Of a stretch of 64,000 nucleotides of DNA, positions 1 through 64,000 are shown piece after piece. Both the position numbers and the translations under genes were made by a program. The number at the start of each line of letters is the position of its first letter. Position 1 is the first letter of the stretch. Source of the stretch: Nitrospirota bacterium (GTDB taxonomy: Bacteria; Nitrospirota; JACRHL01). Under the pieces are notes generated by a model. The model saw nothing but the letters and a program-made list of their open reading frames with translations, was not told the origin of the DNA and made no database searches. The DNA lies in NCBI GenBank assembly GCA_016212085.1, contig JACRHL010000011.1:1-64000 (forward strand), in the 5' to 3' direction.

Positions 1-396
1 GCCAGCATCAACAAGGTGAGCGACATGGTCGGCGAGATCAACGCCGCCAGCCAGGAGCAGGCCCACGGCATCGAGCAGGTCAACACCGCCATCCTCCAGA
101 TGGACGAGGTCACCCAGCAGAACGCCGCCCTGGTGGAGGAGACCACCGCCACGTCGGACACGCTGGCCTCCGAGGCCGAGAAGCTCGCCGGCCTGATGGG
201 CCAGTTCCGGGTGGACGACGGCCATGCCGGACCGCCCCGCCCGCCGGCGCCGAAAATGACCACGCAAACGCCGGCCGCCCCGAAGGCCGGGCCGGCGCGC
301 AAGGCGGGCGGGTTCCTGTCCAAGCGGGGGGCGGCCAAACCGGCGCCGCAGCCGGTCGCCAGGGATGCGTCGGCGGACGAGGGCATGGACTTCTAG
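1..396 (+). CDS. methyl-accepting chemotaxis protein, C-terminal fragment
   Basis: The reading frame is open from base 1, so the gene begins left of the window. The visible 131 residues start inside the cytoplasmic signalling helix bundle: INAASQEQAHGIEQVNTAI, then MDEVTQQNAALVEE, which is the typical distal part of the MCP signal domain. A Pro/Ala-rich linker and a short acidic tail ending GMDF follow. There is no NWETF-type CheR/CheB tether. Receptors of this family sit in the inner membrane and control CheA. The ligand cannot be guessed because the sensor half is missing. Confidence 0.9.
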   Translation, partial: ASINKVSDMVGEINAASQEQAHGIEQVNTAILQMDEVTQQNAALVEETTATSDTLASEAEKLAGLMGQFRVDDGHAGPPRPPAPKMTTQTPAAPKAGPARKAGGFLSKRGAAKPAPQPVARDASADEGMDF

Positions 397-402
397 CCGT
401 CC

Positions 403-441
403 CGTGGCGCGGACCGCTCCCGGCGGGCGGCCCGCGCCACG
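403..441 (+). terminator. GC-rich stem-loop after the chemotaxis gene
   Basis: CGTGGCGCGG (403-412) pairs perfectly with CCGCGCCACG (432-441) across a 19-base loop, seven bases after the stop codon. There is no T-run, so it is either a weak terminator or an mRNA 3' end structure. Confidence 0.4.
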
Positions 442-485
442 CCCCGCCATGCACGCGCCGCGCCTTCCCTCGGCCCGGCCCGAGG

Positions 486-514
486 TTGACAGTTGGTCCC
501 ATCTCTTTTAAATT
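486..514 (+). promoter_or_regulatory. sigma-70 type promoter ahead of cysC
   Basis: A perfect -35 box TTGACA (486-491) is followed by a 17-base spacer and a -10 box TAAATT (509-514). It is 63 bases upstream of the chosen cysC start and is the only good promoter seen before the polysaccharide operon, so it probably drives cysC and the dehydrogenase gene. Confidence 0.65.
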
Positions 515-576
515 CACCCGGTTTCAGCCGTTTCCCGGCCGGTCCCCACGCCCCGCGTTTTTTTGTTCAGGAAGCC

Positions 577-1185
577 ATGTCCGCCCCGGATGACCGCAAT
601 CTCACCTGGCACCACGGCCTTGTCAGCCGTAACGACCGCAACCGTTTCAACGGCCACAGGAGCGGGGTGATCTGGATGACCGGCCTGTCCGCCTCGGGCA
701 AGAGCACCCTGGCCCACGCCATGGAGGAGGTGCTGTTCCGCAGCCGCATCCGCGTCTATGTGCTCGACGGCGACAACGTGCGCCACGGCCTCAACCGCGA
801 CCTGGGTTTTTCCCACGGCGACCGCAAGGAGAACCTGCGCCGCGTGGCCGAGGTGGCCAGGCTGTTCTGCGACGCGGGCATCGTGGTGTTCAGCGCCTTC
901 ATCTCCCCCTACCGGGAGGACCGCGACCTGGCCTGTCAGTGCATCGGCGCCGACGACTTTCATGAGGTGTACGTGAAGTGCCCCATCGAGGTGTGCGAGC
1001 AGCGCGACCCGAAGGGCATCTACGCCCGCGTGCGCAAGGGCGAGATCCCGCGCTTCACGGGCATCTCCGATCCCTACGAGCCGCCGGTCAATCCGGGCCT
1101 GGTGCTGGATACCTCGCGCTACTCCCTGGATGAATGCCTGGAGCAGTTCTCCGCCTATCTCAAGGAACACGGGCTGATCCGTTAG
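577..1185 (+). CDS. cysC: adenylylsulfate kinase (APS kinase)
   Basis: Phosphorylates adenylylsulfate with ATP to give PAPS, the sulfate donor for sulfotransferases and an intermediate of sulfate assimilation. The P-loop GLSASGKST lies near residue 36, followed by DGDNVRHGLNRDLGFS and SPYREDRD, all typical of CysC; at 202 residues the length is normal for the stand-alone kinase. I chose ATG 577 over an in-frame ATG at 493 because AGGAAG lies just before it and the 493 start would overlap the promoter. No sulfurylase genes (cysD, cysN) are next to it. Its place at the head of a polysaccharide operon that also carries a sulfotransferase at 16.4 kb suggests PAPS supply for glycan sulfation. Confidence 0.93.
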   Translation: MSAPDDRNLTWHHGLVSRNDRNRFNGHRSGVIWMTGLSASGKSTLAHAMEEVLFRSRIRVYVLDGDNVRHGLNRDLGFSHGDRKENLRRVAEVARLFCDAGIVVFSAFISPYREDRDLACQCIGADDFHEVYVKCPIEVCEQRDPKGIYARVRKGEIPRFTGISDPYEPPVNPGLVLDTSRYSLDECLEQFSAYLKEHGLIR

Positions 1186-1191
1186 CCGCCC

Positions 1192-2496
1192 ATGAAAAAC
1201 GGACTGATCGACAAGCTGAACGGACGCCGCGCCGTCATTGGCGTGGTGGGGCTGGGCTACGTGGGCCTGCCGCTGGTGCTGCGCTACATCGAGACCGGCT
1301 ATCCGGTGATCGGGTTCGACGTGGACCCGGCCAAGCCCAAGGCGCTGCTGGCCGGCGAAAGCTACATCGAGCACATCGACGCCACGCCCCTCAAGGCCGC
1401 CACCCAGGCCGGGCGCTTTGCCGCCACCACCGACTTTGCCCGCGCCGCCGAGGCGGACGCCATCATCCTGTGCGTGCCGACGCCCCTCAACGACCACCGC
1501 GAGCCGGACCTGAGCTTCGTCACCGGCTCGGTGGAGGCGGTGGTGCCGCACATGCGCGCCGGACAGGTGCTGTCGCTGGAGTCCACCACCTATCCGGGCA
1601 CCACCGAGGAGGAGCTGCGCCCGCGCCTGGAGGCCGCCGGCTTCACCATCGGGGAGGACGTGTTCCTGGTGTACTCCCCGGAGCGGGAGGATCCCGCCAA
1701 CGTCAGCTTCACCACCCGAACCATCCCCAAGGTGGTGGGCGGCAGCACGCCCGCCTGCCTGGAGGCCGGGCAGGCCCTGTACGGCCAGGTGATCGACCGC
1801 ACCGTGCCGGTATCGTCCACCCAGGCGGCGGAGATGACCAAGATCCTGGAAAACACCTACCGCGCGGTGAACATCGCCCTGGTGAACGAGCTCAAGGTCG
1901 TCGCCGAGCGCATGGGCATCGACATCTTCGAGGTGATCCGCGCGGCGGCCACAAAGCCGTTCGGCTTCACGCCGTTCTTTCCCGGCCCCGGCCTGGGCGG
2001 CCACTGCATCCCCATCGACCCCTTCTACCTCACCTGGAAGGCCCGCGCCCACGGCGTGACCACCAAGTTCATCGAGCTGGCCGGCGAGGTGAACACCGCC
2101 ATGCCCGACTACGTGGTGGCCAAGGTGGCAGAGGCCCTGAACGACCACGGCAAGCCCATCAAGGGCTCGCGCATCCTGGTGCTGGGCCTGGCCTACAAGG
2201 CCAACGTGGACGACGTGCGCGAGTCACCCAGCATCGTGCTCATGGAAAAACTCCAGGCGAAGGGCGCCCGGATTGCCTATTCCGACCCGCACGTGCCCGT
2301 GTTCCCGCACATGCGCCGCCACCACTTCGAGCTGGCCAGCACGCCCCTGTCGGAGGCATCGCTGGCGGGCTTCGATTGCGTGCTGCTGGCCACCGCCCAC
2401 AACCGTTTTGACTGGGAACTGATCCGCAAGGCGCCGCTCGTCATCGATACCCGCGGCGTGTACGATCCGGAGCCCGGCCACATCTACCGCGCCTGA
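1192..2496 (+). CDS. UDP-N-acetylhexosamine 6-dehydrogenase (WbpA/TviB type)
   Basis: NAD-dependent, two-step oxidation of C6 of a UDP-N-acetyl sugar to the uronic acid, a precursor for O-antigen or capsule. The N-terminal Rossmann motif GLGYVGLPL is near residues 20-28, followed by CVPTPLNDH and the SPEREDP segment typical of the UDP-GlcNAc branch rather than UDP-glucose dehydrogenase. The catalytic cysteine is in [11 protein letters not shown]. The C-terminal UDP-binding domain contains [19 protein letters not shown]. The 434-residue length is normal. It lies 6 bases after cysC, probably in the same transcript. Whether the substrate is the gluco or galacto form cannot be told. The product may be amidated by the AsnB-like proteins of the locus. 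Confidence 0.88.
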
Positions 2497-2528
2497 TTCC
2501 GCCGTGCCGCCGGCAGGGGGCGGGCCCG

Positions 2529-2570
2529 TTGACAGAAGCGCGCAACGGGTCTATCGTTCACACAGTGAAC
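2529..2570 (+). promoter_or_regulatory. promoter with overlapping palindromic operator, upstream of gmd
   Basis: TTGACA (2529-2534), a 17-base spacer and TATCGT (2552-2557) form a good sigma-70 promoter. Its -10 end runs straight into a perfect inverted repeat GTTCAC-ACA-GTGAAC (2556-2570), placed where transcription would start. This is the arrangement of a repressor operator. A GC-rich hairpin (about 2594-2614) follows in the leader before the gmd ribosome binding site. Confidence 0.55.
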
Positions 2571-2640
2571 ATTCAGGGCGCGGCACCATCCGTGCCGCCG
2601 GACCGTGCCGGCGGTCTTTCTTGAAAGGGGACATCTCGCC

Positions 2641-3699
2641 GTGACGCAAGCGAACAAGGTGGCACTCATCACCGGCATCACCGGGCAGGACGGCTCGTAC
2701 CTGGCCGAGCTGTTGCTGTCCAAGGGCTACATGGTGCACGGCATCATCCGCCGTGCCTCCACCTTCAACACCCAGCGCATCGACCACATCTACCAGGACC
2801 CGCACAACCCCGACACGCGCCTGTTCTTGCACTACGGCGACCTGTCGGACGGCGCCAACCTGCGCGCCATCCTGGAGCAGGTGAAGCCGGACGAGATCTA
2901 CAACCTGGGCGCCCAGTCCCACGTGAAGGTCTCCTTCGAGGAGGCGGTGTACACCGCCGACGTGGTGGCGGTGGGCGTGCTGCGCCTGCTGGAGGCGGTG
3001 CGCGACTACCGCGACCGCACCGGTCACGACGTGCGTTTCTACCAGGCCGGCTCCTCGGAGATGTACGGCAAGGTGGTGGAGACGCCGCAGAAGGAGACCA
3101 CCCCGTTCTACCCCCGCAGCCCCTACGCCTGCGCCAAGGTGTTCGGCTACTGGCAGACGGTGAACCACCGGGAGTCGTACGGCCTGTTCGCCGCCAACGG
3201 CATCCTGTTCAACCACGAGAGCCCGCGCCGCGGCGAGACCTTCGTGACCCGCAAGATCACCCGCGCCGCCACCCGCATCAAGCTGGGCCTGCAAAAGAAG
3301 CTCTACCTGGGCAACATGGACGCCAAGCGCGACTGGGGCTTTGCGGGCGACTACGTGGAGGCCATGTGGCGCATGCTCCAGCAGAACGCCCCGGACGATT
3401 ACGTGGTGGCCACCGGCAAGACCTACTCCGTGCGCGAGTTCGTGAACAAGGTGTTCGCCCGGCTCGACCTGGACCCGGCGCGGTTCGTGGAGGTGGACCC
3501 GCGCTACTTCCGCCCCGCCGAGGTGGACCTGCTGTTGGGCGACCCCACCAAGGCCAAGCAGAAGCTGGGCTGGGAGCCCGGGGTGGACCTGGACGGCCTG
3601 GTCGACATGATGGTGGCCCACGACCTGGACCTGGCCCGCCAGGAACGCACCCTGACCGATGCCGGCCACCGCTTCGACAGCCGGGTGCACCACGAATGA
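2641..3699 (+). CDS. gmd: GDP-mannose 4,6-dehydratase
   Basis: Converts GDP-D-mannose to GDP-4-keto-6-deoxy-mannose, the first step to GDP-L-fucose, GDP-rhamnose and relatives. It has the extended SDR N-terminus [18 protein letters not shown] and the active-site YACAK ([12 protein letters not shown]), plus the family signature [20 protein letters not shown] 2641 is chosen because GAAAGGGG lies about 10 bases upstream; another GTG at 2605 would add 12 residues that homologues lack. The 352-residue length is normal. It has its own promoter and overlaps the next gene (ATGA), so the two-step pathway is translationally coupled. Confidence 0.93.
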
Positions 3700-4667
3700 C
3701 GGGCGCCCTGGATTCCAGCGCCCGCATCTTCGTCGCCGGGCACCGGGGCATGGTGGGGGCCGCCCTGGTGCGGGCCCTGGAAAAGGCGGGGTATACCCAC
3801 GTCATCACCCGCACCCGCGCCGAGCTGGACCTCACGGACCAGCGCGCGGTGGCCGCCTTCTTCACGGCGGAGCGGCCCCAGGCGGTGCTGCTGGCGGCGG
3901 CCAAGGTGGGGGGCATCCTGGCCAACAACGATTTTCCCGCCCAGTTCATCCACGAGAACCTGCTAATCCAGGACAACGTCATCCACCAGGCCTGGCTGCA
4001 CGGCTGCACGCGCCTGCTGTTTTTGGGGTCGTCGTGCATCTACCCGCGCGAATGCCCGCAACCCATGAGCGAAAAACACCTGCTCACCGGGCCGCTGGAA
4101 CCCACCAACGCCCCCTACGCGGTGGCCAAGATCGCCGGCATCACCATGTGCGAGGCCTACAACCGCCAGTACGGCACCGACTACCTGGCGGTGATGCCGA
4201 CCAACCTCTACGGCCCCGGCGACAATTACGACCAGCACGGCTCCCACGTGCTGCCGGCCATGATCCGCAAGTTCACCGAGGCCAGGCAGCGGGGGGACGA
4301 CAAGGTGGTGTTGTGGGGCACCGGCCGCCCCATGCGCGAGTTCCTGTACGTGGACGACCTGGCGGACGCCTGCCTGTTCCTGATGAACCGGGTGCACGCG
4401 GCCGATAAGGAGCTGCCCCTCATCAACGTGGGCTGGAACCAGGACATCGCCATCCGCGACCTGGCGCGCCTGGTGGCGGACGAGGTGGGCTACGCGGGCC
4501 GCGTCGAGTGGGACATCACCAAGCCCGACGGCACGCCGCGCAAGCTGCTCGACACCGGCAAACTTTCCGCCCTGGGCTGGCAGCCCCGGATCGGCCTGCG
4601 CGAGGGGGTGCGGCAGAGCATCGCCGCCTACCGGCGCGAGGTGGCCGAGGGGAAGGTCAGGGGCTGA
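3696..4667 (+). CDS. fcl: GDP-L-fucose synthase (epimerase/reductase)
   Basis: NADPH-dependent 3,5-epimerisation and 4-reduction of the Gmd product to GDP-L-fucose. The start of the SDR fold reads [18 protein letters not shown]. Family signatures [16 protein letters not shown] and [19 protein letters not shown] (with the Tyr and Lys of the catalytic YxxxK) are present, as is [10 protein letters not shown]. It is 323 residues, the usual size. The start ATG overlaps the gmd stop codon. Together with gmd it shows that the polysaccharide contains L-fucose or a derivative. Confidence 0.93.
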
Positions 4668-4685
4668 GGGGGACCGCTCCCCAGG

Positions 4686-4709
4686 GGGTGTCCGGCTGTC
4701 CGGGCACCC
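4686..4709 (+). terminator. stem-loop between fcl and the ABC exporter
   Basis: GGGTGTCCGG (4686-4695) pairs with CCGGGCACCC (4700-4709) with one G-T wobble and a 4-base loop. A weak T-rich stretch (TATTTT) lies about 7 bases further on. It could end gmd-fcl transcripts or attenuate expression into the exporter genes. Confidence 0.45.
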
Positions 4710-4731
4710 GCACGGGTATTTTCCGCAGACC

Positions 4732-5583
4732 ATGATCCGGGATATGAGCACGCTCTCAGCAAAGACCGAAACCGTCATCGCGCCGCCCCGGGGATTCAGC
4801 CCCATCAACGTCCGCGAGTTGTGGGCCTACCGGGAGCTGTTCGGCTTCCTGGTCTGGCGCGATGTGTCGGTGCGCTACAAGCAGTCGGTGCTGGGCATCC
4901 TGTGGGCGCTGCTGACGCCGGTCATCACCATGGTGATCTTCACCATCATCTTCGGCAAGGTGGCCAAGATCCCCACCGGTGGCGTTCCGTACCCCATCTT
5001 TTCCTATGCGGGCCTGCTGCCGTGGCTGTTCTTCGCCCAGTCGCTGCAAAAGGCCACCGCCAGCATGGTGGCCGAGCGCAACCTGCTCACCAAGGTCTAC
5101 TTCCCGCGCCTGATCGTGCCCATGGCGGCCACCCTGGCGCCGCTGGTGGACTTCTTGATTGCCTCCACCGTGCTGGTCGCGATGATGGTGTACTACCACA
5201 TCGTCCCCACCGTGCACACGCTCTACCTGGTGCCGCTGTGCGTGCTGTGGGCGTGGCTCACGGCGGTGGGCGTCGGCACCCTGCTGTCGGCATGGAACGT
5301 CTATTTCCGCGACGTGGGGCAGATGATCCCGTTCGTGATCCAGGTGTGGATGTACGCCTCGCCGGTGGTGTATCCGGCGTCCCTGTTCCCCGAGAGGTGG
5401 CAGTGGGTGTACGCCTTGAACCCCATGGTGGGCGTGATCGAGGGCTTCCGCTGGGCGCTGCTGGGCCAGGGCAGCCCGCCGGGCCCGCTGGTGGCCGTTT
5501 CGGTGGCGATTTCGCTGCTGTTCTTCGTGATCGGCATCTTCGTCTTCCGGCGCATGGAGCGCACCTTCGCGGACGTGGTGTAG
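4732..5583 (+). CDS. wzm: ABC-2 type polysaccharide export permease (Wzm)
   Basis: Inner-membrane half of the ABC transporter that moves a lipid-linked polysaccharide (O-antigen or capsule type) to the periplasm. After a short cytoplasmic N-terminus, LFGFLVWRDVSVRYKQSVLGILWALLTP is the conserved Wzm/KpsM/TagG entry segment, followed by about six hydrophobic spans and the conserved ASPVVYPASLFPERW loop. The 283-residue length is normal. A second ATG at 4744 is equally possible. The stop codon abuts the ATG of the ATPase gene, so the two subunits are co-translated. Confidence 0.9.
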   Translation: MIRDMSTLSAKTETVIAPPRGFSPINVRELWAYRELFGFLVWRDVSVRYKQSVLGILWALLTPVITMVIFTIIFGKVAKIPTGGVPYPIFSYAGLLPWLFFAQSLQKATASMVAERNLLTKVYFPRLIVPMAATLAPLVDFLIASTVLVAMMVYYHIVPTVHTLYLVPLCVLWAWLTAVGVGTLLSAWNVYFRDVGQMIPFVIQVWMYASPVVYPASLFPERWQWVYALNPMVGVIEGFRWALLGQGSPPGPLVAVSVAISLLFFVIGIFVFRRMERTFADVV

Positions 5584-6816
5584 ATGATCCACGTGGAAGG
5601 CATCGGCAAGCGTTACCGGCTGGGCAGCGGCGCCCGGCACGACACCCTGCGCGACCTGATCGTCCACCGCGCCCGGGGGGTGTTCACCAAGGGGGCCGTC
5701 ACGCCGGAACATGGCGATGCGGACCACTTCTGGGCCCTCAAGGACGTATCGTTCGACGTGGCCGAGGGCGAGGTGGTGGGCATCATCGGCCGGAACGGCG
5801 CGGGCAAGAGCACGCTGCTCAAGATCCTGTCGCGCATCACGCCGCCCACCGAAGGGCGCATCCGCCTCAAGGGGCGGGTGGCCAGCCTGCTGGAGGTGGG
5901 CACCGGCTTCCACCCGGAGCTTTCGGGCCGCGAGAACATCTTCATGAACGGCGCCATCCTGGGCATGACGCGCCAGGAGATCAAGACCAAGTTCGACGAG
6001 ATCGTGGCCTTCGCCGAGGTGGAGAAGTTCCTCGACACCCCCGTGAAGCGCTACTCGTCGGGCATGTACGTGCGTCTCGCCTTCGCCGTGGCCGCCCACC
6101 TGGAGCCGGAGATCCTGGTGGTGGACGAGGTGCTGGCGGTGGGGGACGCGGAGTTCCAGAAGAAGTGCCTGGGCAAGATGGGCGAGGTGGCCAAGGGGGG
6201 CCGCACGGTGCTGTTCGTGAGCCACAACATGGCGGCGGTGCGCCAGTTGTGTGGCCGGGCGATTGTATTGAGGCAAGGGGGCCTGATTGGCGATACCGAC
6301 CCGACCGCGGCGGTCGAGCTTTATCTGGGTGGGGAGGGATCGGCCGATGAGTCGATGTGCCGTTTTGCGCCCCCCCCTGACGGGGCGCAGGTATGGCCGG
6401 TCAGCGTCGAGTGCCGGGTGGGCGGCAAACCCGCCACCCATGTGGCGTTTGACGGCGCGGTGACCCTTCATCTGGTGGTGGACGTGCTGGCTCCGGTGGC
6501 CTTTCAGGTCGGGCTGCGTATCGTCAACAGCCAGGATATTCCGGTGTTCACGGCCACCTTTCCGGACCTGGAGGTTCCCCGTTACGAACCACGGCGCTAC
6601 CGTTTTGAATGCACCCTGCCGTCCGCGTTGTTGGCTCCCGGGCGTTACAGCCTGGTGGTGGCCTTGCACCACCCCGGAAGGGAGGTGTTCTTCCTGGACG
6701 AACGCGCCCTGTACTGGACCGTGGAGGAAACCGGCAGCAAGATGGCCCGTTATGCGGGAAAACCATTTGGTGTCGTGATCGTGGACGGCACATGGGCGGT
6801 TGAGAACGCGTCGTGA
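5584..6816 (+). CDS. wzt: polysaccharide ABC exporter ATPase with C-terminal glycan-binding domain (Wzt)
   Basis: ATPase partner of Wzm. The nucleotide-binding domain (about residues 1-225) has Walker A GRNGAGKST, the signature region YSSGMYVRLAFAVA, Walker B LVVDEVLAVGD and the SHN switch histidine. Residues from about 240 to 410 form an extra domain like the Wzt C-terminal beta-sandwich, which in known systems recognises the modified end of the glycan chain. This suggests export of a finished chain with a terminal cap, such as a methyl group. Codon use changes sharply near base 6245: the ATPase half is very GC-rich while the binding domain uses many A/T-ending codons, as in the genes that follow, consistent with domain replacement by recombination. 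Confidence 0.9.
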   Translation: MIHVEGIGKRYRLGSGARHDTLRDLIVHRARGVFTKGAVTPEHGDADHFWALKDVSFDVAEGEVVGIIGRNGAGKSTLLKILSRITPPTEGRIRLKGRVASLLEVGTGFHPELSGRENIFMNGAILGMTRQEIKTKFDEIVAFAEVEKFLDTPVKRYSSGMYVRLAFAVAAHLEPEILVVDEVLAVGDAEFQKKCLGKMGEVAKGGRTVLFVSHNMAAVRQLCGRAIVLRQGGLIGDTDPTAAVELYLGGEGSADESMCRFAPPPDGAQVWPVSVECRVGGKPATHVAFDGAVTLHLVVDVLAPVAFQVGLRIVNSQDIPVFTATFPDLEVPRYEPRRYRFECTLPSALLAPGRYSLVVALHHPGREVFFLDERALYWTVEETGSKMARYAGKPFGVVIVDGTWAVENAS

Positions 6817-6893
6817 GAGATGATGATGTTTTTCAGTTGATGACCGACCTCCTGGCGCGGCGCCAGCCGTCGGCTGGAGTCTGGGATCACGAT

Positions 6894-7000
6894 GGGGCAC
6901 TTCCATCAGCCTGCCGCGCGCCTCGATTGCCACGCCCAGCGGTGCTCGAACCCTCGCCCATCAGCATGATATGTCCCGGGTTCCGCGCGGCGTGGCGGTG
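6894..7000 (+). repeat. truncated copy A of a dispersed inverted-repeat element
   Basis: The bases from GGGGCAC (6894) to GGCGGTG (7000) align with the first two thirds of the complete element at 24928-25100, including the shared stretch GCGGTGCTCGAACCCTCGCC. The match stops at about 7000, where the glycosyltransferase sequence begins; the right end is missing. The ATG at 6971 that can start the downstream gene belongs to the repeat. Confidence 0.7.
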
Positions 7001-7933
7001 AGGTCAGCGCACTACATCGTTACACCCGTCCGGAATGCGGTGCGGACCATCGATGCGACCATCTGGAGTATCGTGTCGCAAGCCGGTGACCTTGATATCC
7101 ATTACCACGTTCAGGATGGTGCCTCCACGGATGGCACCCTCGATAAGATCCAGGCCTGGGCAACTCGGCTCGCGGGGTCGCCGGCGTTGCTGCCGTCGCG
7201 CGTGCGATTTTCCTTTGCCAGCGAGCCCGATCGAGGGATGTATGACGCCATCGCCAAGGGTTTCGGGAACCTGGCGATCCCCTCCGACGCCTTCATGAAC
7301 TGGTGCAATGCCGACGACGTATTGTGGCCCGGTGCGCTGGATGCCGTTGCGCGTCTGGGCCGACATCTGCCAAAGGTCGATTGGGTGGTCGGCTGGTCGA
7401 CATGGTTTGACGCGCTGGGCCGATTCAAGGCGATCCAGCGCTCACCGCGGTTCCCGCAGGCCATCCTGGCCGCGGGCCTTGCCGACGGCATTCACTGGCC
7501 GTTTGTGCAACAAGAGAGTGTTTTCTGGCGAGGGCATCTCTGGGACCATGCCGGTGGATTGAATACGTCACTGCGGTTGGCTGGCGATTGGGATCTCTGG
7601 GTCCGTTTTGCGCGGCTCACCCCCTTGGTGCATGCGCACAGACAGCTTGGGGCGTTCCATGTGCGACCGGGGCAACAGAGCTCGGATATGGAGCGCTATC
7701 GGTCGGAGATGGACCAGATGGTGCCCCGCGCCTCCCGGCAGGGCGAGCTGCGGAAATGGGTGCGGCGCGGCGCACCGCTGACAACCGTTCCATGGGTGGC
7801 GGAGGGAGGGGACGGGCAGTGGCAAGCGACCCGCCGTCCTTGCAGGCGACGGGCCGTGCTCCTGGCGCGGGCGGTCGGCATGCTTCCGTCACCGTCGCCA
7901 TCAATCCTGCGGCTTTTGCATAGACTTTGGTGA
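6971..7933 (+). CDS. family 2 glycosyltransferase
   Basis: GT-A fold transferase that adds a sugar from a nucleotide donor. Seen in the sequence: YIVTPVRNAVRTIDATIWSI at the N-terminus, YHVQDGASTDGT for nucleotide binding, DRGMYDAIAKGF, the acidic NADDVLWPGAL (DxD-like metal site) and a C-terminal GDWDLWVRFA segment. The closest type is the WcaE-like group. ATG 6971 lies in repeat copy A; GTG 6992 or GTG 6998 would give a protein starting almost directly at the conserved core and may be the original start. No clear ribosome binding site supports any of them. Base composition is lower in GC than neighbours outside this part of the locus. Confidence 0.78.
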   Translation: MSRVPRGVAVRSAHYIVTPVRNAVRTIDATIWSIVSQAGDLDIHYHVQDGASTDGTLDKIQAWATRLAGSPALLPSRVRFSFASEPDRGMYDAIAKGFGNLAIPSDAFMNWCNADDVLWPGALDAVARLGRHLPKVDWVVGWSTWFDALGRFKAIQRSPRFPQAILAAGLADGIHWPFVQQESVFWRGHLWDHAGGLNTSLRLAGDWDLWVRFARLTPLVHAHRQLGAFHVRPGQQSSDMERYRSEMDQMVPRASRQGELRKWVRRGAPLTTVPWVAEGGDGQWQATRRPCRRRAVLLARAVGMLPSPSPSILRLLHRLW

Positions 7934-7937
7934 GTTC

Positions 7938-8672
7938 ATGTTCAGAAACCTTAAAAATAGATTCAACCAGATCAGGGAACGGTACCGGCACGGCAACAAC
8001 CCGGAGTGGGGTGTCTTTCACCTGGCATCCACCGACCGGGCGTTGGGGCGCATCGTGGCGCGCGGCTTGCGGATCGGTACCGTCGTTGATGTCGGCGCCT
8101 CCAACGGATCGTGGTCCGCGGCGTGCATGCGGCATCTTCCCGATTCGGAATACCTCCTTCTCGAGGCCCAGCGCTGCCACGAGAACAAGTTGGTCGAATT
8201 CTGCAAGAAACATCCAAACTCAAAATATATCCTGGCGGCCGCCGGGAACGAGGACGGCCAGTGTTTTTTTGATGATGGTGATCCGTTTGGCGGGCTTGCG
8301 GCAAATGAATCCACGGCGGGCTGCAAGACGGAACTGCCGATGGTGCGGCTTGACACGGTGATGGGGAGGGAGAATCTGAAGGGTCCATACTTATTGAAGC
8401 TGGATACCCATGGATTTGAATTGCAGATCATTCACGGTTCGGAGGAAATGCTCCGGCAAACGGAGTTGGCCATAATCGAGGCATACATCTTTCGTCTGAA
8501 TGACAAGGCCATGCTCTCCCATGAGCTTTGCGCTGAGATGGATAAGCGCGGTTTCCAGCTGATCGATTTTTCGGAACCGATGTGGCGAAGCAAGGATATG
8601 GCCCTATGGCAATGGGACCTGTTCTTTGTGAAGAAGACCAACCCGGTTTTTCAAAGCAATTCGTATGCGTAG
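7938..8672 (+). CDS. FkbM family SAM-dependent methyltransferase
   Basis: O-methyltransferase, probably acting on a sugar of the polysaccharide. SAM motif VVDVGASNGSW, then MVRLDTVMGREN and YLLKLDTHGFELQIIHGSEE, which are the FkbM hallmarks. Protein length is 244 residues. It starts 4 bases after the upstream glycosyltransferase. The stop codon TAG is formed exactly at the edge of repeat copy B (host TA plus first G of the element), so the C-terminus may have been altered by insertion. In several O-antigen systems a terminal methyl group ends chain growth and is read by Wzt; that role here is inference. Confidence 0.82.
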   Translation: MFRNLKNRFNQIRERYRHGNNPEWGVFHLASTDRALGRIVARGLRIGTVVDVGASNGSWSAACMRHLPDSEYLLLEAQRCHENKLVEFCKKHPNSKYILAAAGNEDGQCFFDDGDPFGGLAANESTAGCKTELPMVRLDTVMGRENLKGPYLLKLDTHGFELQIIHGSEEMLRQTELAIIEAYIFRLNDKAMLSHELCAEMDKRGFQLIDFSEPMWRSKDMALWQWDLFFVKKTNPVFQSNSYA

Positions 8673-8837
8673 GGGCACCTTTCAAAACCGTCGCGAGCGG
8701 TCCGAGTGCAAGGCGCCCCGAGCGGGGCGGCACCGTTACGCCGCGCGGAACCCGACACATATCCGTTGGATAGGAGGGGGTTCGGGCGCCGCCCAACGCA
8801 GCGATCGGAGCGCGCAGCAGGTTTTGAGAGGTGCCCC
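8672..8837 (-). repeat. copy B of the dispersed inverted-repeat element (166 bp)
   Basis: Flanked by GGGGCACCTTTCAAAACC (from 8672) and its near-perfect inverse GGTTTTGAGAGGTGCCCC (to 8837), one mismatch in 18. The reverse complement aligns along its length with the element at 24928-25100, for example GCGGCGTAACGGTGCCG. It fills the whole gap between the methyltransferase stop and the next gene. No protein is plausible in it. I could not identify a convincing target-site duplication. Confidence 0.75.
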
Positions 8838-8852
8838 ATAGGTTTGGTTGTC

Positions 8853-10124
8853 GTGACAGAGCATTCGCACGTGACGATCCTGCTTTACAACCACGCGACG
8901 GGAACCGGCCACCACGATTCCTGGACGGCCTTGTTCGCGGCGTTGCTGCGTGAGCGCGGATATCGCGTGATCTGCGCCACGGCGGATCCTTCTGCGTTGA
9001 GGGTCGCCCTGGAAATCCAAGGGCCTGGTTCGGCCCACGCCATTCATTTGATGGAACTGCCCGCCGTGGTCGCGCCGCCGCCGTTGAGCCGCTTCGAGCG
9101 AGCGGTGCGCGGCGCTTGTCGCGTGGTGCGCGGATTACGTGCGGGGCCGGATGGCTCCGGGCGCTACCACGGAAACCTGATTCGTGCGGTCGATTCCGCC
9201 ATGAAACATTCACCGTGGAAGCCGGATTTCATGTTGTCCATGTATGCCGATGTCTGGATGACAAACCCATCCTACTGGCGGACGGCGGCTGACAATGTGC
9301 CGATACCGTGGGGTGGCATCCGCTTCATTCCGTCCCGGAAGGAAAACGCCGGCAGGGAGGGCTATTTTCGAGACCCCAATTTTCGGGGCCTGTGCTTTCT
9401 GGACGAGGAAGCGGCCGCCCGTTACCAGAAGCGCAACCCGGAGCGGGTCTTTCAAGCCCTGCCGGACGTCGCCAACATCCTGCTGCCACCCGGGCAGTCG
9501 CAAATCGCGGGAGAAATGCGGCGTGTCGCCGCGGGCAGGACGATCGTTCTGTTGTGTGGCTCGATCGAGGGCCGGAAAAACGTCAAGGCATTTTGTGAAG
9601 TGGCCTTGATGCCCGATTGTGACGGGTTTCTTTTTGCCATTGTCGGGCAGATTCACCCCGCCACGCTGTCGATGGATGAAAAGAAACTGTTGAAGGCATT
9701 TTCCGAGTCACCGCCGCGAAATGCATTCATTCGGGATGTCTATTTTGAGGACGAACGCGACATGAATGCGGTTATTGATGCATCGGATATCATTTTCGCG
9801 GCCTACAGGAACTTCCGCATTAGCAGCAATATCCTGGGCAAGGCGGCCGGGCTGGGGAAGCCGCTTCTGGTGAGCGACGGATACGTCATGGCGGACCGGG
9901 TCGGGCGCTATGGCATCGGCCTCTCCGCTCCGGAGGGTGACGCTCGGCTGATGCTTGAGAAGTTACGGCTACTTGAAAAAAAAGCAATCCCAGCGAGTAA
10001 GTTTGAGCGGTTCACGGCGGATTTTTCCGCAAAGAAAATGGGTGATGACCTTGGGGAATTTGTCGAACAATGCCTGGACCGGGCACCCTGTCGGGGCGAG
10101 GCAGTGGATCGGGCCGGGGCGTGA
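8853..10124 (+). CDS. putative glycosyltransferase, GT-B like
   Basis: A 423-residue protein of the polysaccharide locus. The N-terminus HVTILLYNHATGTGHHDSW and the later LLCGSIEGRKNVKAF, IVGQIHP and ILGKAAGLGKPLLVSDGYVM look like a GT-B glycosyltransferase with the nucleotide-sugar site in the C-terminal half, but I cannot place it in a named family. GTG 8853 is chosen because it lies just beyond the repeat with TAGG upstream; a longer in-frame extension to 8706 would be encoded by repeat copy B and is unlikely. Base composition is lower in GC than in the gmd or wzm genes. Confidence 0.65.
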   Translation: MTEHSHVTILLYNHATGTGHHDSWTALFAALLRERGYRVICATADPSALRVALEIQGPGSAHAIHLMELPAVVAPPPLSRFERAVRGACRVVRGLRAGPDGSGRYHGNLIRAVDSAMKHSPWKPDFMLSMYADVWMTNPSYWRTAADNVPIPWGGIRFIPSRKENAGREGYFRDPNFRGLCFLDEEAAARYQKRNPERVFQALPDVANILLPPGQSQIAGEMRRVAAGRTIVLLCGSIEGRKNVKAFCEVALMPDCDGFLFAIVGQIHPATLSMDEKKLLKAFSESPPRNAFIRDVYFEDERDMNAVIDASDIIFAAYRNFRISSNILGKAAGLGKPLLVSDGYVMADRVGRYGIGLSAPEGDARLMLEKLRLLEKKAIPASKFERFTADFSAKKMGDDLGEFVEQCLDRAPCRGEAVDRAGA

Positions 10125-10137
10125 GCAGTTGTAGCTG

Positions 10138-12018
10138 ATGTGCGGCATTCTGGGAATCACGCCTCCCGGCGAGCGGGAACATTTTGCCGAGGCATTGGCG
10201 CGGCTTCGCCATCGGGGGCCCGATGGCGGCGGCATTTTTTGCGACGATGCGATCATGCTCGGGCACCGGCGGCTGTCCATCCTGGATATCTCGGATACCG
10301 GTCGGCAGCCCATGGCATACGCTGGCGGACGTTATCAGATCGTATACAACGGGGAGGTCTACAATTTTCCTGACCTGCGGGCCGACCTTGAGGCGCGGGG
10401 TCATGTATTTTGCAGTTCGAGCGACACCGAGGTCGTCCTGGCCGCCTATGCCGAGTGGGGGCCGGACTGCCTGCGGCGCTTCAACGGCATGTGGTCCCTT
10501 GCCATCTGGGACACGCGGGAGCGGACGCTATTCCTGAGCCGCGACCGCCTGGGCAAGAAGCCGCTGTTCTACGCATGGATCGGCCGTCAATTCGTGTTTG
10601 CCTCCGAGATGAAGGCGATCATGGCCTTCATGGAGAATGCCAGGCCAAACCGGGACGTGGTGCTGCGCGCGGTGCAAAACGCGTTCTGCTACGAGGCCAC
10701 CGACCAGTGCCTGATCGAGGGCATCCGGCGATTTCCGGCCGGACATTACGGCGTCCTGCGGGATGGCGGAGCGCTTTCCCTCACGCGTTACTGGAACACC
10801 CTGGACCACCTTGTCCAGGTGCCCGAACGCTATGAAGAGCAGGTGGAGGTGTTTCGCGAACTGTTCCTGGACGCGTGCCGAATCCGCATGCGCAGCGATG
10901 TCCCGATCGGCACGGCGTTGAGCGGGGGACTGGATTCGTCGTCCACCATCAGCTCCATGGCGCACGTGGGGCGGACAGTGCGCGGCGAGCGCGTCAGCAA
11001 TGACTGGCAGCACGCCTTCGTGGCCAGTTTCAAGGGGTCATTCCTGGACGAGTCCGAACATGCCAGGAAGGTGGTCGATAACTTGGGCATTCAAGCCACG
11101 TTCATCGAAATAGACCCGGCCCAGGGCGTGGGGCGGATGAACGATTATTTTTACCACTTCGAGGAGCTTTACTTTACCAGCCCGATTCCGTTCATGCTTA
11201 CCTATGGCGCGGTGCGCGACCACGGCATCAAGGTGACCATCGACGGGCACGGGGCGGATGAGCTGTTTGCCGGGTACCCGGGCGCCATCATCGCGGCCAT
11301 CGACGACGCGGGATGGAACCGGCGGCGGGTGCGCGAGGTGACCGATACGATCAAGGGGATGTTCCCGGAGAACCAGGGGCAGTCCGTTGCGCCAAATCTG
11401 GGTCTTACGCACCGATTGCGCAGGTTCTATCAGTCGACAAAGGGTATTCCGCGCCGGTTCCTGTCCGGCAGGAAAACGGATATCCGGCTCAAGCGGATGG
11501 GCGCCCTCAACCGCACGCTTTACACGCAAACGCACGAGACGATCCTTCCCACGCTGCTGCGCAACTACGACCGGTACAGCATGGCCAACAGCGTCGAGAT
11601 CCGCATGCCGTTCCTGGATCACCGCATCCTGTCGTTCGCCTTTTCCCTTCCGTGGCATGCCAAGGTTCGGGATGGATACAGCAAGAAGATCGTCCGGGAC
11701 GCCATGGCGCCGTTCCTGCCGGCGGATATCGCATACCGCCGCGACAAGATCGGCTTCAACAGCCCCACCGTGGAGTGGATGAGGGGGCCGCTGCGTTCGT
11801 TCGTTCTGGATACGATTCACGATCCGGCGTTCAAGGCATCGGCACTGGTTGACGCGAAGCGCGCCGCCGCCCTGGTGAGCCGTGTCCTGGAGAGCCCCGC
11901 TGCCACCTTTGACGACGGCAGCCGGGCATGGGCCAGCCTGGAGCCGTTCCTGTGGGAACGCGCCATGTTCTCCAAAAGACCGGGTGCGGCGTCCGCGGGG
12001 GATGGGGCGACGGGATGA
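10138..12018 (+). CDS. asnB: asparagine synthetase-type glutamine amidotransferase (first copy)
   Basis: The N-terminal glutaminase domain starts MCGILGI, with Cys2 as nucleophile, then HRGPDGGG and YNGEVYNFPDLR. The C-terminal ATP-pyrophosphatase domain has SGGLDSSSTISS and DGHGADELFAGYPG. It is 626 residues, typical for AsnB. Such proteins make asparagine, but in surface-polysaccharide loci they often amidate uronic acids or other carboxyl groups. With a uronic acid-forming dehydrogenase at 1192 the second role is plausible but unproven. The next gene starts within its stop codon. Confidence 0.85.
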   Translation: MCGILGITPPGEREHFAEALARLRHRGPDGGGIFCDDAIMLGHRRLSILDISDTGRQPMAYAGGRYQIVYNGEVYNFPDLRADLEARGHVFCSSSDTEVVLAAYAEWGPDCLRRFNGMWSLAIWDTRERTLFLSRDRLGKKPLFYAWIGRQFVFASEMKAIMAFMENARPNRDVVLRAVQNAFCYEATDQCLIEGIRRFPAGHYGVLRDGGALSLTRYWNTLDHLVQVPERYEEQVEVFRELFLDACRIRMRSDVPIGTALSGGLDSSSTISSMAHVGRTVRGERVSNDWQHAFVASFKGSFLDESEHARKVVDNLGIQATFIEIDPAQGVGRMNDYFYHFEELYFTSPIPFMLTYGAVRDHGIKVTIDGHGADELFAGYPGAIIAAIDDAGWNRRRVREVTDTIKGMFPENQGQSVAPNLGLTHRLRRFYQSTKGIPRRFLSGRKTDIRLKRMGALNRTLYTQTHETILPTLLRNYDRYSMANSVEIRMPFLDHRILSFAFSLPWHAKVRDGYSKKIVRDAMAPFLPADIAYRRDKIGFNSPTVEWMRGPLRSFVLDTIHDPAFKASALVDAKRAAALVSRVLESPAATFDDGSRAWASLEPFLWERAMFSKRPGAASAGDGATG

Positions 12019-12929
12019 CCCCCATCGCGCTGTTCGCATACAACCGGCCCGATCATCTCCGGCGCGCGCTGGAGTCGCTGGCCCGGTGCGATCGGCTGGA
12101 TGAATGCCGATTGCACATCTTCTGCGATGGCGCCAAAAACCCCCGGGGCGCCGAGGCCGTGGAGGCCACGCGGCGCGTGGCGCGCGAGTGGGCGCCAAGG
12201 CTGAACGCCGAGGTGATCGAGCGGGAGGCCAACCTGGGCCTGGCCCGCTCCATCGCCGGAACCGTCACCGAGTTGTGTGACCGGCACGGGCGGGTGATCG
12301 TGGTGGAGGACGATCTGGTCGTGTCCGCCGATTTCATCGACTACATGCTCCAGGCCCTGGACCGCTACCAGGACGCGGAAGATGTATACCAGGTGTCTGG
12401 CTACATGTTCCCGGTGGCGCACCCGGAGGCGCCGGACGCCTTCCTGATGCCGCTCACCACCACCTGGGGGTGGGCCACCTGGAAGCGCGCCTGGGACGCC
12501 TTCGACTGGCATGCGACGGGAGCCTGGAAGGCCCTGTCCAGCCGCAACGCGCGGCGCAAGTTCGATCTGGGTGGCGCCTACGGCTATACGGACATCCTGC
12601 GGGATCGCCTGGCGGGTGACAACGACTCGTGGGGCATCCTGTGGTGGTGGTCCGTTTACCGCGCGGGCGGGCTGGCGGTCCACCCGCGCCGCTCCCTGGT
12701 GTGGGTGGGGGGGTTCGATGGCTCCGGCACCCATTGCGACGACCTGGACACGTTGGGTCAGGCCGCCGCCGGTGAGCGGGGCGACCGCGTATTTGAAACC
12801 CCCATCCGCTGGCCGTTGGGCATGGCGGCGGATTTGAGGGCATTGGGCCGCGTGACCGCGTCCCTGAAGTGGATGAAGTGGCGGCGGAGGTTCAGGTATT
12901 GGTTGCGAAGATGCTCGATAAGCTGCTGA
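12015..12929 (+). CDS. glycosyltransferase, GT-A fold
   Basis: A 304-residue protein whose start ATG overlaps the asnB stop. It begins PIALFAYNRPDHLRRALESL, a common start of GT2-like proteins, and has a metal-binding acidic motif in VIVVEDDLVVSADFIDYM. TWGWATWKRAWDAFDW is a conserved block of a group of polysaccharide-locus transferases related to the GNT-I/POMGnT type. It probably adds one residue of the repeat unit. Donor and acceptor are unknown. Confidence 0.78.
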   Translation: MTPIALFAYNRPDHLRRALESLARCDRLDECRLHIFCDGAKNPRGAEAVEATRRVAREWAPRLNAEVIEREANLGLARSIAGTVTELCDRHGRVIVVEDDLVVSADFIDYMLQALDRYQDAEDVYQVSGYMFPVAHPEAPDAFLMPLTTTWGWATWKRAWDAFDWHATGAWKALSSRNARRKFDLGGAYGYTDILRDRLAGDNDSWGILWWWSVYRAGGLAVHPRRSLVWVGGFDGSGTHCDDLDTLGQAAAGERGDRVFETPIRWPLGMAADLRALGRVTASLKWMKWRRRFRYWLRRCSISC

Positions 12930-13519
12930 AAAAACTGCGCGGCCAGCCACAGCGCAATCCGGTCCGGCGTTTGCGCGAGAGCGTCGGGGAGGTGTCCGTC
13001 GGTGCCGGTTCGCGGGTGACGGGCTGCCGCGTGACCGCCCGCCAGCCGGAGGGGTGCTCGCTGGTCATCGGCGAGGCCAGCAACATCGAGTGCCGGATCG
13101 TGTTCGAGCGCGGGCAGGTACCGGTGGCGATCGGGTCGCGCACCCACATCGGGGGCGGCACGTTGCTGGATGCCGCCTGTGGCATCCAGGTGGGGGATGA
13201 CGTGCTGATCGCGTTTGACGTGCTGATCATGGACCATGATTCCCATTCCTTGGCCTTCAATGAGCGGCAACACGACGTGGCGGATTGGATGGCGGGGCGC
13301 AAGGACTGGACCCATGTAAACCGTGCGCCGGTGCGGATTCGTGACCGGGCATGGATCGGCGCCCGGTCAATGATCCTGAAGGGCGTGGAAGTGGGACAAG
13401 GCGCCGTGGTGGGTGGGGGGGCCGTGGTGACCCGCGACGTGCCGCCGTGGACCATCGTCGCGGGCAATCCGGCGCGGGTGATCCGCGAGCTGACGGACGC
13501 GGAGCGTGGGTTGTCATGA
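12911..13519 (+). CDS. hexapeptide-repeat acyltransferase (acetyltransferase)
   Basis: A left-handed beta-helix transferase of the LbetaH type, likely O-acetylating the polysaccharide. Hexapeptide repeats are visible in IGSRTHIGGGTLLDAACGIQ, RIRDRAWIGARSMILKGV and the closing VGGGAVVTRDVPPWTIVAGNPARVI, which is the standard C-terminal signature of the WcaF/NodL/maltose acetyltransferase group. The catalytic His is probably in MDHDSH. I chose ATG 12911 (202 residues), overlapping the previous gene by 19 bases; an ATG at 12869 would add 14 residues. Confidence 0.82.
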   Translation: MLDKLLKKLRGQPQRNPVRRLRESVGEVSVGAGSRVTGCRVTARQPEGCSLVIGEASNIECRIVFERGQVPVAIGSRTHIGGGTLLDAACGIQVGDDVLIAFDVLIMDHDSHSLAFNERQHDVADWMAGRKDWTHVNRAPVRIRDRAWIGARSMILKGVEVGQGAVVGGGAVVTRDVPPWTIVAGNPARVIRELTDAERGLS

Positions 13520-14361
13520 CCGGAATCTCGTGGGAAGACGCCGTTCGCTGGTACCGCAACCAGCCGGACAACGATCTGGCGATCCGGCAGAACTATTTCG
13601 ACCTGCCGGTGCGGCGGGCGGCGGCCCGCTATGCGGACGGGGAGGAGTTTGCCGAGATCCGGCGCCTGCTGGGGCCCGGCGCCGGCCGCGCGGTGCTGGA
13701 CCTGGGCGCGGGACAGGGGGTGTCGGCCTATGCCCTGGCCCGGGACGGCTGGCGGGTGACCGCCCTGGAGCCGGACCCGAGCGGCGAGGTGGGGGCGGGG
13801 GCCATACGCGGCCTTCAGGCCGAGACGGGGCTGCCCATCGAGGTGGTGCAGGAGTGGGGCGAGCGGCTGCCGTTCGCCGATGCGGTGTTCGATTGCGTGC
13901 ACGGCCGCCAGGTGCTGCACCACGCCAACGACCTGGGCCGGATGGTGGCCGAGGTGTTCCGGGTGCTGAAGCCGGGGGGGCACGCCCTGTTCACGCGCGA
14001 GCACGTGGTGGATGACGCGCGGCAACTGGCCGTCTTCCTGAAGAACCACCCGTTGCAGCACCTGTACGGTGGCGAGCACGCCTACCCGGAGGCCGCCTAT
14101 CTCGCCACCTTCGAAAAAGCCGGGTTTGCGCTGAGCGATTGCTGGGGGCCGTTCGACACGGTGATCAATTTCTATCCGGGCACCGAGGCGGAACGGCTGC
14201 GCCGGATCGAGGACCGGCTGAACCGCCGCTGGTTCGGCCTGGGGCGGTGGCTCCGGCGGGGCCCGGCGGACCGGGCGCGGTGCATGGCGGCGTGGCGCCG
14301 GGATTTCCGGGTTCCGGGGCGCCTGTACACCTTCTGGATGGTCAAGCCGTGCGCGTCCTGA
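13516..14361 (+). CDS. class I SAM-dependent methyltransferase
   Basis: A 281-residue protein with SAM motif VLDLGAGQGVSAYALAR, a motif II acidic position in VTALEPDPS, and the Methyltransf_11 blocks GERLPFADAVFDCVHGRQVLHH and RVLKPGGHALFTREH. A 61-residue N-terminal extension precedes the SAM fold. It is coupled to the acyltransferase by an ATGA overlap and overlaps the next gene by 13 bases. It is probably a sugar or lipid-linked-glycan methyltransferase; the substrate is not deducible. Confidence 0.78.
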   Translation: MTGISWEDAVRWYRNQPDNDLAIRQNYFDLPVRRAAARYADGEEFAEIRRLLGPGAGRAVLDLGAGQGVSAYALARDGWRVTALEPDPSGEVGAGAIRGLQAETGLPIEVVQEWGERLPFADAVFDCVHGRQVLHHANDLGRMVAEVFRVLKPGGHALFTREHVVDDARQLAVFLKNHPLQHLYGGEHAYPEAAYLATFEKAGFALSDCWGPFDTVINFYPGTEAERLRRIEDRLNRRWFGLGRWLRRGPADRARCMAAWRRDFRVPGRLYTFWMVKPCAS

Positions 14362-15248
14362 TCACCGGCTGCCACGGGTTCGTCGGCTCCAGCGTCGGCC
14401 TGTGCGCCGCGCGCGCCGGGCACGGGGTCATGGGCGTGGGGCTGTCGGCCCAGCCGCCCACGGGCTGGCCGGGCGCCTACCGGCAGATGGATGTCGCCTT
14501 TTCCGACCTGGCGGCGCCGGTGCGCGACTTCCAGCCCGATATGGTGCTGCACGCCGCCGGTTCCGCCTCGGTGGGGGGGTCGTACCAGGCGCCCGTGGAC
14601 GACCTGCGGGCGGCGGTGATGACCTGGGCCAACACCCTGGACGGGGTGCGCCGGTCGGGGCTTGCGCCGCTGGTGGTGTTCCCGTCCAGCGCGGCGGTGT
14701 ATGGCAACCCGGACACCCTGCCGGTGCGCGAGGACGCGCCCATCTCGCCCATCTCGCCCTACGGCTTCCACAAGGCGGCGGGCGAGCTGGTGGCCAGGGA
14801 GTACGCGGCCTGCTTCGGGCTGAACGTCGTGGTGGCCCGGCTGTTCTCGGTTTATGGGCCAAGGCAGCGGCGCCTGCTGCTGTGGGAACTCTACGAACGT
14901 GCCGTGGGTCCCGAGGCGGAGGTCGTGCTGCACGGCACCGGAGGGGAAAGCCGCGATTACTTGCACGTGGACGATCTGGCCGGTGTGCTGCTGGAGCTTG
15001 GCGCGGTGCGCCCGGCCGGCCTTACGATGGTGAACGTGGCCTCCGGCCGGGAAACCCGGACCATCGATCTGGCGCGCATGGTGGTGGCGGCGGTGGGGTG
15101 CGCCAAGCCGGTGCGGCCGCTGGGACAGGCGCAGACCGGCAATCCGGTCAACTGGCGCGCCGACGTGTCTGCCCTGAACTCCCTGGTGCCCGTGGCGGTC
15201 CGGCCGTTGGAGGAGGGGATCGGCGCGTGCGTGAGGGCCTGGCGATGA
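14349..15248 (+). CDS. NAD-dependent sugar-nucleotide epimerase/dehydratase
   Basis: Extended SDR protein, 299 residues. The NAD-binding motif is VLITGCHGFVGSS at the N-terminus; a serine pair in FPSSAAVYG and the YxxxK motif in SPYGFHKAAGE form the active site. RDYLHVDDLAG is the usual substrate-domain signature. It would convert a nucleotide sugar (epimerisation, dehydration or reduction); UDP-sugars are most likely, but this cannot be read from the sequence. The start is GTG 14349 (product begins MRVLITG), inside the end of the methyltransferase gene. Confidence 0.8.
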   Translation: MRVLITGCHGFVGSSVGLCAARAGHGVMGVGLSAQPPTGWPGAYRQMDVAFSDLAAPVRDFQPDMVLHAAGSASVGGSYQAPVDDLRAAVMTWANTLDGVRRSGLAPLVVFPSSAAVYGNPDTLPVREDAPISPISPYGFHKAAGELVAREYAACFGLNVVVARLFSVYGPRQRRLLLWELYERAVGPEAEVVLHGTGGESRDYLHVDDLAGVLLELGAVRPAGLTMVNVASGRETRTIDLARMVVAAVGCAKPVRPLGQAQTGNPVNWRADVSALNSLVPVAVRPLEEGIGACVRAWR

Positions 15249-16384
15249 GGATTGCCCTGCCCGCCTACGACGTGGCCGGCTGGACCGCCGGGGCGGTGTT
15301 CACCGAGATGATCCTTCGCGCGCTGCGGCTGGCCGGCGGCGACGACGTGGACATCGTGGTGTTGTGCGACCACCGGCCGGGCGCGCGCGACCGCTGGAGC
15401 GGCCTGGCGACGGCGGTGGTCCCCCCCCGGCAGACCCTTGTCGACCGCGCCGTGATGCGCTTCGACGGCCATTTTCCGGACGCCGTGGAGCGGTACTGCC
15501 ACCGCGCCGGTGTGGATGCGTTGCTGCTCTATACGCGCCTTGCGGCGCGGCACACGCGGTTCAGGCGGATTCCGTGGATTCCCGATTTTCAGCACCGCAG
15601 CCTGGCGGAGTATTTCTCCGACCGGGAACTCGCCGAGCGGGACAAGGCACACAGGCGCTGCGCGCGCCTGTCGGACGCCATGCTGTTCTCCAGCCAGGCG
15701 GTGTGCGACGATTTTGCGCGGTACCATCCGGCCCACGCGGCCAAGGGGCGGGTGGCCCGCTTTCCGTCGCTGTATGCGTTCTGCCCGCCGGAGGGGCCGG
15801 TCGGCATTGGTCCGGGCCACTATGGGATGCCGGACAAATTCATCCTGGTGGCCAACCAGTACTGGATTCACAAGAACCACGGGGTGGTGATCGAGGCGCT
15901 GGCCATTCTGGCCCGGCGCGGCATCAGGGCGCACGCCGCGTTCACGGGGCTGCCCAGCGACTACCGAAACCCGGCCAACGCCAATGTGTCCGAGATGTTG
16001 CAGTCGATCGCGCGGCACGGGCTGGCCGGCCAGGTGATTCCCCTCGGCCTGGTGCCCAAGGCGCACCTGACGGACCTGATGCGCGCCGCGTGCGTGGTGG
16101 TGCAGCCCTCCCGCTTCGAGGGGTGGAGCACGGTGGTGGAGGACGCCAAGGCCCTGGGGCGGCCCGTGATCTGCTCGAACATTCCGGTGCACCGGGAGCA
16201 GGCGCCGGACGGCCTGGGGTTCTTTGACTGCGACGACCCGGCGGCGCTGGCGGACATCCTGGAGCGGCACTGGGATGCCCTTGCCCCCGGCCCGGACGCG
16301 GCGGCCGAGGCGGACGGCCTGCGCCGGGAACAGGCCATGGCGGAGGCCTATGGCCACCTGCTGCTGGATATTTGCCGCGGGTAG
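15245..16384 (+). CDS. family 4 glycosyltransferase (GT-B)
   Basis: A 379-residue protein beginning MRIALPAYDVAGWTAGAVF, with the GT4 donor-site region KFILVANQYWIHKNHGVVIEA and the E-x7-E type motif around VVQPSRFEGWSTVVEDAKALGRPVI. WIPDFQHRSLAEYFSDREL is also typical of GT4 enzymes. The start ATG overlaps the epimerase stop. It is the last gene of this plus-strand run; the sulfotransferase gene converges on it. A small hairpin, GTGCGC/GCGCAC at 16390-16408, lies between the two ends. Confidence 0.83.
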   Translation: MRIALPAYDVAGWTAGAVFTEMILRALRLAGGDDVDIVVLCDHRPGARDRWSGLATAVVPPRQTLVDRAVMRFDGHFPDAVERYCHRAGVDALLLYTRLAARHTRFRRIPWIPDFQHRSLAEYFSDRELAERDKAHRRCARLSDAMLFSSQAVCDDFARYHPAHAAKGRVARFPSLYAFCPPEGPVGIGPGHYGMPDKFILVANQYWIHKNHGVVIEALAILARRGIRAHAAFTGLPSDYRNPANANVSEMLQSIARHGLAGQVIPLGLVPKAHLTDLMRAACVVVQPSRFEGWSTVVEDAKALGRPVICSNIPVHREQAPDGLGFFDCDDPAALADILERHWDALAPGPDAAAEADGLRREQAMAEAYGHLLLDICRG

Positions 16385-16399
16385 GCGGCGTGCGCCATT

Positions 16400-17173
16400 T
16401 CAGCGCACGATCGGCCCCGCCCCCGGCGCGATGCCGTCAAAGCAATATCCGAAGCGGGCGATGTCGGCCTTGAAGGCCTGGGCCACCCGTTCGCGGGTGG
16501 CGTCGGTATAGTAGCCGCGGTAGTCCTTGTGCCGGCTTGGGTTGGCGTGGGGCAGGGTGATGGCGGGGATGCCGATGGCGCGGCACACGTGGGCGAAGTC
16601 GTCGTCCAGGGTTTCCATGCGGCCCACGTAGTCCACGATCAGGTTGCCGTGTTCGTCGGTGACGAACGCTTGCTGCGTGTGCAGGTCGTGGGCGATGCGC
16701 CAGTGAAGGTAGTCGTCAAAATCGCGAAACGATCGCCCAAGCTGGTGCTGGTGGTGGTTGGGGTCCTTCAGCATGTAGTGATACAACGATACCTGCCAGT
16801 CCCACGGGTTGCGCACGAAGGCGAACTTGAAACAGCGGTCGAACACCGTCGGCCCCAGCATCGCCCGCGCCTGGAGGGCGGTCATGTGCCCGTCGGGCAG
16901 CCTCGGCCAGTGGATGCCCAGGCGGCTCAGGTGGGCGGCCAGGCGGCGCTTGGGGTAGTCCTCGCAGTACCGCTCCAGGGAGGCGCGGATGCTGGTGCCC
17001 GCCACCTTGTAGACGTGGATGAAGAGGAAGCGCTTCTGTGGGACACCAACATGAGGACACAACCCGTGTGCATTGGAAGGCGGCACCGGCCCGACCTGGC
17101 CCATGCCGGGCCGAGGCGGCCTTGCCGGAGGGACCATCGGAGAAATGAAGGCCGGTTTGTAATAAGATAGCAT
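16400..17173 (-). CDS. PAPS-dependent sulfotransferase (Sulfotransfer_2 type)
   Basis: Transfers sulfate from PAPS to a carbohydrate. The 5'-phosphosulfate loop is FLFIHVYKVAGTSIRASL and the 3'-phosphate site is probably in FKFAFVRNPWDWQVSLYHYM, with the conserved R-NPW-D of this family. YVGRMETLDDDF and HANPSRHKDYRGYYTD are further family blocks. The start is uncertain: ATG 17173 gives 257 residues; ATG 17137 or 17104 would put the phosphosulfate loop closer to the N-terminus, as is more usual. None has a clear ribosome binding site. With cysC at 577 it forms a PAPS-making and PAPS-using pair in one locus. Confidence 0.8.
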   Translation of the reverse strand: MLSYYKPAFISPMVPPARPPRPGMGQVGPVPPSNAHGLCPHVGVPQKRFLFIHVYKVAGTSIRASLERYCEDYPKRRLAAHLSRLGIHWPRLPDGHMTALQARAMLGPTVFDRCFKFAFVRNPWDWQVSLYHYMLKDPNHHQHQLGRSFRDFDDYLHWRIAHDLHTQQAFVTDEHGNLIVDYVGRMETLDDDFAHVCRAIGIPAITLPHANPSRHKDYRGYYTDATRERVAQAFKADIARFGYCFDGIAPGAGPIVR

Positions 17174-17389
17174 CTCATGCCGGTGCCGCAAGCGCCGCCT
17201 GGGGCGCCGCTTGCCGTTTTCCCGCCGTTTTCCAGTGACTGGACCGTTGTTGACCGCCGTTCCGCGATTCCGCGTCCCCTTTTGCCTGAAGGAACTGCGC
17301 CCCGTCGGCGCGGCGGCGGGGTGCGTTGCGGCGCCACGCGGCCCGCGTGGCGGGGCGCGCGGCCGGTCCGGCGGGGGGGCCTAGGGGCC

Positions 17390-19330
17390 ATGTGCGGCAT
17401 CGCCGGATTCTTGTCCCCCATCGACGACCCGGCGCGCGCCACCCGCGTGCTCGCGGCCATGACCGACGCCATCGTGCACCGGGGGCCGGACGACGCAGGG
17501 CACTGGGTGGACCCGGCGGCGGGGGTGGCCCTGGGGCACCGGCGCCTGTCCATCGTCGAGCTGTCGCCCCTGGGGCACCAGCCCATGGCGTCGGCCTCGG
17601 GGCGCTTCTCGATCGTCTTCAACGGCGAGGTCTATAACTTCCGCGCCCTGCGGGCGGAGCTGGAGGAGAAGGGGCACGCCTTCCGCGGCCATTCCGACAC
17701 GGAGGTGATGCTGGCCGCCTTCGAGCAGTGGGGCGTGGCCGGGGCGCTCACCCGCTTCGTGGGCATGTTCGCCTTCGCGTTGTGGGACGGGACGGCGCGC
17801 CGCCTGTTCCTGGCCCGCGACCGCATGGGCGAGAAGCCGCTCCATTACGGCTGGTGCGGCAATGCGTTCCTGTTCGGCTCCGAGCTGAAGGCCCTGCGTG
17901 CCCACCCGGCGTTCGACCGGGTGGTGGACCGGGGCGCCCTGGCCGCGCTGCTGCGCCACAACTACGTGCCCGCGCCGCACACCATTTACGAGGGCATCGC
18001 CAAGCTGCCGCCGGGCACCCTGCTGTGTGTGGACCCGGCCCGGCCGGGGGCGGAGGCGCCGGAGCCCTATTGGTCCGCCCGCCGGGTGGCGGAGGACGGC
18101 TTCACGCACCCCTTCCCCGGAACGGACGCGGAGGCGGTGGATACCCTCGACCGCCTGCTGCACGACGTGATCCGCGACCAGATGCTGGCGGACGTGCCGC
18201 TGGGGGTGTTCCTGTCCGGCGGCATCGATTCGTCCACGGTGGCAGCGGTGATGCAGCACATCAGCGCGCGGCCGGTGCGCACCTTCACCATCGGCTTTGG
18301 CGAGAAGGGGTACGACGAGGCCCCCCATGCCAGGGCCGTGGCCCGCCACCTGGGCACGGAGCACACGGAGCTGTACGTGACCCCCCAGGAGGCGCTGGAC
18401 GTGATTCCGCGCCTGCCCGCCCTGTACGACGAGCCGTTCGCCGACGTGTCGCAGATCCCCACCTTCCTGGTGGCGCACATGGCCCGCAAGCACGTGACCG
18501 TGGCCCTCTCCGGCGACGGTGGCGACGAGCTGTTCTGGGGCTACACGCGCTACAAGATCGCCCTGGACACGTGGAACCGTATGCGGCGCATCCCCGCGCC
18601 CGTGCGCAACGCCCTGGCGGCGGCCGTGCGTTGCCTGCCGCCGGAGCGGTGGAACCGCCTGTTCGCCTGGGCCGGCCCCATCCTGGCCCGCTACGGCCGC
18701 GCCTCGGTGGGCGACAAGCTGCACGCCGCCGGGGGCATGCTGGCCGCGGGCAGGCTGGACGCCATCTACCGGAGGCTGGTCTCCCACTGGCCGGACCCGG
18801 CGGCGGCCCTGCTGTCCGGCGCGGAGCACGGCACCATTCTCACCGATCCGGACAACCGCCCGGCGGGGGCGGCCCCGGAGCAGCTCATGCCCTATTGGGA
18901 TCTGTTCACCTACCTGCCGGACGACATCCTGGTGAAGGTGGACCGGGCCGGCATGGGGGTGAGCCTGGAAACCAGGGAGCCGCTGCTGGACCACCGGGTG
19001 GTGGCCTTCGCCCTGGGCCTGCCGCAGCACATGAAGGTGCGTAACGGGCAGGCCAAGTGGGCGCTGCGCCAGGTGCTCTACCGCCATGTGCCGCGCGAGC
19101 TGGTGGAGCGCCCCAAGATGGGCTTCGGCGTGCCCATCGGCCAGTGGCTGAAGGGGCCCCTGCGCGGCTGGGCGGAGGAACTGCTGGACGAGCGCCGCCT
19201 GCGCGAGCAGGGCTACTTCAAGCCAGACATCATCCGCGAGCGGTGGGCGCAGCACCTGGCGGGCAGCCGCGACTGGCAGTACCACCTGTGGGACGTGCTC
19301 ATGTTCCAGGCCTGGCTGGAGGGGCGGTGA
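17390..19330 (+). CDS. asnB: asparagine synthetase-type glutamine amidotransferase (second copy)
   Basis: A 646-residue paralogue of the gene at 10138. The product starts MCGIAGFLSPIDD with Cys2 nucleophile; HRGPDDAGHW, FNGEVYNFRALR and a synthetase domain with LSGGIDSSTVAAVM and ALSGDGGDELFWGYTRY follow. AGGGG just upstream supports ATG 17390. It is the more canonical of the two copies and more GC-rich, so it may be the housekeeping-like or older form. It overlaps the next glycosyltransferase by 4 bases. A role in amidating a glycan component is inferred from context. Confidence 0.87.
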   Translation: MCGIAGFLSPIDDPARATRVLAAMTDAIVHRGPDDAGHWVDPAAGVALGHRRLSIVELSPLGHQPMASASGRFSIVFNGEVYNFRALRAELEEKGHAFRGHSDTEVMLAAFEQWGVAGALTRFVGMFAFALWDGTARRLFLARDRMGEKPLHYGWCGNAFLFGSELKALRAHPAFDRVVDRGALAALLRHNYVPAPHTIYEGIAKLPPGTLLCVDPARPGAEAPEPYWSARRVAEDGFTHPFPGTDAEAVDTLDRLLHDVIRDQMLADVPLGVFLSGGIDSSTVAAVMQHISARPVRTFTIGFGEKGYDEAPHARAVARHLGTEHTELYVTPQEALDVIPRLPALYDEPFADVSQIPTFLVAHMARKHVTVALSGDGGDELFWGYTRYKIALDTWNRMRRIPAPVRNALAAAVRCLPPERWNRLFAWAGPILARYGRASVGDKLHAAGGMLAAGRLDAIYRRLVSHWPDPAAALLSGAEHGTILTDPDNRPAGAAPEQLMPYWDLFTYLPDDILVKVDRAGMGVSLETREPLLDHRVVAFALGLPQHMKVRNGQAKWALRQVLYRHVPRELVERPKMGFGVPIGQWLKGPLRGWAEELLDERRLREQGYFKPDIIRERWAQHLAGSRDWQYHLWDVLMFQAWLEGR

Positions 19331-20406
19331 GGCCCGCCCGCGTCCTGTTCACCATCCCCAGCCTGGACGGGGGCGGTGCCGAGCGGGTGCTGGTGACCCT
19401 GCTCACCCACCTGGACCGGGCGCGCGTCACGCCCCACCTGGCCCTGGTGGACGCGCGCGGCGTGCACCTGGAAAAAATTCCGGCCGACGTGCCGGTGACG
19501 GCCCTGGGCGGGCGCGGGCCCCTGGCCTTCTGGCGCCTGCTCAGGCTCATCTGGCGGATGCGGCCGGACGTGGTGTTCTCGTCCCTCACCTTCTACAACA
19601 CCCTGGTGCTGCTGTTGAAGCCGCTCGCCCCCCGGGGGGTGCGCTTCATCGTGCGCGAGAACAGCCAGCCCTCCATCCACCTGCCGACGATGCCCTATGG
19701 CTGGCTGCGTTGGCGCCTGTACCCGCCGGCGCACCGCCGGGCGGACGCCATCGTGTGCCAGTCCCCCGCCATGGTGGACGAGGTGGCGGCGGTGGGGGTG
19801 GACCCGGAGCGCCTGGTCTGCATCCCCAACCCGCTGGACATCGACGCCATCCGCGCCGGCGCGCCGCGCCCGGACCCCTACGCCGATCCGCACCCGCGCC
19901 TGGTGGCCGCCGGGCGGCTGGTGCCGGTGAAGGGGTATGACCTGTTGCTGGACGCCTTTGCCACGGTGGCGGCCAAACGGCCGGACGCGACCCTGCACCT
20001 CCTGGGGGAGGGGCCGGAGGCGGCGGCGCTGAAGGCGCAGGCGGCCAGGCTGAACGTCGCCCATCGCGTGCGCTTCCACGGCTTTGTGGCCGATCCGCTG
20101 CCGTGGTTCGAGCATGCGGACCTGTTCGTGATGAGCTCCCGCTACGAGGGCTTCCCCAACGTGACCCTGGAGGCCATGGCCACCGGCACGCCGGTGGTGT
20201 CGTTCGACTACCCCGGCGGCAGCCCGGTGGTGGACGGGGTGAACGGCTGGAAGGTGCCCCCCGGCGACACCGCCGCCCTGGCGGCCCGCATCCTCCAGGC
20301 CCTGGACGGGCCCCGGCCCACCCCGGACGCCCTGGCCGCCTCCATCGAGCGCCACCGGGTGGCCCGCGTGGTGGCCGAGTTCGAGGCGCTGTTAACAGGC
20401 CCCTAG
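19327..20406 (+). CDS. family 4 glycosyltransferase
   Basis: A 359-residue GT-B enzyme. The N-terminal acceptor-side loop is IPSLDGGGAERVLVTLL; donor-side motifs are LVAAGRLVPVKGYDLLLDAF, LLGEGPEAAALKAQAARL and FVMSSRYEGFPNVTLEAMATGTPVVSFDYPGG, ending with the VVDGVNGW loop. The product starts at GTG 19327. Its last codons and stop (Leu-Leu-Thr-Gly-Pro-stop) come from TTAACAGGCCCCTAG, which resembles the end of the adjacent 272 bp palindromic element, so the natural C-terminus may have been replaced. Confidence 0.87.
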   Translation: MRPARVLFTIPSLDGGGAERVLVTLLTHLDRARVTPHLALVDARGVHLEKIPADVPVTALGGRGPLAFWRLLRLIWRMRPDVVFSSLTFYNTLVLLLKPLAPRGVRFIVRENSQPSIHLPTMPYGWLRWRLYPPAHRRADAIVCQSPAMVDEVAAVGVDPERLVCIPNPLDIDAIRAGAPRPDPYADPHPRLVAAGRLVPVKGYDLLLDAFATVAAKRPDATLHLLGEGPEAAALKAQAARLNVAHRVRFHGFVADPLPWFEHADLFVMSSRYEGFPNVTLEAMATGTPVVSFDYPGGSPVVDGVNGWKVPPGDTAALAARILQALDGPRPTPDALAASIERHRVARVVAEFEALLTGP

Positions 20407-20674
20407 GGCCTGTCAACACAAATGGCAAGCGCGGCGTTGCGCCCCGAACGGCACCAGGCAAGGCGCGCGGAAGCGTGGTTTGGCTTAAGCTGAATGAGCG
20501 ACGCGCAACGCCGCATGGGGCCGTTCGGGCCGCGACCCGGAGGGACGGCCCATTTTTTCGCAACCCAGCGTTGCAGCGCTTGCCCGTACGGCCGGTACGG
20601 CCCGCGCGCCGCGCCTCGGTTTGCAAAAAAATGGGCTCCGTCGCCGCCCTTGCCTTTGTGTTAACAGGCCCTAG
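20403..20674. repeat. 272 bp palindromic element between convergent genes
   Basis: Both ends read CTAGGGCCTGT-AACACAAA inward: 20403 onwards on the plus strand and 20674 backwards on the minus strand, with about 30 mostly matching bases per arm. A second nested inverted repeat (about 20544-20566 with 20619-20642) contains T6/A7 runs, and the centre is CCGTACGGCCGGTACGG (20584-20600). No ORF is credible in it. It is unrelated in sequence to the 166-173 bp family. The stop codons of both flanking genes lie in the terminal CTAG. Confidence 0.7.
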
Positions 20675-21471
20675 AGCCTCAGGCGCTTGAACAGCGGCTC
20701 CGGGATGAGCCGGATCACCAGCATGACCACGCGCCAGAAGCCGGGCAGGTAGACCACCTCCGGCCCCCTCTTCTCCAGGGCCTTGTGAATGCCCCGGGCC
20801 ACCCGCTCCGGCGTGGCCCACAGGGGGCCCTTGGTGAAGGTGGCGGTCATGGGCGTGTCCACGAAGCCGGGCTTGATGGTCACCACGCGCACCCCGGCCG
20901 GGTGCAGCCGGTTGCGCAATCCTTGCAGGAAGATCGCCAGCGCCCCCTTGGCGGTGCCGTACACGTAGTTGCTCCGCCGCCCCCGGTCCCCCGCCACGGA
21001 GCCGATCACGCAGAGGGTGCCGTGGCGCCCGGCCTCGAGGCGGTTCGCCACCAGGGTGAGCAGCGCCGCGATGTTCAGGAAGTTGGTTTCCAGGGCCTGC
21101 CGGGCCACCTCCCAGTCCGCCTGGGAGGCGGCCTGGTCGGGCAGGGTGCCGTGGGCCACCAGCACCACGTCGAGCCCCTCCATGTGGGCGGTGGCGGTGT
21201 CCAGCAGCTCGCCGTGGCGCATGGTGTGGTCCAGGTCCAGGGCCATGGTGCCCACGCGGGCGGCGCCGCGGGTGGTCAGGTCGTCGGCGATCTGGCCCAG
21301 GTGGGTGGCGTCGCGCCCCGCCAGGAACAGCGTGGCGCCGTCCGCCGCCAGCAGGCGGGCGGTGGCCTGGGCGATGGCCGAGGTGGCGCCGACGATCAGG
21401 ATGCGGACCCCTCCATCAGCCGGCTGCGCGGGCTGCTCGTGACGGTCGGTGGGGGCGTCCTGGTGTCTCAT
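20671..21471 (-). CDS. SDR reductase, DprE2-like (decaprenylphosphoryl-2-keto-ribose reductase)
   Basis: Short-chain dehydrogenase of 266 residues: nucleotide motif ILIVGATSAIAQATARLLA, NxAG-like VLVAHGTLPDQ, catalytic Ser in CVIGSVAGDRG and YxxxK in YVYGTAKGAL, then IKPGFVDTPMT. In the mycobacterial pathway DprE2 reduces the 2-keto intermediate made by DprE1 to decaprenylphosphoryl-D-arabinose. The assignment rests on the ATGA coupling to a clear DprE1-like gene as much as on its own sequence. The ATG at 21471 is chosen because longer forms run through the upstream gene in another frame. Its stop codon is formed by the edge of the 272 bp element. Confidence 0.8.
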   Translation of the reverse strand: MRHQDAPTDRHEQPAQPADGGVRILIVGATSAIAQATARLLAADGATLFLAGRDATHLGQIADDLTTRGAARVGTMALDLDHTMRHGELLDTATAHMEGLDVVLVAHGTLPDQAASQADWEVARQALETNFLNIAALLTLVANRLEAGRHGTLCVIGSVAGDRGRRSNYVYGTAKGALAIFLQGLRNRLHPAGVRVVTIKPGFVDTPMTATFTKGPLWATPERVARGIHKALEKRGPEVVYLPGFWRVVMLVIRLIPEPLFKRLRL

Positions 21472-22775
21472 GATTCCTCCGGGCGCACCCGCCGCCAGAA
21501 GGCGGAGGAGAAGCGCGGGTCGACAAAGCGGACGAACGTCTCCAGCCGGGGATGGTAACGCGCGAAGCCCGCCGCCGTCATGCGCGCGTCCTTGGCGGGG
21601 TAGAGGGCACCGCCGGCGGCCTCGACCACCCGGTCCAGCCGCTCGAACAGGGCGAGGGTGGAGCGGCCCCGGTTGGGAAAATCCAGCGCCAGGGTGTAGC
21701 CGGGCCGGGGGAACGACAAGAGGCCCGGCGAGGGCAGGCCGCCGAACCCCTTCAATACCGCCAGGAACGACCCCTGGCCGGAGGCGGCGACGATGCCCAG
21801 CAACTCCTTGAGCGCCGCCCCGCCGTCCGCCCGGGGCACCACGCACTGGTACTGGTAGAAGCCGCGCCTGCCGTACAGCCGGTTCCACTGGCCGATGCCG
21901 TCCAGCGGGTAGAAGAACGGCCCCAGGTGCTGCACCCGCGTTCCCGCCCTGGCGCGCCGGTAATAGAGGCCGTTGAAGGCGGACAGGGTGGCCCGGCCCA
22001 GCAGCCAGGCGGGGGCGTCGAACGGCACGCGCAGGGCCGGGTCGCCCAGCGGCGGCGCGGCGGTGCGGGCCATGTGGCGGGCGTGATTGCCGCCCATGAA
22101 CACGCCGCGCCCCAGGTTCCTGCCCCGGGCCAGGCAGTCCACCCAGGCCACCGTGTACTCGTGGCTTGGCTCCGACGCGTCGTTCAGGGCGATGAACTGG
22201 TCCACGCCGCCAAAGCGCGCCGTCTCCACCGCCACGTATGCGGAGGGAATGGGCTTCAGGGCGATCTCCGCCCAGGTGATGAGGCCCGTCAGCCCCAGGC
22301 CGCCGATGGTGGCGGCGAACCAGTCCGGGTTCTGGTCCGGGGAGCAGGTCAGCCGCTCGCCGGTGGAGCGGCGCAGCTCCAGGGCGCGCACGTGGCGGCC
22401 GAAGGTGCCGGCCACGTGGTGGTTCTTGCCGTGCACGTCGTTGGCGATGGCGCCCCCCAGGGTGATGAAGCGGGTGCCGGGGGTGACCGGCAGGAACCAC
22501 CCGGCGGGCACGGTCAGGCGCAACATGTCGGCCAGCAGCACGCCCGCCTCGGCGCGCAGGATGCCGCGCTCCCGGTCGAAGCGGGTGAAGCGGTCCAGGC
22601 CGCGGGTGTCGAGCAGCACGCCGCCCGGATTCAGGCAGCTGTCGCCATAGCTGCGGCCGTTGCCGTGGGCCAGCAGGGTGCCCTCGTCCGGCAGCGCCGC
22701 GTCGCGCCAGCGCAGGCGCAGCGGCTCCCCGGCGGCGATGGGCAGGCGGCCCCAGCAGGTGTATCCGGCGGCCAT
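21468..22775 (-). CDS. FAD-dependent oxidase, DprE1-like (decaprenylphosphoryl-ribose 2'-oxidase)
   Basis: FAD-binding type 4 oxidase of 435 residues. HGNGRSYGDSCLNPGGVLLD is the DprE1 FAD-site signature, followed by PVTPGTRFITLGGAIANDVHGKNHH, with the His of VHGKNHH near FAD, and GLGLTGLITWAEIALKPI. The C-terminal substrate domain contains FLAVLKGFG and GYTLALDFPNRG. In mycobacteria the enzyme oxidises the 2'-OH of decaprenylphosphoryl-ribose. Together with the SDR and UbiA neighbours it points to D-arabinofuranose donor synthesis, which is uncommon but known in some proteobacteria. Confidence 0.85.
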   Translation of the reverse strand: MAAGYTCWGRLPIAAGEPLRLRWRDAALPDEGTLLAHGNGRSYGDSCLNPGGVLLDTRGLDRFTRFDRERGILRAEAGVLLADMLRLTVPAGWFLPVTPGTRFITLGGAIANDVHGKNHHVAGTFGRHVRALELRRSTGERLTCSPDQNPDWFAATIGGLGLTGLITWAEIALKPIPSAYVAVETARFGGVDQFIALNDASEPSHEYTVAWVDCLARGRNLGRGVFMGGNHARHMARTAAPPLGDPALRVPFDAPAWLLGRATLSAFNGLYYRRARAGTRVQHLGPFFYPLDGIGQWNRLYGRRGFYQYQCVVPRADGGAALKELLGIVAASGQGSFLAVLKGFGGLPSPGLLSFPRPGYTLALDFPNRGRSTLALFERLDRVVEAAGGALYPAKDARMTAAGFARYHPRLETFVRFVDPRFSSAFWRRVRPEES

Positions 22776-22779
22776 GGCG

Positions 22780-24243
22780 TCAGGTGGCGTACAGGATCAC
22801 CAGGGCGCCGATGGCGCCCGCCAGGTACGAGGCCCGGTCGGTGAGGGTGAACAGCAGCGGGTCGTCCTCCAGGTCGCCACGCCCGGCCAGCAGCCACAGC
22901 CGGCTGACCCAATAGATCACCAGCGGACACAGGGCCCACAGCCACTCGGGCCGGTGGTACAGGGCGCGCACGTCCGGGCTGTTCAGGTACAGGGCGAGCA
23001 CCAGCACCGCCAGGTAGCCGGCGGCGGTGCCCAGGGTGGACAGGACGCCCAGGTCGTCGGTGCGGTAGCCGCGCCCGGCGGGCACCGGGGCGCCGGCCAG
23101 CTTGAAGCGGCACAGCTCCGCGTGGCGCTTCACCATGGCCAGGCTGAGGAAGATGAACATGGCGAACGCGAACAGCCAGAACGACAGGGATATCTTGACC
23201 GCCGCCGTACCCGCCAGCACGCGCAGCACGTACACCCATGCCAGCAACAGCACGTCCACCACCATCACCCGCTTGAGGCGCAGGGAATAGGCCAGGGTGC
23301 ACAGGTAATAGACCCCCAACAGGGCCAGGAAGCGCGGCGGCAGCGGCGCCGCCACCAGCAGGGCGGCCCCCAGCAGGGCGGGGACCATCAGGGCGGCGTG
23401 GACGACGGACAGGTTGCCGGAGGCCAGCGGCCGGTTGCGCTTGACCGGGTGCGCGCGGTCGGCCCTGAGGTCGAGCAGGTCGTTGAGCAGGTACACGCTG
23501 GATGCGGTGAGGCCGAAGGCCAGCCAGGCGGTGAGCAGGGTACCCCAGGCGACCAGGTCGCCGATCCGGTGGGCGGCGATGAGCGGCACGAACACCAGCA
23601 GGTTCTTCAGCCAGTGGTGCAGGCGCATGGCCTTCAGGTAGGGGCCGGGGCCGCCGGGCCGGTCGGCGAACACCTGGGAAACCCGCGCCACGCGCCGCGT
23701 GGCCGCCTCCACGCCCGGGCCCGGATTGACCAGGACGGCCTCGCGGCAGGCCGCCCACACCGGCACGTCGGCACGGGCGTCGCCCGCGTAGTCGAAGCCG
23801 CCCCGGCCGAACCGTTCCACCAGCCGGTCGCGCTTGGCCGGGCCCTTCAGGTTGCGCGTGTCGTCGCTGGCCAGCACCTCGTCGAACAGGCCCAGGTGGG
23901 ATGCCACGCGCTCGGCGGTGGCGCGCGGCGCGGCGGTGACCAGCACCAGCCGCCGGCCCGCCGCCCGCTGCGCCTTGAGGTATTCCAGGAACCGGGCGGG
24001 ATAGGGCAGCGCGGCCGGATCGATCGGCCCGTGCGCCGCCAGGTAGGCCTTGAGCGGCGCCCGCCCGGCGCGCAGCCGCGCGAGCATGGGGAACAGCCGC
24101 CACGGCGCGGCGGTGAGCATGTCCAGCGCCGATTCCACCAGGGTGTCGGTACGCACCAGCGTGCCGTCCAGGTCCACGCACAGGGGGGGGAGGGCACCGA
24201 CCCCGGGGGAGTCCGGTGTGTGTTGCCGGCCGCTGCTCACCAT
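22780..24243 (-). CDS. HAD phosphatase fused to UbiA prenyltransferase (DPPR synthase-like)
   Basis: Two domains in one 487-residue chain. The N-terminal third is a HAD hydrolase: CVDLDGTLVRTDT (motif I), LVTAAPRATAERVA (motif II) and a later DYAGDARADVPVW (motif IV). The rest is an integral-membrane UbiA prenyltransferase with NDLLDLRADRAHPVKRNRP, matching the NDxxDxxxD polyprenyl-phosphate site, and about eight hydrophobic spans. The likely reaction is attachment of phosphoribosyl to polyprenyl phosphate followed by removal of the 5-phosphate, feeding DprE1/DprE2. ATG 24243 has GGAG just upstream; a GTG at 24252 is the alternative. It ends 4 bases before the DprE1-like gene. Confidence 0.85.
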   Translation of the reverse strand: MVSSGRQHTPDSPGVGALPPLCVDLDGTLVRTDTLVESALDMLTAAPWRLFPMLARLRAGRAPLKAYLAAHGPIDPAALPYPARFLEYLKAQRAAGRRLVLVTAAPRATAERVASHLGLFDEVLASDDTRNLKGPAKRDRLVERFGRGGFDYAGDARADVPVWAACREAVLVNPGPGVEAATRRVARVSQVFADRPGGPGPYLKAMRLHHWLKNLLVFVPLIAAHRIGDLVAWGTLLTAWLAFGLTASSVYLLNDLLDLRADRAHPVKRNRPLASGNLSVVHAALMVPALLGAALLVAAPLPPRFLALLGVYYLCTLAYSLRLKRVMVVDVLLLAWVYVLRVLAGTAAVKISLSFWLFAFAMFIFLSLAMVKRHAELCRFKLAGAPVPAGRGYRTDDLGVLSTLGTAAGYLAVLVLALYLNSPDVRALYHRPEWLWALCPLVIYWVSRLWLLAGRGDLEDDPLLFTLTDRASYLAGAIGALVILYAT

Positions 24244-24420
24244 GTGCTCCACATCGGATCGTGGTAAATATTTGAAAACCGATAAAAAGATTCGGATTTA
24301 AGCAGAAAGCGGCGGCGAATTGGGAAAAAAATGATCGAGAATACTTGTTTCGGCGTTTTGCCAGTTGTTAGCCTGTCGCGGTTCGTCGGCCGGGCGTGCG
24401 ATGGCACGGTCCGGCGGCGC

Positions 24421-24514
24421 GGCCGTCGCCACGGTCCACCCCATCCGCCAGCGCCAAGGGTTTTCCCCCATCAACTCTTGGACCGTGCGGGTGGGGTGGA
24501 CCGTGGCAACGGCC
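24421..24514. repeat. 94 bp imperfect palindrome
   Basis: A 28-base arm at 24421-24448 pairs with 24487-24514 with two mismatches (core CCACGGTCCACCCC), around a 38-base centre. TTTTT follows at 24515-24519, so on the plus strand it would look like a terminator, yet no plus-strand gene precedes it. On the minus strand it begins right after the stop of the 124-residue membrane protein. It may be a small repeat unit or a 3' end structure. Confidence 0.55.
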
Positions 24515-24518
24515 TTTT

Positions 24519-24893
24519 TCATGCCCGGCGGCGTGTGAGCAGCCAGCGCAACGAAAACAGCGCCGCGCCGGCCGGATAGGCCAGCACCCAGGCCGGCGCC
24601 GCGCCGTGCTGGTCCAGGCGCATCCAGAATACCACGAGACCCATCGCCAGCAACGCCAGCGCGTACAGCCGCGCGTCGCTGCCCACCCAAACGGCGAGCA
24701 CCACCCCGGCCAGCGCCGCCGCCACCCCGGCGAAGGTGAGGGGCATGAGCACGAACACCAATAACCCCGCCGCCAGCGGTCTGGGCAGCCAGCCGGAACG
24801 GCCCAGGGCGTCGCCCAGGAACACGGCCAGCACGCAGCCGCCCAGGGCCAGAAAGCACAGGTAGGCGATGTCGCGGCGGCGTTCCGGGGTCAT
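24519..24893 (-). CDS. small membrane protein of unknown function
   Basis: A 124-residue hydrophobic protein with about four membrane spans (around residues 10-30, 38-58, 62-80 and 98-118) and a basic C-terminus LLTRRRA. I do not recognise a family. It lies upstream of, and in the same direction as, the D-arabinose module but is separated from it by the 94 bp palindrome, and the 173 bp repeat lies upstream. GC-rich codon use and regular hydrophobic pattern support it as a real gene. It could belong to the glycan pathway, but nothing in the sequence proves this. Confidence 0.6.
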   Translation of the reverse strand: MTPERRRDIAYLCFLALGGCVLAVFLGDALGRSGWLPRPLAAGLLVFVLMPLTFAGVAAALAGVVLAVWVGSDARLYALALLAMGLVVFWMRLDQHGAAPAWVLAYPAGAALFSLRWLLTRRRA

Positions 24894-24927
24894 GATCGCT
24901 CAACGTGGGATGATGCGGCGCACCACT

Positions 24928-25100
24928 GGGCACCTCTATTAACCTGCTGCGCGCTCCGATTGCTGCGCTAAAGCGGTGCTCGAACCCTCGCCTATCACCA
25001 TGATATGTCTCGGGCTCTGCGCGGCGTAACGGTGCCGCTCCGCTCGGGGCACCTTGCACAGGGGCCGCTCGCGACGGTTAGACGGTTAATAGAGGTGCCC
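24928..25100 (+). repeat. complete copy C of the dispersed inverted-repeat element (173 bp)
   Basis: Begins GGGCACCTCTATTAACC and ends with its perfect 17-base inverse, GGTTAATAGAGGTGCCC. An internal hairpin, GGTGCC with GGCACC (about 25029-25051), is also present. Copy B has different inner bases in its termini, but its two ends still match each other. The element fills most of the gap between the small membrane protein gene and the S49 peptidase gene. Confidence 0.75.
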
Positions 25101-25117
25101 AACTGTAGCACAGGGGG

Positions 25118-26827
25118 CTATTCCGGCGGATCGGTCCACAGGGGGCACAGGGCGTGGCAGCCCTCCCGGCCCAGCAGGGCCACCGACTCGGCGGCGTACA
25201 GGGCGGCGGGCGTGGCGCCGGCGCGGGGCGGCGGCAGCCCCCGGCGGCCGGCGCCCACCTCCAGCAGCGGCGCGTCCGGCGGCAGGCCGGAGAGTTCCCG
25301 CGCCTTGGCCACGGCGGCATCCAGGCCGCCCAGGGCGTCCACCAGGCGCGCATCCAGCGCCTGGGCCCCCCGGAACACCCGCCCCTGGCCCACCCCGTCC
25401 ACCGCTTCCGGCGTCAGCTTGCGGCCCGCCGCCACCCGTGCCCGGAACACCTCGTAAACCCGCGCCACGCCGCGTTCCACCATCCTCAGCTGCTCCTCGG
25501 TGTAGGGGCGGGCGGCGTCGTGCATGGTGGCGTGGCGGCCCCGGCTGAGCACTTGGCGGTGCAGGGACACCCGCGTGAAAAAATCGCCGATGGTGAACTT
25601 GGTCCACAGGGCGCCGATGGACCCGGTGAGGGTGCCCGGCCGCGCCACCACCCAGTGCGCGGCGGCGGCCACGTAATAGCCGCCCGAGGCCGCGACGTTG
25701 CCCATGGCCGCCACCACCGGCTTGTGGGCGCCCAGCGCCGCCAGGGCTTGGTACATGGCCTCGGAGGCGGTGGCGGAGCCCCCCGGCGAGTCGATCCACA
25801 GCACGCACGCGGCGGCGCGCCGGTCCGCCAGCACGCGGCGCGCCGCCTGCACCACGCTCAGGTCGCCCGCGCGCGGCGCGAACAGCATCGGCAGCGGCGG
25901 CACCAGGGGCGGCGTCTGGCTGCGGCCGGAAACGATGTAGCCCTGCACGCGGATCAGCGCCACGTAGCGGCCGGGGCGGGGCGGCGGCGGGCGGCGGAGC
26001 CCCCGCCGCGCCCGCGCCCAGGTGGCCAGGCGGGCGGGGTGTCGGGGCGTTCCCAGCAGGGCGGGCAGCTGTTCCTCGGCGGCCAGCTCGTCCACCAGCC
26101 CCTCGGCCTGCGCCTCCAGGTCGGTGAGGAGGCCCTGGTCGATGAGCGCCCCCACCCCTGCGGGGGTTTTGCCGCGGCCCGCCACCAGGGCGTCCACCAG
26201 GGCGGCCTGATCCGCGTCGAGCAGCGCCTCCATGTTTTCCCGCACCGGCTCCGGCAGGTCGGTGCGGTCGAAGGTGCCGGGCCACTTGTAGGGGCCGCTG
26301 GGCACCACCTGGGCACGCACCCCCACCCGCCCCAGGGCATCCGCCAGGAACAGGAACGCACGCGCCACCCCCAGCGGGCCCACCCGGCCCCCCTCCTGCA
26401 ACACCACCCGGTGCGCGGCGGCGGCGATCCGCACCCCCTGGGTGTCCAGCTCGGCGGCGTACACCACCACCCGCTTGCCGGCGGCGCCGAGGCCCTGGAA
26501 TACCTCGCGCAGGCCGTCGGCGGCGGCGGGGGAGAGGTGGGTGCGCAGGTTGAACACCACGCCGGCGATGCGCGGGTCGGTGGCGATGCGCCGGCAGGCC
26601 TCCGCCAGGCCGTGCAGGCTGCCCTCGCACGGCCCGAACGGGCTTCGGCCCCAGCGGCGCGGCGGCGCCACCAGCGGCAGGGGGCCGGAAAGGGTGAACA
26701 CCACGTAGTCCGGCGCCCTGGCGCGTAGCGACGCGGCCCGGGCGACGAGCCAGAGCAGGGTGCGGATTCCGTAGAGCAGCGAGTGGATCACGGTGGTGCC
26801 ATGGTGCGGGGTGTCCGTTGGCACCAT
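25118..26827 (-). CDS. sppA: S49 family signal-peptide peptidase (SppA, long form)
   Basis: Membrane-bound serine protease that digests leftover signal peptides. It is 569 residues, the double-domain size of E. coli protease IV. The general-base lysine is probably in VPSGPYKWPGTFDRTDL of the first half and the nucleophile serine in MGNVAASGGYYVAAAAHWVV of the second half. LWIDSPGGSATASEAMY and GTLTGSIGAL are the other conserved blocks. A hydrophobic stretch near residues 15-35 may anchor it. ATG 26827 was used; a GTG a few codons later is possible. It follows the ABC exporter operon and may be co-transcribed. Confidence 0.85.
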   Translation of the reverse strand: MVPTDTPHHGTTVIHSLLYGIRTLLWLVARAASLRARAPDYVVFTLSGPLPLVAPPRRWGRSPFGPCEGSLHGLAEACRRIATDPRIAGVVFNLRTHLSPAAADGLREVFQGLGAAGKRVVVYAAELDTQGVRIAAAAHRVVLQEGGRVGPLGVARAFLFLADALGRVGVRAQVVPSGPYKWPGTFDRTDLPEPVRENMEALLDADQAALVDALVAGRGKTPAGVGALIDQGLLTDLEAQAEGLVDELAAEEQLPALLGTPRHPARLATWARARRGLRRPPPPRPGRYVALIRVQGYIVSGRSQTPPLVPPLPMLFAPRAGDLSVVQAARRVLADRRAAACVLWIDSPGGSATASEAMYQALAALGAHKPVVAAMGNVAASGGYYVAAAAHWVVARPGTLTGSIGALWTKFTIGDFFTRVSLHRQVLSRGRHATMHDAARPYTEEQLRMVERGVARVYEVFRARVAAGRKLTPEAVDGVGQGRVFRGAQALDARLVDALGGLDAAVAKARELSGLPPDAPLLEVGAGRRGLPPPRAGATPAALYAAESVALLGREGCHALCPLWTDPPE

Positions 26828-26858
26828 ACCCCAGGGCGCCCATGGGGTCCAGCGGCGG

Positions 26859-28058
26859 TCATTCGGCCCGGAGCGCCTCCACCGGGTCGAGCCGCGCGGC
26901 GCGGCGCGCCGGGAACACCCCGGCGGCGAGGCCGATGAGCATGCTCACCGCCAGCGCCAGCAGGGCATAACCCCACGGCGTGCGCACCGGCAGGGCGGGC
27001 ACCAGGGCGCCGATCAGGCGCGCGCCGCCGATGCCCGCCGCAAGCCCGATGAGCGCGCCCCCCAGCGCCAGCAGCACCGCCTCGCCCAGGAACAGCGCCA
27101 TCACCCGGCCGCGGGTGGCGCCCAGGGCGCGCAGCAGGCCGATCTCGCCCACCCGCTCGCCCACGGCGATGCTCATGATGGTGACGATACCCACCGCCCC
27201 CACCAGCAGCGAGATGCCCCCCAGGGCCGCCACGGCGAAGGTGAGCACCCCCAGGATGCGCCCCAGCACGTCGATCATCTGGTTCTGGGTGACGATGGTG
27301 AAGTCCTCCCGGCCGTGGCGGGCGGTCAGGGTTCTTTTGATGGCCTCCACCAGGCGCGCCTCGTCGCCGCCGGCGCGGTACAGCAGGTCCACCTCCATCA
27401 GCCCCTCGCGGTTGAACAGGGCCAGCGCCTGGGCGGCGGGGATGTAGACCGCGTCGTCCATGTCGAACCCCAGCACCTGCCCCTTGGGGGCCATCACCCC
27501 CACCACCCGGAAGCGCCGCTCGCCCACCCGGATGGTCCGGCCCAGGGCCGATTCGGCGCCGAACAGCTCGGTCTTGAGGCGGCTGCCCAGCACCGCCAGC
27601 GCGCGGGCCGCGGCATCGTCGTCCGGCGGCAGGAAGCGCCCCGCCCGCACCTGGAAGCGCCACACCTCGGGCATGTTGTGGTTGACCCCGTTCACATAGG
27701 TGCTGCGCGCCCGCCGTCCGGCGGACACGCGGCCGTTGCCATAGATGCCCGGCACCACCGCCTGCACCTCGGGCAGCCGCGCCAGCGCCTCGGCGTCGGC
27801 GAAGGTGAGGGGGCGCACGGTGGCCAGGATGCCGCCCATCATGCCCACGGTTTCCGTCTTGCCGGGGTTCACGGCGATGAGGTGGGTGCCGAACTGGGTG
27901 AACTCCGCCAGCACGTAGCGCTGCACCCCCTGGCCCAGGGTGGTGAGCAGGGTCACGGCGGCGATGCCCACGGCGATGCCGCCGGCGGTGAGCAGCGAGC
28001 GCAAGGGGTGGGATGCCACCGAGTGCGCCGCCATGCCGTATAGGTCGCGCAGCAACAT
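26859..28058 (-). CDS. MacB-like ABC transporter permease (second)
   Basis: A 399-residue FtsX/MacB-type permease: an N-terminal membrane span (LLTAGGIAVGIAAVTLLTTLG), a large periplasmic MacB_PCD domain, then three spans in the C-terminal quarter (ALGGISLLVGAVGIVTIMSI and beyond), ending with VFPARRAARLDPVEALRAE, the family signature. The start ATG shares a base with the stop of the preceding permease gene (TGATG). Two different permeases with one ATPase suggest a heterodimeric exporter or two exchangeable complexes. Exported molecule unknown. Confidence 0.87.
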   Translation of the reverse strand: MLLRDLYGMAAHSVASHPLRSLLTAGGIAVGIAAVTLLTTLGQGVQRYVLAEFTQFGTHLIAVNPGKTETVGMMGGILATVRPLTFADAEALARLPEVQAVVPGIYGNGRVSAGRRARSTYVNGVNHNMPEVWRFQVRAGRFLPPDDDAAARALAVLGSRLKTELFGAESALGRTIRVGERRFRVVGVMAPKGQVLGFDMDDAVYIPAAQALALFNREGLMEVDLLYRAGGDEARLVEAIKRTLTARHGREDFTIVTQNQMIDVLGRILGVLTFAVAALGGISLLVGAVGIVTIMSIAVGERVGEIGLLRALGATRGRVMALFLGEAVLLALGGALIGLAAGIGGARLIGALVPALPVRTPWGYALLALAVSMLIGLAAGVFPARRAARLDPVEALRAE

Positions 28059-29263
28059 CAGCGCCGCGCCAGGGCCTGCACCGGGTCCAGCCTGGCCGCG
28101 CGCCGGGCCGGCCACACGCCGAACAGCAAGCCGGTGCCGGTGGCCACCAGCAGCGCCGCCGCCACCGCCCAGGCGGGGGCCGCCACGGGAAAGTCGGGCA
28201 CCAGGGCGCCGATCAGCGCCACCCCGCCGTAGCCGAGCGCCAGTCCCCCCGCCGCGCCCAGGACGGACAGCAGCGCCGCCTCCGCCAGGAACAGCCTCAG
28301 CACCACGCCGGGCCGCGCGCCGATGGCCTTCAAGAGGCCGATCTCGGCGGTGCGGTGCGACACGGCCACCAGCATCACGTTCATCACCAGGATGCCCGCC
28401 ACCACCAGGCTGATGGCGGCGATGCCCCCCACCACCAGGGTGAGGGTGCCGAGGATGGCGTCGAAGGTGTTCATCACCGAGTCCTGGGTGATGACGGTCA
28501 CGTCGTCCTCGCCCTCGTGGCGGGCGCGGATGGTGGCGCGGATGTCGTCCTGGGCCTGGGCGATGGCGGCGGGGCCGCGCGCCTGCGCCAGGATGCGGAA
28601 CAGGGACGGGGCGTTCAGCAGCGCCTGTGCCTGCGCCACGGGGATCACCACCAGGTCGTTCAGGTCCAGGCCCACGGAGCGGCCCGTGTCCGTGAGCACG
28701 CCGACCACCCGGAAGCGCCGGTCGCCGATGCGGATCTGCTCGCCCACCGCGCGCCGGTTGCCGAACAGCTCCCGGCGCAGGGTGGCGCCCAGCACCGCCA
28801 CCGGGGGGCCGCGCTCCGGGTCGCCCCCGGGCAGGAAGCGTCCCTCCGCCACCGTCATGTGGCGCACCGGCAGCAGGGAGCGGGTGCTGCCCAGGGCCAG
28901 CACCTCGCGCTCCCGTCCGCCGGCGGCCACCGGCGCCGCCCCCACCACCACCGGCGCCACGTCGGTGATGGCCGGGCTGGCCAGGAGGGCCTGGGCATCG
29001 GCGATGGTCAGGTCGCGCGGGGCCAGGCCGGTGAGGGGGGGCGGGCCGCCGGTGGTCTCGGAGCGGCCGGGCAGCACGATCACCAGGTTGGTGCCCAGGG
29101 ACGCGAACTCGCCCACCACGTAGCGGCGCGCCCCCTCGCCCAGGGCGGTGAGCACCACCACCGCCGCCACGCCGATGGCCATGGCCAGCACCATCAGCAG
29201 GCTGCGCGCGCGGTGTCCCGCCAGGGCGGCGAGGGCGAAGCGCAACTGGGCGAGAACCGTCAC
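28058..29263 (-). CDS. MacB-like ABC transporter permease (first)
   Basis: A 401-residue paralogue of the next gene with the same plan: an N-terminal span (SLLMVLAMAIGVAAVVVLTA), a periplasmic domain, three C-terminal spans, and the end signature VWPARRAARLDPVQALARR. It starts at GTG 29263, overlapping the ATPase stop by 4 bases. The two permeases are clearly homologous but far from identical, so this is an old duplication rather than a recent one. Confidence 0.87.
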   Translation of the reverse strand: MTVLAQLRFALAALAGHRARSLLMVLAMAIGVAAVVVLTALGEGARRYVVGEFASLGTNLVIVLPGRSETTGGPPPLTGLAPRDLTIADAQALLASPAITDVAPVVVGAAPVAAGGREREVLALGSTRSLLPVRHMTVAEGRFLPGGDPERGPPVAVLGATLRRELFGNRRAVGEQIRIGDRRFRVVGVLTDTGRSVGLDLNDLVVIPVAQAQALLNAPSLFRILAQARGPAAIAQAQDDIRATIRARHEGEDDVTVITQDSVMNTFDAILGTLTLVVGGIAAISLVVAGILVMNVMLVAVSHRTAEIGLLKAIGARPGVVLRLFLAEAALLSVLGAAGGLALGYGGVALIGALVPDFPVAAPAWAVAAALLVATGTGLLFGVWPARRAARLDPVQALARR

Positions 29264-29934
29264 CGCGCGTGGTCGGCGCTGATGCGGCCGTCGTCCATGT
29301 GGATGCGGCGTTGTGCGCGCTCCCCCACGGCGGGGTCGTGGGTGACCACGATGAGGGTCATGCCCCGCCGGTTGAGGTCCTCCAGGATGCCCACCACCTG
29401 CTCGCCGGAGGCCCGGTCCAGGTTGCCGGTGGGCTCGTCCGCCAGGATCACCTGGGGGTTCATGATGGTGGCGCGGGCGATGGCCACCCGCTGCCGCTGG
29501 CCGCCGGAGAGCTGGTCCGGGCGGTGACCGGCCCGGTCGGCAAGGCCGCAGGCGGCCAGGGCCTGGGCCACCCGCTCCTGGCGCTGCGGGGCGGGAACGC
29601 CCGCCAGGGTGAGGGGCAGGCCCACGTTCTGGGCGGCGGTCATGCGTGGCACCAGGTGGAAGAACTGGAACACGAAGCCGAACTGGTGCAGCCGCACCGC
29701 CGCCTGCTCGGTGTCGTTCAGGGTGCCGACCTCGCGGCCATCCAGCAGGTACCTCCCGGCGTTGGGCCGGTCGAGCAGGCCCAGGACGTTGAGCAGGGTG
29801 CTCTTGCCCGAGCCGGACGGCCCCATGATCGACAGGTAGTCCCCCGCCCGGACGGCGAGGGCCACGTCCACCAGGGCGTGCACCGGGGAGCCCCCCACGG
29901 TGAAGGTGCGGCCAACCCCTTCGAGCGCGATCAT
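29260..29934 (-). CDS. ABC transporter ATPase (MacB/LolD type)
   Basis: A 224-residue stand-alone ATPase with Walker A GPSGSGKST, the Q-loop in FVFQFFHLVPRMTAAQNV, the signature LSGGQRQRVAIARA, Walker B VILADEPTGNLD and switch VTHDP. This is the class that drives mechanotransmission permeases of the MacB/LolCE group. It lies 7 bases after the adaptor gene and is coupled to both permease genes. Confidence 0.9.
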   Translation of the reverse strand: MIALEGVGRTFTVGGSPVHALVDVALAVRAGDYLSIMGPSGSGKSTLLNVLGLLDRPNAGRYLLDGREVGTLNDTEQAAVRLHQFGFVFQFFHLVPRMTAAQNVGLPLTLAGVPAPQRQERVAQALAACGLADRAGHRPDQLSGGQRQRVAIARATIMNPQVILADEPTGNLDRASGEQVVGILEDLNRRGMTLIVVTHDPAVGERAQRRIHMDDGRISADHAR

Positions 29935-29941
29935 CGGCCGG

Positions 29942-31102
29942 TCACGGAGCGGCTTCCAACGTGGCCGTGGCGCCGTCCACCGTGCCCTCGCGCTCCAGGG
30001 AGGTGACCACCCGGTCGCCCTCGGCCAGCCCCTCCGCCACCTCGGTGTGGTTCCAGTTGGCCAGGCCCGGCTTGAAGGCGCGGGCGGACAGCACGCCGTC
30101 GGCGTACAGCAGCACCCGGTCGCCCTCGAGCACGGCGGCGGTGGGCACGCGCGGCACGTTGTCGCGGATTTCCAGGATCACCTCCACGTCGGCGGACAGG
30201 CCGGGCAGCAGCCACGGCACCTGGTCCGGGGCGTCGAAGGCCACCTCCACCTCCACCGTGCGTGCCTGTTTTTCCAGGTCCAGCACATAGGGCGCCACGC
30301 GCCGCACGGTGCCGGGGAAGGCGCGGCCGGGAAAGGCGTCGACGGCGATGCGCGCCGGCATGCCCTTGCGGATGCGCGGTGCATCCACCTCGTCGATGGG
30401 GGCCGACACGAACAGGCACGAGTCGTCGATCAGGTCCACCGCCGGCGGCGTGGGCACGCCCACCGGGGAAGGGGTGACGAACTCGAACAGTTCCGCGTTC
30501 ACCTCGGCGATCACCCCGTCGAACGGGGCGGTGAGCCGGGTGCGCGACAGATCGGCGCGGGTCACCTGGGTGGTGGCCTCGGCCACCTGGACGGCGCTTT
30601 GTGCGGCGGCGCAGGCGGCCTGCCGGGCCTGGGCGGTGGTGGCGGCGCGGTCGTAGGATTCCTCGGTGGCGATGCCCTGGCTCTTCAGGGCCGCCTGTCG
30701 GGCCGCCTCGCGCTGGGACTGTTCCGCCACCAGGCACGCCTCGCGGGCGCGGGAGCGGGCGGCGTCCGCCTGGGCCTCATCCAGGGCCAGGCGGGCGCGC
30801 AGGTCGTCGTTCCACAGGGACAGCAGCAGGTCGCGGGTCTTGACCCGCATACCCTCCTTGGCCGGCAGCTCCGCCACCTGGCCGCCCGCCAGCGGCGACA
30901 GGCCGGCGCGCCGGCAGGCCTTCACGGTGCCGGCGCGGGTGTTGGCCACCACCGCCTCCACCGGCCCCCGCGCCACGGCGGCCACCCGCACCGCCACCGG
31001 ATCGGGGCGCGACGCCCGCCACGCCACGCCGGCCAGCACGGCGGCCAGCAGCACCACGACGAGCGCGTTGCGGATGGTCTTGCGCGGGAACCTTCCGGTC
31101 AT
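29942..31102 (-). CDS. periplasmic adaptor (membrane fusion) protein, MacA/HlyD type
   Basis: A 386-residue protein: a single N-terminal membrane anchor (ALVVVLLAAVLAGVAW), lipoyl-like half-motifs (KACRRAGLSPLAGGQVAELPAKEG and the LTAPFDGVIAEV partner), and an alanine/glutamate/arginine-rich coiled coil between about residues 95 and 175. It would link the inner-membrane permeases to an outer-membrane channel, which is not encoded here. AAGGGGGGAG right before ATG 31102 is a strong ribosome binding site; this is the first gene of the exporter operon. Confidence 0.88.
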   Translation of the reverse strand: MTGRFPRKTIRNALVVVLLAAVLAGVAWRASRPDPVAVRVAAVARGPVEAVVANTRAGTVKACRRAGLSPLAGGQVAELPAKEGMRVKTRDLLLSLWNDDLRARLALDEAQADAARSRAREACLVAEQSQREAARQAALKSQGIATEESYDRAATTAQARQAACAAAQSAVQVAEATTQVTRADLSRTRLTAPFDGVIAEVNAELFEFVTPSPVGVPTPPAVDLIDDSCLFVSAPIDEVDAPRIRKGMPARIAVDAFPGRAFPGTVRRVAPYVLDLEKQARTVEVEVAFDAPDQVPWLLPGLSADVEVILEIRDNVPRVPTAAVLEGDRVLLYADGVLSARAFKPGLANWNHTEVAEGLAEGDRVVTSLEREGTVDGATATLEAAP

Positions 31103-31230
31103 GGACTCCCCCCTTCATTCCGGAAATCCCTTAATGCAGGCGTATCCGGGCCGCCGATCTATAATGGGAATGGTACCAGGAGGGCGCGGGCGTTGACACC
31201 GGCAACGCCACCAACGAGGACAGGGACGTT

Positions 31231-31923
31231 ATGGACTCCGACTACGGGATCATGGTCACGCGGCTGCTGCTGTCGGTGGTGGCCGGCGGCATGATCGGCC
31301 TGGAACGCACCTACAACGGGCGCCCGGCGGGGTTCCGCACCCACACCCTGGTGTGCATGGCCAGCGCCCTGTTGATGCAATTCACCGTGCAGCAGTGGGC
31401 GCTTCTGGCCGGGGCGCCGCTGGAGACGGTGCGCGTGGACCCGACGCGCATGGCCCAGGGCATCATGACCGGCATCGGCTTCCTGGGCGCCGGGGTGATC
31501 ATGAAGGAGGGGATCACCATTCGCGGCCTCACCACCGCCGCGTCCATCTGGATCACGGCGGCCATCGGCATCATGCTCGGCATGGGCATGCTCGACATCG
31601 GCTTCACCGCCGCCGTGCTGGCGTTGGGCGTGCTGTCCGTGTTCCGCTGGCTGGAGCGGGTGGTGCCCACGCTGCACTACGCCCGGCTGGAGGTGCGCTT
31701 CAAGCGCGCCGAGGCGCCCAGCCTGGGGGAGGTCAAGGAGCTGGTGGCGCGCCACGGCATCGACGGCAACCACCCGTCCTACCGCCTGGAGGCGGACGGC
31801 CGGATCTACGTCTACCAGATGACCGTCCGTGCCCGGCACAACCACTATTACCAGGCGCTTGCCGCGAGCCTCAACAACATGGAGCAGGTGCTCGAGTTCA
31901 CCCTCGACCCCACCGGCGACTGA
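31231..31923 (+). CDS. MgtC/SapB family membrane protein
   Basis: A 230-residue protein. The N-terminal membrane domain has VAGGMIGLERTYNGRPAGFRTH, the MgtC signature, and GIGFLGAGVIMKEG followed by GLTTAASIWITAAIG. A C-terminal cytoplasmic ACT-like domain of about 80 residues follows. In known cases MgtC affects adaptation to low magnesium and survival under stress, partly by acting on the ATP synthase. AGGACAGGGA upstream supports ATG 31231. It is divergent from the exporter operon; no regulatory leader was recognised. Confidence 0.87.
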   Translation: MDSDYGIMVTRLLLSVVAGGMIGLERTYNGRPAGFRTHTLVCMASALLMQFTVQQWALLAGAPLETVRVDPTRMAQGIMTGIGFLGAGVIMKEGITIRGLTTAASIWITAAIGIMLGMGMLDIGFTAAVLALGVLSVFRWLERVVPTLHYARLEVRFKRAEAPSLGEVKELVARHGIDGNHPSYRLEADGRIYVYQMTVRARHNHYYQALAASLNNMEQVLEFTLDPTGD

Positions 31924-32073
31924 CCCCGGCCCGGCGCCCATGAATCGCGCCGGAACTTGCGGGGCCGCGCAATCGGTTCTACCCTCAATCCATAGATGGA
32001 AGCGTCGTATCCGATGGGGGTTGGCGGGCGCGGTGCGCCCGCGCCCGCCGTCAATCGGGGGAGGGAGGTTGTC

Positions 32074-32487
32074 ATGACGATACAGACAGTCATCCGCGGG
32101 GCGGCCGTTCTGGCCGTGCCCGTTCTGTTGGCGCTGGCGGGCCCGGCCCTGGCCGGGCCCCATGCCAACGAGGCCAAGGGGAGCGCCTCGGAGGCCATTG
32201 CCGAGGCAGGACAGATGCTCGACCACGGCGGCATGGGCCACCTGGACGTGATGATCGATCACGCCCGGCGGGCGCTGGACCACGCCCGCTCGGCGGTGCG
32301 CCACGCCAGGACCGACTTCGAGCAGACCGCGGACCCGCACGTGCAGCAGTTCATCGGCCACACCGAGACCGGCATCGGCCATATCGAAAGCGCCGTCGAG
32401 CACGCCAGGATGGGCCATGGCGATGTGGCCATGGGCCACGCCGAGGAGGGCATGAAGCACCTCAAGGAGGGCTTCGGCCACCTGTAG
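32074..32487 (+). CDS. exported histidine-rich metal-binding protein, SmbP-like
   Basis: A 137-residue precursor. Residues 1-27 form a signal peptide ending near GPALAG. The mature part is helical with histidines spaced regularly (LDHGGMGHLDVMIDHARRAL, VEHARMGHGDVAMGHAEEG), as in SmbP of Nitrosomonas europaea, a small periplasmic protein that binds copper and other divalent metals on a helix bundle. No cysteines occur. ATG 32074 follows GGGAGGGAGG. It is probably a periplasmic metal buffer; the metal is not known. Confidence 0.78.
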   Translation: MTIQTVIRGAAVLAVPVLLALAGPALAGPHANEAKGSASEAIAEAGQMLDHGGMGHLDVMIDHARRALDHARSAVRHARTDFEQTADPHVQQFIGHTETGIGHIESAVEHARMGHGDVAMGHAEEGMKHLKEGFGHL

Positions 32488-32516
32488 CGGCGTCCCGGCC
32501 GGGCGGGTACGGGGGG

Positions 32517-33875
32517 CTACGCCCCGGCGAGCACCTGGTCGATGGCCCAGCGGGTGCCCCGCACCAGGCGGGTGAGTTGCGGCCGCGTCATGGCCAGGGG
32601 CGGCATCAGCACCACCACGCCGCCGATGGGGCGGATGAGGATGCCGCGCTCGCGGATCTTCCGGCCGATGCGATTGCCCACTTGCGCCTCCAGCGGGTAG
32701 GGGGTGCGGCGGTCCCGGTCCGCCACCAGTTCGATGCCCACCATCAATCCGCGCCCGCGGATCTCGCCCACGTGCGGGTGATCCCCCAGCTCGTCATTCA
32801 GGCTGCGCCACAGGTGGCGGATGCGCGGCTGGACACGGGCCAGCACGTCCTCGTTCTCGAACACGTCCAGGTTGGCCAGGGCGGCGGCGCAGCCGAGCGG
32901 ATTGCCCGTGTAGCTGTGGCCGTGGAAGAAGGTCCTGAATTCCTCGTAGCGCCCCAGGAACGCCTGGTATATCTCGTCCGTGGCCAGGGTGGCGGCCAGC
33001 GGCAGGTAGCCGCCGGTGATGCCCTTGGAAAGGCACATCACGTCCGGCGCCACCCCCTCCTGCTCGCAGGCGAACAGGGTGCCGGTGCGGCCGAAGCCGG
33101 TGGCCACCTCGTCGGCGATCATCAGCACGTCGTGCCGGCTGCACAGCTCGCGCACGGACTTCAGGAAGCCGTCCGGCATGGTGAGGATGCCGGACGCCCC
33201 CTGCACCAGCGGCTCCACCACGAACGCGGCGATCTCGGGCCCCTTCTCGGCCAGGGCCCGCTCCACGGGCTCCAGGCACGCGCTCGCGCAGGCGGGATAG
33301 GACTTGCCGAACGGACAGCGGTAGCAGTAGGGGAACTCCACCCGCTCCGACGGGAACAGCAGGTCGCGGAAGGTGGCGTGGAACAGGTCGATGCCGCCCA
33401 CGCTCACCGCCCCCACCGTGTCGCCGTGGTAGGCGTGGTTGAAGTGCATGAAGCGGCGCTTTTGCGGGCGCGGGTCGACGCGGCGCTGGCGCCAGTACTG
33501 GAACGCCATCTTGAGGGCGATCTCCACCGCCGTGGAGCCGTTGTCCGAGTAGAACACCCGCGACAGCCCCGGCGGTGCCAGGCGCACCAGGCGCTCCGCC
33601 AGCAGGGCGGCGGGCGGGTTGGTGAGCCCCAGGAAGGTGGTGTGCGCCACCTGGCCGAGCTGGCGCTTGATGGCCCGGTCGATGGCGCCCTTGCGGTGCC
33701 CGTGCAGGTTCACCCAGATGGACGACGAGCCGTCCAGGTAGGCGTTGCCGTGCTCGTCGTAAAGCTCGCACCCCTTGCCGTGGGTGATCACCAGCGGATC
33801 GGCCTTGTCCCAGTCGGCCATCTGGGTGAACGGGTGCCAAAGGTGGCGGCGGTCGGTGTCGCCGATGGCGGACAT
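32517..33875 (-). CDS. bioA: adenosylmethionine-8-amino-7-oxononanoate aminotransferase
   Basis: PLP enzyme of biotin synthesis that uses SAM as amino donor to form 7,8-diaminopelargonate. The N-terminus RRHLWHPFTQMADW is characteristic of BioA, followed by DGSSSIWVNLHGHRKGAID. The PLP site has FYSDNGSTAVEIALKMA, FNHAYHGDTVGAVSVGG, MIADEVATGFGRTG and the Schiff-base lysine in CLSKGITGGYLPLA. At 452 residues it is normal. AGGAG precedes ATG 33875. No other bio genes are visible in the window. Confidence 0.92.
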   Translation of the reverse strand: MSAIGDTDRRHLWHPFTQMADWDKADPLVITHGKGCELYDEHGNAYLDGSSSIWVNLHGHRKGAIDRAIKRQLGQVAHTTFLGLTNPPAALLAERLVRLAPPGLSRVFYSDNGSTAVEIALKMAFQYWRQRRVDPRPQKRRFMHFNHAYHGDTVGAVSVGGIDLFHATFRDLLFPSERVEFPYCYRCPFGKSYPACASACLEPVERALAEKGPEIAAFVVEPLVQGASGILTMPDGFLKSVRELCSRHDVLMIADEVATGFGRTGTLFACEQEGVAPDVMCLSKGITGGYLPLAATLATDEIYQAFLGRYEEFRTFFHGHSYTGNPLGCAAALANLDVFENEDVLARVQPRIRHLWRSLNDELGDHPHVGEIRGRGLMVGIELVADRDRRTPYPLEAQVGNRIGRKIRERGILIRPIGGVVVLMPPLAMTRPQLTRLVRGTRWAIDQVLAGA

Positions 33876-34381
33876 GGGGTGGCTCCTGCTTGCGTGGGGT
33901 TGCACGCCATTATCGCAGCATGGGGGCCGTTCGCCCAACGTTGGCGCCAACCGGACCGGTTGAAAGGGAAAAACGTTTCCCATTCCAGGCCCGCCTGTGT
34001 ATAGCCTGTGGACAACTTGAATGTCAACCGGTTCCGGCGGGCGTAACCCCGCAGTTTTTCGGTGGATGTTCATAACTATTTGTTTTTAATATGTATTTTT
34101 TGTGCCTAAATTGTATTCAAAATGCTCTTGGGCCGCGTCCGCAATAGGAAAAATAGCCGTCACCCCATTGTTTTCCACAGCTATTCCACAGGCCCTGTGG
34201 GTTCGCGGCCGTGGTTCCGGGTGGGCCGCCGCCGCCGGCGCCGCCCCGCCCCGGCGGCGGCGGCCCACCGGCGACCTGCGCGGGGTGGCGGAGGGGTGGC
34301 GATTCCTTGCCCGCCCATGCTTTAATCTGCGCGCCACGGGCGCGGGCCAAGGGGGGGCCGGGGGACCGTTAGGGAGCGAGC
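33876..34381. other. 506 bp intergenic region with an AT-rich core and DnaA-box-like sites
   Basis: No gene is credible here. A strongly AT-rich block (about 34070-34125, in a GC-rich genome) is flanked by TGTGGACAA (34007-34015), TTTTCCACA (34171-34179) and TATTCCACA (34182-34190), differing from the DnaA-box consensus TTATCCACA by 1, 1 and 2 bases. CCACAGGCCCTGTGG (34186-34200) is palindromic around its centre. The block also holds the promoters of the two divergent genes. An origin role is only a possibility. Confidence 0.5.
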
Positions 34382-34918
34382 GTGAACCTTCCCAACATCC
34401 TGACCATCTTGCGCATCCTCATGGTGCCGCTGTTCGTGTACCTGCTGGTGTACGGCTACACGGGGTGGGCATTGGTGGTGTTCGTCACCGCCGGGTTGAC
34501 CGACGCGCTGGATGGGGCCATCGCCCGCATGTGGAACCAGCAGACCGAGCTGGGCCGCTACCTGGACCCGCTGGCGGACAAGATGCTGCTGATCGCCGCC
34601 TTCGTCTGCCTGGGAACCCTGGACTGGCTGCCGTTCTGGGTGCTCCTGGTGGTGATCAGCCGCGACGTGATCCTGGTGCTGGGCACGGTGGTGATGCACC
34701 TGACGCAGGGGCACTTCGACGTCACGCCGTCGCTGCTCGGCAAGGGCACCACCGTCGCGCAGCTGGCGTTGGTCGTGCTGACCCTGATGCGGGTGAACGG
34801 CGCCCAGGTCGGGCCCTGGCACGTGGCGGTGTTGTGGCTGGCGGTGGCGGTCACCGTGGCCTCGGGCCTGCACTACCTGTATCGCGGCGTGCGCCGCATG
34901 AACGGAGCGCTGATCTAG
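34382..34918 (+). CDS. CDP-alcohol phosphatidyltransferase
   Basis: Integral-membrane enzyme that joins a CDP-activated lipid to an alcohol; the PgsA type makes phosphatidylglycerol phosphate. The catalytic motif D-x2-DG-x2-AR-x8-G-x3-D-x3-D is complete in DALDGAIARMWNQQTELG followed by RYLDPLADK. The 178 residues and about five spans fit PgsA. It begins at GTG 34382 behind AGGGAGCGAG. Substrate specificity cannot be told from the sequence. The next gene starts directly at its stop codon. Confidence 0.85.
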   Translation: MNLPNILTILRILMVPLFVYLLVYGYTGWALVVFVTAGLTDALDGAIARMWNQQTELGRYLDPLADKMLLIAAFVCLGTLDWLPFWVLLVVISRDVILVLGTVVMHLTQGHFDVTPSLLGKGTTVAQLALVVLTLMRVNGAQVGPWHVAVLWLAVAVTVASGLHYLYRGVRRMNGALI

Positions 34919-36064
34919 ATGCCTGCCCCCGCCGCCGGCCGCCCCTGGGAGAGGCCCCTCGCCTGGGTGTTGTGGACCGCCCTGATCGCGGCGCTGGCGG
35001 CGCTGCTGTACGTCCTGAAAGGGGCGCTGCTGCCGTTCCTGATCGCCTTTGTCATCGCCTACGTGTTCGCCCCCTGGGTGGACTTGCTGGAGCGCCGCGC
35101 CGGCCTGCCCAGGCCGTTGGGAACCGCCCTGGTGTTCGTGGCCGTCGGCCTGATCCTCGCCGGCCTGGTGGCGGGGCTGCTGCCCGTGTTCCAGGAACAG
35201 TTCACGGGCCTGATCCGCAAGCTGCCGGAGGCGCTGGCGCACATCCGCGACGCGGGCATCCCGTTGCTGTCCGCCGTCATGGAGCGGTTGGCGGCGCTGG
35301 GGCTGGACGACATGCTGCGCGACGCCGTGTCGCGCTTTTGGGCGGACCCGGCGGCCCACGTCAAGGCGGCGGCGCCAACGGTGGCGAAGGGGGCCGGCAC
35401 GGTGGGCGCGGAGCTGGCCCAGGCCACCGCCGGCATCGTGGGGTGGGTGGCCTCCGGCGCCGCGCGGGCCGTGGCGTGGCTGGTGGGGGCGGCCATCGTG
35501 CCGATCCTGGTGTTTTATCTGTTGATGGACTTCCACGCGGTGGCCGGCTGGCTGCGCGCCCAGTTGCCGGCGGGGAACGGCACCCTGGCCCGGATCGACG
35601 CCATGCTCGGCGAGTTCCTGCGCGGCCAGTTGACCGTCGGCGTCATCCTGTCGGTCCTGTACGCGGCGGGGCTGACCCTGGCCGGCGTGGAGGGGGCGGT
35701 CACCATCGGCATCATCGCCGGAATCGGCAACATGGTGCCGTATCTGGGCTTTGTCATCGGCATCACCCTGGCGCTGCTGATCACCCTGCTCACCCATTTC
35801 GACGTGTTGCACCTGGTGTATGTGCTGCTCGTGTTCGGCGTGGTGCAGATGATCGAGGGGGCCGTCATCTCCCCCAGGGTGGTGGGCGAGCGGGTGGGGC
35901 TGCACCCGCTGGCTGTCATCCTCGCCCTGTTCGTGGGGGGCGAGGCGTTCGGTTTTCTGGGGGTGTTGCTGGGGGTGCCGGCGGCGATCGTGGCAAAGGC
36001 GGTGTTGCAGGCACGGGCGGGGGATGGACCCGCCGGAAACGGAGCGGAACATGAATCGGCGTAG
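34919..36064 (+). CDS. AI-2E family (PerM/TqsA-like) membrane protein
   Basis: A 381-residue polytopic protein with about seven to eight spans. An N-terminal pair of hydrophobic spans (ALIAALAALLYVLKGALLPF), a soluble helical middle part, and the conserved GNMVPYLGFVIGITLALLIT and MIEGAVISPRVVGERVGLHP blocks identify the family. Members export small molecules or act as ion antiporters; the function here is open. It starts right at the stop of the phosphatidyltransferase gene, a pairing seen in several proteobacteria. Confidence 0.85.
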   Translation: MPAPAAGRPWERPLAWVLWTALIAALAALLYVLKGALLPFLIAFVIAYVFAPWVDLLERRAGLPRPLGTALVFVAVGLILAGLVAGLLPVFQEQFTGLIRKLPEALAHIRDAGIPLLSAVMERLAALGLDDMLRDAVSRFWADPAAHVKAAAPTVAKGAGTVGAELAQATAGIVGWVASGAARAVAWLVGAAIVPILVFYLLMDFHAVAGWLRAQLPAGNGTLARIDAMLGEFLRGQLTVGVILSVLYAAGLTLAGVEGAVTIGIIAGIGNMVPYLGFVIGITLALLITLLTHFDVLHLVYVLLVFGVVQMIEGAVISPRVVGERVGLHPLAVILALFVGGEAFGFLGVLLGVPAAIVAKAVLQARAGDGPAGNGAEHESA

Positions 36065-36602
36065 CAGGGGAATCCAGGTGGGAACCACCCGCTCCGGGGG
36101 CCGTCCGCCGTCGAGGGGCATGCGCCTGGCCGTTGCCGCCGTGCTGTGCGTGGCGCTGCTGCCCGGCTGCCAGTCGGCCCCCGTTCAGGGCGCCCCCGTG
36201 CCCGACGCGGCGTCCGGGACGGTGGATGCCCAGGTCGGGAAAACGGCGAAGGCGCCGGCCAGGTCCGACGCGCGGGCGGTGCTGGAGGGGGCGGGCGGCC
36301 AGGTGTGGCGCGCCACCGCCAGCGGCGAGTTGAGCTTCGCGGAGGCGGCGGCCTTTTGCAGGGAGCTGCCGGCCCACCAGGGCAGTGCGTGGCGCCTGCC
36401 GTCGTTCTACGAGCTGGCGCGGGGGCCGCTGGGAGGGATCAAGCTGCCGGAGGGCGGGCGCCTGTGGAGCGACACCGCGCCGGAGAGCCTGCCCTTGCAG
36501 CGCCTGGTGGTCGACCCGCAAAACCCCTTCGCGAGGGCGGGGGTCGACCTGCGCGAGGGGCCGCGCTTCCACGCCCTGTGCGTGGCCGCCCCGGCGCCCT
36601 GA
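36051..36602 (+). CDS. predicted lipoprotein with a DUF1566-like domain
   Basis: A 183-residue protein with signal peptide LAVAAVLCVALLPGC, where the last residue is the lipobox cysteine, after a basic 23-residue leader. The mature part has a Pro/Ala-rich linker and a C-terminal region with WRATASGELSFAEAAAFCRE, AWRLPSFYELARG and LWSDTAPES, which resembles the DUF1566/Lcl C-type-lectin-like fold. It overlaps the PerM-like gene by 14 bases with GGAG before the start. Function unknown. Confidence 0.7.
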   Translation: MNRRSRGIQVGTTRSGGRPPSRGMRLAVAAVLCVALLPGCQSAPVQGAPVPDAASGTVDAQVGKTAKAPARSDARAVLEGAGGQVWRATASGELSFAEAAAFCRELPAHQGSAWRLPSFYELARGPLGGIKLPEGGRLWSDTAPESLPLQRLVVDPQNPFARAGVDLREGPRFHALCVAAPAP

Positions 36603-36615
36603 GGCACCCCGCCCG

Positions 36616-37827
36616 TTGGAAACCGCAACGCCGACGGCCGCCACCCCGGCCCCGCCATCGGGCCGCCTGCCCCGCACCGTCATCGTGCTGGGCCTGGTGT
36701 CGTTCCTGAACGACGCCGCCAGCGACATGATCACCCCGCTGCTGCCGGTGTTCCTGACCGCCGTCCTGGGTGCCGGCCCCGCCATCGTCGGGTTGGTGGA
36801 GGGTATCGCCGAGGCGACATCGAGCATCCTGAAGCTGGTCTCCGGGCGGCTGGTGGACCGGGGCTGGAACCCCAAGCGGCTGGTGATGGGGGGGTACACG
36901 CTGTCCAACGGCATGCGCCCGCTGCTCGGCTTGGCCGCGGGGTGGGGGGCGGTGTTGCTGCTGCGCTTTCTGGACCGGGTGGGCAAGGGGGTGCGCACCG
37001 CACCGCGCGACGCCCTGATCGCCGCCGCCGCATCGCCCCGCATGCGCGGCCGGGCGTTCGGCTTCCACCGGGCGCTGGACCATGGCGGCGCCATGGTCGG
37101 GCCGCTGCTGGCGTTCGGCCTGCTGGGCGCCGGGGTGGCGCTGCATCAGGTGTTCCTGCTGTCCGCCGTGCCCGGCGTCCTGGTCCTCCTGTTGCTGGCG
37201 TTCGGGCTGCCGGGCGCGTCCACCACCGGGCCGGCGGTGGAGCCGGTGCGCCTGGGGTGGCGCGGGCTGGACCGGCGCCTGCGCGCCCTGGTGCTGGCCA
37301 CCGGCGGCCTGGCGCTGGCCACCACGCCGGAGGTGTTCCTGGTGCTGTGGGCCCAAAGCCACGGGATGGCGGTGGTGTGGGTGCCGCTGTTGTGGGCGCT
37401 GGCCAGCGCCGTGAAGGCGGCCATCGCCATGCCGGCGGGCAACTGGTCGGACCGGGTGGGCCGCCTGCCGGTGCTGGCCCTGGGCTGGGGCGCGCGCATC
37501 GGCGTGCTGATCGCCCTGGCCCTGGCCAGCGACGGGCGGCTGGCGGTATGGGGGCTGTTCTTGGCCTATGCGGCGAGCCTCGCCTTTACCGAGGGGGCGG
37601 AGCGCGCCCTGATCGGCGACCACGCGCCCCTGGGGCAGAAGGGGGCCGCCTACGGCCTGTACCATATGGTATCCGGCCTGTTCGCGCTGCCGGGGGCGCT
37701 GCTGTTCGGCGCCTTGTGGCAGTGGAGCGGGCCGGCGGCGGCGTTCCTGGCCGCCGCCGGCCTTACCGCCCTGTCGGTGGTGGCGCTGCTGACCATCACC
37801 CGCGGCCGCGCGCCGGCCGCGCCGTGA
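36616..37827 (+). CDS. major facilitator superfamily transporter
   Basis: About 404 residues with 12 predicted spans. The conserved first-loop region DAASDMITPLLPVFLTAVLG and the loop between helices 2 and 3 (SGRLVDRGWNPKRLVMGGY) fit an MFS porter, as does WSDRVGRLPVLALGWG in the second half. No ATG is near; TTG 36616, 14 bases after the lipoprotein stop with GAGG upstream, is my best start, but an internal GTG is possible. The substrate is unknown. Confidence 0.78.
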   Translation: METATPTAATPAPPSGRLPRTVIVLGLVSFLNDAASDMITPLLPVFLTAVLGAGPAIVGLVEGIAEATSSILKLVSGRLVDRGWNPKRLVMGGYTLSNGMRPLLGLAAGWGAVLLLRFLDRVGKGVRTAPRDALIAAAASPRMRGRAFGFHRALDHGGAMVGPLLAFGLLGAGVALHQVFLLSAVPGVLVLLLLAFGLPGASTTGPAVEPVRLGWRGLDRRLRALVLATGGLALATTPEVFLVLWAQSHGMAVVWVPLLWALASAVKAAIAMPAGNWSDRVGRLPVLALGWGARIGVLIALALASDGRLAVWGLFLAYAASLAFTEGAERALIGDHAPLGQKGAAYGLYHMVSGLFALPGALLFGALWQWSGPAAAFLAAAGLTALSVVALLTITRGRAPAAP

Positions 37828-37834
37828 GCCGGGT

Positions 37835-38314
37835 TCACGCCCTTGGCGCGAAGGTCAGCGCCACGCCGTTGTTGCAGTAGCGCCGGCCCGTGGGTGGCGG
37901 GCCGTCGTCGAATATATGGCCCTGGTGGCCGCCGCAGCGGGCGCAGTGGTACTCGGTGCGCGGCAGGAACAGGCTGAAGTCCAGCTCCGTCTCCACGTGG
38001 CCGGGAATGGCGTCGAAAAAACTTGGCCAGCCGGTGCCGCTGTCGTACTTGGCCGCGCTGTCGAACAGCGCCAGGTCGCAGCCCGCGCAGTGGTAGGTGC
38101 CGGGCCGCTTTTCGTGCAGCAGGGGGCTGGAGCCGGGCTTCTCGGTGCCTTGCTTGCGCAGCACCACGTACTGCTCGCGGGTGAGCAGACGTTGCCATTC
38201 CGCGTCGCCACGGTGGATCTTCTCCACCATCCCGCCGGGCACCTGCGTCCGCGCCAGGCGCGGCAGCGCCAGGGCCCCCAGGCCCAGCGCGCTCAGGAAC
38301 GTCCGCCTATCCAT
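37835..38314 (-). CDS. msrB: exported peptide-methionine (R)-S-oxide reductase
   Basis: Repairs methionine-R-sulfoxide in proteins. The 159-residue precursor begins MDRRTFLSALGLGALALPRL, a twin-arginine export signal. Zinc-binding pairs are in YHCAGCD and YHCARCGGHQGH; the catalytic cysteine is in RRYCNNGVAL. GTGWPSFF is the usual family block. It overlaps the end of msrA by 8 bases. A Tat-exported MsrB means repair of periplasmic proteins, with electrons from a source not encoded here. Confidence 0.9.
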   Translation of the reverse strand: MDRRTFLSALGLGALALPRLARTQVPGGMVEKIHRGDAEWQRLLTREQYVVLRKQGTEKPGSSPLLHEKRPGTYHCAGCDLALFDSAAKYDSGTGWPSFFDAIPGHVETELDFSLFLPRTEYHCARCGGHQGHIFDDGPPPTGRRYCNNGVALTFAPRA

Positions 38315-39011
38315 GGGTGCCTCCCCGGTGGCCGCCCGCCTCGTCGCCCCACAGGTGGCGCAGGCGGTTGGGGCGGCCGCAGCCGAACTTGTAGTACTTG
38401 TAGCGCAGCGGGTTCTTGATGTGGAAATCCTGGTGGTATTCCTCCGCCGCGTAGAAGGTGCCGACCGGCGCAATCTGGGTGACGATCTCCCCGGCGAACG
38501 GCTTGTTCCGCGCCAGGGCCGCGCGGGATTCCTGCGCCGCCATGCGCTGGGCGTCGTCGTGATAGAAGATCGCCGCCCGGTACTGGCTGCCCGCGTCGCA
38601 GAACTGCCGGTCCCGCACCGTGGGGTCGATGTTGCGCCAGTACACGTACAGCAGGTCCTTGTAGCCGACCTTGGCGGGGTCGTAAACCACCCGCACCGAC
38701 TCCGCGTGGCCGGTGGAGCCGGACGAGACCTGGTTGTAGGTGGGCGACGGCACGCTGCCGCCGGTGAAGCCGGAGGTGGTCGAGATCACCCCGTCCACCT
38801 GGTCGAATGCCTCCTCCATGCACCAGAAGCAGCCCCCGGCGAAGGTGGCGACGGCCGTGGCGCCCGGCTGTTCCCACATGGGGTCGCCACCCATCGGTTG
38901 GCCCGTCATCGGCGGGTCCATCATGGAATCATGGGTTGCCCTGTCCGCCGCGATGCCCGCGCCGGCGATCAGCAACACCCCCAGGGTGACGGCCAGCAGA
39001 CGCTGTTTCAT
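38307..39011 (-). CDS. msrA: exported peptide-methionine (S)-S-oxide reductase
   Basis: Repairs methionine-S-sulfoxide. The catalytic motif GGCFWCMEEAFDQVDGV and the later YAAEEYHQDFHIKNP are MsrA signatures. Residues 1-24 (LLAVTLGVLLIAGAGIAA) form a signal peptide followed by a Met-rich stretch (SMMDPPMTGQPMGGDPMW) that is unusual and might itself be oxidised or bind metal. GGAGG precedes ATG 39011. It is 234 residues and translationally coupled to msrB. Confidence 0.9.
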   Translation of the reverse strand: MKQRLLAVTLGVLLIAGAGIAADRATHDSMMDPPMTGQPMGGDPMWEQPGATAVATFAGGCFWCMEEAFDQVDGVISTTSGFTGGSVPSPTYNQVSSGSTGHAESVRVVYDPAKVGYKDLLYVYWRNIDPTVRDRQFCDAGSQYRAAIFYHDDAQRMAAQESRAALARNKPFAGEIVTQIAPVGTFYAAEEYHQDFHIKNPLRYKYYKFGCGRPNRLRHLWGDEAGGHRGGTHG

Positions 39012-39144
39012 TGGGTGCCTCCACATCCCTCAAGTGTAGCGGCGGCGTGCCGCTTGCGCCCCCCCCCCCCGGCGGGGCGTCCATGAGTGAATGCTAGCGG
39101 GCGTTTGTCACGGAACCGTCCCGGCGCGGTGACAAGTCGGTCAC

Positions 39145-39182
39145 AAAAAAAGGGCCGGCCCCCGCGCTGGGGACCGGCCCTT
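39145..39182 (-). terminator. rho-independent terminator after the transketolase genes
   Basis: On the minus strand a 13-base stem (39181-39169 with 39163-39151, one mismatch) and 5-base loop are followed by seven T (A-run 39145-39151 on the plus strand). It lies about 20 bases after the stop of the transketolase C-terminal subunit gene. Confidence 0.85.
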
Positions 39183-39202
39183 GCAACCGGGCGCGAAGGG
39201 GA

Positions 39203-40162
39203 CTACCCCTTGCGCTTCAGCACCTCCAGGGCGCGCTGGGCGATGTGGGCGGCGGTAAGACCGTACTTCTGGTGCAGCTCGTGGGGCTTGCCGGACTCCG
39301 CATAGGTGTCCTCGATGCCCACGAAGCCCATGGGCACCGGGTGGCGCTCGGCCACCACCTGGGCCACCAGGCTGCCCATGCCGCCCCGTACCTGATGCTC
39401 CTCGGAGCAGACGATGGCGCCGGTCTCGCGGGCGGCCCGGGCCACCGCGTCCACGTCCATGGGCTTGATGGAGTACAGGTCGATCACCCGCGCCGACACG
39501 CCCCGGGCGGCCAGGGCCTCGGCCGCGGCCAGGGACTCGGACACCATCAGGCCGTAGGCGATGAGGGTGATGTCGGAACCGTCGCGCAGGGTGCTGGAGC
39601 CGCCGATGGCGAAGTGGGCGGCGGCGTCGTGGATCAGCGGGCTCTTGGGGCGCGTGGTGCGCATGAAGCCGGGGCGGGGATCGTCGGCCATGGCGTTCAC
39701 CAGGGCGCGGCAGGCGGTTTCGTCCGCCGGCACCACCACGGTGAAGTGGGGCAGGGAGACGGTGAGGGCGATGTCCTCGATGGACATCTGGCTGGCGCCG
39801 TCCTCGCCCAGGGAGATGCCGCCGTGGGAGCCGACGAACTTCACGTTCAGGCCCGGATTGGCCACGCCCATGCGCATCTGGTCGTAGGCCTTGGTGATGA
39901 GGAACGAGGCGAAGCTGCTCACCCACGGCAGCTTGCCGGATGAGGCGAGGCCGGCGGCCACGCCCACCATGTTGGCCTCCTGGATGCCCATGTTGAAGAA
40001 GCGCTCCGGGTACTTGTCGCCGAACTTCTGGCTCTTGGTGGAGCAGGCCAGGTCGGCGTCCAGCACCACGATGTCGGGGCGGGTGGCGCCCAGGGCGGTG
40101 ATGGCCTCGCCGTAGGCGTCGCGGGTGGCCTTGCCCATGACCGGGGTGGCTTGTGTGCTCAT
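39203..40162 (-). CDS. transketolase, C-terminal subunit
   Basis: A 319-residue protein with the pyrimidine-binding domain (FNMGIQEANMVGVAAGLASSG, GSHGGISLGEDGASQMSIED) and the C-terminal transketolase domain (VIDLYSIKPMDV, CSEEHQVRGGMGSLVAQVV). The catalytic glutamate is in IQEAN. It forms one enzyme with the product of the upstream gene. Split transketolases occur in many bacteria and archaea and act in the pentose-phosphate and Calvin cycles or related sugar pathways. Confidence 0.9.
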   Translation of the reverse strand: MSTQATPVMGKATRDAYGEAITALGATRPDIVVLDADLACSTKSQKFGDKYPERFFNMGIQEANMVGVAAGLASSGKLPWVSSFASFLITKAYDQMRMGVANPGLNVKFVGSHGGISLGEDGASQMSIEDIALTVSLPHFTVVVPADETACRALVNAMADDPRPGFMRTTRPKSPLIHDAAAHFAIGGSSTLRDGSDITLIAYGLMVSESLAAAEALAARGVSARVIDLYSIKPMDVDAVARAARETGAIVCSEEHQVRGGMGSLVAQVVAERHPVPMGFVGIEDTYAESGKPHELHQKYGLTAAHIAQRALEVLKRKG

Positions 40163-40197
40163 ATGCGGGTCCTAGCTGTTGTCGGTGTGGGGGAGGA

Positions 40198-41025
40198 TCA
40201 GGCGAGTTCCGCCAGGGCCCGCTCCACCTCGTCCGGGGTGGGGGCCACGCCGTGGTAGTCCGGGTTGTTTTCCATGAACGACACGCCCTTGCCCTTCACC
40301 GTGTTGGCGACGATGGCGGTGGGCCGGTCGGTCACCTGCCGCGCCTTGGCGAAGGCGTCCAGGATCTGGCCCATGTCGTGGCCGTCGATCACGAGGGTGT
40401 TCCAGCCGAAGGCGCGCCACTTGGCGGCCACGTCGCCCATGTCGAGGATGTCCTTGGTGAAGCCGTCGAGCTGGATGCCGTTGCGGTCCATCATCACCAC
40501 CAGGTTGCCCAGGCCGAAGTGGGCGGCGCTCATGGCCGCCTCCCAGATCTGGCCCTCGTTGGCCTCGCCGTCGCCGATGAGCACGTAGGTGCGCCAGGCG
40601 GCGCCGTCGAGCCGGGCGGCCATGGCCATGCCCTGGCCGATGGAGATGCCCTGGCCCAGGGAGCCGGTGGAGGCCTCCAGGCCCGGCATGCGGCCGCGTT
40701 CCGGGTGGCCCTGGAGCGGGCTTTCGAACTGGCGCAGGGTGGAGAGCAGCTCCGGGTCGAAGTAACCGGCGCGGGCCATCACCGCGTACTGGGCGGGCAC
40801 GCCGTGCCCCTTGGACAGCACGAAGCGGTCGCGGTTGGGGTCGTCGGCGTGCCGGGGGTCGTGGTTCATCTCCGCGAAGTAGAGCGCGGTGATCAGGTCG
40901 GCGGCGGACAGGGAGCCGCCCGGGTGGCCGGAGGCGGCCGCGCCGATCATGCGCACGATGTCGCGGCGCACGGCCCTGGCGGTTTCGCGAAGTTGGGAGA
41001 GGTCCCGGTTTACAGTTACAGGCAT
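40198..41025 (-). CDS. transketolase, N-terminal subunit
   Basis: A 275-residue TPP-binding half. It has SGHPGGSLSAADLITALYF, FVLSKGHGVPAQYAVMARAG and the TPP/Mg motif GDGEANEGQIWEAAMSA with the partner asparagine in MMDRNGIQ. ATG 41025 is preceded by a weak ribosome binding site. It lies 35 bases before the C-terminal subunit gene. Its pentose products could also supply phosphoribosyl units for the arabinose module, but that link is only general metabolism. Confidence 0.9.
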   Translation of the reverse strand: MPVTVNRDLSQLRETARAVRRDIVRMIGAAASGHPGGSLSAADLITALYFAEMNHDPRHADDPNRDRFVLSKGHGVPAQYAVMARAGYFDPELLSTLRQFESPLQGHPERGRMPGLEASTGSLGQGISIGQGMAMAARLDGAAWRTYVLIGDGEANEGQIWEAAMSAAHFGLGNLVVMMDRNGIQLDGFTKDILDMGDVAAKWRAFGWNTLVIDGHDMGQILDAFAKARQVTDRPTAIVANTVKGKGVSFMENNPDYHGVAPTPDEVERALAELA

Positions 41026-41506
41026 CGCGTCACATCCGTACGGTTATAGGGTGCGGGGGGAGGGGTTCCTTGAGCCCCGAATTATAACCAAATCCCATGC
41101 CGGAAAAGAACCACCCCGCGCGCGGACGGGCGCGGACGGCGGCGCCGGCCCCCCGCCCGCGGGGCCTTGCCGCGCCGCGCGGTGGTGGCGGGTTGCCGTG
41201 ATAGATATCTGATTAAACGTCGTTTTGCCAGGTTTCGTCAGGGGGCCTTCGGGGCGGTTGCGATGGCCGCCGGCGGCGCCCGCGCGCCTCCCGTGCCACG
41301 GGCCGTGTGCCTTGACAGGAAGCGCCCGTGGCACGTAGTCTTTCCTGATTATCTGGGCCTTGAGATAAGCCGCGCCGGGGTGCGGCCGCCGCGCGGGCCG
41401 GAGGATGATCGCGGGCCTGGCGCGTGTGGCCGTGTTGCCGGCGCGGCCACTTGGGTGGCGGGCGGTTGTTCCGATATGCCAATTTCAAACAATGGATGCT
41501 GGTCAG
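41026..41506. other. 481 bp divergent intergenic region between transketolase and tig
   Basis: No gene is credible here. A perfect 12-base inverted repeat, CGTGCCACGGGC (41292-41303) and GCCCGTGGCACG (41324-41335), brackets a TTGACA (41312-41317) that could be the -35 box of a tig promoter; the matching -10 (around 41335-41341) is poor. A separate AT-rich stretch around 41200-41225 (GATAGATATCTGATTAAAC) may hold a promoter for the transketolase genes. Confidence 0.45.
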
Positions 41507-42829
41507 ATGACATCGGTTGATTCCCTCGAAGTGAGTGTGAGTGACAAGGGCGGCCTGAAGCGCGAGCTGTCGTTCCAGGTGCCGGCGGGCGCCGTCAACC
41601 AGGCGCTGGACGGGGCCTACGCCCAGGTGGCGCGCTCCGCCAAGCTGAAGGGCTTCCGCGCCGGCAAGGTGCCGCGTCAGGTGCTCAAGTCGCGCTTCGG
41701 CGCCGAGGTCGAGGGGCAGGTGCTCCAGAAGCTCGTGCCCGACTTTTACCGCCAGGCGCTGGCGAAGGCCGACGTGGAGCCGCTCACCAACCCCGAGTTC
41801 GGCCCGTTCGAGCTGACCGAGGGGCAGCCGCTCAACGTGGTCGCCACCGTCGAGGTGAAGCCGCGCATCACCCTGGCCGCCTACGCGGGCATCGCCCTCA
41901 CCGCCACCGACCCCGGCGTGCACGACGACGACGTGGCGGTGGCCCACCGCAGCCTGCGGGAGGCCATGGCCACCCTGGAGCCGGCCCCTGATGGGCATGC
42001 CGCCGCCAGCGGCGACGTGGCGGTGATCGACTTTCTGGGCAAGGTGGACGGCGTGCCGTTCGAGGGGGGCGAGGCCAAGGGCTACAGCCTGTCCCTGGGC
42101 GACGGCCGCTTCATCCCCGGTTTCGAGGACCAGGTGATCGGCCACAAGGCCGGCGACCGCTTCGACATCTCGGTGACCTTCCCCGAGGACTATCACGCCC
42201 AGGACCTGAAGGGCCGGGACGCGGTGTTCGAGATCACCCTGCACGAGATCAAGAACAAGGTGCTGCCCCCGGTGGACGACGCCTTCGCCACCCAGGTGGG
42301 CGACTTTGCCGACCTTGCGGCCCTGAACGGCACCCTGCGCGAGGAGATCCGCGCCAAGCGCGAGTCGGACCAGAACCGTGCCCACCGCCACGAGGTGTTC
42401 GTCAAGCTGGCCGAGGCCAACCGGTTCGAGGTGCCCGAGGCCTGGATCGCCGAGGAGATCGGCAACATCGTCGACCACCGCCGGCGCATGGCCGCCGTGC
42501 AGGGCCAGGCGCTGCCGGAACCCTCGGAGGAGGAGAAGGCCCAACTGCGTGACGACGCCATCCTGCAGGCCCGTGGCCGGCTGGTGATTACCGAGATCGC
42601 CAAGGCCGAGGGCATCGAGGTGACCGACCAGGAGTTCTCCCGCGAGATCGCGCGGCTGGCCCAGGAGTATCAGCGCTCCGCCGAGGAGATCATGCAGCTG
42701 ATCCGCTCCAACCCCGCCGAAACCCACCGCCTGGGCGAGCATCTCCTGAAGAACAAGGTGCTCGACTGGGTCATCGCGAAGGCCAACGTGACCGTCGTGC
42801 CGCGTGGCGGCAACGAGTCGGCCGGTTAA
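41507..42829 (+). CDS. tig: trigger factor (ribosome-associated chaperone, PPIase)
   Basis: Binds the ribosome and shields nascent chains. The N-terminal domain has the ribosome-binding GFRAGKVPRQVLKSRFG (GFRxGKxP). The FKBP-like domain follows with DVAVIDFLGKVDGVPFEGG and FIPGFEDQVIGHKAGD, then a helical C-terminal chaperone domain. At 440 residues it is standard. ATG 41507 gives the usual short N-terminus; ATG 41492 would add 5 residues. It heads the tig-clpP-clpX cluster common in bacteria. Confidence 0.95.
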   Translation: MTSVDSLEVSVSDKGGLKRELSFQVPAGAVNQALDGAYAQVARSAKLKGFRAGKVPRQVLKSRFGAEVEGQVLQKLVPDFYRQALAKADVEPLTNPEFGPFELTEGQPLNVVATVEVKPRITLAAYAGIALTATDPGVHDDDVAVAHRSLREAMATLEPAPDGHAAASGDVAVIDFLGKVDGVPFEGGEAKGYSLSLGDGRFIPGFEDQVIGHKAGDRFDISVTFPEDYHAQDLKGRDAVFEITLHEIKNKVLPPVDDAFATQVGDFADLAALNGTLREEIRAKRESDQNRAHRHEVFVKLAEANRFEVPEAWIAEEIGNIVDHRRRMAAVQGQALPEPSEEEKAQLRDDAILQARGRLVITEIAKAEGIEVTDQEFSREIARLAQEYQRSAEEIMQLIRSNPAETHRLGEHLLKNKVLDWVIAKANVTVVPRGGNESAG

Positions 42830-42871
42830 GAAATACCCGCCGACCGGAATTTTTCAACAGGGAGAGAGTTG

Positions 42872-43471
42872 ATGCTGGTACCGATCGTCGTCGAACAAAC
42901 CAACCGCGGGGAGCGCTCCTACGATATCTACTCGCGCCTGCTCAAGGACCGCATCATCATGATCGGCTCCGCCATCGATGACTACGTGGCGAACCTGGTC
43001 ATCGCCCAGTTGCTGTTCCTTGAGGCGGAGGACCCGGACAAGGACATCCACATCTACATCAACTCCCCCGGCGGCGTGGTCACCTCGGGCCTGGCCATCT
43101 ACGACACGATGCAGTACATCAAGCCCAACGTGTCCACCATCTGCCTGGGCCAGGCGTCCAGCATGGGCGCGCTGCTCCTGGCGGCGGGGCATCCGGGCAA
43201 GCGCTACGCGCTGCCCCACGCGCGGGTGATGATCCACCAGCCGCTGGGCGGCTTCCAGGGCCAGGCCACCGACATCGAGATCCACGCCCGCGAGATCCTC
43301 GACATGCGCGCCCGCCTGAACGACATCCTGGTGACGCACACCGGCCAGGAACTGAAGACCATCGAGCACGACACCGAGCGCGACAATTTCATGTCCGCCG
43401 AGCAGGCAAAAAACTACGGGCTCATCGACCAGGTGATCACCCGCGCCGGGGCGACGGACGAGAAGAAGTAA
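42872..43471 (+). CDS. clpP: ATP-dependent Clp protease proteolytic subunit
   Basis: Serine protease that forms the tetradecameric barrel fed by ClpX. The catalytic serine is Ser97 in [14 protein letters not shown], histidine His122 in [10 protein letters not shown], and an aspartate further on. [18 protein letters not shown] is the oxyanion/handle region. ATG 42872 with GGAGAGAG just upstream is chosen; it gives 199 residues. Because the start [24 protein letters not shown] matches other ClpP pro-regions, a short propeptide is expected to be removed. Confidence 0.96.
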
Positions 43472-43558
43472 CGCGACCACCCGTTCGCGGGTGTGATACC
43501 CTCCCCTTGAGTCCGGGCGCTATACTTGGACTGAGGGCGGTCTGGCAAGGAGATGCAC

Positions 43559-44809
43559 ATGGCCAAAGTGGAGAACGGCGACAGCCAGTTCCGGTGTTCC
43601 TTTTGCGGCAAGGCCCGCGAGGAGGTGCGCAAGCTGGTGGCCGGCCCCACCGTCTACATCTGCGACGAGTGCATCGATCTGTGCAACGACATCATCGCGG
43701 AGGACTGGGAGGACGCCAAGGAAAAGCAGGTTTCCGAGCTCCCCAAGCCCGTTGAGATCAAGGCCATCCTGGACGACTACGTGATCGGCCAGGAGCGCGC
43801 CAAGAAGGTGCTGTCCGTCGCGGTCCACAACCACTACAAGCGCATCCACTACGGCCAGGGCGACGACATCGAGCTGCAGAAGGGCAACATCCTGCTGATC
43901 GGCCCCACCGGCACCGGCAAGACCCTGCTGGCGCAAACCCTGGCGCGCATCATCGACGTGCCGTTCGCCATCGCCGACGCCACCACCCTCACCGAGGCGG
44001 GCTACGTGGGCGAGGACGTGGAAACCATCATCCTCAAGCTGCTCCAGGCCTCCGACTACGACGTGGAGCGGGCCGAGCGCGGCATCGTCTACATCGACGA
44101 GATCGACAAGGTCACCCGGAAGAGCGAGAACGTTTCCATCACCCGCGACGTGTCCGGCGAGGGGGTGCAGCAGGCGCTGCTGAAGCTCATCGAGGGCACC
44201 GTGGCCAACATTCCGCCGCAGGGTGGCCGCAAGCACCCGCACCAGGAGTTCGTGCAGGTGAACACCAAGCACATCCTGTTCATCTGCGGCGGCGCCTTCG
44301 TGGGGCTCGAGAACATCATCGAGCGGCGCCTGGGCGATCACGCCCTGGGCTTCGGCTCCGACATCCAGCCGCGTCACAAGAAGAGCCTGGGGGCGCTGTA
44401 CGGCCAGTTGCAGTCGGAAGACCTGCTCAAGTTCGGCCTGATCCCCGAGTTCGTCGGCCGCCTGCCGGTGGCCGCCACCCTGACGGAGCTGGACGAGGAG
44501 GCCCTGGTGCAGATCCTGTCCGAGCCCAAGAACGCCCTCTCCAAGCAGTACGAGAAGCTGTTCTCGCTGGACCGGGTGAAGCTGCGCTTCTCCGAGGGCG
44601 CGTTGCGTGCCGTGGCGCGCAAGGCGCTCACCCACAAGACCGGCGCCCGCGGCCTGCGCACCATCCTGGAAAATGTCATGCTCGATCTCATGTACGAGAT
44701 CCCGTCCAGCACCGACGTGCGCGAGGTGGTCATCACCCAGGACGTGATCGAGGGCAAGGGCCAGCCGGTGCTGATGTACGATTCCGACAAGGGAATCAAG
44801 TCGGCCTGA
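43559..44809 (+). CDS. clpX: ATP-dependent Clp protease unfoldase subunit
   Basis: AAA+ unfoldase of ClpXP. The N-terminal C4 zinc finger ([16 protein letters not shown] and [13 protein letters not shown]) is intact. Walker [16 protein letters not shown], Walker [10 protein letters not shown], the pore loop GYVGEDVE and the ClpP-docking region ([14 protein letters not shown]) are present. ATG 43559 is chosen over ATG 43553 because AAGGAG ends one base before 43553, giving correct spacing only for 43559. At 416 residues it is normal. lon, often next, is absent. Confidence 0.96.
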
Positions 44810-46371
44810 TGGGCCGGCTTCCGTTCCCAGCAAGGGGAAGGTCGCTCCTTCCCCTTTTTTTTGCCTGCCTGACCGCCCTCGGCGGCTGCACGGGCAACGG
44901 CCGGCCCGCCGCCGATTCCGGCGCGGGAACGGTGGTGGTGGCCATCGAGGCCACCCCCACCAACCTGGACCCGCGCCTGGCCACCGACGCCTATTCGGAG
45001 CGCATCGGCCAACTGCTGTTCCACAAGCTGGTGCGGGTGGGGCCCAACCTGGAGGTGGTGCCCGACCTGGCCACCGCCTGGGAGATTCCGAACCCCACCA
45101 CGTACCGGTTCACGCTGAAGCAGGGCGTCACCTTCCACGACGGCACGCCGCTCACCGCCGCCGACGTGGTCTACACCTTTAACTGGATCCGCGACCCGGC
45201 CAACGGCTCGCCGCACCGCGCCGCCTACGGGCAGATCGCCCGCGTGGTGGCGGAGGACGATCACACGGTGCGCTTCGATCTCACCGCGCCGCACGCCCCG
45301 TTCCTGGTGAACATGGTGCGCGGCATCGTGCCCGCCCACGGGGGGGACGACCCGGCCTACGCGCTTAACCCGGTGGGCAGCGGCCCGTTCCGGCTGGTGG
45401 AGAACCGCCCCGGCGAGCGCATCACCCTGGCCGCCTTCGACGGCTATGTGGGCGGCCGGCCGCCGTCGGACCGCATCGTGTTCCGCATCCTGCCCGAGGA
45501 TACCGTGCGCATGCTGGCCCTCAAGAAGGGCGACGTGCACATGGTGCTGAACGCCCTGCCGCCGGACGCCGTCGACCTGCTGGCCAGGGAGCCGCACCTG
45601 GTGGCGGAGCGGGGCCCCGGCACCAATTACAGCTACCTGGGATTCAACCTGGAGGACCCGGTGCTGAAGGTGCCGGCGGTGCGCCAGGCCATCGCCCACG
45701 CCATCGACCGGCAGGCCATCATCGACGCCATCTACCAGGGTCAGGCGCGCCCCGCCAAGGGGCTGCTCACGCCGGAGCACTGGGCCTACAACGGCGCGGT
45801 GACCACTTACGCCTACGACCCCGGGCGCGCCCGGGCCCTGCTCGACGGGGCGGGGTTCCCGGACCCGGACGGGGAGGCGCCGCGCCTCGCCCTCACCTAC
45901 AAGACCAGCCAGAACGAGCTGACCCGCCGTATCGGCGAGGTGCTCCAGCAGCAGCTCGCCCAGGTGGGCATCCAGGTGACCGTGCGCGCCTACGAGTGGG
46001 GCACCTTCTACGCCGACATCAAGAAGGGCAACTTCCAGCTCTTCACCCTGTCGTGGGTGGGCATCACCGATCCGGATATCTTCTACGATGTGTTCCACTC
46101 CGCCAGCGTGCCGCCGGACGGTGCCAACCGGGGCCGCTACCGCGATGAACGGGTGGACGCCCTGCTTGCCGCCGCCCGCGCCACGCCGGAGCGGGTGGAG
46201 CGGGCGCGCCTGTACGGCTCCGTGCAGGCCATCGTGGCGGATACGCTGCCCTACGTGCCGCTGTGGCACCCGGACGCGGTGCTGGTGCGCGACCGGCGCC
46301 TGACCGGCTTCGAACTCACCCCCACCGGCGACTACACCTCGCTGGCGCGGGCGCGGTTGAACCCGTCCTGA
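44809..46371 (+). CDS. peptide/nickel-type ABC solute-binding lipoprotein (SBP family 5)
   Basis: A 520-residue precursor. [15 protein letters not shown] is a lipoprotein signal peptide with the lipobox cysteine. Family 5 signatures follow: [40 protein letters not shown] and the peptide-site region [15 protein letters not shown]. No permease or ATPase genes are adjacent, so it must use distant partners or act alone. The ATG overlaps the clpX stop (TGATG), but a strong terminator lies inside codons 8-18, so most clpX transcripts should stop there; how this gene is transcribed is unclear. A start after the terminator would remove the signal peptide. Confidence 0.85.
44832..44862 (+). terminator. 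rho-independent terminator of clpX, inside the next coding sequence
   Basis: AAGGGGAAGG (44832-44841), loop TCGCT, CCTTCCCCTT (44847-44856) form a perfect 10-bp stem; the T-run continues to 44862. The T-run encodes Leu-Phe-Phe of the solute-binding protein signal peptide. Confidence 0.85.
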
Positions 46372-46393
46372 CCAAACCGATAGAGGGAAAGAC

Positions 46394-47143
46394 ATGCCCA
46401 AACGCCTTGTTCCGGCCCTGCTGTCGGTGCTGGCCGGACTGACCCTGACGGCCTGCGCCCCGGATACCGAAAAATTGCTGGCCCCCCTGGCGGAGATGGC
46501 GCGCGGCGCCGTGACCGAGACCGATGCGCGGGTGGACAAGGCGCACCGGCTGCTGGTCGACGAGGTGGCGGCCCTGCCGCAGGTGGCGCGCGGGTGGCGC
46601 TCCGACGCCGGCGCGGATCAGCCCGTCGACTGGGGGCAGACCCCCTACGTGGCCGTGGGGGTGGTGGATGCCGGGGGCGTGCTCAAGGCGGCCTTTCCGC
46701 GCGCGGCCGAGGGATTCGGCACGCTGCTGGCGGAGGCGGCGGACGGCCCGGAGGTGGGCGACCTGCACATCGTCCCCAACACCTTCACCTTCACCGTCGG
46801 GTTGCGCCACACGCCGGCGGACGGCGGCGGCGTCCGCGTGACGGCCCTGCTCGATGTGGACGCCGTGCTGCTGGACGGGGTGGTCAAGCCCGTGGCCAAG
46901 GCGGCGGGTGGCTACGCGTTCCTGGCCAACCGCGACCACCGGGTGATCCTGGCCAACAACACCAAGCTGATCGGCCAGTCCATGGACAAGCTGGGCCTGC
47001 CGCTGCCCGCGCCCGGCGCCGATGCGGTGGGCGAGGTGACCGTGGGCGACCGCGCCTATTACGTGGCCTGCGCCGCCTCCGCCGGCGCCAACGGCTGGGT
47101 GCTGGGCGTCCTGGTGCCGCAGGACGCCGCCAAGGGGAACTGA
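46394..47143 (+). CDS. lipoprotein with a Cache-like sensory fold
   Basis: A 249-residue precursor with signal peptide [13 protein letters not shown] and lipobox cysteine. After an N-terminal helix ([20 protein letters not shown]), the C-terminal part reads [25 protein letters not shown] and [15 protein letters not shown], matching the second half of periplasmic Cache domains of chemoreceptors and sensor kinases. Here no membrane-spanning signalling domain is attached, so it would be a stand-alone lipid-anchored ligand binder. It lies 22 bases after the solute-binding lipoprotein gene and is probably in the same operon. Ligand unknown. Confidence 0.65.
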
Positions 47144-47157
47144 CGCCGCTCCGCCGT

Positions 47158-47179
47158 CCGGCGCCGGGCGCGGCGCCGG
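47158..47179. terminator. hairpin between convergent genes
   Basis: CCGGCGCC (47158-47165) pairs perfectly with GGCGCCGG (47172-47179) in the 37-base gap between the lipoprotein stop and the sirtuin stop. There is no T-run; it may act as a bidirectional 3' end. Confidence 0.4.
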
Positions 47180-47180
47180 G

Positions 47181-47906
47181 TCATTCGGGGATCAGCCGCG
47201 GCAGGATGTCGCCGGCGGCGCCCATCAGGCTCACGTCCGCCAGGGCCGAGTGGGGGGTGGGTTCGCGGTTCACCTCGATGACGAAGGCGCCGTTCTGCCT
47301 GGCCACCCCCGCCAGCGAGGCCGCCGGCTGCACCTGGCCGGAGGTGCCGACGATGAGCGCCACGTCGCAGTACTCGAAGGCGCCGAAGGCGCGCTCCAGC
47401 ACCTCCCCCTCCAGGCTCTCGCCGAACCACACGATGTGCGGCCGCAGCATGCCGCCGCAGATGCCGCAGGCGGGCGGAATGGGGATGGGCACGCGGCGGT
47501 CCTCGGCCACCCGGTGGCAGGCGGTGCAGCGTGCCTTCCAGATGTTGCCGTGCATCTCCACCGGCTGGAGGCTGCCCGCCAGGGCGTGCAGGCCGTCCAC
47601 GTTCTGGGTGACCAGGGTGACCGCGCCGTGGCGGTGCTCCAGCCGCGCCAGCGCCAGGTGCCCGGCGTTGGGGACGCAGCGGGCCACCCGCTCACGGCGC
47701 CAGTCGTACCATTCCCATACCAGCTTGGGGTCGCGGGAGAAGGCCTCCGGGGTGGCGAGCTGTTCCGGGCGGAAATCGCGCCACAGCCCGTCGGCCCCCC
47801 GGAAGGTGGGCATGCCGCTCTCGGCGGAGATGCCGGCGCCGGTGAGCACCGCCACGCGCCGGCTGGCGGACAGCCGCTCCCGCGCCTGGATCAATGGACC
47901 GTTCAT
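47181..47906 (-). CDS. cobB: NAD-dependent protein deacylase (sirtuin)
   Basis: Removes acetyl or succinyl groups from lysines using NAD. AVLTGAGISAESGMPTFRG is the NAD-binding GAGxS..PDFRG equivalent; LVTQNVDGLHALAG holds the TQNxD motif; the catalytic His is in VEMHGNIWKARC. Zinc cysteines are in RCTACHR and CGICGGML; HIVWFGESL and VGTSGQVQPAASL complete the fold. ATG 47906 gives 241 residues, the class III (CobB) length; an ATG 5 codons upstream is possible. It is divergent from serS. Confidence 0.92.
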   Translation of the reverse strand: MNGPLIQARERLSASRRVAVLTGAGISAESGMPTFRGADGLWRDFRPEQLATPEAFSRDPKLVWEWYDWRRERVARCVPNAGHLALARLEHRHGAVTLVTQNVDGLHALAGSLQPVEMHGNIWKARCTACHRVAEDRRVPIPIPPACGICGGMLRPHIVWFGESLEGEVLERAFGAFEYCDVALIVGTSGQVQPAASLAGVARQNGAFVIEVNREPTPHSALADVSLMGAAGDILPRLIPE

Positions 47907-48052
47907 GTCCCACCCCCCCATGGCTTGGACCCCGGTGGCGGATTTGACCGCAGCCCCCGCTTCGCCTATCATTCGCCGCTTCCGGCACCGGCCGCCACGC
48001 GGGCGTGGTGCCACGTTTTCAGTCTAGCCGCTTGGGAGCCGCAGCGCACGCC

Positions 48053-49330
48053 GTGCTCGACATTCGCCTGATCCGAGAGACGCCCGAACTGGTCCAGGCG
48101 GCCCTGCGCCGGCGGGGCGGCAGCGTGCGCCTGGACGAGCTGCTCGCCGCCGACACCGAGCGGCGCCGGGTCACCGCCGAGGCGGAGGGCATCAAGGCGC
48201 GCCAGAACGAGGCCTCCAAGGAGATCGCCCGGATCAAGCGCGCCGACGGGGACGCCTCGGCGCTGCTGGCGGAGATGAAGGACATCGCCGACCGCGCCAA
48301 GGCCCTGACCGAGCGCGCCCGCGAGCTGGAGGAGGCGGTGCAGCAGGTGCTGCTCACCCTCCCCAACATGCCCCAGGACGACGTGCCGGACGGCGCCGGC
48401 GAGGCCGACAACGTGGAGCTGCGCCGGGTGGGCGCCCCGACTCTGCTGGGGTTCCCGGCCCGATCCCACGATGTGTTGGGCGAGGGGCTGGGGCTGATGG
48501 ACTTCGCCCGCGCCGCCAAGATCGCCGGCGCCCGCTTCGCCTCCTACCGGGGGCCGCTGGCGCGCATGGAGCGGGCCCTCACGGCGCTGATGCTCGACCT
48601 GCACACCGGCGCCCACGGCTTCACCGAGGTGGTGGCGCCATACCTGGTGAACGCCAGCGCCATGCTGGGCACCGGGCAGCTCCCCAAGTTCGCCGAGGAC
48701 CTGTTCACCATCCCGGCGGACGGCCTGTACCTGATCCCCACCGCCGAGGTGTCGCTCACCAACCTGTATGGCGGCGAGATCCTGGCCGAGGCCGACCTGC
48801 CGCTGAAGATGACCGCCTTCTCCCCCTGCTTCCGGCGCGAGGCGGGCAGCTACGGCAAGGACACCAAGGGGCTGATCCGCCAGCACCAGTTCCACAAGGT
48901 GGAGATGGTGATGCTGGTGCACCCGGAGAAGTCGGCCGAGGCGCTGGAGTTCATCACCGCCTGCGCCGAGAAGGTGTTGCAACGGCTTGAACTGCCATAC
49001 CGGGTGATCACGCTGTGCACCGGGGACTTGGGTTTTGGCGCCCAAAAGACGTATGATATCGAGGTTTGGCTGCCGGCCCAGGATACCTACCGGGAAATCT
49101 CGTCCTGCTCCAATTTCGGGGACTTCCAGGCGCGCCGGGCGGGCATCCGCTTCAAGGGGCCCGGCGGCAAGCCGCGCCTGGTGCACACCCTGAACGGCTC
49201 CGGCCTTGCGGTGGGGCGCACCCTGGTGGCGGTGATGGAGAATTACCAGCGGGAAGACGGCACCATCCGTGTTCCCGACGCGCTGCGGCCCTACATGGGC
49301 GGCCTGGAGGTGATCGCCCCGGCCGGGTAG
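48053..49330 (+). CDS. serS: seryl-tRNA synthetase
   Basis: Charges tRNA-Ser with serine. The N-terminal coiled-coil arm (about residues 30-100, rich in Ala/Glu/Lys) grips the long variable arm of tRNA-Ser. Class II motifs are seen in PKFAEDLFTIPADGLYLIPT, the motif 2 region FSPCFRREAGSYGKDTKGL and the motif 3 segment LNGSGLAVGRTLVAVMENYQ. It starts at GTG 48053 with GGGAG upstream and is 425 residues, standard. Two serine tRNA genes follow within 130 bases. Confidence 0.95.
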   Translation: MLDIRLIRETPELVQAALRRRGGSVRLDELLAADTERRRVTAEAEGIKARQNEASKEIARIKRADGDASALLAEMKDIADRAKALTERARELEEAVQQVLLTLPNMPQDDVPDGAGEADNVELRRVGAPTLLGFPARSHDVLGEGLGLMDFARAAKIAGARFASYRGPLARMERALTALMLDLHTGAHGFTEVVAPYLVNASAMLGTGQLPKFAEDLFTIPADGLYLIPTAEVSLTNLYGGEILAEADLPLKMTAFSPCFRREAGSYGKDTKGLIRQHQFHKVEMVMLVHPEKSAEALEFITACAEKVLQRLELPYRVITLCTGDLGFGAQKTYDIEVWLPAQDTYREISSCSNFGDFQARRAGIRFKGPGGKPRLVHTLNGSGLAVGRTLVAVMENYQREDGTIRVPDALRPYMGGLEVIAPAG

Positions 49331-49350
49331 GGGCGGAGGCGGGGTTGCCC

Positions 49351-49436
49351 GGAGGAGTGGCCGAGCGGTTGAAGGCGGCGGTCTTGAAAACCGTTGGGTG
49401 AAAGCCCCGGGGGTTCGAATCCCTCCTCCTCCGCCA
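49351..49436 (+). tRNA. tRNA-Ser (anticodon TGA)
   Basis: Acceptor GGAGGAG pairs with CTCCTCC (49426-49432), discriminator G and encoded CCA (49434-49436). The anticodon loop CTTGAAA holds TGA, reading UCA/UCG-type serine codons. A short extra arm (GGGTGAAAGCCC) is present as expected for a class II tRNA. It starts 20 bases after the serS stop. Confidence 0.93.
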
Positions 49437-49459
49437 CGCCGCCGGCGTATTTCGAGTTT

Positions 49460-49555
<96 letters not shown>

Positions 49556-49606
49556 TTTTGGGTGTGCCCGCCACCGGCAAACGGGGCGGGCCCGTTTTCG
49601 GGTTGC

Positions 49607-50209
49607 ATGGCACGACACGCGACAGTCTGGCTTCTGGCGGGCATGCTGCTGACGGCGGCGGCCTGTACCCCCAAGTCCGAGCAGGCGGCCGCCCCGGCGC
49701 CGGAACCGCCCGCGGCCCCGGCCGCCCCGGCGCCGGCGAACCCGCACGGTGCCGATCCCCACGCCCTGGGCGGCACGCCGCTGCCCGCCGGCCACGTGGA
49801 CGAGATGGCCATGGCCCACGGCGCCGTGGATGTGTCCGCCGCCGCCAAGAAGGGCAAGACCGTGGTGCCGCCGGAGGTTGCCGGCCGCTGGAAGGCCGCC
49901 ACCTTCATCCTGGTGGACCGGGGCGGCAGCCAGGCCACCGAGATCCAGGTGCCCCTGGAGGGGGAGTACACCTTCGGCGACGGCCACCTGAAGCTTTTTT
50001 TGCATCACTTCTTGCCTGACCTGAAGATAAACGACGATAATGTGTACACCTCGGTGTCCAACAACCCGGACAATCCGGCGGCACACGTGACCATCTACGA
50101 GGACGGCAAGGAGGTCTTCGAGGGGTGGCTGTTCTCGGAGTTCCCGGGGATTCATCCCTTTCAGCATCCCCGTTACGGGGTCACGCTCAAGGCGGGGGTC
50201 CCAAGCTGA
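49607..50209 (+). CDS. predicted lipoprotein of unknown function
   Basis: A 200-residue precursor with signal peptide VWLLAGMLLTAAAC, the cysteine being the lipid site, then an Ala/Pro-rich linker and a His/Asp-rich stretch. The folded part (from about residue 80) contains GKTVVPPEVAGRWKAATFIL and HLKLFLHHFLPDLKINDDNV. I recognise no family, though the acidic segment and regular beta pattern look like a DUF2155-type periplasmic protein; this is tentative. It sits between tRNA genes without obvious partners. Confidence 0.62.
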   Translation: MARHATVWLLAGMLLTAAACTPKSEQAAAPAPEPPAAPAAPAPANPHGADPHALGGTPLPAGHVDEMAMAHGAVDVSAAAKKGKTVVPPEVAGRWKAATFILVDRGGSQATEIQVPLEGEYTFGDGHLKLFLHHFLPDLKINDDNVYTSVSNNPDNPAAHVTIYEDGKEVFEGWLFSEFPGIHPFQHPRYGVTLKAGVPS

Positions 50210-50230
50210 CCTCCATGCCTCACAACTTAC

Positions 50231-50307
50231 GCGCCCGTGGCTCAGCTGGATAGAGCATCAGACTACGAATCTGAGGGTCGCACGTTCGAATCGTGCCGGG
50301 CGCGCCA
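50231..50307 (+). tRNA. tRNA-Arg (anticodon ACG)
   Basis: Acceptor GCGCCCG pairs with CGGGCGC (50297-50303), discriminator G, encoded CCA (50305-50307). The D-arm contains CTCAGCTGGATAGAG, the anticodon loop CTACGAA gives ACG (expected to be edited to ICG by TadA), and the T-arm GTTCGAATC is canonical. Length 77 with CCA. Confidence 0.95.
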
Positions 50308-50313
50308 CAACAA

Positions 50314-50347
50314 ACAAGGGGTCAGGCCAAAATGCCTGGCCCCTTGT
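50314..50347 (+). terminator. terminator after tRNA-Arg
   Basis: ACAAGGGGTCAGGC (50314-50327) pairs with GCCTGGCCCCTTGT (50334-50347), a 14-bp stem with one G-T wobble and a 6-base loop, starting 7 bases after the tRNA end. The T-run is weak. Confidence 0.75.
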
Positions 50348-50402
50348 TGCGTTGTGCGTCCGTGAGTTGCCTCCCGCTGGGATTTAAGGGTGTAATGGGC
50401 CC

Positions 50403-51773
50403 ATGAACACCCCGCACGATTCACCCGGCCCACCCGCGGACGACGGTGGCCGGCCCGGCCCGGTGAGCTTCCGGGAGGCGTTCCTGTTCTGGCTGAAGCT
50501 GGGCTTCATCAGCTTCGGCGGGCCCGCCGGGCAGATGGCCATCATGCATGCCGAACTGGTCGAGCGCCGCCGCTGGATCAGCGAGAAGCGCTTTCTTCAC
50601 GCACTGAACTACTGCATGGTGCTTCCCGGCCCCGAGGCGCAGCAGCTTGCGACCTACATCGGCTGGCTGATGCACCGCACCTGGGGCGGCATCGTCGCGG
50701 GCACGCTGTTCGTGCTGCCGTCGCTGTTCATCCTGATCGCCCTGTCGTGGCTCTACGTCGCCTTTGGCGATGTGCCCGTGGTCGCCGGGCTGTTCTACGG
50801 CATCAAGCCCGCCGTGGTGGCGATCGTGGTCCATGCGGCGTACCGGATCGGCTCGCGCGCGTTGCGGAACCCGGCGTTGTGGGCGATTGCCGCCGCATCC
50901 TTCGTGGCCATATTCGCGCTCGACGTGCCGTTTCCGGCCATCGTGGCCGGTGCGGCGCTGATCGGTTATGTGGGAGGGCGCGTCGCGCCCGGCCGCTTCA
51001 AGACGGGTGGCGGGCATGGCAAGGCGAATAGGTCGTTCGGCCCGGCCGTCATCGACGACAATACGCCCGCGCCCCCCCATGCGCGCTTTCACGGGGGCCG
51101 CCTTGCGACGGTGCTGGTTGTCGGGGCGCTGCTGTGGGCCGTGCCGATGGCGCTGCTCACCGTTGCCATGGGGTGGGATCACACCCTCACGCAGATGGGG
51201 TGGTTCTTCACCAAGGCCGCCCTGGTGACCTTTGGCGGCGCCTACGCCGTGCTGCCCTACGTCTACCAGGGGGCGGTGGAGCACCACGGCTGGCTGACCG
51301 CCACCCAGATGATCGACGGCATGGCCCTGGGTGAATCCACGCCGGGGCCGCTGATCATGGTGGTGGCCTTCGTCGGCTTCGTGGGGGGCTACGCGAAGGC
51401 GCTGTTCGGGCCGGAGGCGTTGTTGCTGGCCGGTGCGCTCGCCGCCACGCTGGTCACCTGGTTCACCTTTCTGCCCTCCTTCCTGTTCATCCTGGCGGGA
51501 GGCCCGCTGGTGGAATCGACCCACGACAACCTGACGTTCACCGCCCCGCTCACCGCCATCACGGCCGCGGTGGTGGGGGTGATCCTGAACCTGGCGCTGT
51601 TCTTCTGTTATCACGTCCTGTGGCCGCGTGGCTTGGGTGGCCCGTTCGACTGGCCCTCGGCGATGCTCGCGCTCGGCGCGGCCGTCGCGCTGATCCGCTA
51701 CGGGCGCGGCGTGATCCCGGTCATCGCCGCCTGCGCCATGGCCGGCCTGGCGCTGAAGCTCCTGCTCCCGTGA
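50403..51773 (+). CDS. chrA: chromate transporter, two-domain form
   Basis: CHR-family membrane transporter that extrudes chromate. The two homologous halves are visible: LKLGFISFGGPAGQMAIMHA plus LPGPEAQQLATYIGWLMH in the N-terminal half and FTKAALVTFGGAYAVLPYVY plus ALGESTPGPLIMVVAFVGF in the C-terminal half. At 456 residues with about 10-12 spans it is the long ChrA form. ATG 50403 has no strong ribosome binding site. No chrB regulator is next to it; it converges with the molybdate transporter gene. Confidence 0.9.
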   Translation: MNTPHDSPGPPADDGGRPGPVSFREAFLFWLKLGFISFGGPAGQMAIMHAELVERRRWISEKRFLHALNYCMVLPGPEAQQLATYIGWLMHRTWGGIVAGTLFVLPSLFILIALSWLYVAFGDVPVVAGLFYGIKPAVVAIVVHAAYRIGSRALRNPALWAIAAASFVAIFALDVPFPAIVAGAALIGYVGGRVAPGRFKTGGGHGKANRSFGPAVIDDNTPAPPHARFHGGRLATVLVVGALLWAVPMALLTVAMGWDHTLTQMGWFFTKAALVTFGGAYAVLPYVYQGAVEHHGWLTATQMIDGMALGESTPGPLIMVVAFVGFVGGYAKALFGPEALLLAGALAATLVTWFTFLPSFLFILAGGPLVESTHDNLTFTAPLTAITAAVVGVILNLALFFCYHVLWPRGLGGPFDWPSAMLALGAAVALIRYGRGVIPVIAACAMAGLALKLLLP

Positions 51774-51807
51774 GGCCGCCGGGCGGACCGTGCGCGAACG
51801 GCGCGGG

Positions 51808-53037
51808 TCAATGCTGCGGCATCGGCAGGGGGCGGCGGCGCAGGATGAACGCCAGGGCGATGCCGACCGTGACCGCGGTCAGGGTACCGGCGACGATGGT
51901 GATCCCGCCGATGGTGAGCGCCACGAAAAAACCCTCCCGGTCGGCCACCACGTGGCGCACCAGCATGCCGTGCTCGATGCCGATGTAGATCAGCAGCACC
52001 CCCAGCACGGCGGGCGGGATGATGGCGGCCAGGGTGGCCGCGCTGGCGCCGAACAGCAGGGCGAACAGGACCAGGGCGGTGCCGATGATCAGCGGCGCGG
52101 CCATGGTGCGCGCGCCAAACTTGTAGTGGGCGGTCAGCCCGCCGGCGCCGTGGCACATGGGCATGCCGCCCACCAGGCCGGTGATCACGTTGCCGACTCC
52201 CAGGCTGGTGGACAGGGCCACGGGGGTTGCCCGCCGGGCCTGGGCCCCGTAGTAGTCGCGCGCCGTGTTGCTGGCGCAGACGATGGCGTTGCCGAAGGTC
52301 AGCGGCAGTTGGGGGATGACCAGCATCACGAAGGCGGCGGCCAGCATTTCGGCGGGCGGCATGGACAGGGCGATGGGCGCGGCGCCCAGGGTGATGCCGC
52401 TGGGCAGGGTCGTGTAGCCGACCGCGATTCCGGCCACGGTGCCGACCCCCAGCACCGCCAGCGCGGCGGGTATGCGGCGGTTGCCCAGCAGCACCAGCAG
52501 CAGGATCGCCGCCCCCACGCCCACCACGACGCCCAGCGGAACCGTTCCCAGAACGGGCAGCGACAGCCGTGGCGGCGCTCCCTGGGCAACCCCCAGGGCC
52601 GGTTTGGCGAACAGGGCGATGCCGCCCTTGATCATGAGCAGGCCCACCCCCAGCTGGATGCCCCGGATGACGGGCAGGGTGAAGATGCGGCCCAGCAGTT
52701 CCGAAAGGCGCGTGACCGCCATCAGCAGCAGCAGCGCCCCCATCATCACGCCCGCCGCGCTGAGCATGCCGGGCGCCATGCCCGTGGCGATGGCGATGGC
52801 CGCCGCCGCCTTCAGGGGCTGCACGGGCATGGGGATGCGGTAGTAGAGGCCGCAGCCGATGTACATGAGCCCGGTGCACAGGAACACGGCGGTGCCGTTC
52901 ATGCCGTTCTGGGCGATGAGGGCGATGGCCAGCGGCAGCAGGATGCCCACGTCGCCGAACGCGCCCGCCCACTCCGCGCGGGTGAAGCGCAGCGGCAGCC
53001 CGCCGGTCGCGGTGGATTTCAACGGCTTGGCCATCAT
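51808..53037 (-). CDS. putative molybdate/sulfate transporter, MOT1 type
   Basis: A 409-residue protein with about 10-12 spans. FTRAEWAGAFGDVGILLPLAIAL and YRIPMPVQPLKAAAAIAIATG are the two conserved blocks of the MOT1/SulP-related family; MPMCHGAGGLTAHYKFGART is the third. MOT1 proteins take up molybdate in plants and bacteria. As the last gene of the nif operon, next to nifV and hesA, molybdate supply for FeMo-cofactor is the likely role. ATG 53037 and ATG 53034 are adjacent, and GAGGAG upstream fits either. It overlaps the hesA stop. Confidence 0.82.
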   Translation of the reverse strand: MMAKPLKSTATGGLPLRFTRAEWAGAFGDVGILLPLAIALIAQNGMNGTAVFLCTGLMYIGCGLYYRIPMPVQPLKAAAAIAIATGMAPGMLSAAGVMMGALLLLMAVTRLSELLGRIFTLPVIRGIQLGVGLLMIKGGIALFAKPALGVAQGAPPRLSLPVLGTVPLGVVVGVGAAILLLVLLGNRRIPAALAVLGVGTVAGIAVGYTTLPSGITLGAAPIALSMPPAEMLAAAFVMLVIPQLPLTFGNAIVCASNTARDYYGAQARRATPVALSTSLGVGNVITGLVGGMPMCHGAGGLTAHYKFGARTMAAPLIIGTALVLFALLFGASAATLAAIIPPAVLGVLLIYIGIEHGMLVRHVVADREGFFVALTIGGITIVAGTLTAVTVGIALAFILRRRPLPMPQH

Positions 53038-53828
53038 TCGTCTCCTCGTGTCGGCGCACCGCAGGCGGGGCAGTCGGCCCGCCGCCGGATGCGGATCCTG
53101 CGAAACGTCATCTCCCCCATGTCACCGTGCAGCAGGGTGCCGGCGAGGGGCGTGCCCATCCCGGTGATCACCTTGACCACCTCCGCCGCCGCCAGCGACC
53201 CGAGCGCCCCCGGTACCGCCCCCAGCACCGGGAAACCCAGGTGGTCCCAGTCGGGAAAGGCCGGAAAGATGCACTTCAGGCAGGGGGTCTGGCCGGGAAC
53301 GATGGTGGTGAGGGTGTATTCCATCCCCCACATGGCCGCCTCGATCATCGGCACGCCCAGGGCGATGCAGGCCCGGTTGAGCACCTCCCGCTCCTCGAAG
53401 TTGAGACGGCAGCTTACCGCCACCTGGGCCTGGGCCACCAGGGCCAGGGCGTTCGCGTCGGTCAGGCGGGCGTCCATGGCGGTCACGTCCACGTCCGGGT
53501 TGAAGCGGTGCAGCGCCGCCCGCGCGCAGGCCACCCGGCTGTGCCCCAGCCAGTCGGGGGACATGAGGGTCTGCCGGTTCAGGTCGGGAAGCTCCAGCGG
53601 CCCCTCGTGGGTGAGCAGCAGGCGCCCGACGCCCGCCGCCGCCAGGTGGGTGGCCACGGTCCCGCCCAGGCCGCCCACGCCGGCCACCAGCACGGTGGCG
53701 TCGAACAGGCGTTGCTGGCCGGCGGCGCCGATGCCGTCGATGGGCAGTTGGCGTAGGTAGCGGGCCATCCCGGCCGGTGTTTGCGCCACCCGGGCGCGGT
53801 TGTCCAGCACGGCCGCGGGCGCGGTCAT
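53034..53828 (-). CDS. hesA: HesA/MoeB/ThiF-family adenylyltransferase
   Basis: E1-like enzyme that adenylates the C-terminus of a small sulfur carrier such as MoaD or ThiS. The ATP site has VLVAGVGGLGGTVATHLA, the acidic/arginine region is ELPDLNRQTLMSPDWLG, and the zinc cysteines are in TPCLKCIFPAFP and DCPACGAPT. Length is 264 residues. Members within nif operons are called HesA and are thought to help molybdenum or Fe-S cofactor delivery. It is coupled to nifV and the transporter gene by overlaps. A housekeeping MoeB role cannot be excluded. Confidence 0.85.
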   Translation of the reverse strand: MTAPAAVLDNRARVAQTPAGMARYLRQLPIDGIGAAGQQRLFDATVLVAGVGGLGGTVATHLAAAGVGRLLLTHEGPLELPDLNRQTLMSPDWLGHSRVACARAALHRFNPDVDVTAMDARLTDANALALVAQAQVAVSCRLNFEEREVLNRACIALGVPMIEAAMWGMEYTLTTIVPGQTPCLKCIFPAFPDWDHLGFPVLGAVPGALGSLAAAEVVKVITGMGTPLAGTLLHGDMGEMTFRRIRIRRRADCPACGAPTRGDE

Positions 53829-54988
53829 CCGGCGCTCTCCATCGGAACGGCGCCGCCGGGCAGTGCCTCGCGGCGGATGGCCGCCAGGTCGGCATCGGCG
53901 AGGGGGGCCTTCCGGGCCACCGCGCGGCCGCGGATGGCGGGCAGCAGGGTCTCCGCCTCGGCGCGGGACAGGAACACCCCCATGCGCGCGTAGCACGCCC
54001 GCACGGCGCGGGTGCCGGAGTGCTTGCCCAGCACGATGCGGTGGCGGGCGCCCACGTCGGCGGGGGACAGCCCCTCGTAGGTGCGGGCGTCCTTGAGCAG
54101 GCCGTCCACGTGGATGCCCGACTCGTGGGCGAACACCCCGGACCCGACCACCGGCTTGGAGGGGTGGATGGGCCGCCCCGAGGCATCCGCCACGAAGCGG
54201 CACAGGGCGGCCATGCGCCCGGTGCGGATGCCCGTGTCCGATCCCTCGATGACCTTGAGTGCCATGACCACCTCCTCCAGGGCCGCGTTGCCCGCCCGTT
54301 CGCCCAGGCCGTTCACCGTGGTGTTCACGTAGCTGGCGCCGGCGCGCACGGCGGCCAGGGCATTGGCGGTGGCCAGCCCCAGGTCGTTGTGGGTGTGGAT
54401 CTCCAGCGCCAGCGTGGTCTGCCGGGCCAGGGAGAACACCGCGTCGTAGGTGCGGAACGGGTCCCAGATGCCCACCGTGTCGCAGATGCGCAGCCGGTCG
54501 GCGCCCGCCGCCTGGGCGGCGCGGGCGAACGCGGCCAGGAAGCGGGCGTCCGCGCGGGAGGCGTCCTCACCCCCCACCGAAACGTAGAGACCGTGCCCCT
54601 TGGCGTAATCCACCGCGCGGGACAGCTGCCCGAGCACCCAGCCCCGGTCCCGCTTCAGCTTGGCGCCGATCTGGATGTCGGACACCGGCAGGGAGACGTG
54701 CACGGCGCCCGCCCCGCAGGCGATGGCCGCGTCGATGTCCGGCTGGATGGCGCGGCCCCAGGCGATGACCTGGGCGGAAAGGCCCAGGGCCAGGATGTCG
54801 CCGATGGCGCGCTGCTCCTCCAGCCCCATGGCGGGGATGCCCGCCTCGATCTGGTGCACGCCCAGCCGGTCGAGCAGGCGGGCGATGCGCACCTTCTCGG
54901 CGCGGGTGAAGGCGACGCCGGCGGTCTGCTCGCCGTCACGCAGGGTGGTGTCGTCGATGAATACGGCCTGTGACAGGGGCGCGATCAC
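53825..54988 (-). CDS. nifV: homocitrate synthase
   Basis: Condenses acetyl-CoA with 2-oxoglutarate to homocitrate, the organic ligand of FeMo-cofactor. The N-terminus FIDDTTLRDGEQTAGVAF is the alpha-IPM synthase-like TIM barrel start; metal-binding HTHNDLGLATANAL and the NTTVNGLGERAGNAALEEV block are intact. GSGVFAHESGIHVDGLLKD is typical of NifV. At 387 residues it lacks the regulatory domain of leucine-pathway synthases, as expected. It lies 18 bases after the DUF683 gene and overlaps hesA by 4 bases. Confidence 0.94.
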   Translation of the reverse strand: MIAPLSQAVFIDDTTLRDGEQTAGVAFTRAEKVRIARLLDRLGVHQIEAGIPAMGLEEQRAIGDILALGLSAQVIAWGRAIQPDIDAAIACGAGAVHVSLPVSDIQIGAKLKRDRGWVLGQLSRAVDYAKGHGLYVSVGGEDASRADARFLAAFARAAQAAGADRLRICDTVGIWDPFRTYDAVFSLARQTTLALEIHTHNDLGLATANALAAVRAGASYVNTTVNGLGERAGNAALEEVVMALKVIEGSDTGIRTGRMAALCRFVADASGRPIHPSKPVVGSGVFAHESGIHVDGLLKDARTYEGLSPADVGARHRIVLGKHSGTRAVRACYARMGVFLSRAEAETLLPAIRGRAVARKAPLADADLAAIRREALPGGAVPMESAG

Positions 54989-55006
54989 GGGAACCCTTTC
55001 AACCGG

Positions 55007-55219
55007 TCAGGAACCGGCTGCCTCCAGTACGTCAAGTTGTTGCCTGGACTCGAAATAGGCCACGTGGCGGTCGTAGGCCGCCTGGGCCTTTTCCGGGATC
55101 TCTCGCCAGCGGGCGGGGCACTCCTCGGCCACGTCGTGCAGCGCCATGGCCGCCTCCGCCGCCTCGCGCTTGAGGCGTTTGACCTGCCGGGTCATGGATT
55201 CGAGGTCTGTGCCGGTCAT
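55007..55219 (-). CDS. CCE_0567-type small metalloprotein (DUF683), nif-associated
   Basis: A 70-residue helical hairpin protein. MTRQVKRLKREAAEAAMALHD and the CPARWREIPEKAQAAYDRH segment match the DUF683 family, which is found almost only in nif clusters next to NifX and the DUF269 protein and whose structure is a two-helix metal-binding bundle. Its role in cofactor handling is not defined. The ATG overlaps the stop of the 50-residue ORF (CCATGA), so translation is coupled. Confidence 0.82.
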   Translation of the reverse strand: MTGTDLESMTRQVKRLKREAAEAAMALHDVAEECPARWREIPEKAQAAYDRHVAYFESRQQLDVLEAAGS

Positions 55220-55368
55220 GGCCGCGTCTCCCCCTCGGGGGTGGCCGGCTTGGCGGGTGGCGGCATGCGCCGGGCCAGTTCCATGAGCGGGTGCCCGTCG
55301 GCCCCGGTCATGCGGCGGAACGCCATCCCCAGGGACGAGGCGCCGCGCCGCGTGTTCAGGATCGCCAT
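55216..55368 (-). CDS. 50-residue hypothetical protein in the nif operon
   Basis: An open frame filling the gap between nifZ and the DUF683 gene on the same strand: it starts 4 bases after the nifZ stop and ends inside the next start codon. The product begins MAILNTRRGASSLGMAFRRM, is basic at the N-terminus and Pro-rich at the C-terminus (MPPPAKPATPEGETRP). I recognise no family. Its perfect fit into the overlap pattern of the operon is the main argument that it is translated. Confidence 0.6.
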   Translation of the reverse strand: MAILNTRRGASSLGMAFRRMTGADGHPLMELARRMPPPAKPATPEGETRP

Positions 55369-55371
55369 GGC

Positions 55372-55659
55372 CTATGCCTCCGCCGCCGGGACGGGGGACT
55401 CCGCCAGCTCCAGCTCCTTGGCGCGGCAGCCCACCATGTAGTCGTGCTCCACGAAGTGCACGGCATAAATGTAGAACTGCTGCAAGAACTCGCCGATGCT
55501 GGCCACGTAGCCCACGTCGCCCTTGTTCACCAGCACCGCCCCGATCTCCTTGCCGGGAAAGGTGCCGTCGTTGCGAATCACCTTCTTCGAGCGCACCCGC
55601 TGGCCGTAGTCGAAGGCCGGCGGGTCGTTGAGCTCCACGGTCTGTTCCGCGCGCATCAT
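55372..55659 (-). CDS. nifZ: nitrogen fixation protein NifZ
   Basis: A 95-residue member of the NifZ family, recognised by FDYGQRVRSKKVIRNDGTFP, GKEIGAVLVNKGDVGYV and IGEFLQQFYIYAVHFVE, ending with MVGCRAKELEL. NifZ works with chaperones on maturation of the second P-cluster of the MoFe protein. It is shorter than the Azotobacter protein, lacking the C-terminal extension. GGAG precedes ATG 55659, 15 bases after the DUF269 gene. Confidence 0.87.
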   Translation of the reverse strand: MMRAEQTVELNDPPAFDYGQRVRSKKVIRNDGTFPGKEIGAVLVNKGDVGYVASIGEFLQQFYIYAVHFVEHDYMVGCRAKELELAESPVPAAEA

Positions 55660-55674
55660 TGGGTGTGTCTCCTG

Positions 55675-56136
55675 TTACAGCCGGGCCACTTCGGGGTATC
55701 TGTCGATGAGCGCCACGGCGGCGTCGATCATCCGCTCCCCCTCCCTGGCCAGTGCGTCAAGGCTGTCGAAGCCGAAGCGGTGAACGTCCCTCAGGTGCCT
55801 GCTGACCACCACCAGGCGGCCGGTGGTCAGCACCACCCGGCCGAAGCCCTCGTGGTGCATGGCCATGATGGGCGAGGCCATGTGCCCGCAGCGCTTCTCG
55901 ATGGCGAGGCCCAGGGCGTTGTAGAACAGCTCCAGCCGTTCCAGCATCTCCGGATCCGGGTCGCCCATGATGGGAATCTCGCGGCGCTTCGCCTTGTCGA
56001 CGATGAACGGCTCCAGGAGCTGCGCGTCGGACTTCCTGTCCCACGCCCCGTGGGCGTCCAGGGCGCGGAATTGGGTCACCAGCTCGCGCAGGAACGGGTG
56101 GTTGATGGCCTCGGGGGCCTCGGTTCCAGTGGTCAT
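55675..56136 (-). CDS. NifX-associated nitrogen fixation protein (DUF269)
   Basis: A 153-residue protein with [41 protein letters not shown] and [20 protein letters not shown], all characteristic of the family always found next to nifX. No enzyme activity is assigned; loss affects FeMo-cofactor assembly only mildly in studied species. It lies 4 bases after the nifX stop. Confidence 0.9.
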
Positions 56137-56140
56137 CGGG

Positions 56141-56539
56141 TCATGCCTCCTCGAAGTCGAACGTGCGTTCCCGGCCCTTCAGCATCGCCTTGCGCAGCCA
56201 GGGCGGCGGGGTTCCGCCGAGAACCTCCCGGAGCTTTTCCAGGAGGCCCTCGATGGGCTCCGCCTCGGCCACCTTGACCGGGTGGATCCGGCGCGCCACC
56301 ACCCGGGCGGCGGCGGACCCGCCGATGGCGGCCACGTAGAGGATGGCGCAGTCGCCGATGGCCTCGATCTTGGGCACCAGCTTGTCCTCGTTGCCGTCCT
56401 CGAACAGCTCGCCGGCGAAGTTGAACGTGTCCACATGGCGGTGGCCGTCCTCGCTCACGTCGTAGATGATGATGTGCCGGGCCCAGCCGAAGTGGGCGTC
56501 CACCGTTGCCAGGTCCTGGGTGGCGAATGCGACTTTCAT
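56141..56539 (-). CDS. nifX: FeMo-cofactor carrier protein NifX
   Basis: A 132-residue protein of the NifX/NafY/NifB-C fold: [20 protein letters not shown] at the N-terminus (the His near residue 16 is a likely ligand), [21 protein letters not shown], then [18 protein letters not shown]. It holds NifB-co or the VK-cluster during FeMo-co synthesis on NifEN. It starts 10 bases after nifK. nifE and nifN, its usual partners, are not in this window. Confidence 0.92.
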
Positions 56540-56549
56540 TGCGCCACCG

Positions 56550-58088
56550 TCAGCGGATGATGTCGAAGCTGTAGTCGGTCTTGGCCGGCACGTTGCTGGC
56601 CTTGTCCGCCTCGTCGAAGATCTTGTCGAGGATCTTCGTCAGCACGTTCAGTCCGCCCTGGTACCCCGTCAGCGGCTGGCGGTGATGGTGGTGCCGGTCG
56701 AAGATGGGGAAGCCCATGCGGATCAGCGGCGTGCCCGTGTCGCGCTCCAGGTACTTGCCGTAGGTGTTGCCGATCAGGAAGTCCACCGGCTCGGTGAACA
56801 GCAGCGAGCGCATGTGCCACAGGTCGCGGCCCGCATGGACCTTGCACGCCGCCCCCTGGGGGTAGGTGTTGAACAGGGCCTGGACCTTCTTCTCCCATTT
56901 CTTGCCGCCGTTGGTGGCCAGCACGTGGGTGGGTTCGGCGCCGATCTCCAGCAGGAACTCGGCCAGCCCCAGGCACAGGTCGGGGTCGCCGTAGAGGGCG
57001 AACTTCTTGCCGTGCAGATAGGCCATGGAGTCGGCCATGGCGTCCACCAGGCGGCCACGCTCCCTGGTGAGCGACTCGGGGATCTCCTTGCCGGTGAGGC
57101 GGGCGATCTCCATCAGGAAGCGGTCGGTGCCCGAGACGCCGATGGGCTGGTTCAGCGCCACCCTCTCCTGGCCCTTCTCCGCGGCGTAGGCCAGGGTCTT
57201 CTCGGTGCTGTACTCCTGGAAGGCGACGGTGGCCTTGGCGTTCAGGGCGGCCTTCACCTGGTCGATGGTGGTGCCACCGTCATACATGCGGAAGGTGCCG
57301 TCGGTGGGGGTGTCCCACACGTCGGAGCTGTCGGACAGGATGGTATGGGCCACCTCCATGCAGTCGAGCATGCGCTTCACCTCGCGGGCGTTGCCGACGA
57401 TGTTGCCGTCGAAGCCCAGCACGATGTTGACCGCGTCGCCCGCCGTGCGTTCCGCGCCCTCCCAGAAGTGCTTGAGGACGGAGTGCACGGTGGCGTCGTA
57501 GCCGGTGACGTGGGAGCCGACGAAGGCCGGGGTGTGGGCGAACGGAACGTCGAACTCCGGGGGGATGGACCCCTTCTCCTTGGCGGTCTTGATGAACGAG
57601 TTCAGGTCGTCGCCGATCACCTCGGCCATGCAGGTGGTGGAAACGTGCACCAGCTTCGGCTTGTAGAGGCTGTAGGCGTTGGCCAGCCCCTCCACCAGGT
57701 TGCCCAGGCCGCCGAACACCGCGGCGTCCTCGGTCATGGACGACGACACGCAGGAGCTGGGCTCCTTGAAGTGGCGGGAGAAGTGGCTGCGGTAGTAGGC
57801 CACGCACCCCTGGGAGCCGTGCACGAACGGCAGGGCGCCATCAAAGCCCACGGTGGCGAACACCGCGCCCAGCGGCTGGCAGGCCTTGGCCGGGTTGACG
57901 GTAAGGGCCTCGCGGGCGAAGTTCAGGTCCTTGTACTCGGGGGTCTTGGTCCACTCCCGGATCTTCTCGATCTCGTCCGAGCCACACGGGTTCTCGAAGC
58001 GCTCCCGCTTGCTCTCGAACATCTCCAGATATTCCGGCTCGCGGAACAGCTCGCTGTGGTCGAGCACCTTGTCTGCGTTCTGAGGCAT
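56550..58088 (-). CDS. nifK: nitrogenase MoFe protein beta chain
   Basis: Forms the alpha2-beta2 MoFe protein with NifD. P-cluster cysteines are in [36 protein letters not shown] and [36 protein letters not shown] and [20 protein letters not shown] are further family blocks. At 512 residues it is the normal Mo-type (group I/II) length, with the N-terminal extension that wraps NifD. The stop is followed closely by nifX. Confidence 0.97.
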
Positions 58089-58169
58089 TGTCGTTACCTT
58101 TTACTTGTCGTCTTGAAAAACCGTGTCCGTCCGGCACGGGCGGCCGGTGCGCCCGTGCCGGGCAAGGGC

Positions 58170-59609
58170 CTACCGCTTCCAGGGGGCCTTGGTCATCTTC
58201 CAGACCGGGTTGTTGATGGCCATGTCCATGTCGCGGGCGAAGATGGCGAAGCCGTCGTAGCCGTGATAGGGTCCGGAGTAGTCCCAGCTGTGCATCTGCC
58301 GGAACGGGATGCCCATCTTCTGGAACACGTACTTCTCCTTGATCCCCGAACCCACCAGGTCCGGCTGGATCCCCTCGACGAACTTCTCGAACTCGTAGCC
58401 GGTCACGTCGTCGTAGAGGACGGTGCCGTCCTTCACGTACTCGGCGGTCCGCTTGTAGTCGTCGTTGTGGCCGAACTCGTAGCCGGTGCCGACCACCTTC
58501 ATGCCCAGGTCCTCGTAGGCGCCGATCACGTGGCGCGGGCGCAGGCCGCCCACGTAGAGCATGACCGTCTTGCCCTCCAGGCGCGGGCGGTACCTGTCGA
58601 TCACCGCCTGCATGAGGGGCTTGTACTTGGCGATGACCCTCTCGGCGCCATCCTGGATGGTCTGGTCGAAGTGGCTGGCGATCTTGCGCAGGCTCGCCTC
58701 GATCTTGCTGGGGCCGAAGAAGTTGTACTCCACCCAGGGGATGCCGTACTTCTCCTCCATGTGCCGGCTGATGTAGTTCATCGAGCGGTAGCAGTGCAGG
58801 ATGTTGAGCCTCACCTTGGGGGTGTTCCTCAGCTCTTGCAGGGTGCCGTCGCCGGACCACTGGGCCACCACGTTCAGGCCCATCTCCTCCAGCAGGATGC
58901 GGCTGGACCAGGCGTCGCCGCCAATGTTGTAGTCGCCGATGATGGCCACGTCGTAGGGGCCGCTTCCGGCCTTCGCCTCCTCCGGGCTGATCTTGTCGAA
59001 CACCCAGTCGCGCACGGTGTCGTTGGCGATGTGGTGGCCCAGGGACTGGGATACGCCGCGGAAGCCCTCGCAGCGGACCGGCACGATGGTCTTGTTGTAT
59101 TCCTTGCCCTTCGCCTTGGCCACCGCCTCGATGTCGTCACCGATCAGGCCGATGGGGCACTCGCTCTGGATGGTGGTGCCGTGGTTCAGGGGAAACAGGG
59201 TCTCGATCTCGTCGATGATCTGGGCCAGCTTCTTGTCGCCGCCGAACACGATGTCCCGCTCCTGGAAGTCGGAGGTGAACTGCATGGTGACGAAGGTGTC
59301 CACGCCGGTGGTGCCGATGTAGTAGTTGCGGCGGCTCGCCCACGAGTACTGGCCGCAGCCCACCGGGCCGTGGCTGATGTGGATCATGTCCTTGATCGGG
59401 CCCCACACCACGCCCTTGGAGCCGGCGTAGGCACAGCCGCGGATGGTCATGACGCCGGGCAGGGACTTCACGTTGCTCTTGACGTCGCAGGTGTCGTTCC
59501 CCTCCTGGTGGACGCCCAGGTGCTTGGAGCGCTTTTTCCGGGACTTTTCGGGATAGACCGACAACACGTCGTCGATCATCTTCTGTGCATTCTCAACGGT
59601 CAGGTTCAC
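58170..59609 (-). CDS. nifD: nitrogenase MoFe protein alpha chain
   Basis: Carries FeMo-cofactor. P-cluster cysteines lie in [30 protein letters not shown] and [12 protein letters not shown]. The FeMo-co cysteine is in [19 protein letters not shown] and the histidine in [39 protein letters not shown] holds the His and Gln next to the cofactor. At 479 residues it is a normal Mo-nitrogenase alpha chain. The gap to nifK is 81 bases, without a convincing internal promoter. Confidence 0.97.
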
Positions 59610-59654
59610 GGCACTTGCCTCCTTGGGGAAATGCTCCGGTTTGGGGGGCCCTCG

Positions 59655-59680
59655 GAGCCGCCGCCCGGAGGCGGCGGCTC
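59655..59680 (-). other. stable mRNA hairpin between nifH and nifD
   Basis: Eleven perfect G/C-rich pairs (59655-59665 with 59670-59680). Read on the transcribed minus strand the loop is TCCG closed by C-G, i.e. a cUNCGg tetraloop, the most stable class. No T-run follows, so it should protect the nifH 3' end rather than end transcription fully. Confidence 0.75.
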
Positions 59681-59714
59681 GCTTGAGGGGATTGTTGCGG
59701 GTTGACCGGGGCGG

Positions 59715-60940
<1,226 letters not shown>

Positions 60941-60985
60941 TGTGACCCTGTATCCGTTGGTGGTTAGGCCGACACCCGGACCTAA

Positions 60986-61001
60986 TGCACGGTCCTTGCC
61001 A
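60986..61001 (-). promoter_or_regulatory. sigma-54 type promoter of the nif operon
   Basis: Minus strand TGGCAAGGACCGTGCA matches the TGGCAC-N5-TTGCA consensus with two mismatches and the exact GG-N10-GC spacing. The start would be near 60975, 35 bases before the DUF2292 ATG and about 400 bases before nifH. Confidence 0.65.
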
Positions 61002-61139
61002 AATGACATATGCCCGCCTGTATTTTTCTACTAACAAGTATTTTTGTTTGTTTAAACAGGTAGTTATAAATTTATAAAATGGGGGAAGATGGGCATGCGG
61101 AAGGGCCGTCGGCACGCCATCCGACACGCCGCCGTGGTG

Positions 61140-61183
61140 GCTTTGCGACAATTTTGGATCGGGCCCGGAATGCTTTGCGACAA
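61140..61183. promoter_or_regulatory. direct repeat, possible activator site upstream of the nif promoter
   Basis: GCTTTGCGACAA occurs at 61140-61151 and 61172-61183, 32 bases apart (about three helical turns) and 140-180 bases upstream of the sigma-54 promoter. On the minus strand each copy holds a TGT half-site; neither completes TGT-N10-ACA. It could be a variant NifA site or serve draT on the other side. Confidence 0.4.
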
Positions 61184-61292
61184 GGCTGTTTAACGGGCCT
61201 GGCGGCGGGTGTCCGGGCCCGCCTACCCTGGGTGGCGCAACCTGTGTATGATGGGCGCCCATCCCGCCGATGGAGCCCCTTGAACGTCCGTC

Positions 61293-62075
61293 ATGTCCAC
61301 GTCCCACCTGCACGCGCGCAACATGATCGGCATGCCGACGGCCCTGTTCGCCTCGGCGGCCTTCAACCTCACCCCCATGCCGACCCACGTCGCGGGGGTG
61401 GAGAAGGCCCACGCGCGCCTGTTCAAGCGGCTGGAGGGGACGGCGGCGGCGGCGGCGCCCGGGGTGTTCACCGGCTACATGGCCGAGGCCCTCGGCGTGC
61501 CGCGCGGGCGCGACGGCAAGATGTTCAGCTACCTGCGCCTGCTGCGGGGCTGGTTCTTCGATTCCAATCAGCTCGAGGGGGCGATCATGAAGGGGTGGGC
61601 GGAGAGCCGCTTCGGGCTGGCGCCCCTGTACCACGGGGAATCCATCGCGGACGATGCTGGCGCCCGCCGCGCCTGGCGCGCTTGGCACCAGGCGCCACGC
61701 CTGGCGGGCGTGGACCTGGAGGGGCTGTTCACCCAGCTCGACCTGCTCTACGAGTATGCCCAGTGGTGGCTGGCCCGCTTCGGGCCGCGCCCGCGCTACT
61801 TCACCCTGTATCGGGGGGCCAACCGGGTGAGCCCGGAGCACCGGGTGCGCGAGGAGCGGGAGCGGGACCTGTGGGTGGTGCGCAACAACAACCTGGTGAG
61901 CTACTCCCTGGACCGGGAGCGGGCCGACGAGTTCGGCGACGCGGTGCTCAAGGTGGAGGCGCCGTTCGAGAAGATCCTGTGCTTTCCGGAATTGCTGTCC
62001 GGCTGCCTGCCGCACTACGAGCGGGAGTACATCCTGATCGGCGGCGATTACCTCACGGAGATCCTGCCGGGGTGA
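61293..62075 (+). CDS. draT: NAD-dinitrogen-reductase ADP-ribosyltransferase
   Basis: Inactivates NifH by ADP-ribosylating its conserved arginine when ammonium appears or energy drops. The 260-residue protein starts like known DraT (NMIGMPTALFASAAFN), with YFTLYRGANRVSPEHRV containing the ADP-ribosyltransferase arginine and NNNLVSYSLDRERADEFGD the STS-like region; the acidic end FPELLSGCLPHYEREYILIG holds the catalytic glutamate. ATG 61293 has no strong ribosome binding site. It is transcribed away from nifH and runs tail to tail into draG. Confidence 0.92.
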   Translation: MSTSHLHARNMIGMPTALFASAAFNLTPMPTHVAGVEKAHARLFKRLEGTAAAAAPGVFTGYMAEALGVPRGRDGKMFSYLRLLRGWFFDSNQLEGAIMKGWAESRFGLAPLYHGESIADDAGARRAWRAWHQAPRLAGVDLEGLFTQLDLLYEYAQWWLARFGPRPRYFTLYRGANRVSPEHRVREERERDLWVVRNNNLVSYSLDRERADEFGDAVLKVEAPFEKILCFPELLSGCLPHYEREYILIGGDYLTEILPG

Positions 62076-63036
62076 CGGCGCGTCGGGGGCAGGGCGGGAA
62101 GCGCTCCAGCAGCGCGTCCACCTGCCCCTCGATGGCGCGCCGCGCATTGGGGTCGAGGCGCTTCAGCCAGCGTCCGGGAATGGCATCGGGGCCGTAGAAG
62201 GCCCCGGCCAGGGCCCCGGCCAGGGCCCCGTTGGTGTCGGCGTCGCCCCCCTGGTTGACGGTGGCCACCAGGCAGCTCTCGAAATCGAAGGTGTTGGTGA
62301 AGAAGTGCAGCACGGTGCGCGCCGTGTGCACCACATATCCGTCCGTCTCGCCCCGGAAGCGCCTGGGGTCGAAGGCGGGGAAGGCCTCGGTCCAGGTGCG
62401 GATCAGCGTCTGGACCGGCGCCTCGCCGCCCAAGAGCAGCGCCTGCCGGGTCAGATCCCCCAGCAGCAGGGTGCCGGCGTCCGCCTCCGGGTGGTTGTGG
62501 GTCACGCGGGCCTGGGCCAGGCTCCACTCCACGAACGCCGCCCGGTCGCCCAGGGTGGCCAGGACCACCGGCAGGTTGCGCATGGCGCCGCCGTTGCCCG
62601 CGGCGTGGGGCGAATAGGCGGCCTCCACGGTGCCGAGGGCGCGGTAGCGCACCAATCCCCGCCGCACCGTGTGGCCGATGTCCACCGGTTTTGCGGCCAT
62701 CCACGCCAGGTAGTGGCGCGCCACGCAGTGGGGGTCCATGCCCCCCGCCTCCAGCAGGGCGTTCCCCAGGGCCAGGCTCATCTGGGTGTCGTCGGTGATC
62801 TGGCCCGGTTTCAGGTGCAGCCAGCCGCCGCCGGTCATGTTCTGGTGCACCCCGTGGCGGGCGCGGATCTCCGCCGGGATCATGAACTCGGTGGTGGCCC
62901 CCAGGGCGTCGCCCACCGCCAGCCCCAGATAGGCGCCCAGCGCCCGCTCGCGCACCCGCTCGAAGTCCACGGCGTCCGGCCGGGGCGGGGCGCCGGGGAG
63001 GGTGTCGGGGAGCGTGGGGCCGGTGGCGCGTGGCAT
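62053..63036 (-). CDS. draG: ADP-ribosyl-dinitrogen reductase glycohydrolase
   Basis: Reactivates NifH by removing ADP-ribose. The binuclear Mn site is built from ITDDTQMSLALGNALL and GGDADTNGALAGALAGAFYG; ALGAYLGLAVGDALGATTEF is the N-terminal ARH signature. Length 327 residues, slightly longer than the Rhodospirillum enzyme because of a Pro-rich N-terminus. Its last 23 bases overlap the end of draT on the opposite strand. It lies 16 bases after the NifU-like gene and so belongs to the minus-strand nif group. Confidence 0.93.
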   Translation of the reverse strand: MPRATGPTLPDTLPGAPPRPDAVDFERVRERALGAYLGLAVGDALGATTEFMIPAEIRARHGVHQNMTGGGWLHLKPGQITDDTQMSLALGNALLEAGGMDPHCVARHYLAWMAAKPVDIGHTVRRGLVRYRALGTVEAAYSPHAAGNGGAMRNLPVVLATLGDRAAFVEWSLAQARVTHNHPEADAGTLLLGDLTRQALLLGGEAPVQTLIRTWTEAFPAFDPRRFRGETDGYVVHTARTVLHFFTNTFDFESCLVATVNQGGDADTNGALAGALAGAFYGPDAIPGRWLKRLDPNARRAIEGQVDALLERFPPCPRRAVTPAGSP

Positions 63037-63052
63037 GGCTGATCCGCCCGGC

Positions 63053-63319
63053 TTACCGGGCCCGCCGCTCGGGCGGGGGGCAGACGGCCTCCAGCCGCTC
63101 CACCCAGGGGCAACGCGCCTGGAGCGACCTTTCGAGCCGTTTCAGGACGGTGCGCTTGCCTTGGCAGCTCCGGGTGAAGGCGCCCGCCAGGGTCACCTGC
63201 ACCACGCGCCCCGCCACGTCCACCAGCTTCACGTCGCCGCCGGCGGCGATGACCTCGGCGCGGATCTCCTCCAGGGCGCCCTGCACGGCGCGGACCGGGT
63301 CGAAGGCGGCACGGGCCAT
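63053..63319 (-). CDS. NifU C-terminal-like protein with a degenerate cluster motif
   Basis: An 88-residue protein: VQGALEEIRAEVIAAGGDVK and LVDVAGRVVQVTLAGAFT are the NifU_C/Nfu fold, and RLERSLQARCPWVERLEAV closes it. In real Nfu scaffolds the loop reads GxCxxC and binds a 4Fe-4S cluster. Here it reads AGAFTRSCQGK with only one cysteine, so cluster binding in the usual way is doubtful. It starts 8 bases after the ferredoxin gene and lies between it and draG. Confidence 0.78.
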   Translation of the reverse strand: MARAAFDPVRAVQGALEEIRAEVIAAGGDVKLVDVAGRVVQVTLAGAFTRSCQGKRTVLKRLERSLQARCPWVERLEAVCPPPERRAR

Positions 63320-63327
63320 GGGGTGCC

Positions 63328-63651
63328 TCAGGCCGCCACCGGCAGCGGGCCGTGGGTGTAGCAGTCCTTGGGGCAGACGCGGGAGCAGGCCTGGCAGCCG
63401 ATGCAGAACTCCGGCTGGTGGATGACCATGACCTTCTTCTCGCACTCCACGTCGTCGATATCCTCGTCCGCGCCGATGGCGACGATCGCGCCGTCCCCGT
63501 CCACCGGCACCAGCTTCATCACGTCGCGCCCGCACACCTTATAGCAGCGGCCGCAGCCGATGCAGGTTTCCCGGTCGATCTCCAGGGCGAACCGGGGAAT
63601 CCATTCCAGCCCCGTGCGGGTGGTGCCGATGATCACATCCGCCACGCTCAT
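63328..63651 (-). CDS. fdxB: nif-specific 2[4Fe-4S] ferredoxin III
   Basis: A 107-residue ferredoxin. Two cluster motifs are seen: CIGCGRCYKVCGRD and CIGCQACSRVCPKDC, separated by a 45-residue insert (VPVDGDGAIVAIGADEDIDD) that is characteristic of the FdxB/ferredoxin III group. It probably passes electrons to FeMo-cofactor assembly or to NifH. It is 38 bases downstream of the SIR2-like gene and has a good ribosome binding site. Confidence 0.9.
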   Translation of the reverse strand: MSVADVIIGTTRTGLEWIPRFALEIDRETCIGCGRCYKVCGRDVMKLVPVDGDGAIVAIGADEDIDDVECEKKVMVIHQPEFCIGCQACSRVCPKDCYTHGPLPVAA

Positions 63652-63689
63652 GGTCCTGTTCTCCTTACCTTTTTATGCGTTGGGTGGTA

Positions 63690-64000
63690 TCAGCGGGAAA
63701 CCGGAAGGCGGGCTTCCAGCGCCTCGATGACCGCATCCACCGGCAGGTCGATGCGCGCGATGCCGTACCGTTTCAGGAAGCGCGCCTCGTTCCGGCTCGG
63801 CGCTTCCGGAATGACCGCCCAGTGGCGGTCGGCGGAGCGCTTCATGACCTGCATGGCGAAGATGCGGTCCATCTGCCGCATGAAGCGGCACCCCAGGAAC
63901 AGGAACCCGCGCCCGCGCCGCAGCTCCCGCACCGCCGGCGGGATGGGGGTCTGGATGTCGATCTCCGTGAGCACCTCCACGTAGTCCGCGTCGGAGATCA
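63690..64000 (-). CDS. SIR2-like domain protein, C-terminal fragment
   Basis: The frame stays open to the window edge, so the N-terminus is missing. The visible 103 residues include GRGFLFLGCRFMRQMDRIFA, which corresponds to the FLGYSxRDxN-type block of SIR2-like proteins, then a short alpha/beta tail (RYGIARIDLPVDAVIEALE). SIR2-like genes occur beside fdxB in several nif clusters, with unknown role. Because the NAD-binding half is outside the window, the family call is moderate. Confidence 0.6.
   Translation of the reverse strand, partial: ISDADYVEVLTEIDIQTPIPPAVRELRRGRGFLFLGCRFMRQMDRIFAMQVMKRSADRHWAVIPEAPSRNEARFLKRYGIARIDLPVDAVIEALEARLPVSR

Follow-up and report, generated by a model that had tools for sequence, protein, structure and literature searches.

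The window (the whole 64,000-nucleotide stretch of DNA analysed, 69% G+C) belongs to a 2.70 Mb genome in 23 contigs that is 99% complete. At 20671-24243 its minus strand carries three genes: one for a HAD-UbiA fusion, one for a DprE1-like flavoprotein oxidase and one for a DprE2-like SDR reductase. The end of the SDR gene adjoins a mostly plus-strand polysaccharide locus. The features, in window coordinates, are as follows.

1192..20406, mostly plus strand: polysaccharide locus, context outside the operon (Pfam and NCBIfam)
20671..21471, minus strand: DprE2-like SDR reductase, 266 aa (NCBIfam PRK07102; GATSAIA and YGTAK motifs)
21468..22775, minus strand: DprE1-like FAD oxidase, 435 aa (PDB DprE1, E ~1e-78)
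21476..21480, minus strand: GGAGG, Shine-Dalgarno-like, read from the sequence, within the last part of the oxidase gene and before the SDR start
22780..24243, minus strand: HAD-UbiA fusion, 487 aa from ATG (NCBIfam PRK08238; Pfam HAD and UbiA; fold match 8j8j)
22783..23640, minus strand: UbiA (PPPRS-like) domain, about residues 202-487, with NDLLDLRAD at 254-262 and KRHAE at 372-376
23659..24186, minus strand: HAD (PRP-like) domain, about residues 20-195, with DxDGT at 24-28, K137 and D159

That the three genes form one operon is well supported, since the oxidase ATG lies 4 nt past the fusion stop. The SDR ATG overlaps the oxidase stop (ATGA), with the GGAGG just upstream of the SDR start, and the codon preceding the SDR Rossmann motif is GTC, which is no start codon. 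For the fusion, a GTG 9 nt upstream offers an alternative start that would give 490 aa. In GC content by codon position, the three genes resemble the two minus-strand neighbours measured. The earlier note had placed these genes in a single operon, and the coordinates and coupling that it gave are borne out. Between the operon and an upstream gene for an unrelated small membrane protein lies an imperfect inverted repeat of 42 nt around a loop of 10 nt (24421-24514), possibly a terminator or a REP-like element.

The fusion matches Pfam HAD at E 4.5e-12 and Pfam UbiA at E 1e-22; these values, like that of the oxidase against DprE1 in the PDB, are so small that a chance match is excluded. It scores 626 bits against NCBIfam PRK08238 (cut-off 351), a match that pairs residues 22-490 of the 490-aa version with positions 12-480 of the 482 in the model, and from the common domain order we infer that PRK08238 is the ORF15 type of Kelly et al. 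(2024). We aligned 64 fusions, namely that of the window and 63 from the best 80 loci of the genome scan described below (64 loci were chosen and 16 left out, and one of those chosen was removed because it had no clean frame). The HAD residues D24, D26, T28, K137 and D159 and the UbiA residues N254, D255, D258, D262, K372, R373 and E376 are invariant in all 64, and T103 of the HAD domain is kept in 61. Among PDB entries the UbiA half is nearest to mycobacterial DPPR synthase (8j8j, E 4.9e-25 by phmmer). Structure prediction, which the earlier note had proposed, used the 64-sequence alignment and gave a model with an overall pLDDT of 91.6, for which Foldseek returned 8j8j and 8j8k at the top (TM-score 0.82 to 8j8j, normalised to the target), followed by UbiA homologues and HAD-type phosphatases. 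In the model the UbiA half matches the DPPR synthase fold, and for the HAD half the matches are HAD-type phosphatases.

The UbiA family is broad, and we considered whether the UbiA half might instead prenylate a quinone or another aromatic compound, with the two oxidoreductases serving the same pathway. The models for 4-hydroxybenzoate octaprenyltransferase and heme o synthase do match the fusion, but weakly, at 32 bits each; the DPPR synthase model reaches 156 bits (below its cut-off of 234) and PRK08238 its 626 bits, both far over 32, and DPPR synthase is also the best fold match. Aromatic prenylation is therefore scarcely credible here. On the evidence of sequence and model, the fusion is predicted to be a polyprenyl-phosphate 5-phosphoribosyltransferase with a fused phosphoribosyl phosphatase.

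The proposal that such a protein covers the first two steps of the pathway has a biochemical precedent in its relative ORF15 of Citrobacter youngae, a HAD-UbiA fusion reported to make farnesyl-P-ribofuranose from PRPP and, when its HAD domain carries the D18A mutation, to yield mostly the 5-phosphate form (Kelly et al. 2024, PMC11127046). As in ORF15 of the C. youngae O1/O2 system, the HAD phosphatase of the window protein is N-terminal to the UbiA-type phosphoribosyltransferase, and the HAD aspartate, NDxxDxxxD and R..E are common to both.

Aligned with a DprE1 chain, the oxidase shows 40% identity across 385 residues, and in the PDB the DprE1 chains (E ~1e-78) stand far ahead of the next family (E 1e-14). 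Taking the inhibitor-contact residues of DprE1 from the list in PMC6128881, we found that 10 of the 12 mapped contacts are identical and that two differ (Ser228 to Val, Asn385 to Thr); H132, K134, W230, Q336, K367 and K418 are kept. The earlier note had reckoned with an active site unable to bind polyprenyl-phosphoryl-ribose; what we observe is an oxidase that retains most of the DprE1 pocket. Benzothiazinones attack Cys387 of M. tuberculosis DprE1, and since alanine occupies this position the oxidase is expected to evade their covalent inhibition. Cys387 is described as not required for DprE1 activity (PMC6128881). Against the NCBIfam equivalog NF053785 (DprE1) the oxidase scores 374.4 bits, under the cut-off of 500, and we therefore call it DprE1-like. 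The reductase has the classical SDR motifs, a glycine-rich loop (GATSAIA) and YxxxK (as YGTAK), and passes the PRK07102 cut-off (316.5 bits against 267); we call it DprE2-like because its 193.7 bits against the DprE2 model NF053786 fall under the cut-off of 250.

These shortfalls bear on whether the redox pair might act on another carbon, or only one of its members work, so that the donor would be a ribofuranose or a xylofuranose. Relatives are known to make ribofuranose by the fusion alone and xylofuranose with an added SDR, ORF13 (PMC11127046), and neither redox enzyme of the window reaches its equivalog cut-off (DprE1 or DprE2). Set against this are the conserved pocket contacts of the oxidase, the lack of any other solved oxidase that matches it nearly as well, and the association described by Kelly et al., in which DprE1/DprE2 homologues go with arabinofuranose glycans and an ORF13 homologue with xylofuranose (PMC11127046). 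We consider a ribofuranose or xylofuranose product quite improbable.

Our preferred reading is that the operon very probably makes a lipid-linked D-arabinofuranose donor. The UbiA domain would transfer 5-phosphoribose from PRPP to a polyprenyl phosphate, probably undecaprenyl phosphate, and the fused HAD domain would strip the 5-phosphate to leave a ribosyl-lipid. The DprE1-like flavoprotein would then oxidise the 2-hydroxyl of the ribosyl group, and the DprE2-like SDR would reduce the ketone from the opposite face to give polyprenyl-phospho-D-arabinofuranose. After these four steps, proteins that are not linked to the operon may flip the donor, and a GT-C enzyme acting outside the cytoplasmic membrane may transfer the sugar to a surface glycan or to a glycoprotein, such as the pilin suggested in the earlier note. 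The present analysis establishes gene content and coupling, the predicted fold of the fusion and its conserved catalytic residues, and work on relatives elsewhere covers the first two steps (ORF15) and the M. tuberculosis pathway. The action of this operon in all four steps, the undecaprenyl carrier and all events past the fourth step are inferred. It counts against the donor reading that the oxidase, the reductase and the UbiA half all score under the NCBIfam cut-offs for the mycobacterial equivalogs. A marine bacterium, Devosia submarina, is reported to produce an alpha-D-arabinofuranose polymer (PMC8707391).

As in the mycobacterial decaprenyl-P-arabinose pathway (Rv3806c, Rv3807c, DprE1 and DprE2), to which the UbiA half, the oxidase and the reductase are homologous, four reactions are predicted, and they are the same four. 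The mycobacterial carrier is decaprenyl, and the window proteins fall under the equivalog cut-offs; according to PMC11127046 the mycobacterial phosphatase stands as a protein of its own with no relation to HAD, whereas here a HAD domain is fused. The three-component pentofuranose system of C. youngae has no DprE1/DprE2, makes ribofuranose, or xylofuranose by way of ORF13, and includes a linked MATE flippase and GT136; in the window operon, by contrast, DprE1- and DprE2-like genes follow the fusion, and transporter and GT-C are not linked. D-arabinofuranose has also been described on Pseudomonas pilins (PMC12369383, PMC11841053), and there too (PSPA7_6245-6251, TfpW) a Gram-negative D-arabinofuranose donor pathway employs a UbiA homologue, although PMC11127046 describes the P. 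aeruginosa enzyme as having no fused HAD and the P. syringae B728a enzyme as carrying its PRP domain at the C-terminus.

Scanning genomes with an alignment of four fusions gave at least 545 confirmed relatives, and the best 80 were kept. Among these best 80 of at least 545 loci, a DprE1-like gene accompanies the fusion in 59, DprE1- and DprE2-like genes together in 54 and neither in 21, and 53 have the contiguous order fusion-DprE1-DprE2; the neighbours were called at bit-score limits of 60 and 100, and several loci lie on short contigs, so that misses may be truncation. The fusion alone does not imply arabinofuranose, as the 21 loci that lack both DprE-like genes show; in two genomes (G019 and G054), too, a reading by eye of the genes listed around the fusion saw no DprE1-like neighbour. 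These two fusions (L029, 9553-11016, in G019; L030, 9351-10859, in G054) lie beside genes that by eye resemble glutaredoxin and BolA; their product is possibly ribose. An LPG_synthase_TM gene lies within the locus in 27 of the best 80, and a block of an epimerase, an FAD amine-oxidase-like protein and GtrA accompanies the fusion and a DprE1-like gene in 22 of them (for example L083 and L067). Fusion relatives also occur on 101 plasmid records, 80 of which cover at least 80% of its length. A phage collection yielded a single partial match, which covers 38% of the query at 33% identity; Kelly et al. mention a phage-borne fusion (PMC11127046).

The operon arrangement is thus neither new nor rare, and adds one more example to a pathway already in the literature. 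The enzymology put forward in the earlier note finds support in the homology of the UbiA half, the DprE1 pocket and the ORF15 precedent, and the novelty that it implied does not hold, since the fusion and its link to DprE1/DprE2 are in print (PMC11127046) and 54 of the best 80 relatives have all three genes.

Other loci pair a UbiA protein with different redox genes. In L031 (9351-13154, genome G016) and L125 (7945-11900, genome G188) a UbiA gene precedes genes for a small protein, for a GMC oxidoreductase and for an extended SDR. In L071 (4967-11430, a Pedosphaera MAG) the first gene encodes a true HAD-UbiA fusion and the next a GMC enzyme joined to an N-terminal stretch like the small protein; after these come genes for a protein with 12 TM segments and for an extended SDR. 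The L071 GMC enzyme is 50% identical to that of G016, and the three loci come from records labelled as two phyla. At E <= 1e-60 the GMC type is found in 3 of 295 genomes of the phylum of the window, and two of these have it next to UbiA. Possibly this GMC oxidase and the extended SDR form an unrelated oxidase/reductase pair that replaces DprE1/DprE2. A common function of these loci is not established, since the two extended SDRs compared are 26% identical and the first UbiA motif of G188 has NE in place of ND, and the extended SDR may not need the GMC enzyme, because ORF13 is itself described as an SDR epimerase (PMC11127046). Among the matches listed in a literature search of titles and abstract starts, none describes a UbiA-GMC-extended SDR arrangement, and the pairing with UbiA or HAD-UbiA may be more novel than the window operon.

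The setting of the operon agrees with the Gram-negative polysaccharide locus that had been proposed, in that Pfam and NCBIfam identify an ABC-transporter-type locus next to it. Its genes include a UDP-sugar dehydrogenase, a GDP-mannose dehydratase, glycosyltransferases, an FkbM methyltransferase, two asparagine-synthase-type amidotransferases, an ABC-2 exporter pair (4732-6816) and, on the minus strand, a sulfotransferase. Family searches of the neighbours found no flippase or GT-C among the genes adjoining the operon. Genome-wide, LPG_synthase_TM (PF03706) and GtrA (PF04138) have zero matches and MatE has one, below the cut-off. The search for GT-Cs suggested earlier did find PMT_2-type enzymes, with four matches of which three are over the cut-off, all on contigs other than that of the window; it found neither a GT-C linked to the operon nor any tracking of the module by the GT-Cs of contigs C22 and C15.

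The case for either C22 enzyme (773 and 572 aa) as the arabinosyltransferase is weakened, as both have homologues in the fusion-less sister genomes G002 and G003; in G001, which has the fusion, the match to the 773-aa protein is no more than fragmentary (E 5.7e-4) and there is none to the 572-aa protein. The C15 enzyme (529 aa), which has no match in G001-G003, is a possible but unsupported candidate. The fourth PMT_2 match lies on C21. This presence test, run on the C22 and C15 enzymes, is weak with four genomes in the family. Next to the C22 enzymes, a small membrane protein weakly resembles EamA/SMR-like proteins that adjoin the fusion in L085 and L034 (E 0.003 and 0.007), which makes it a lead at most. 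For the flippase, the small membrane protein upstream of the operon (124 aa with roughly four TM segments, at 24519-24893) was considered and rejected: it has no homologue in the best 80 fusion loci, its homologues occur in G002 and G003 and not in fusion-bearing G001, and the inverted repeat separates it from the operon. Elsewhere in the window, a MITE-like repeat of about 170 bp occurs at 24928-25100, a copy with perfect 16-bp terminal inverted repeats (GGGCACCTCTATTAAC), and at 8686-8836, and has 45 matched stretches in about 40 places across the 2.7 Mb genome. An Rfam search of the window found nothing but tRNAs. By eye, 56550-63651 seems to hold genes for nitrogenase and associated proteins (nifK/nifD/nifH-like starts, a ferredoxin and a DraG-like gene).

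A donor that is made and then goes unused, the product of an orphan or recently acquired module in a genome without the partner transferase, would fit the unlinked flippase and GT-C, the failure of the profiled GT-Cs to track the module, and a patchy spread, in which 18 of 61 related genomes (that of the window included) have some match and 4 (G000, G001, G019 and G054) a near full-length fusion. The three frames are nevertheless intact, their catalytic residues are conserved and their GC by codon position resembles that of the neighbours, and the GT-C search covered PF13231, one family among several. Moreover, donor genes can sit far from their transferase, as described for P. paraeruginosa PA7, where the glycan genes are PSPA7_6245-6251 and pilA/TfpW/TfpX are PSPA7_5161-5159 (PMC12369383). 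We therefore regard an idle module as unlikely.

The lipid-linked D-arabinofuranose donor pathway is most familiar as a target of tuberculosis drugs, and the present survey shows the operon to be common outside the actinobacteria. A literature search for the pathway in Nitrospirota gave, among the matches listed, only work on M. tuberculosis DprE1/DprE2, which does not imply absence from print. There is an outside chance that this Nitrospirota lineage has a free-standing donor module, one that lacks the usual partners (LPG_synthase_TM, GtrA and a linked GT-C). Such a module would supply a flippase and an arabinosyltransferase that have gone unrecognised, for instance an enzyme that builds a D-arabinan which leaves the cell together with the glycan of the ABC transporter next door. 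The operon extends the donor pathway to an apparent Nitrospirota lineage, and predicts that D-arabinose would be found in its glycans.
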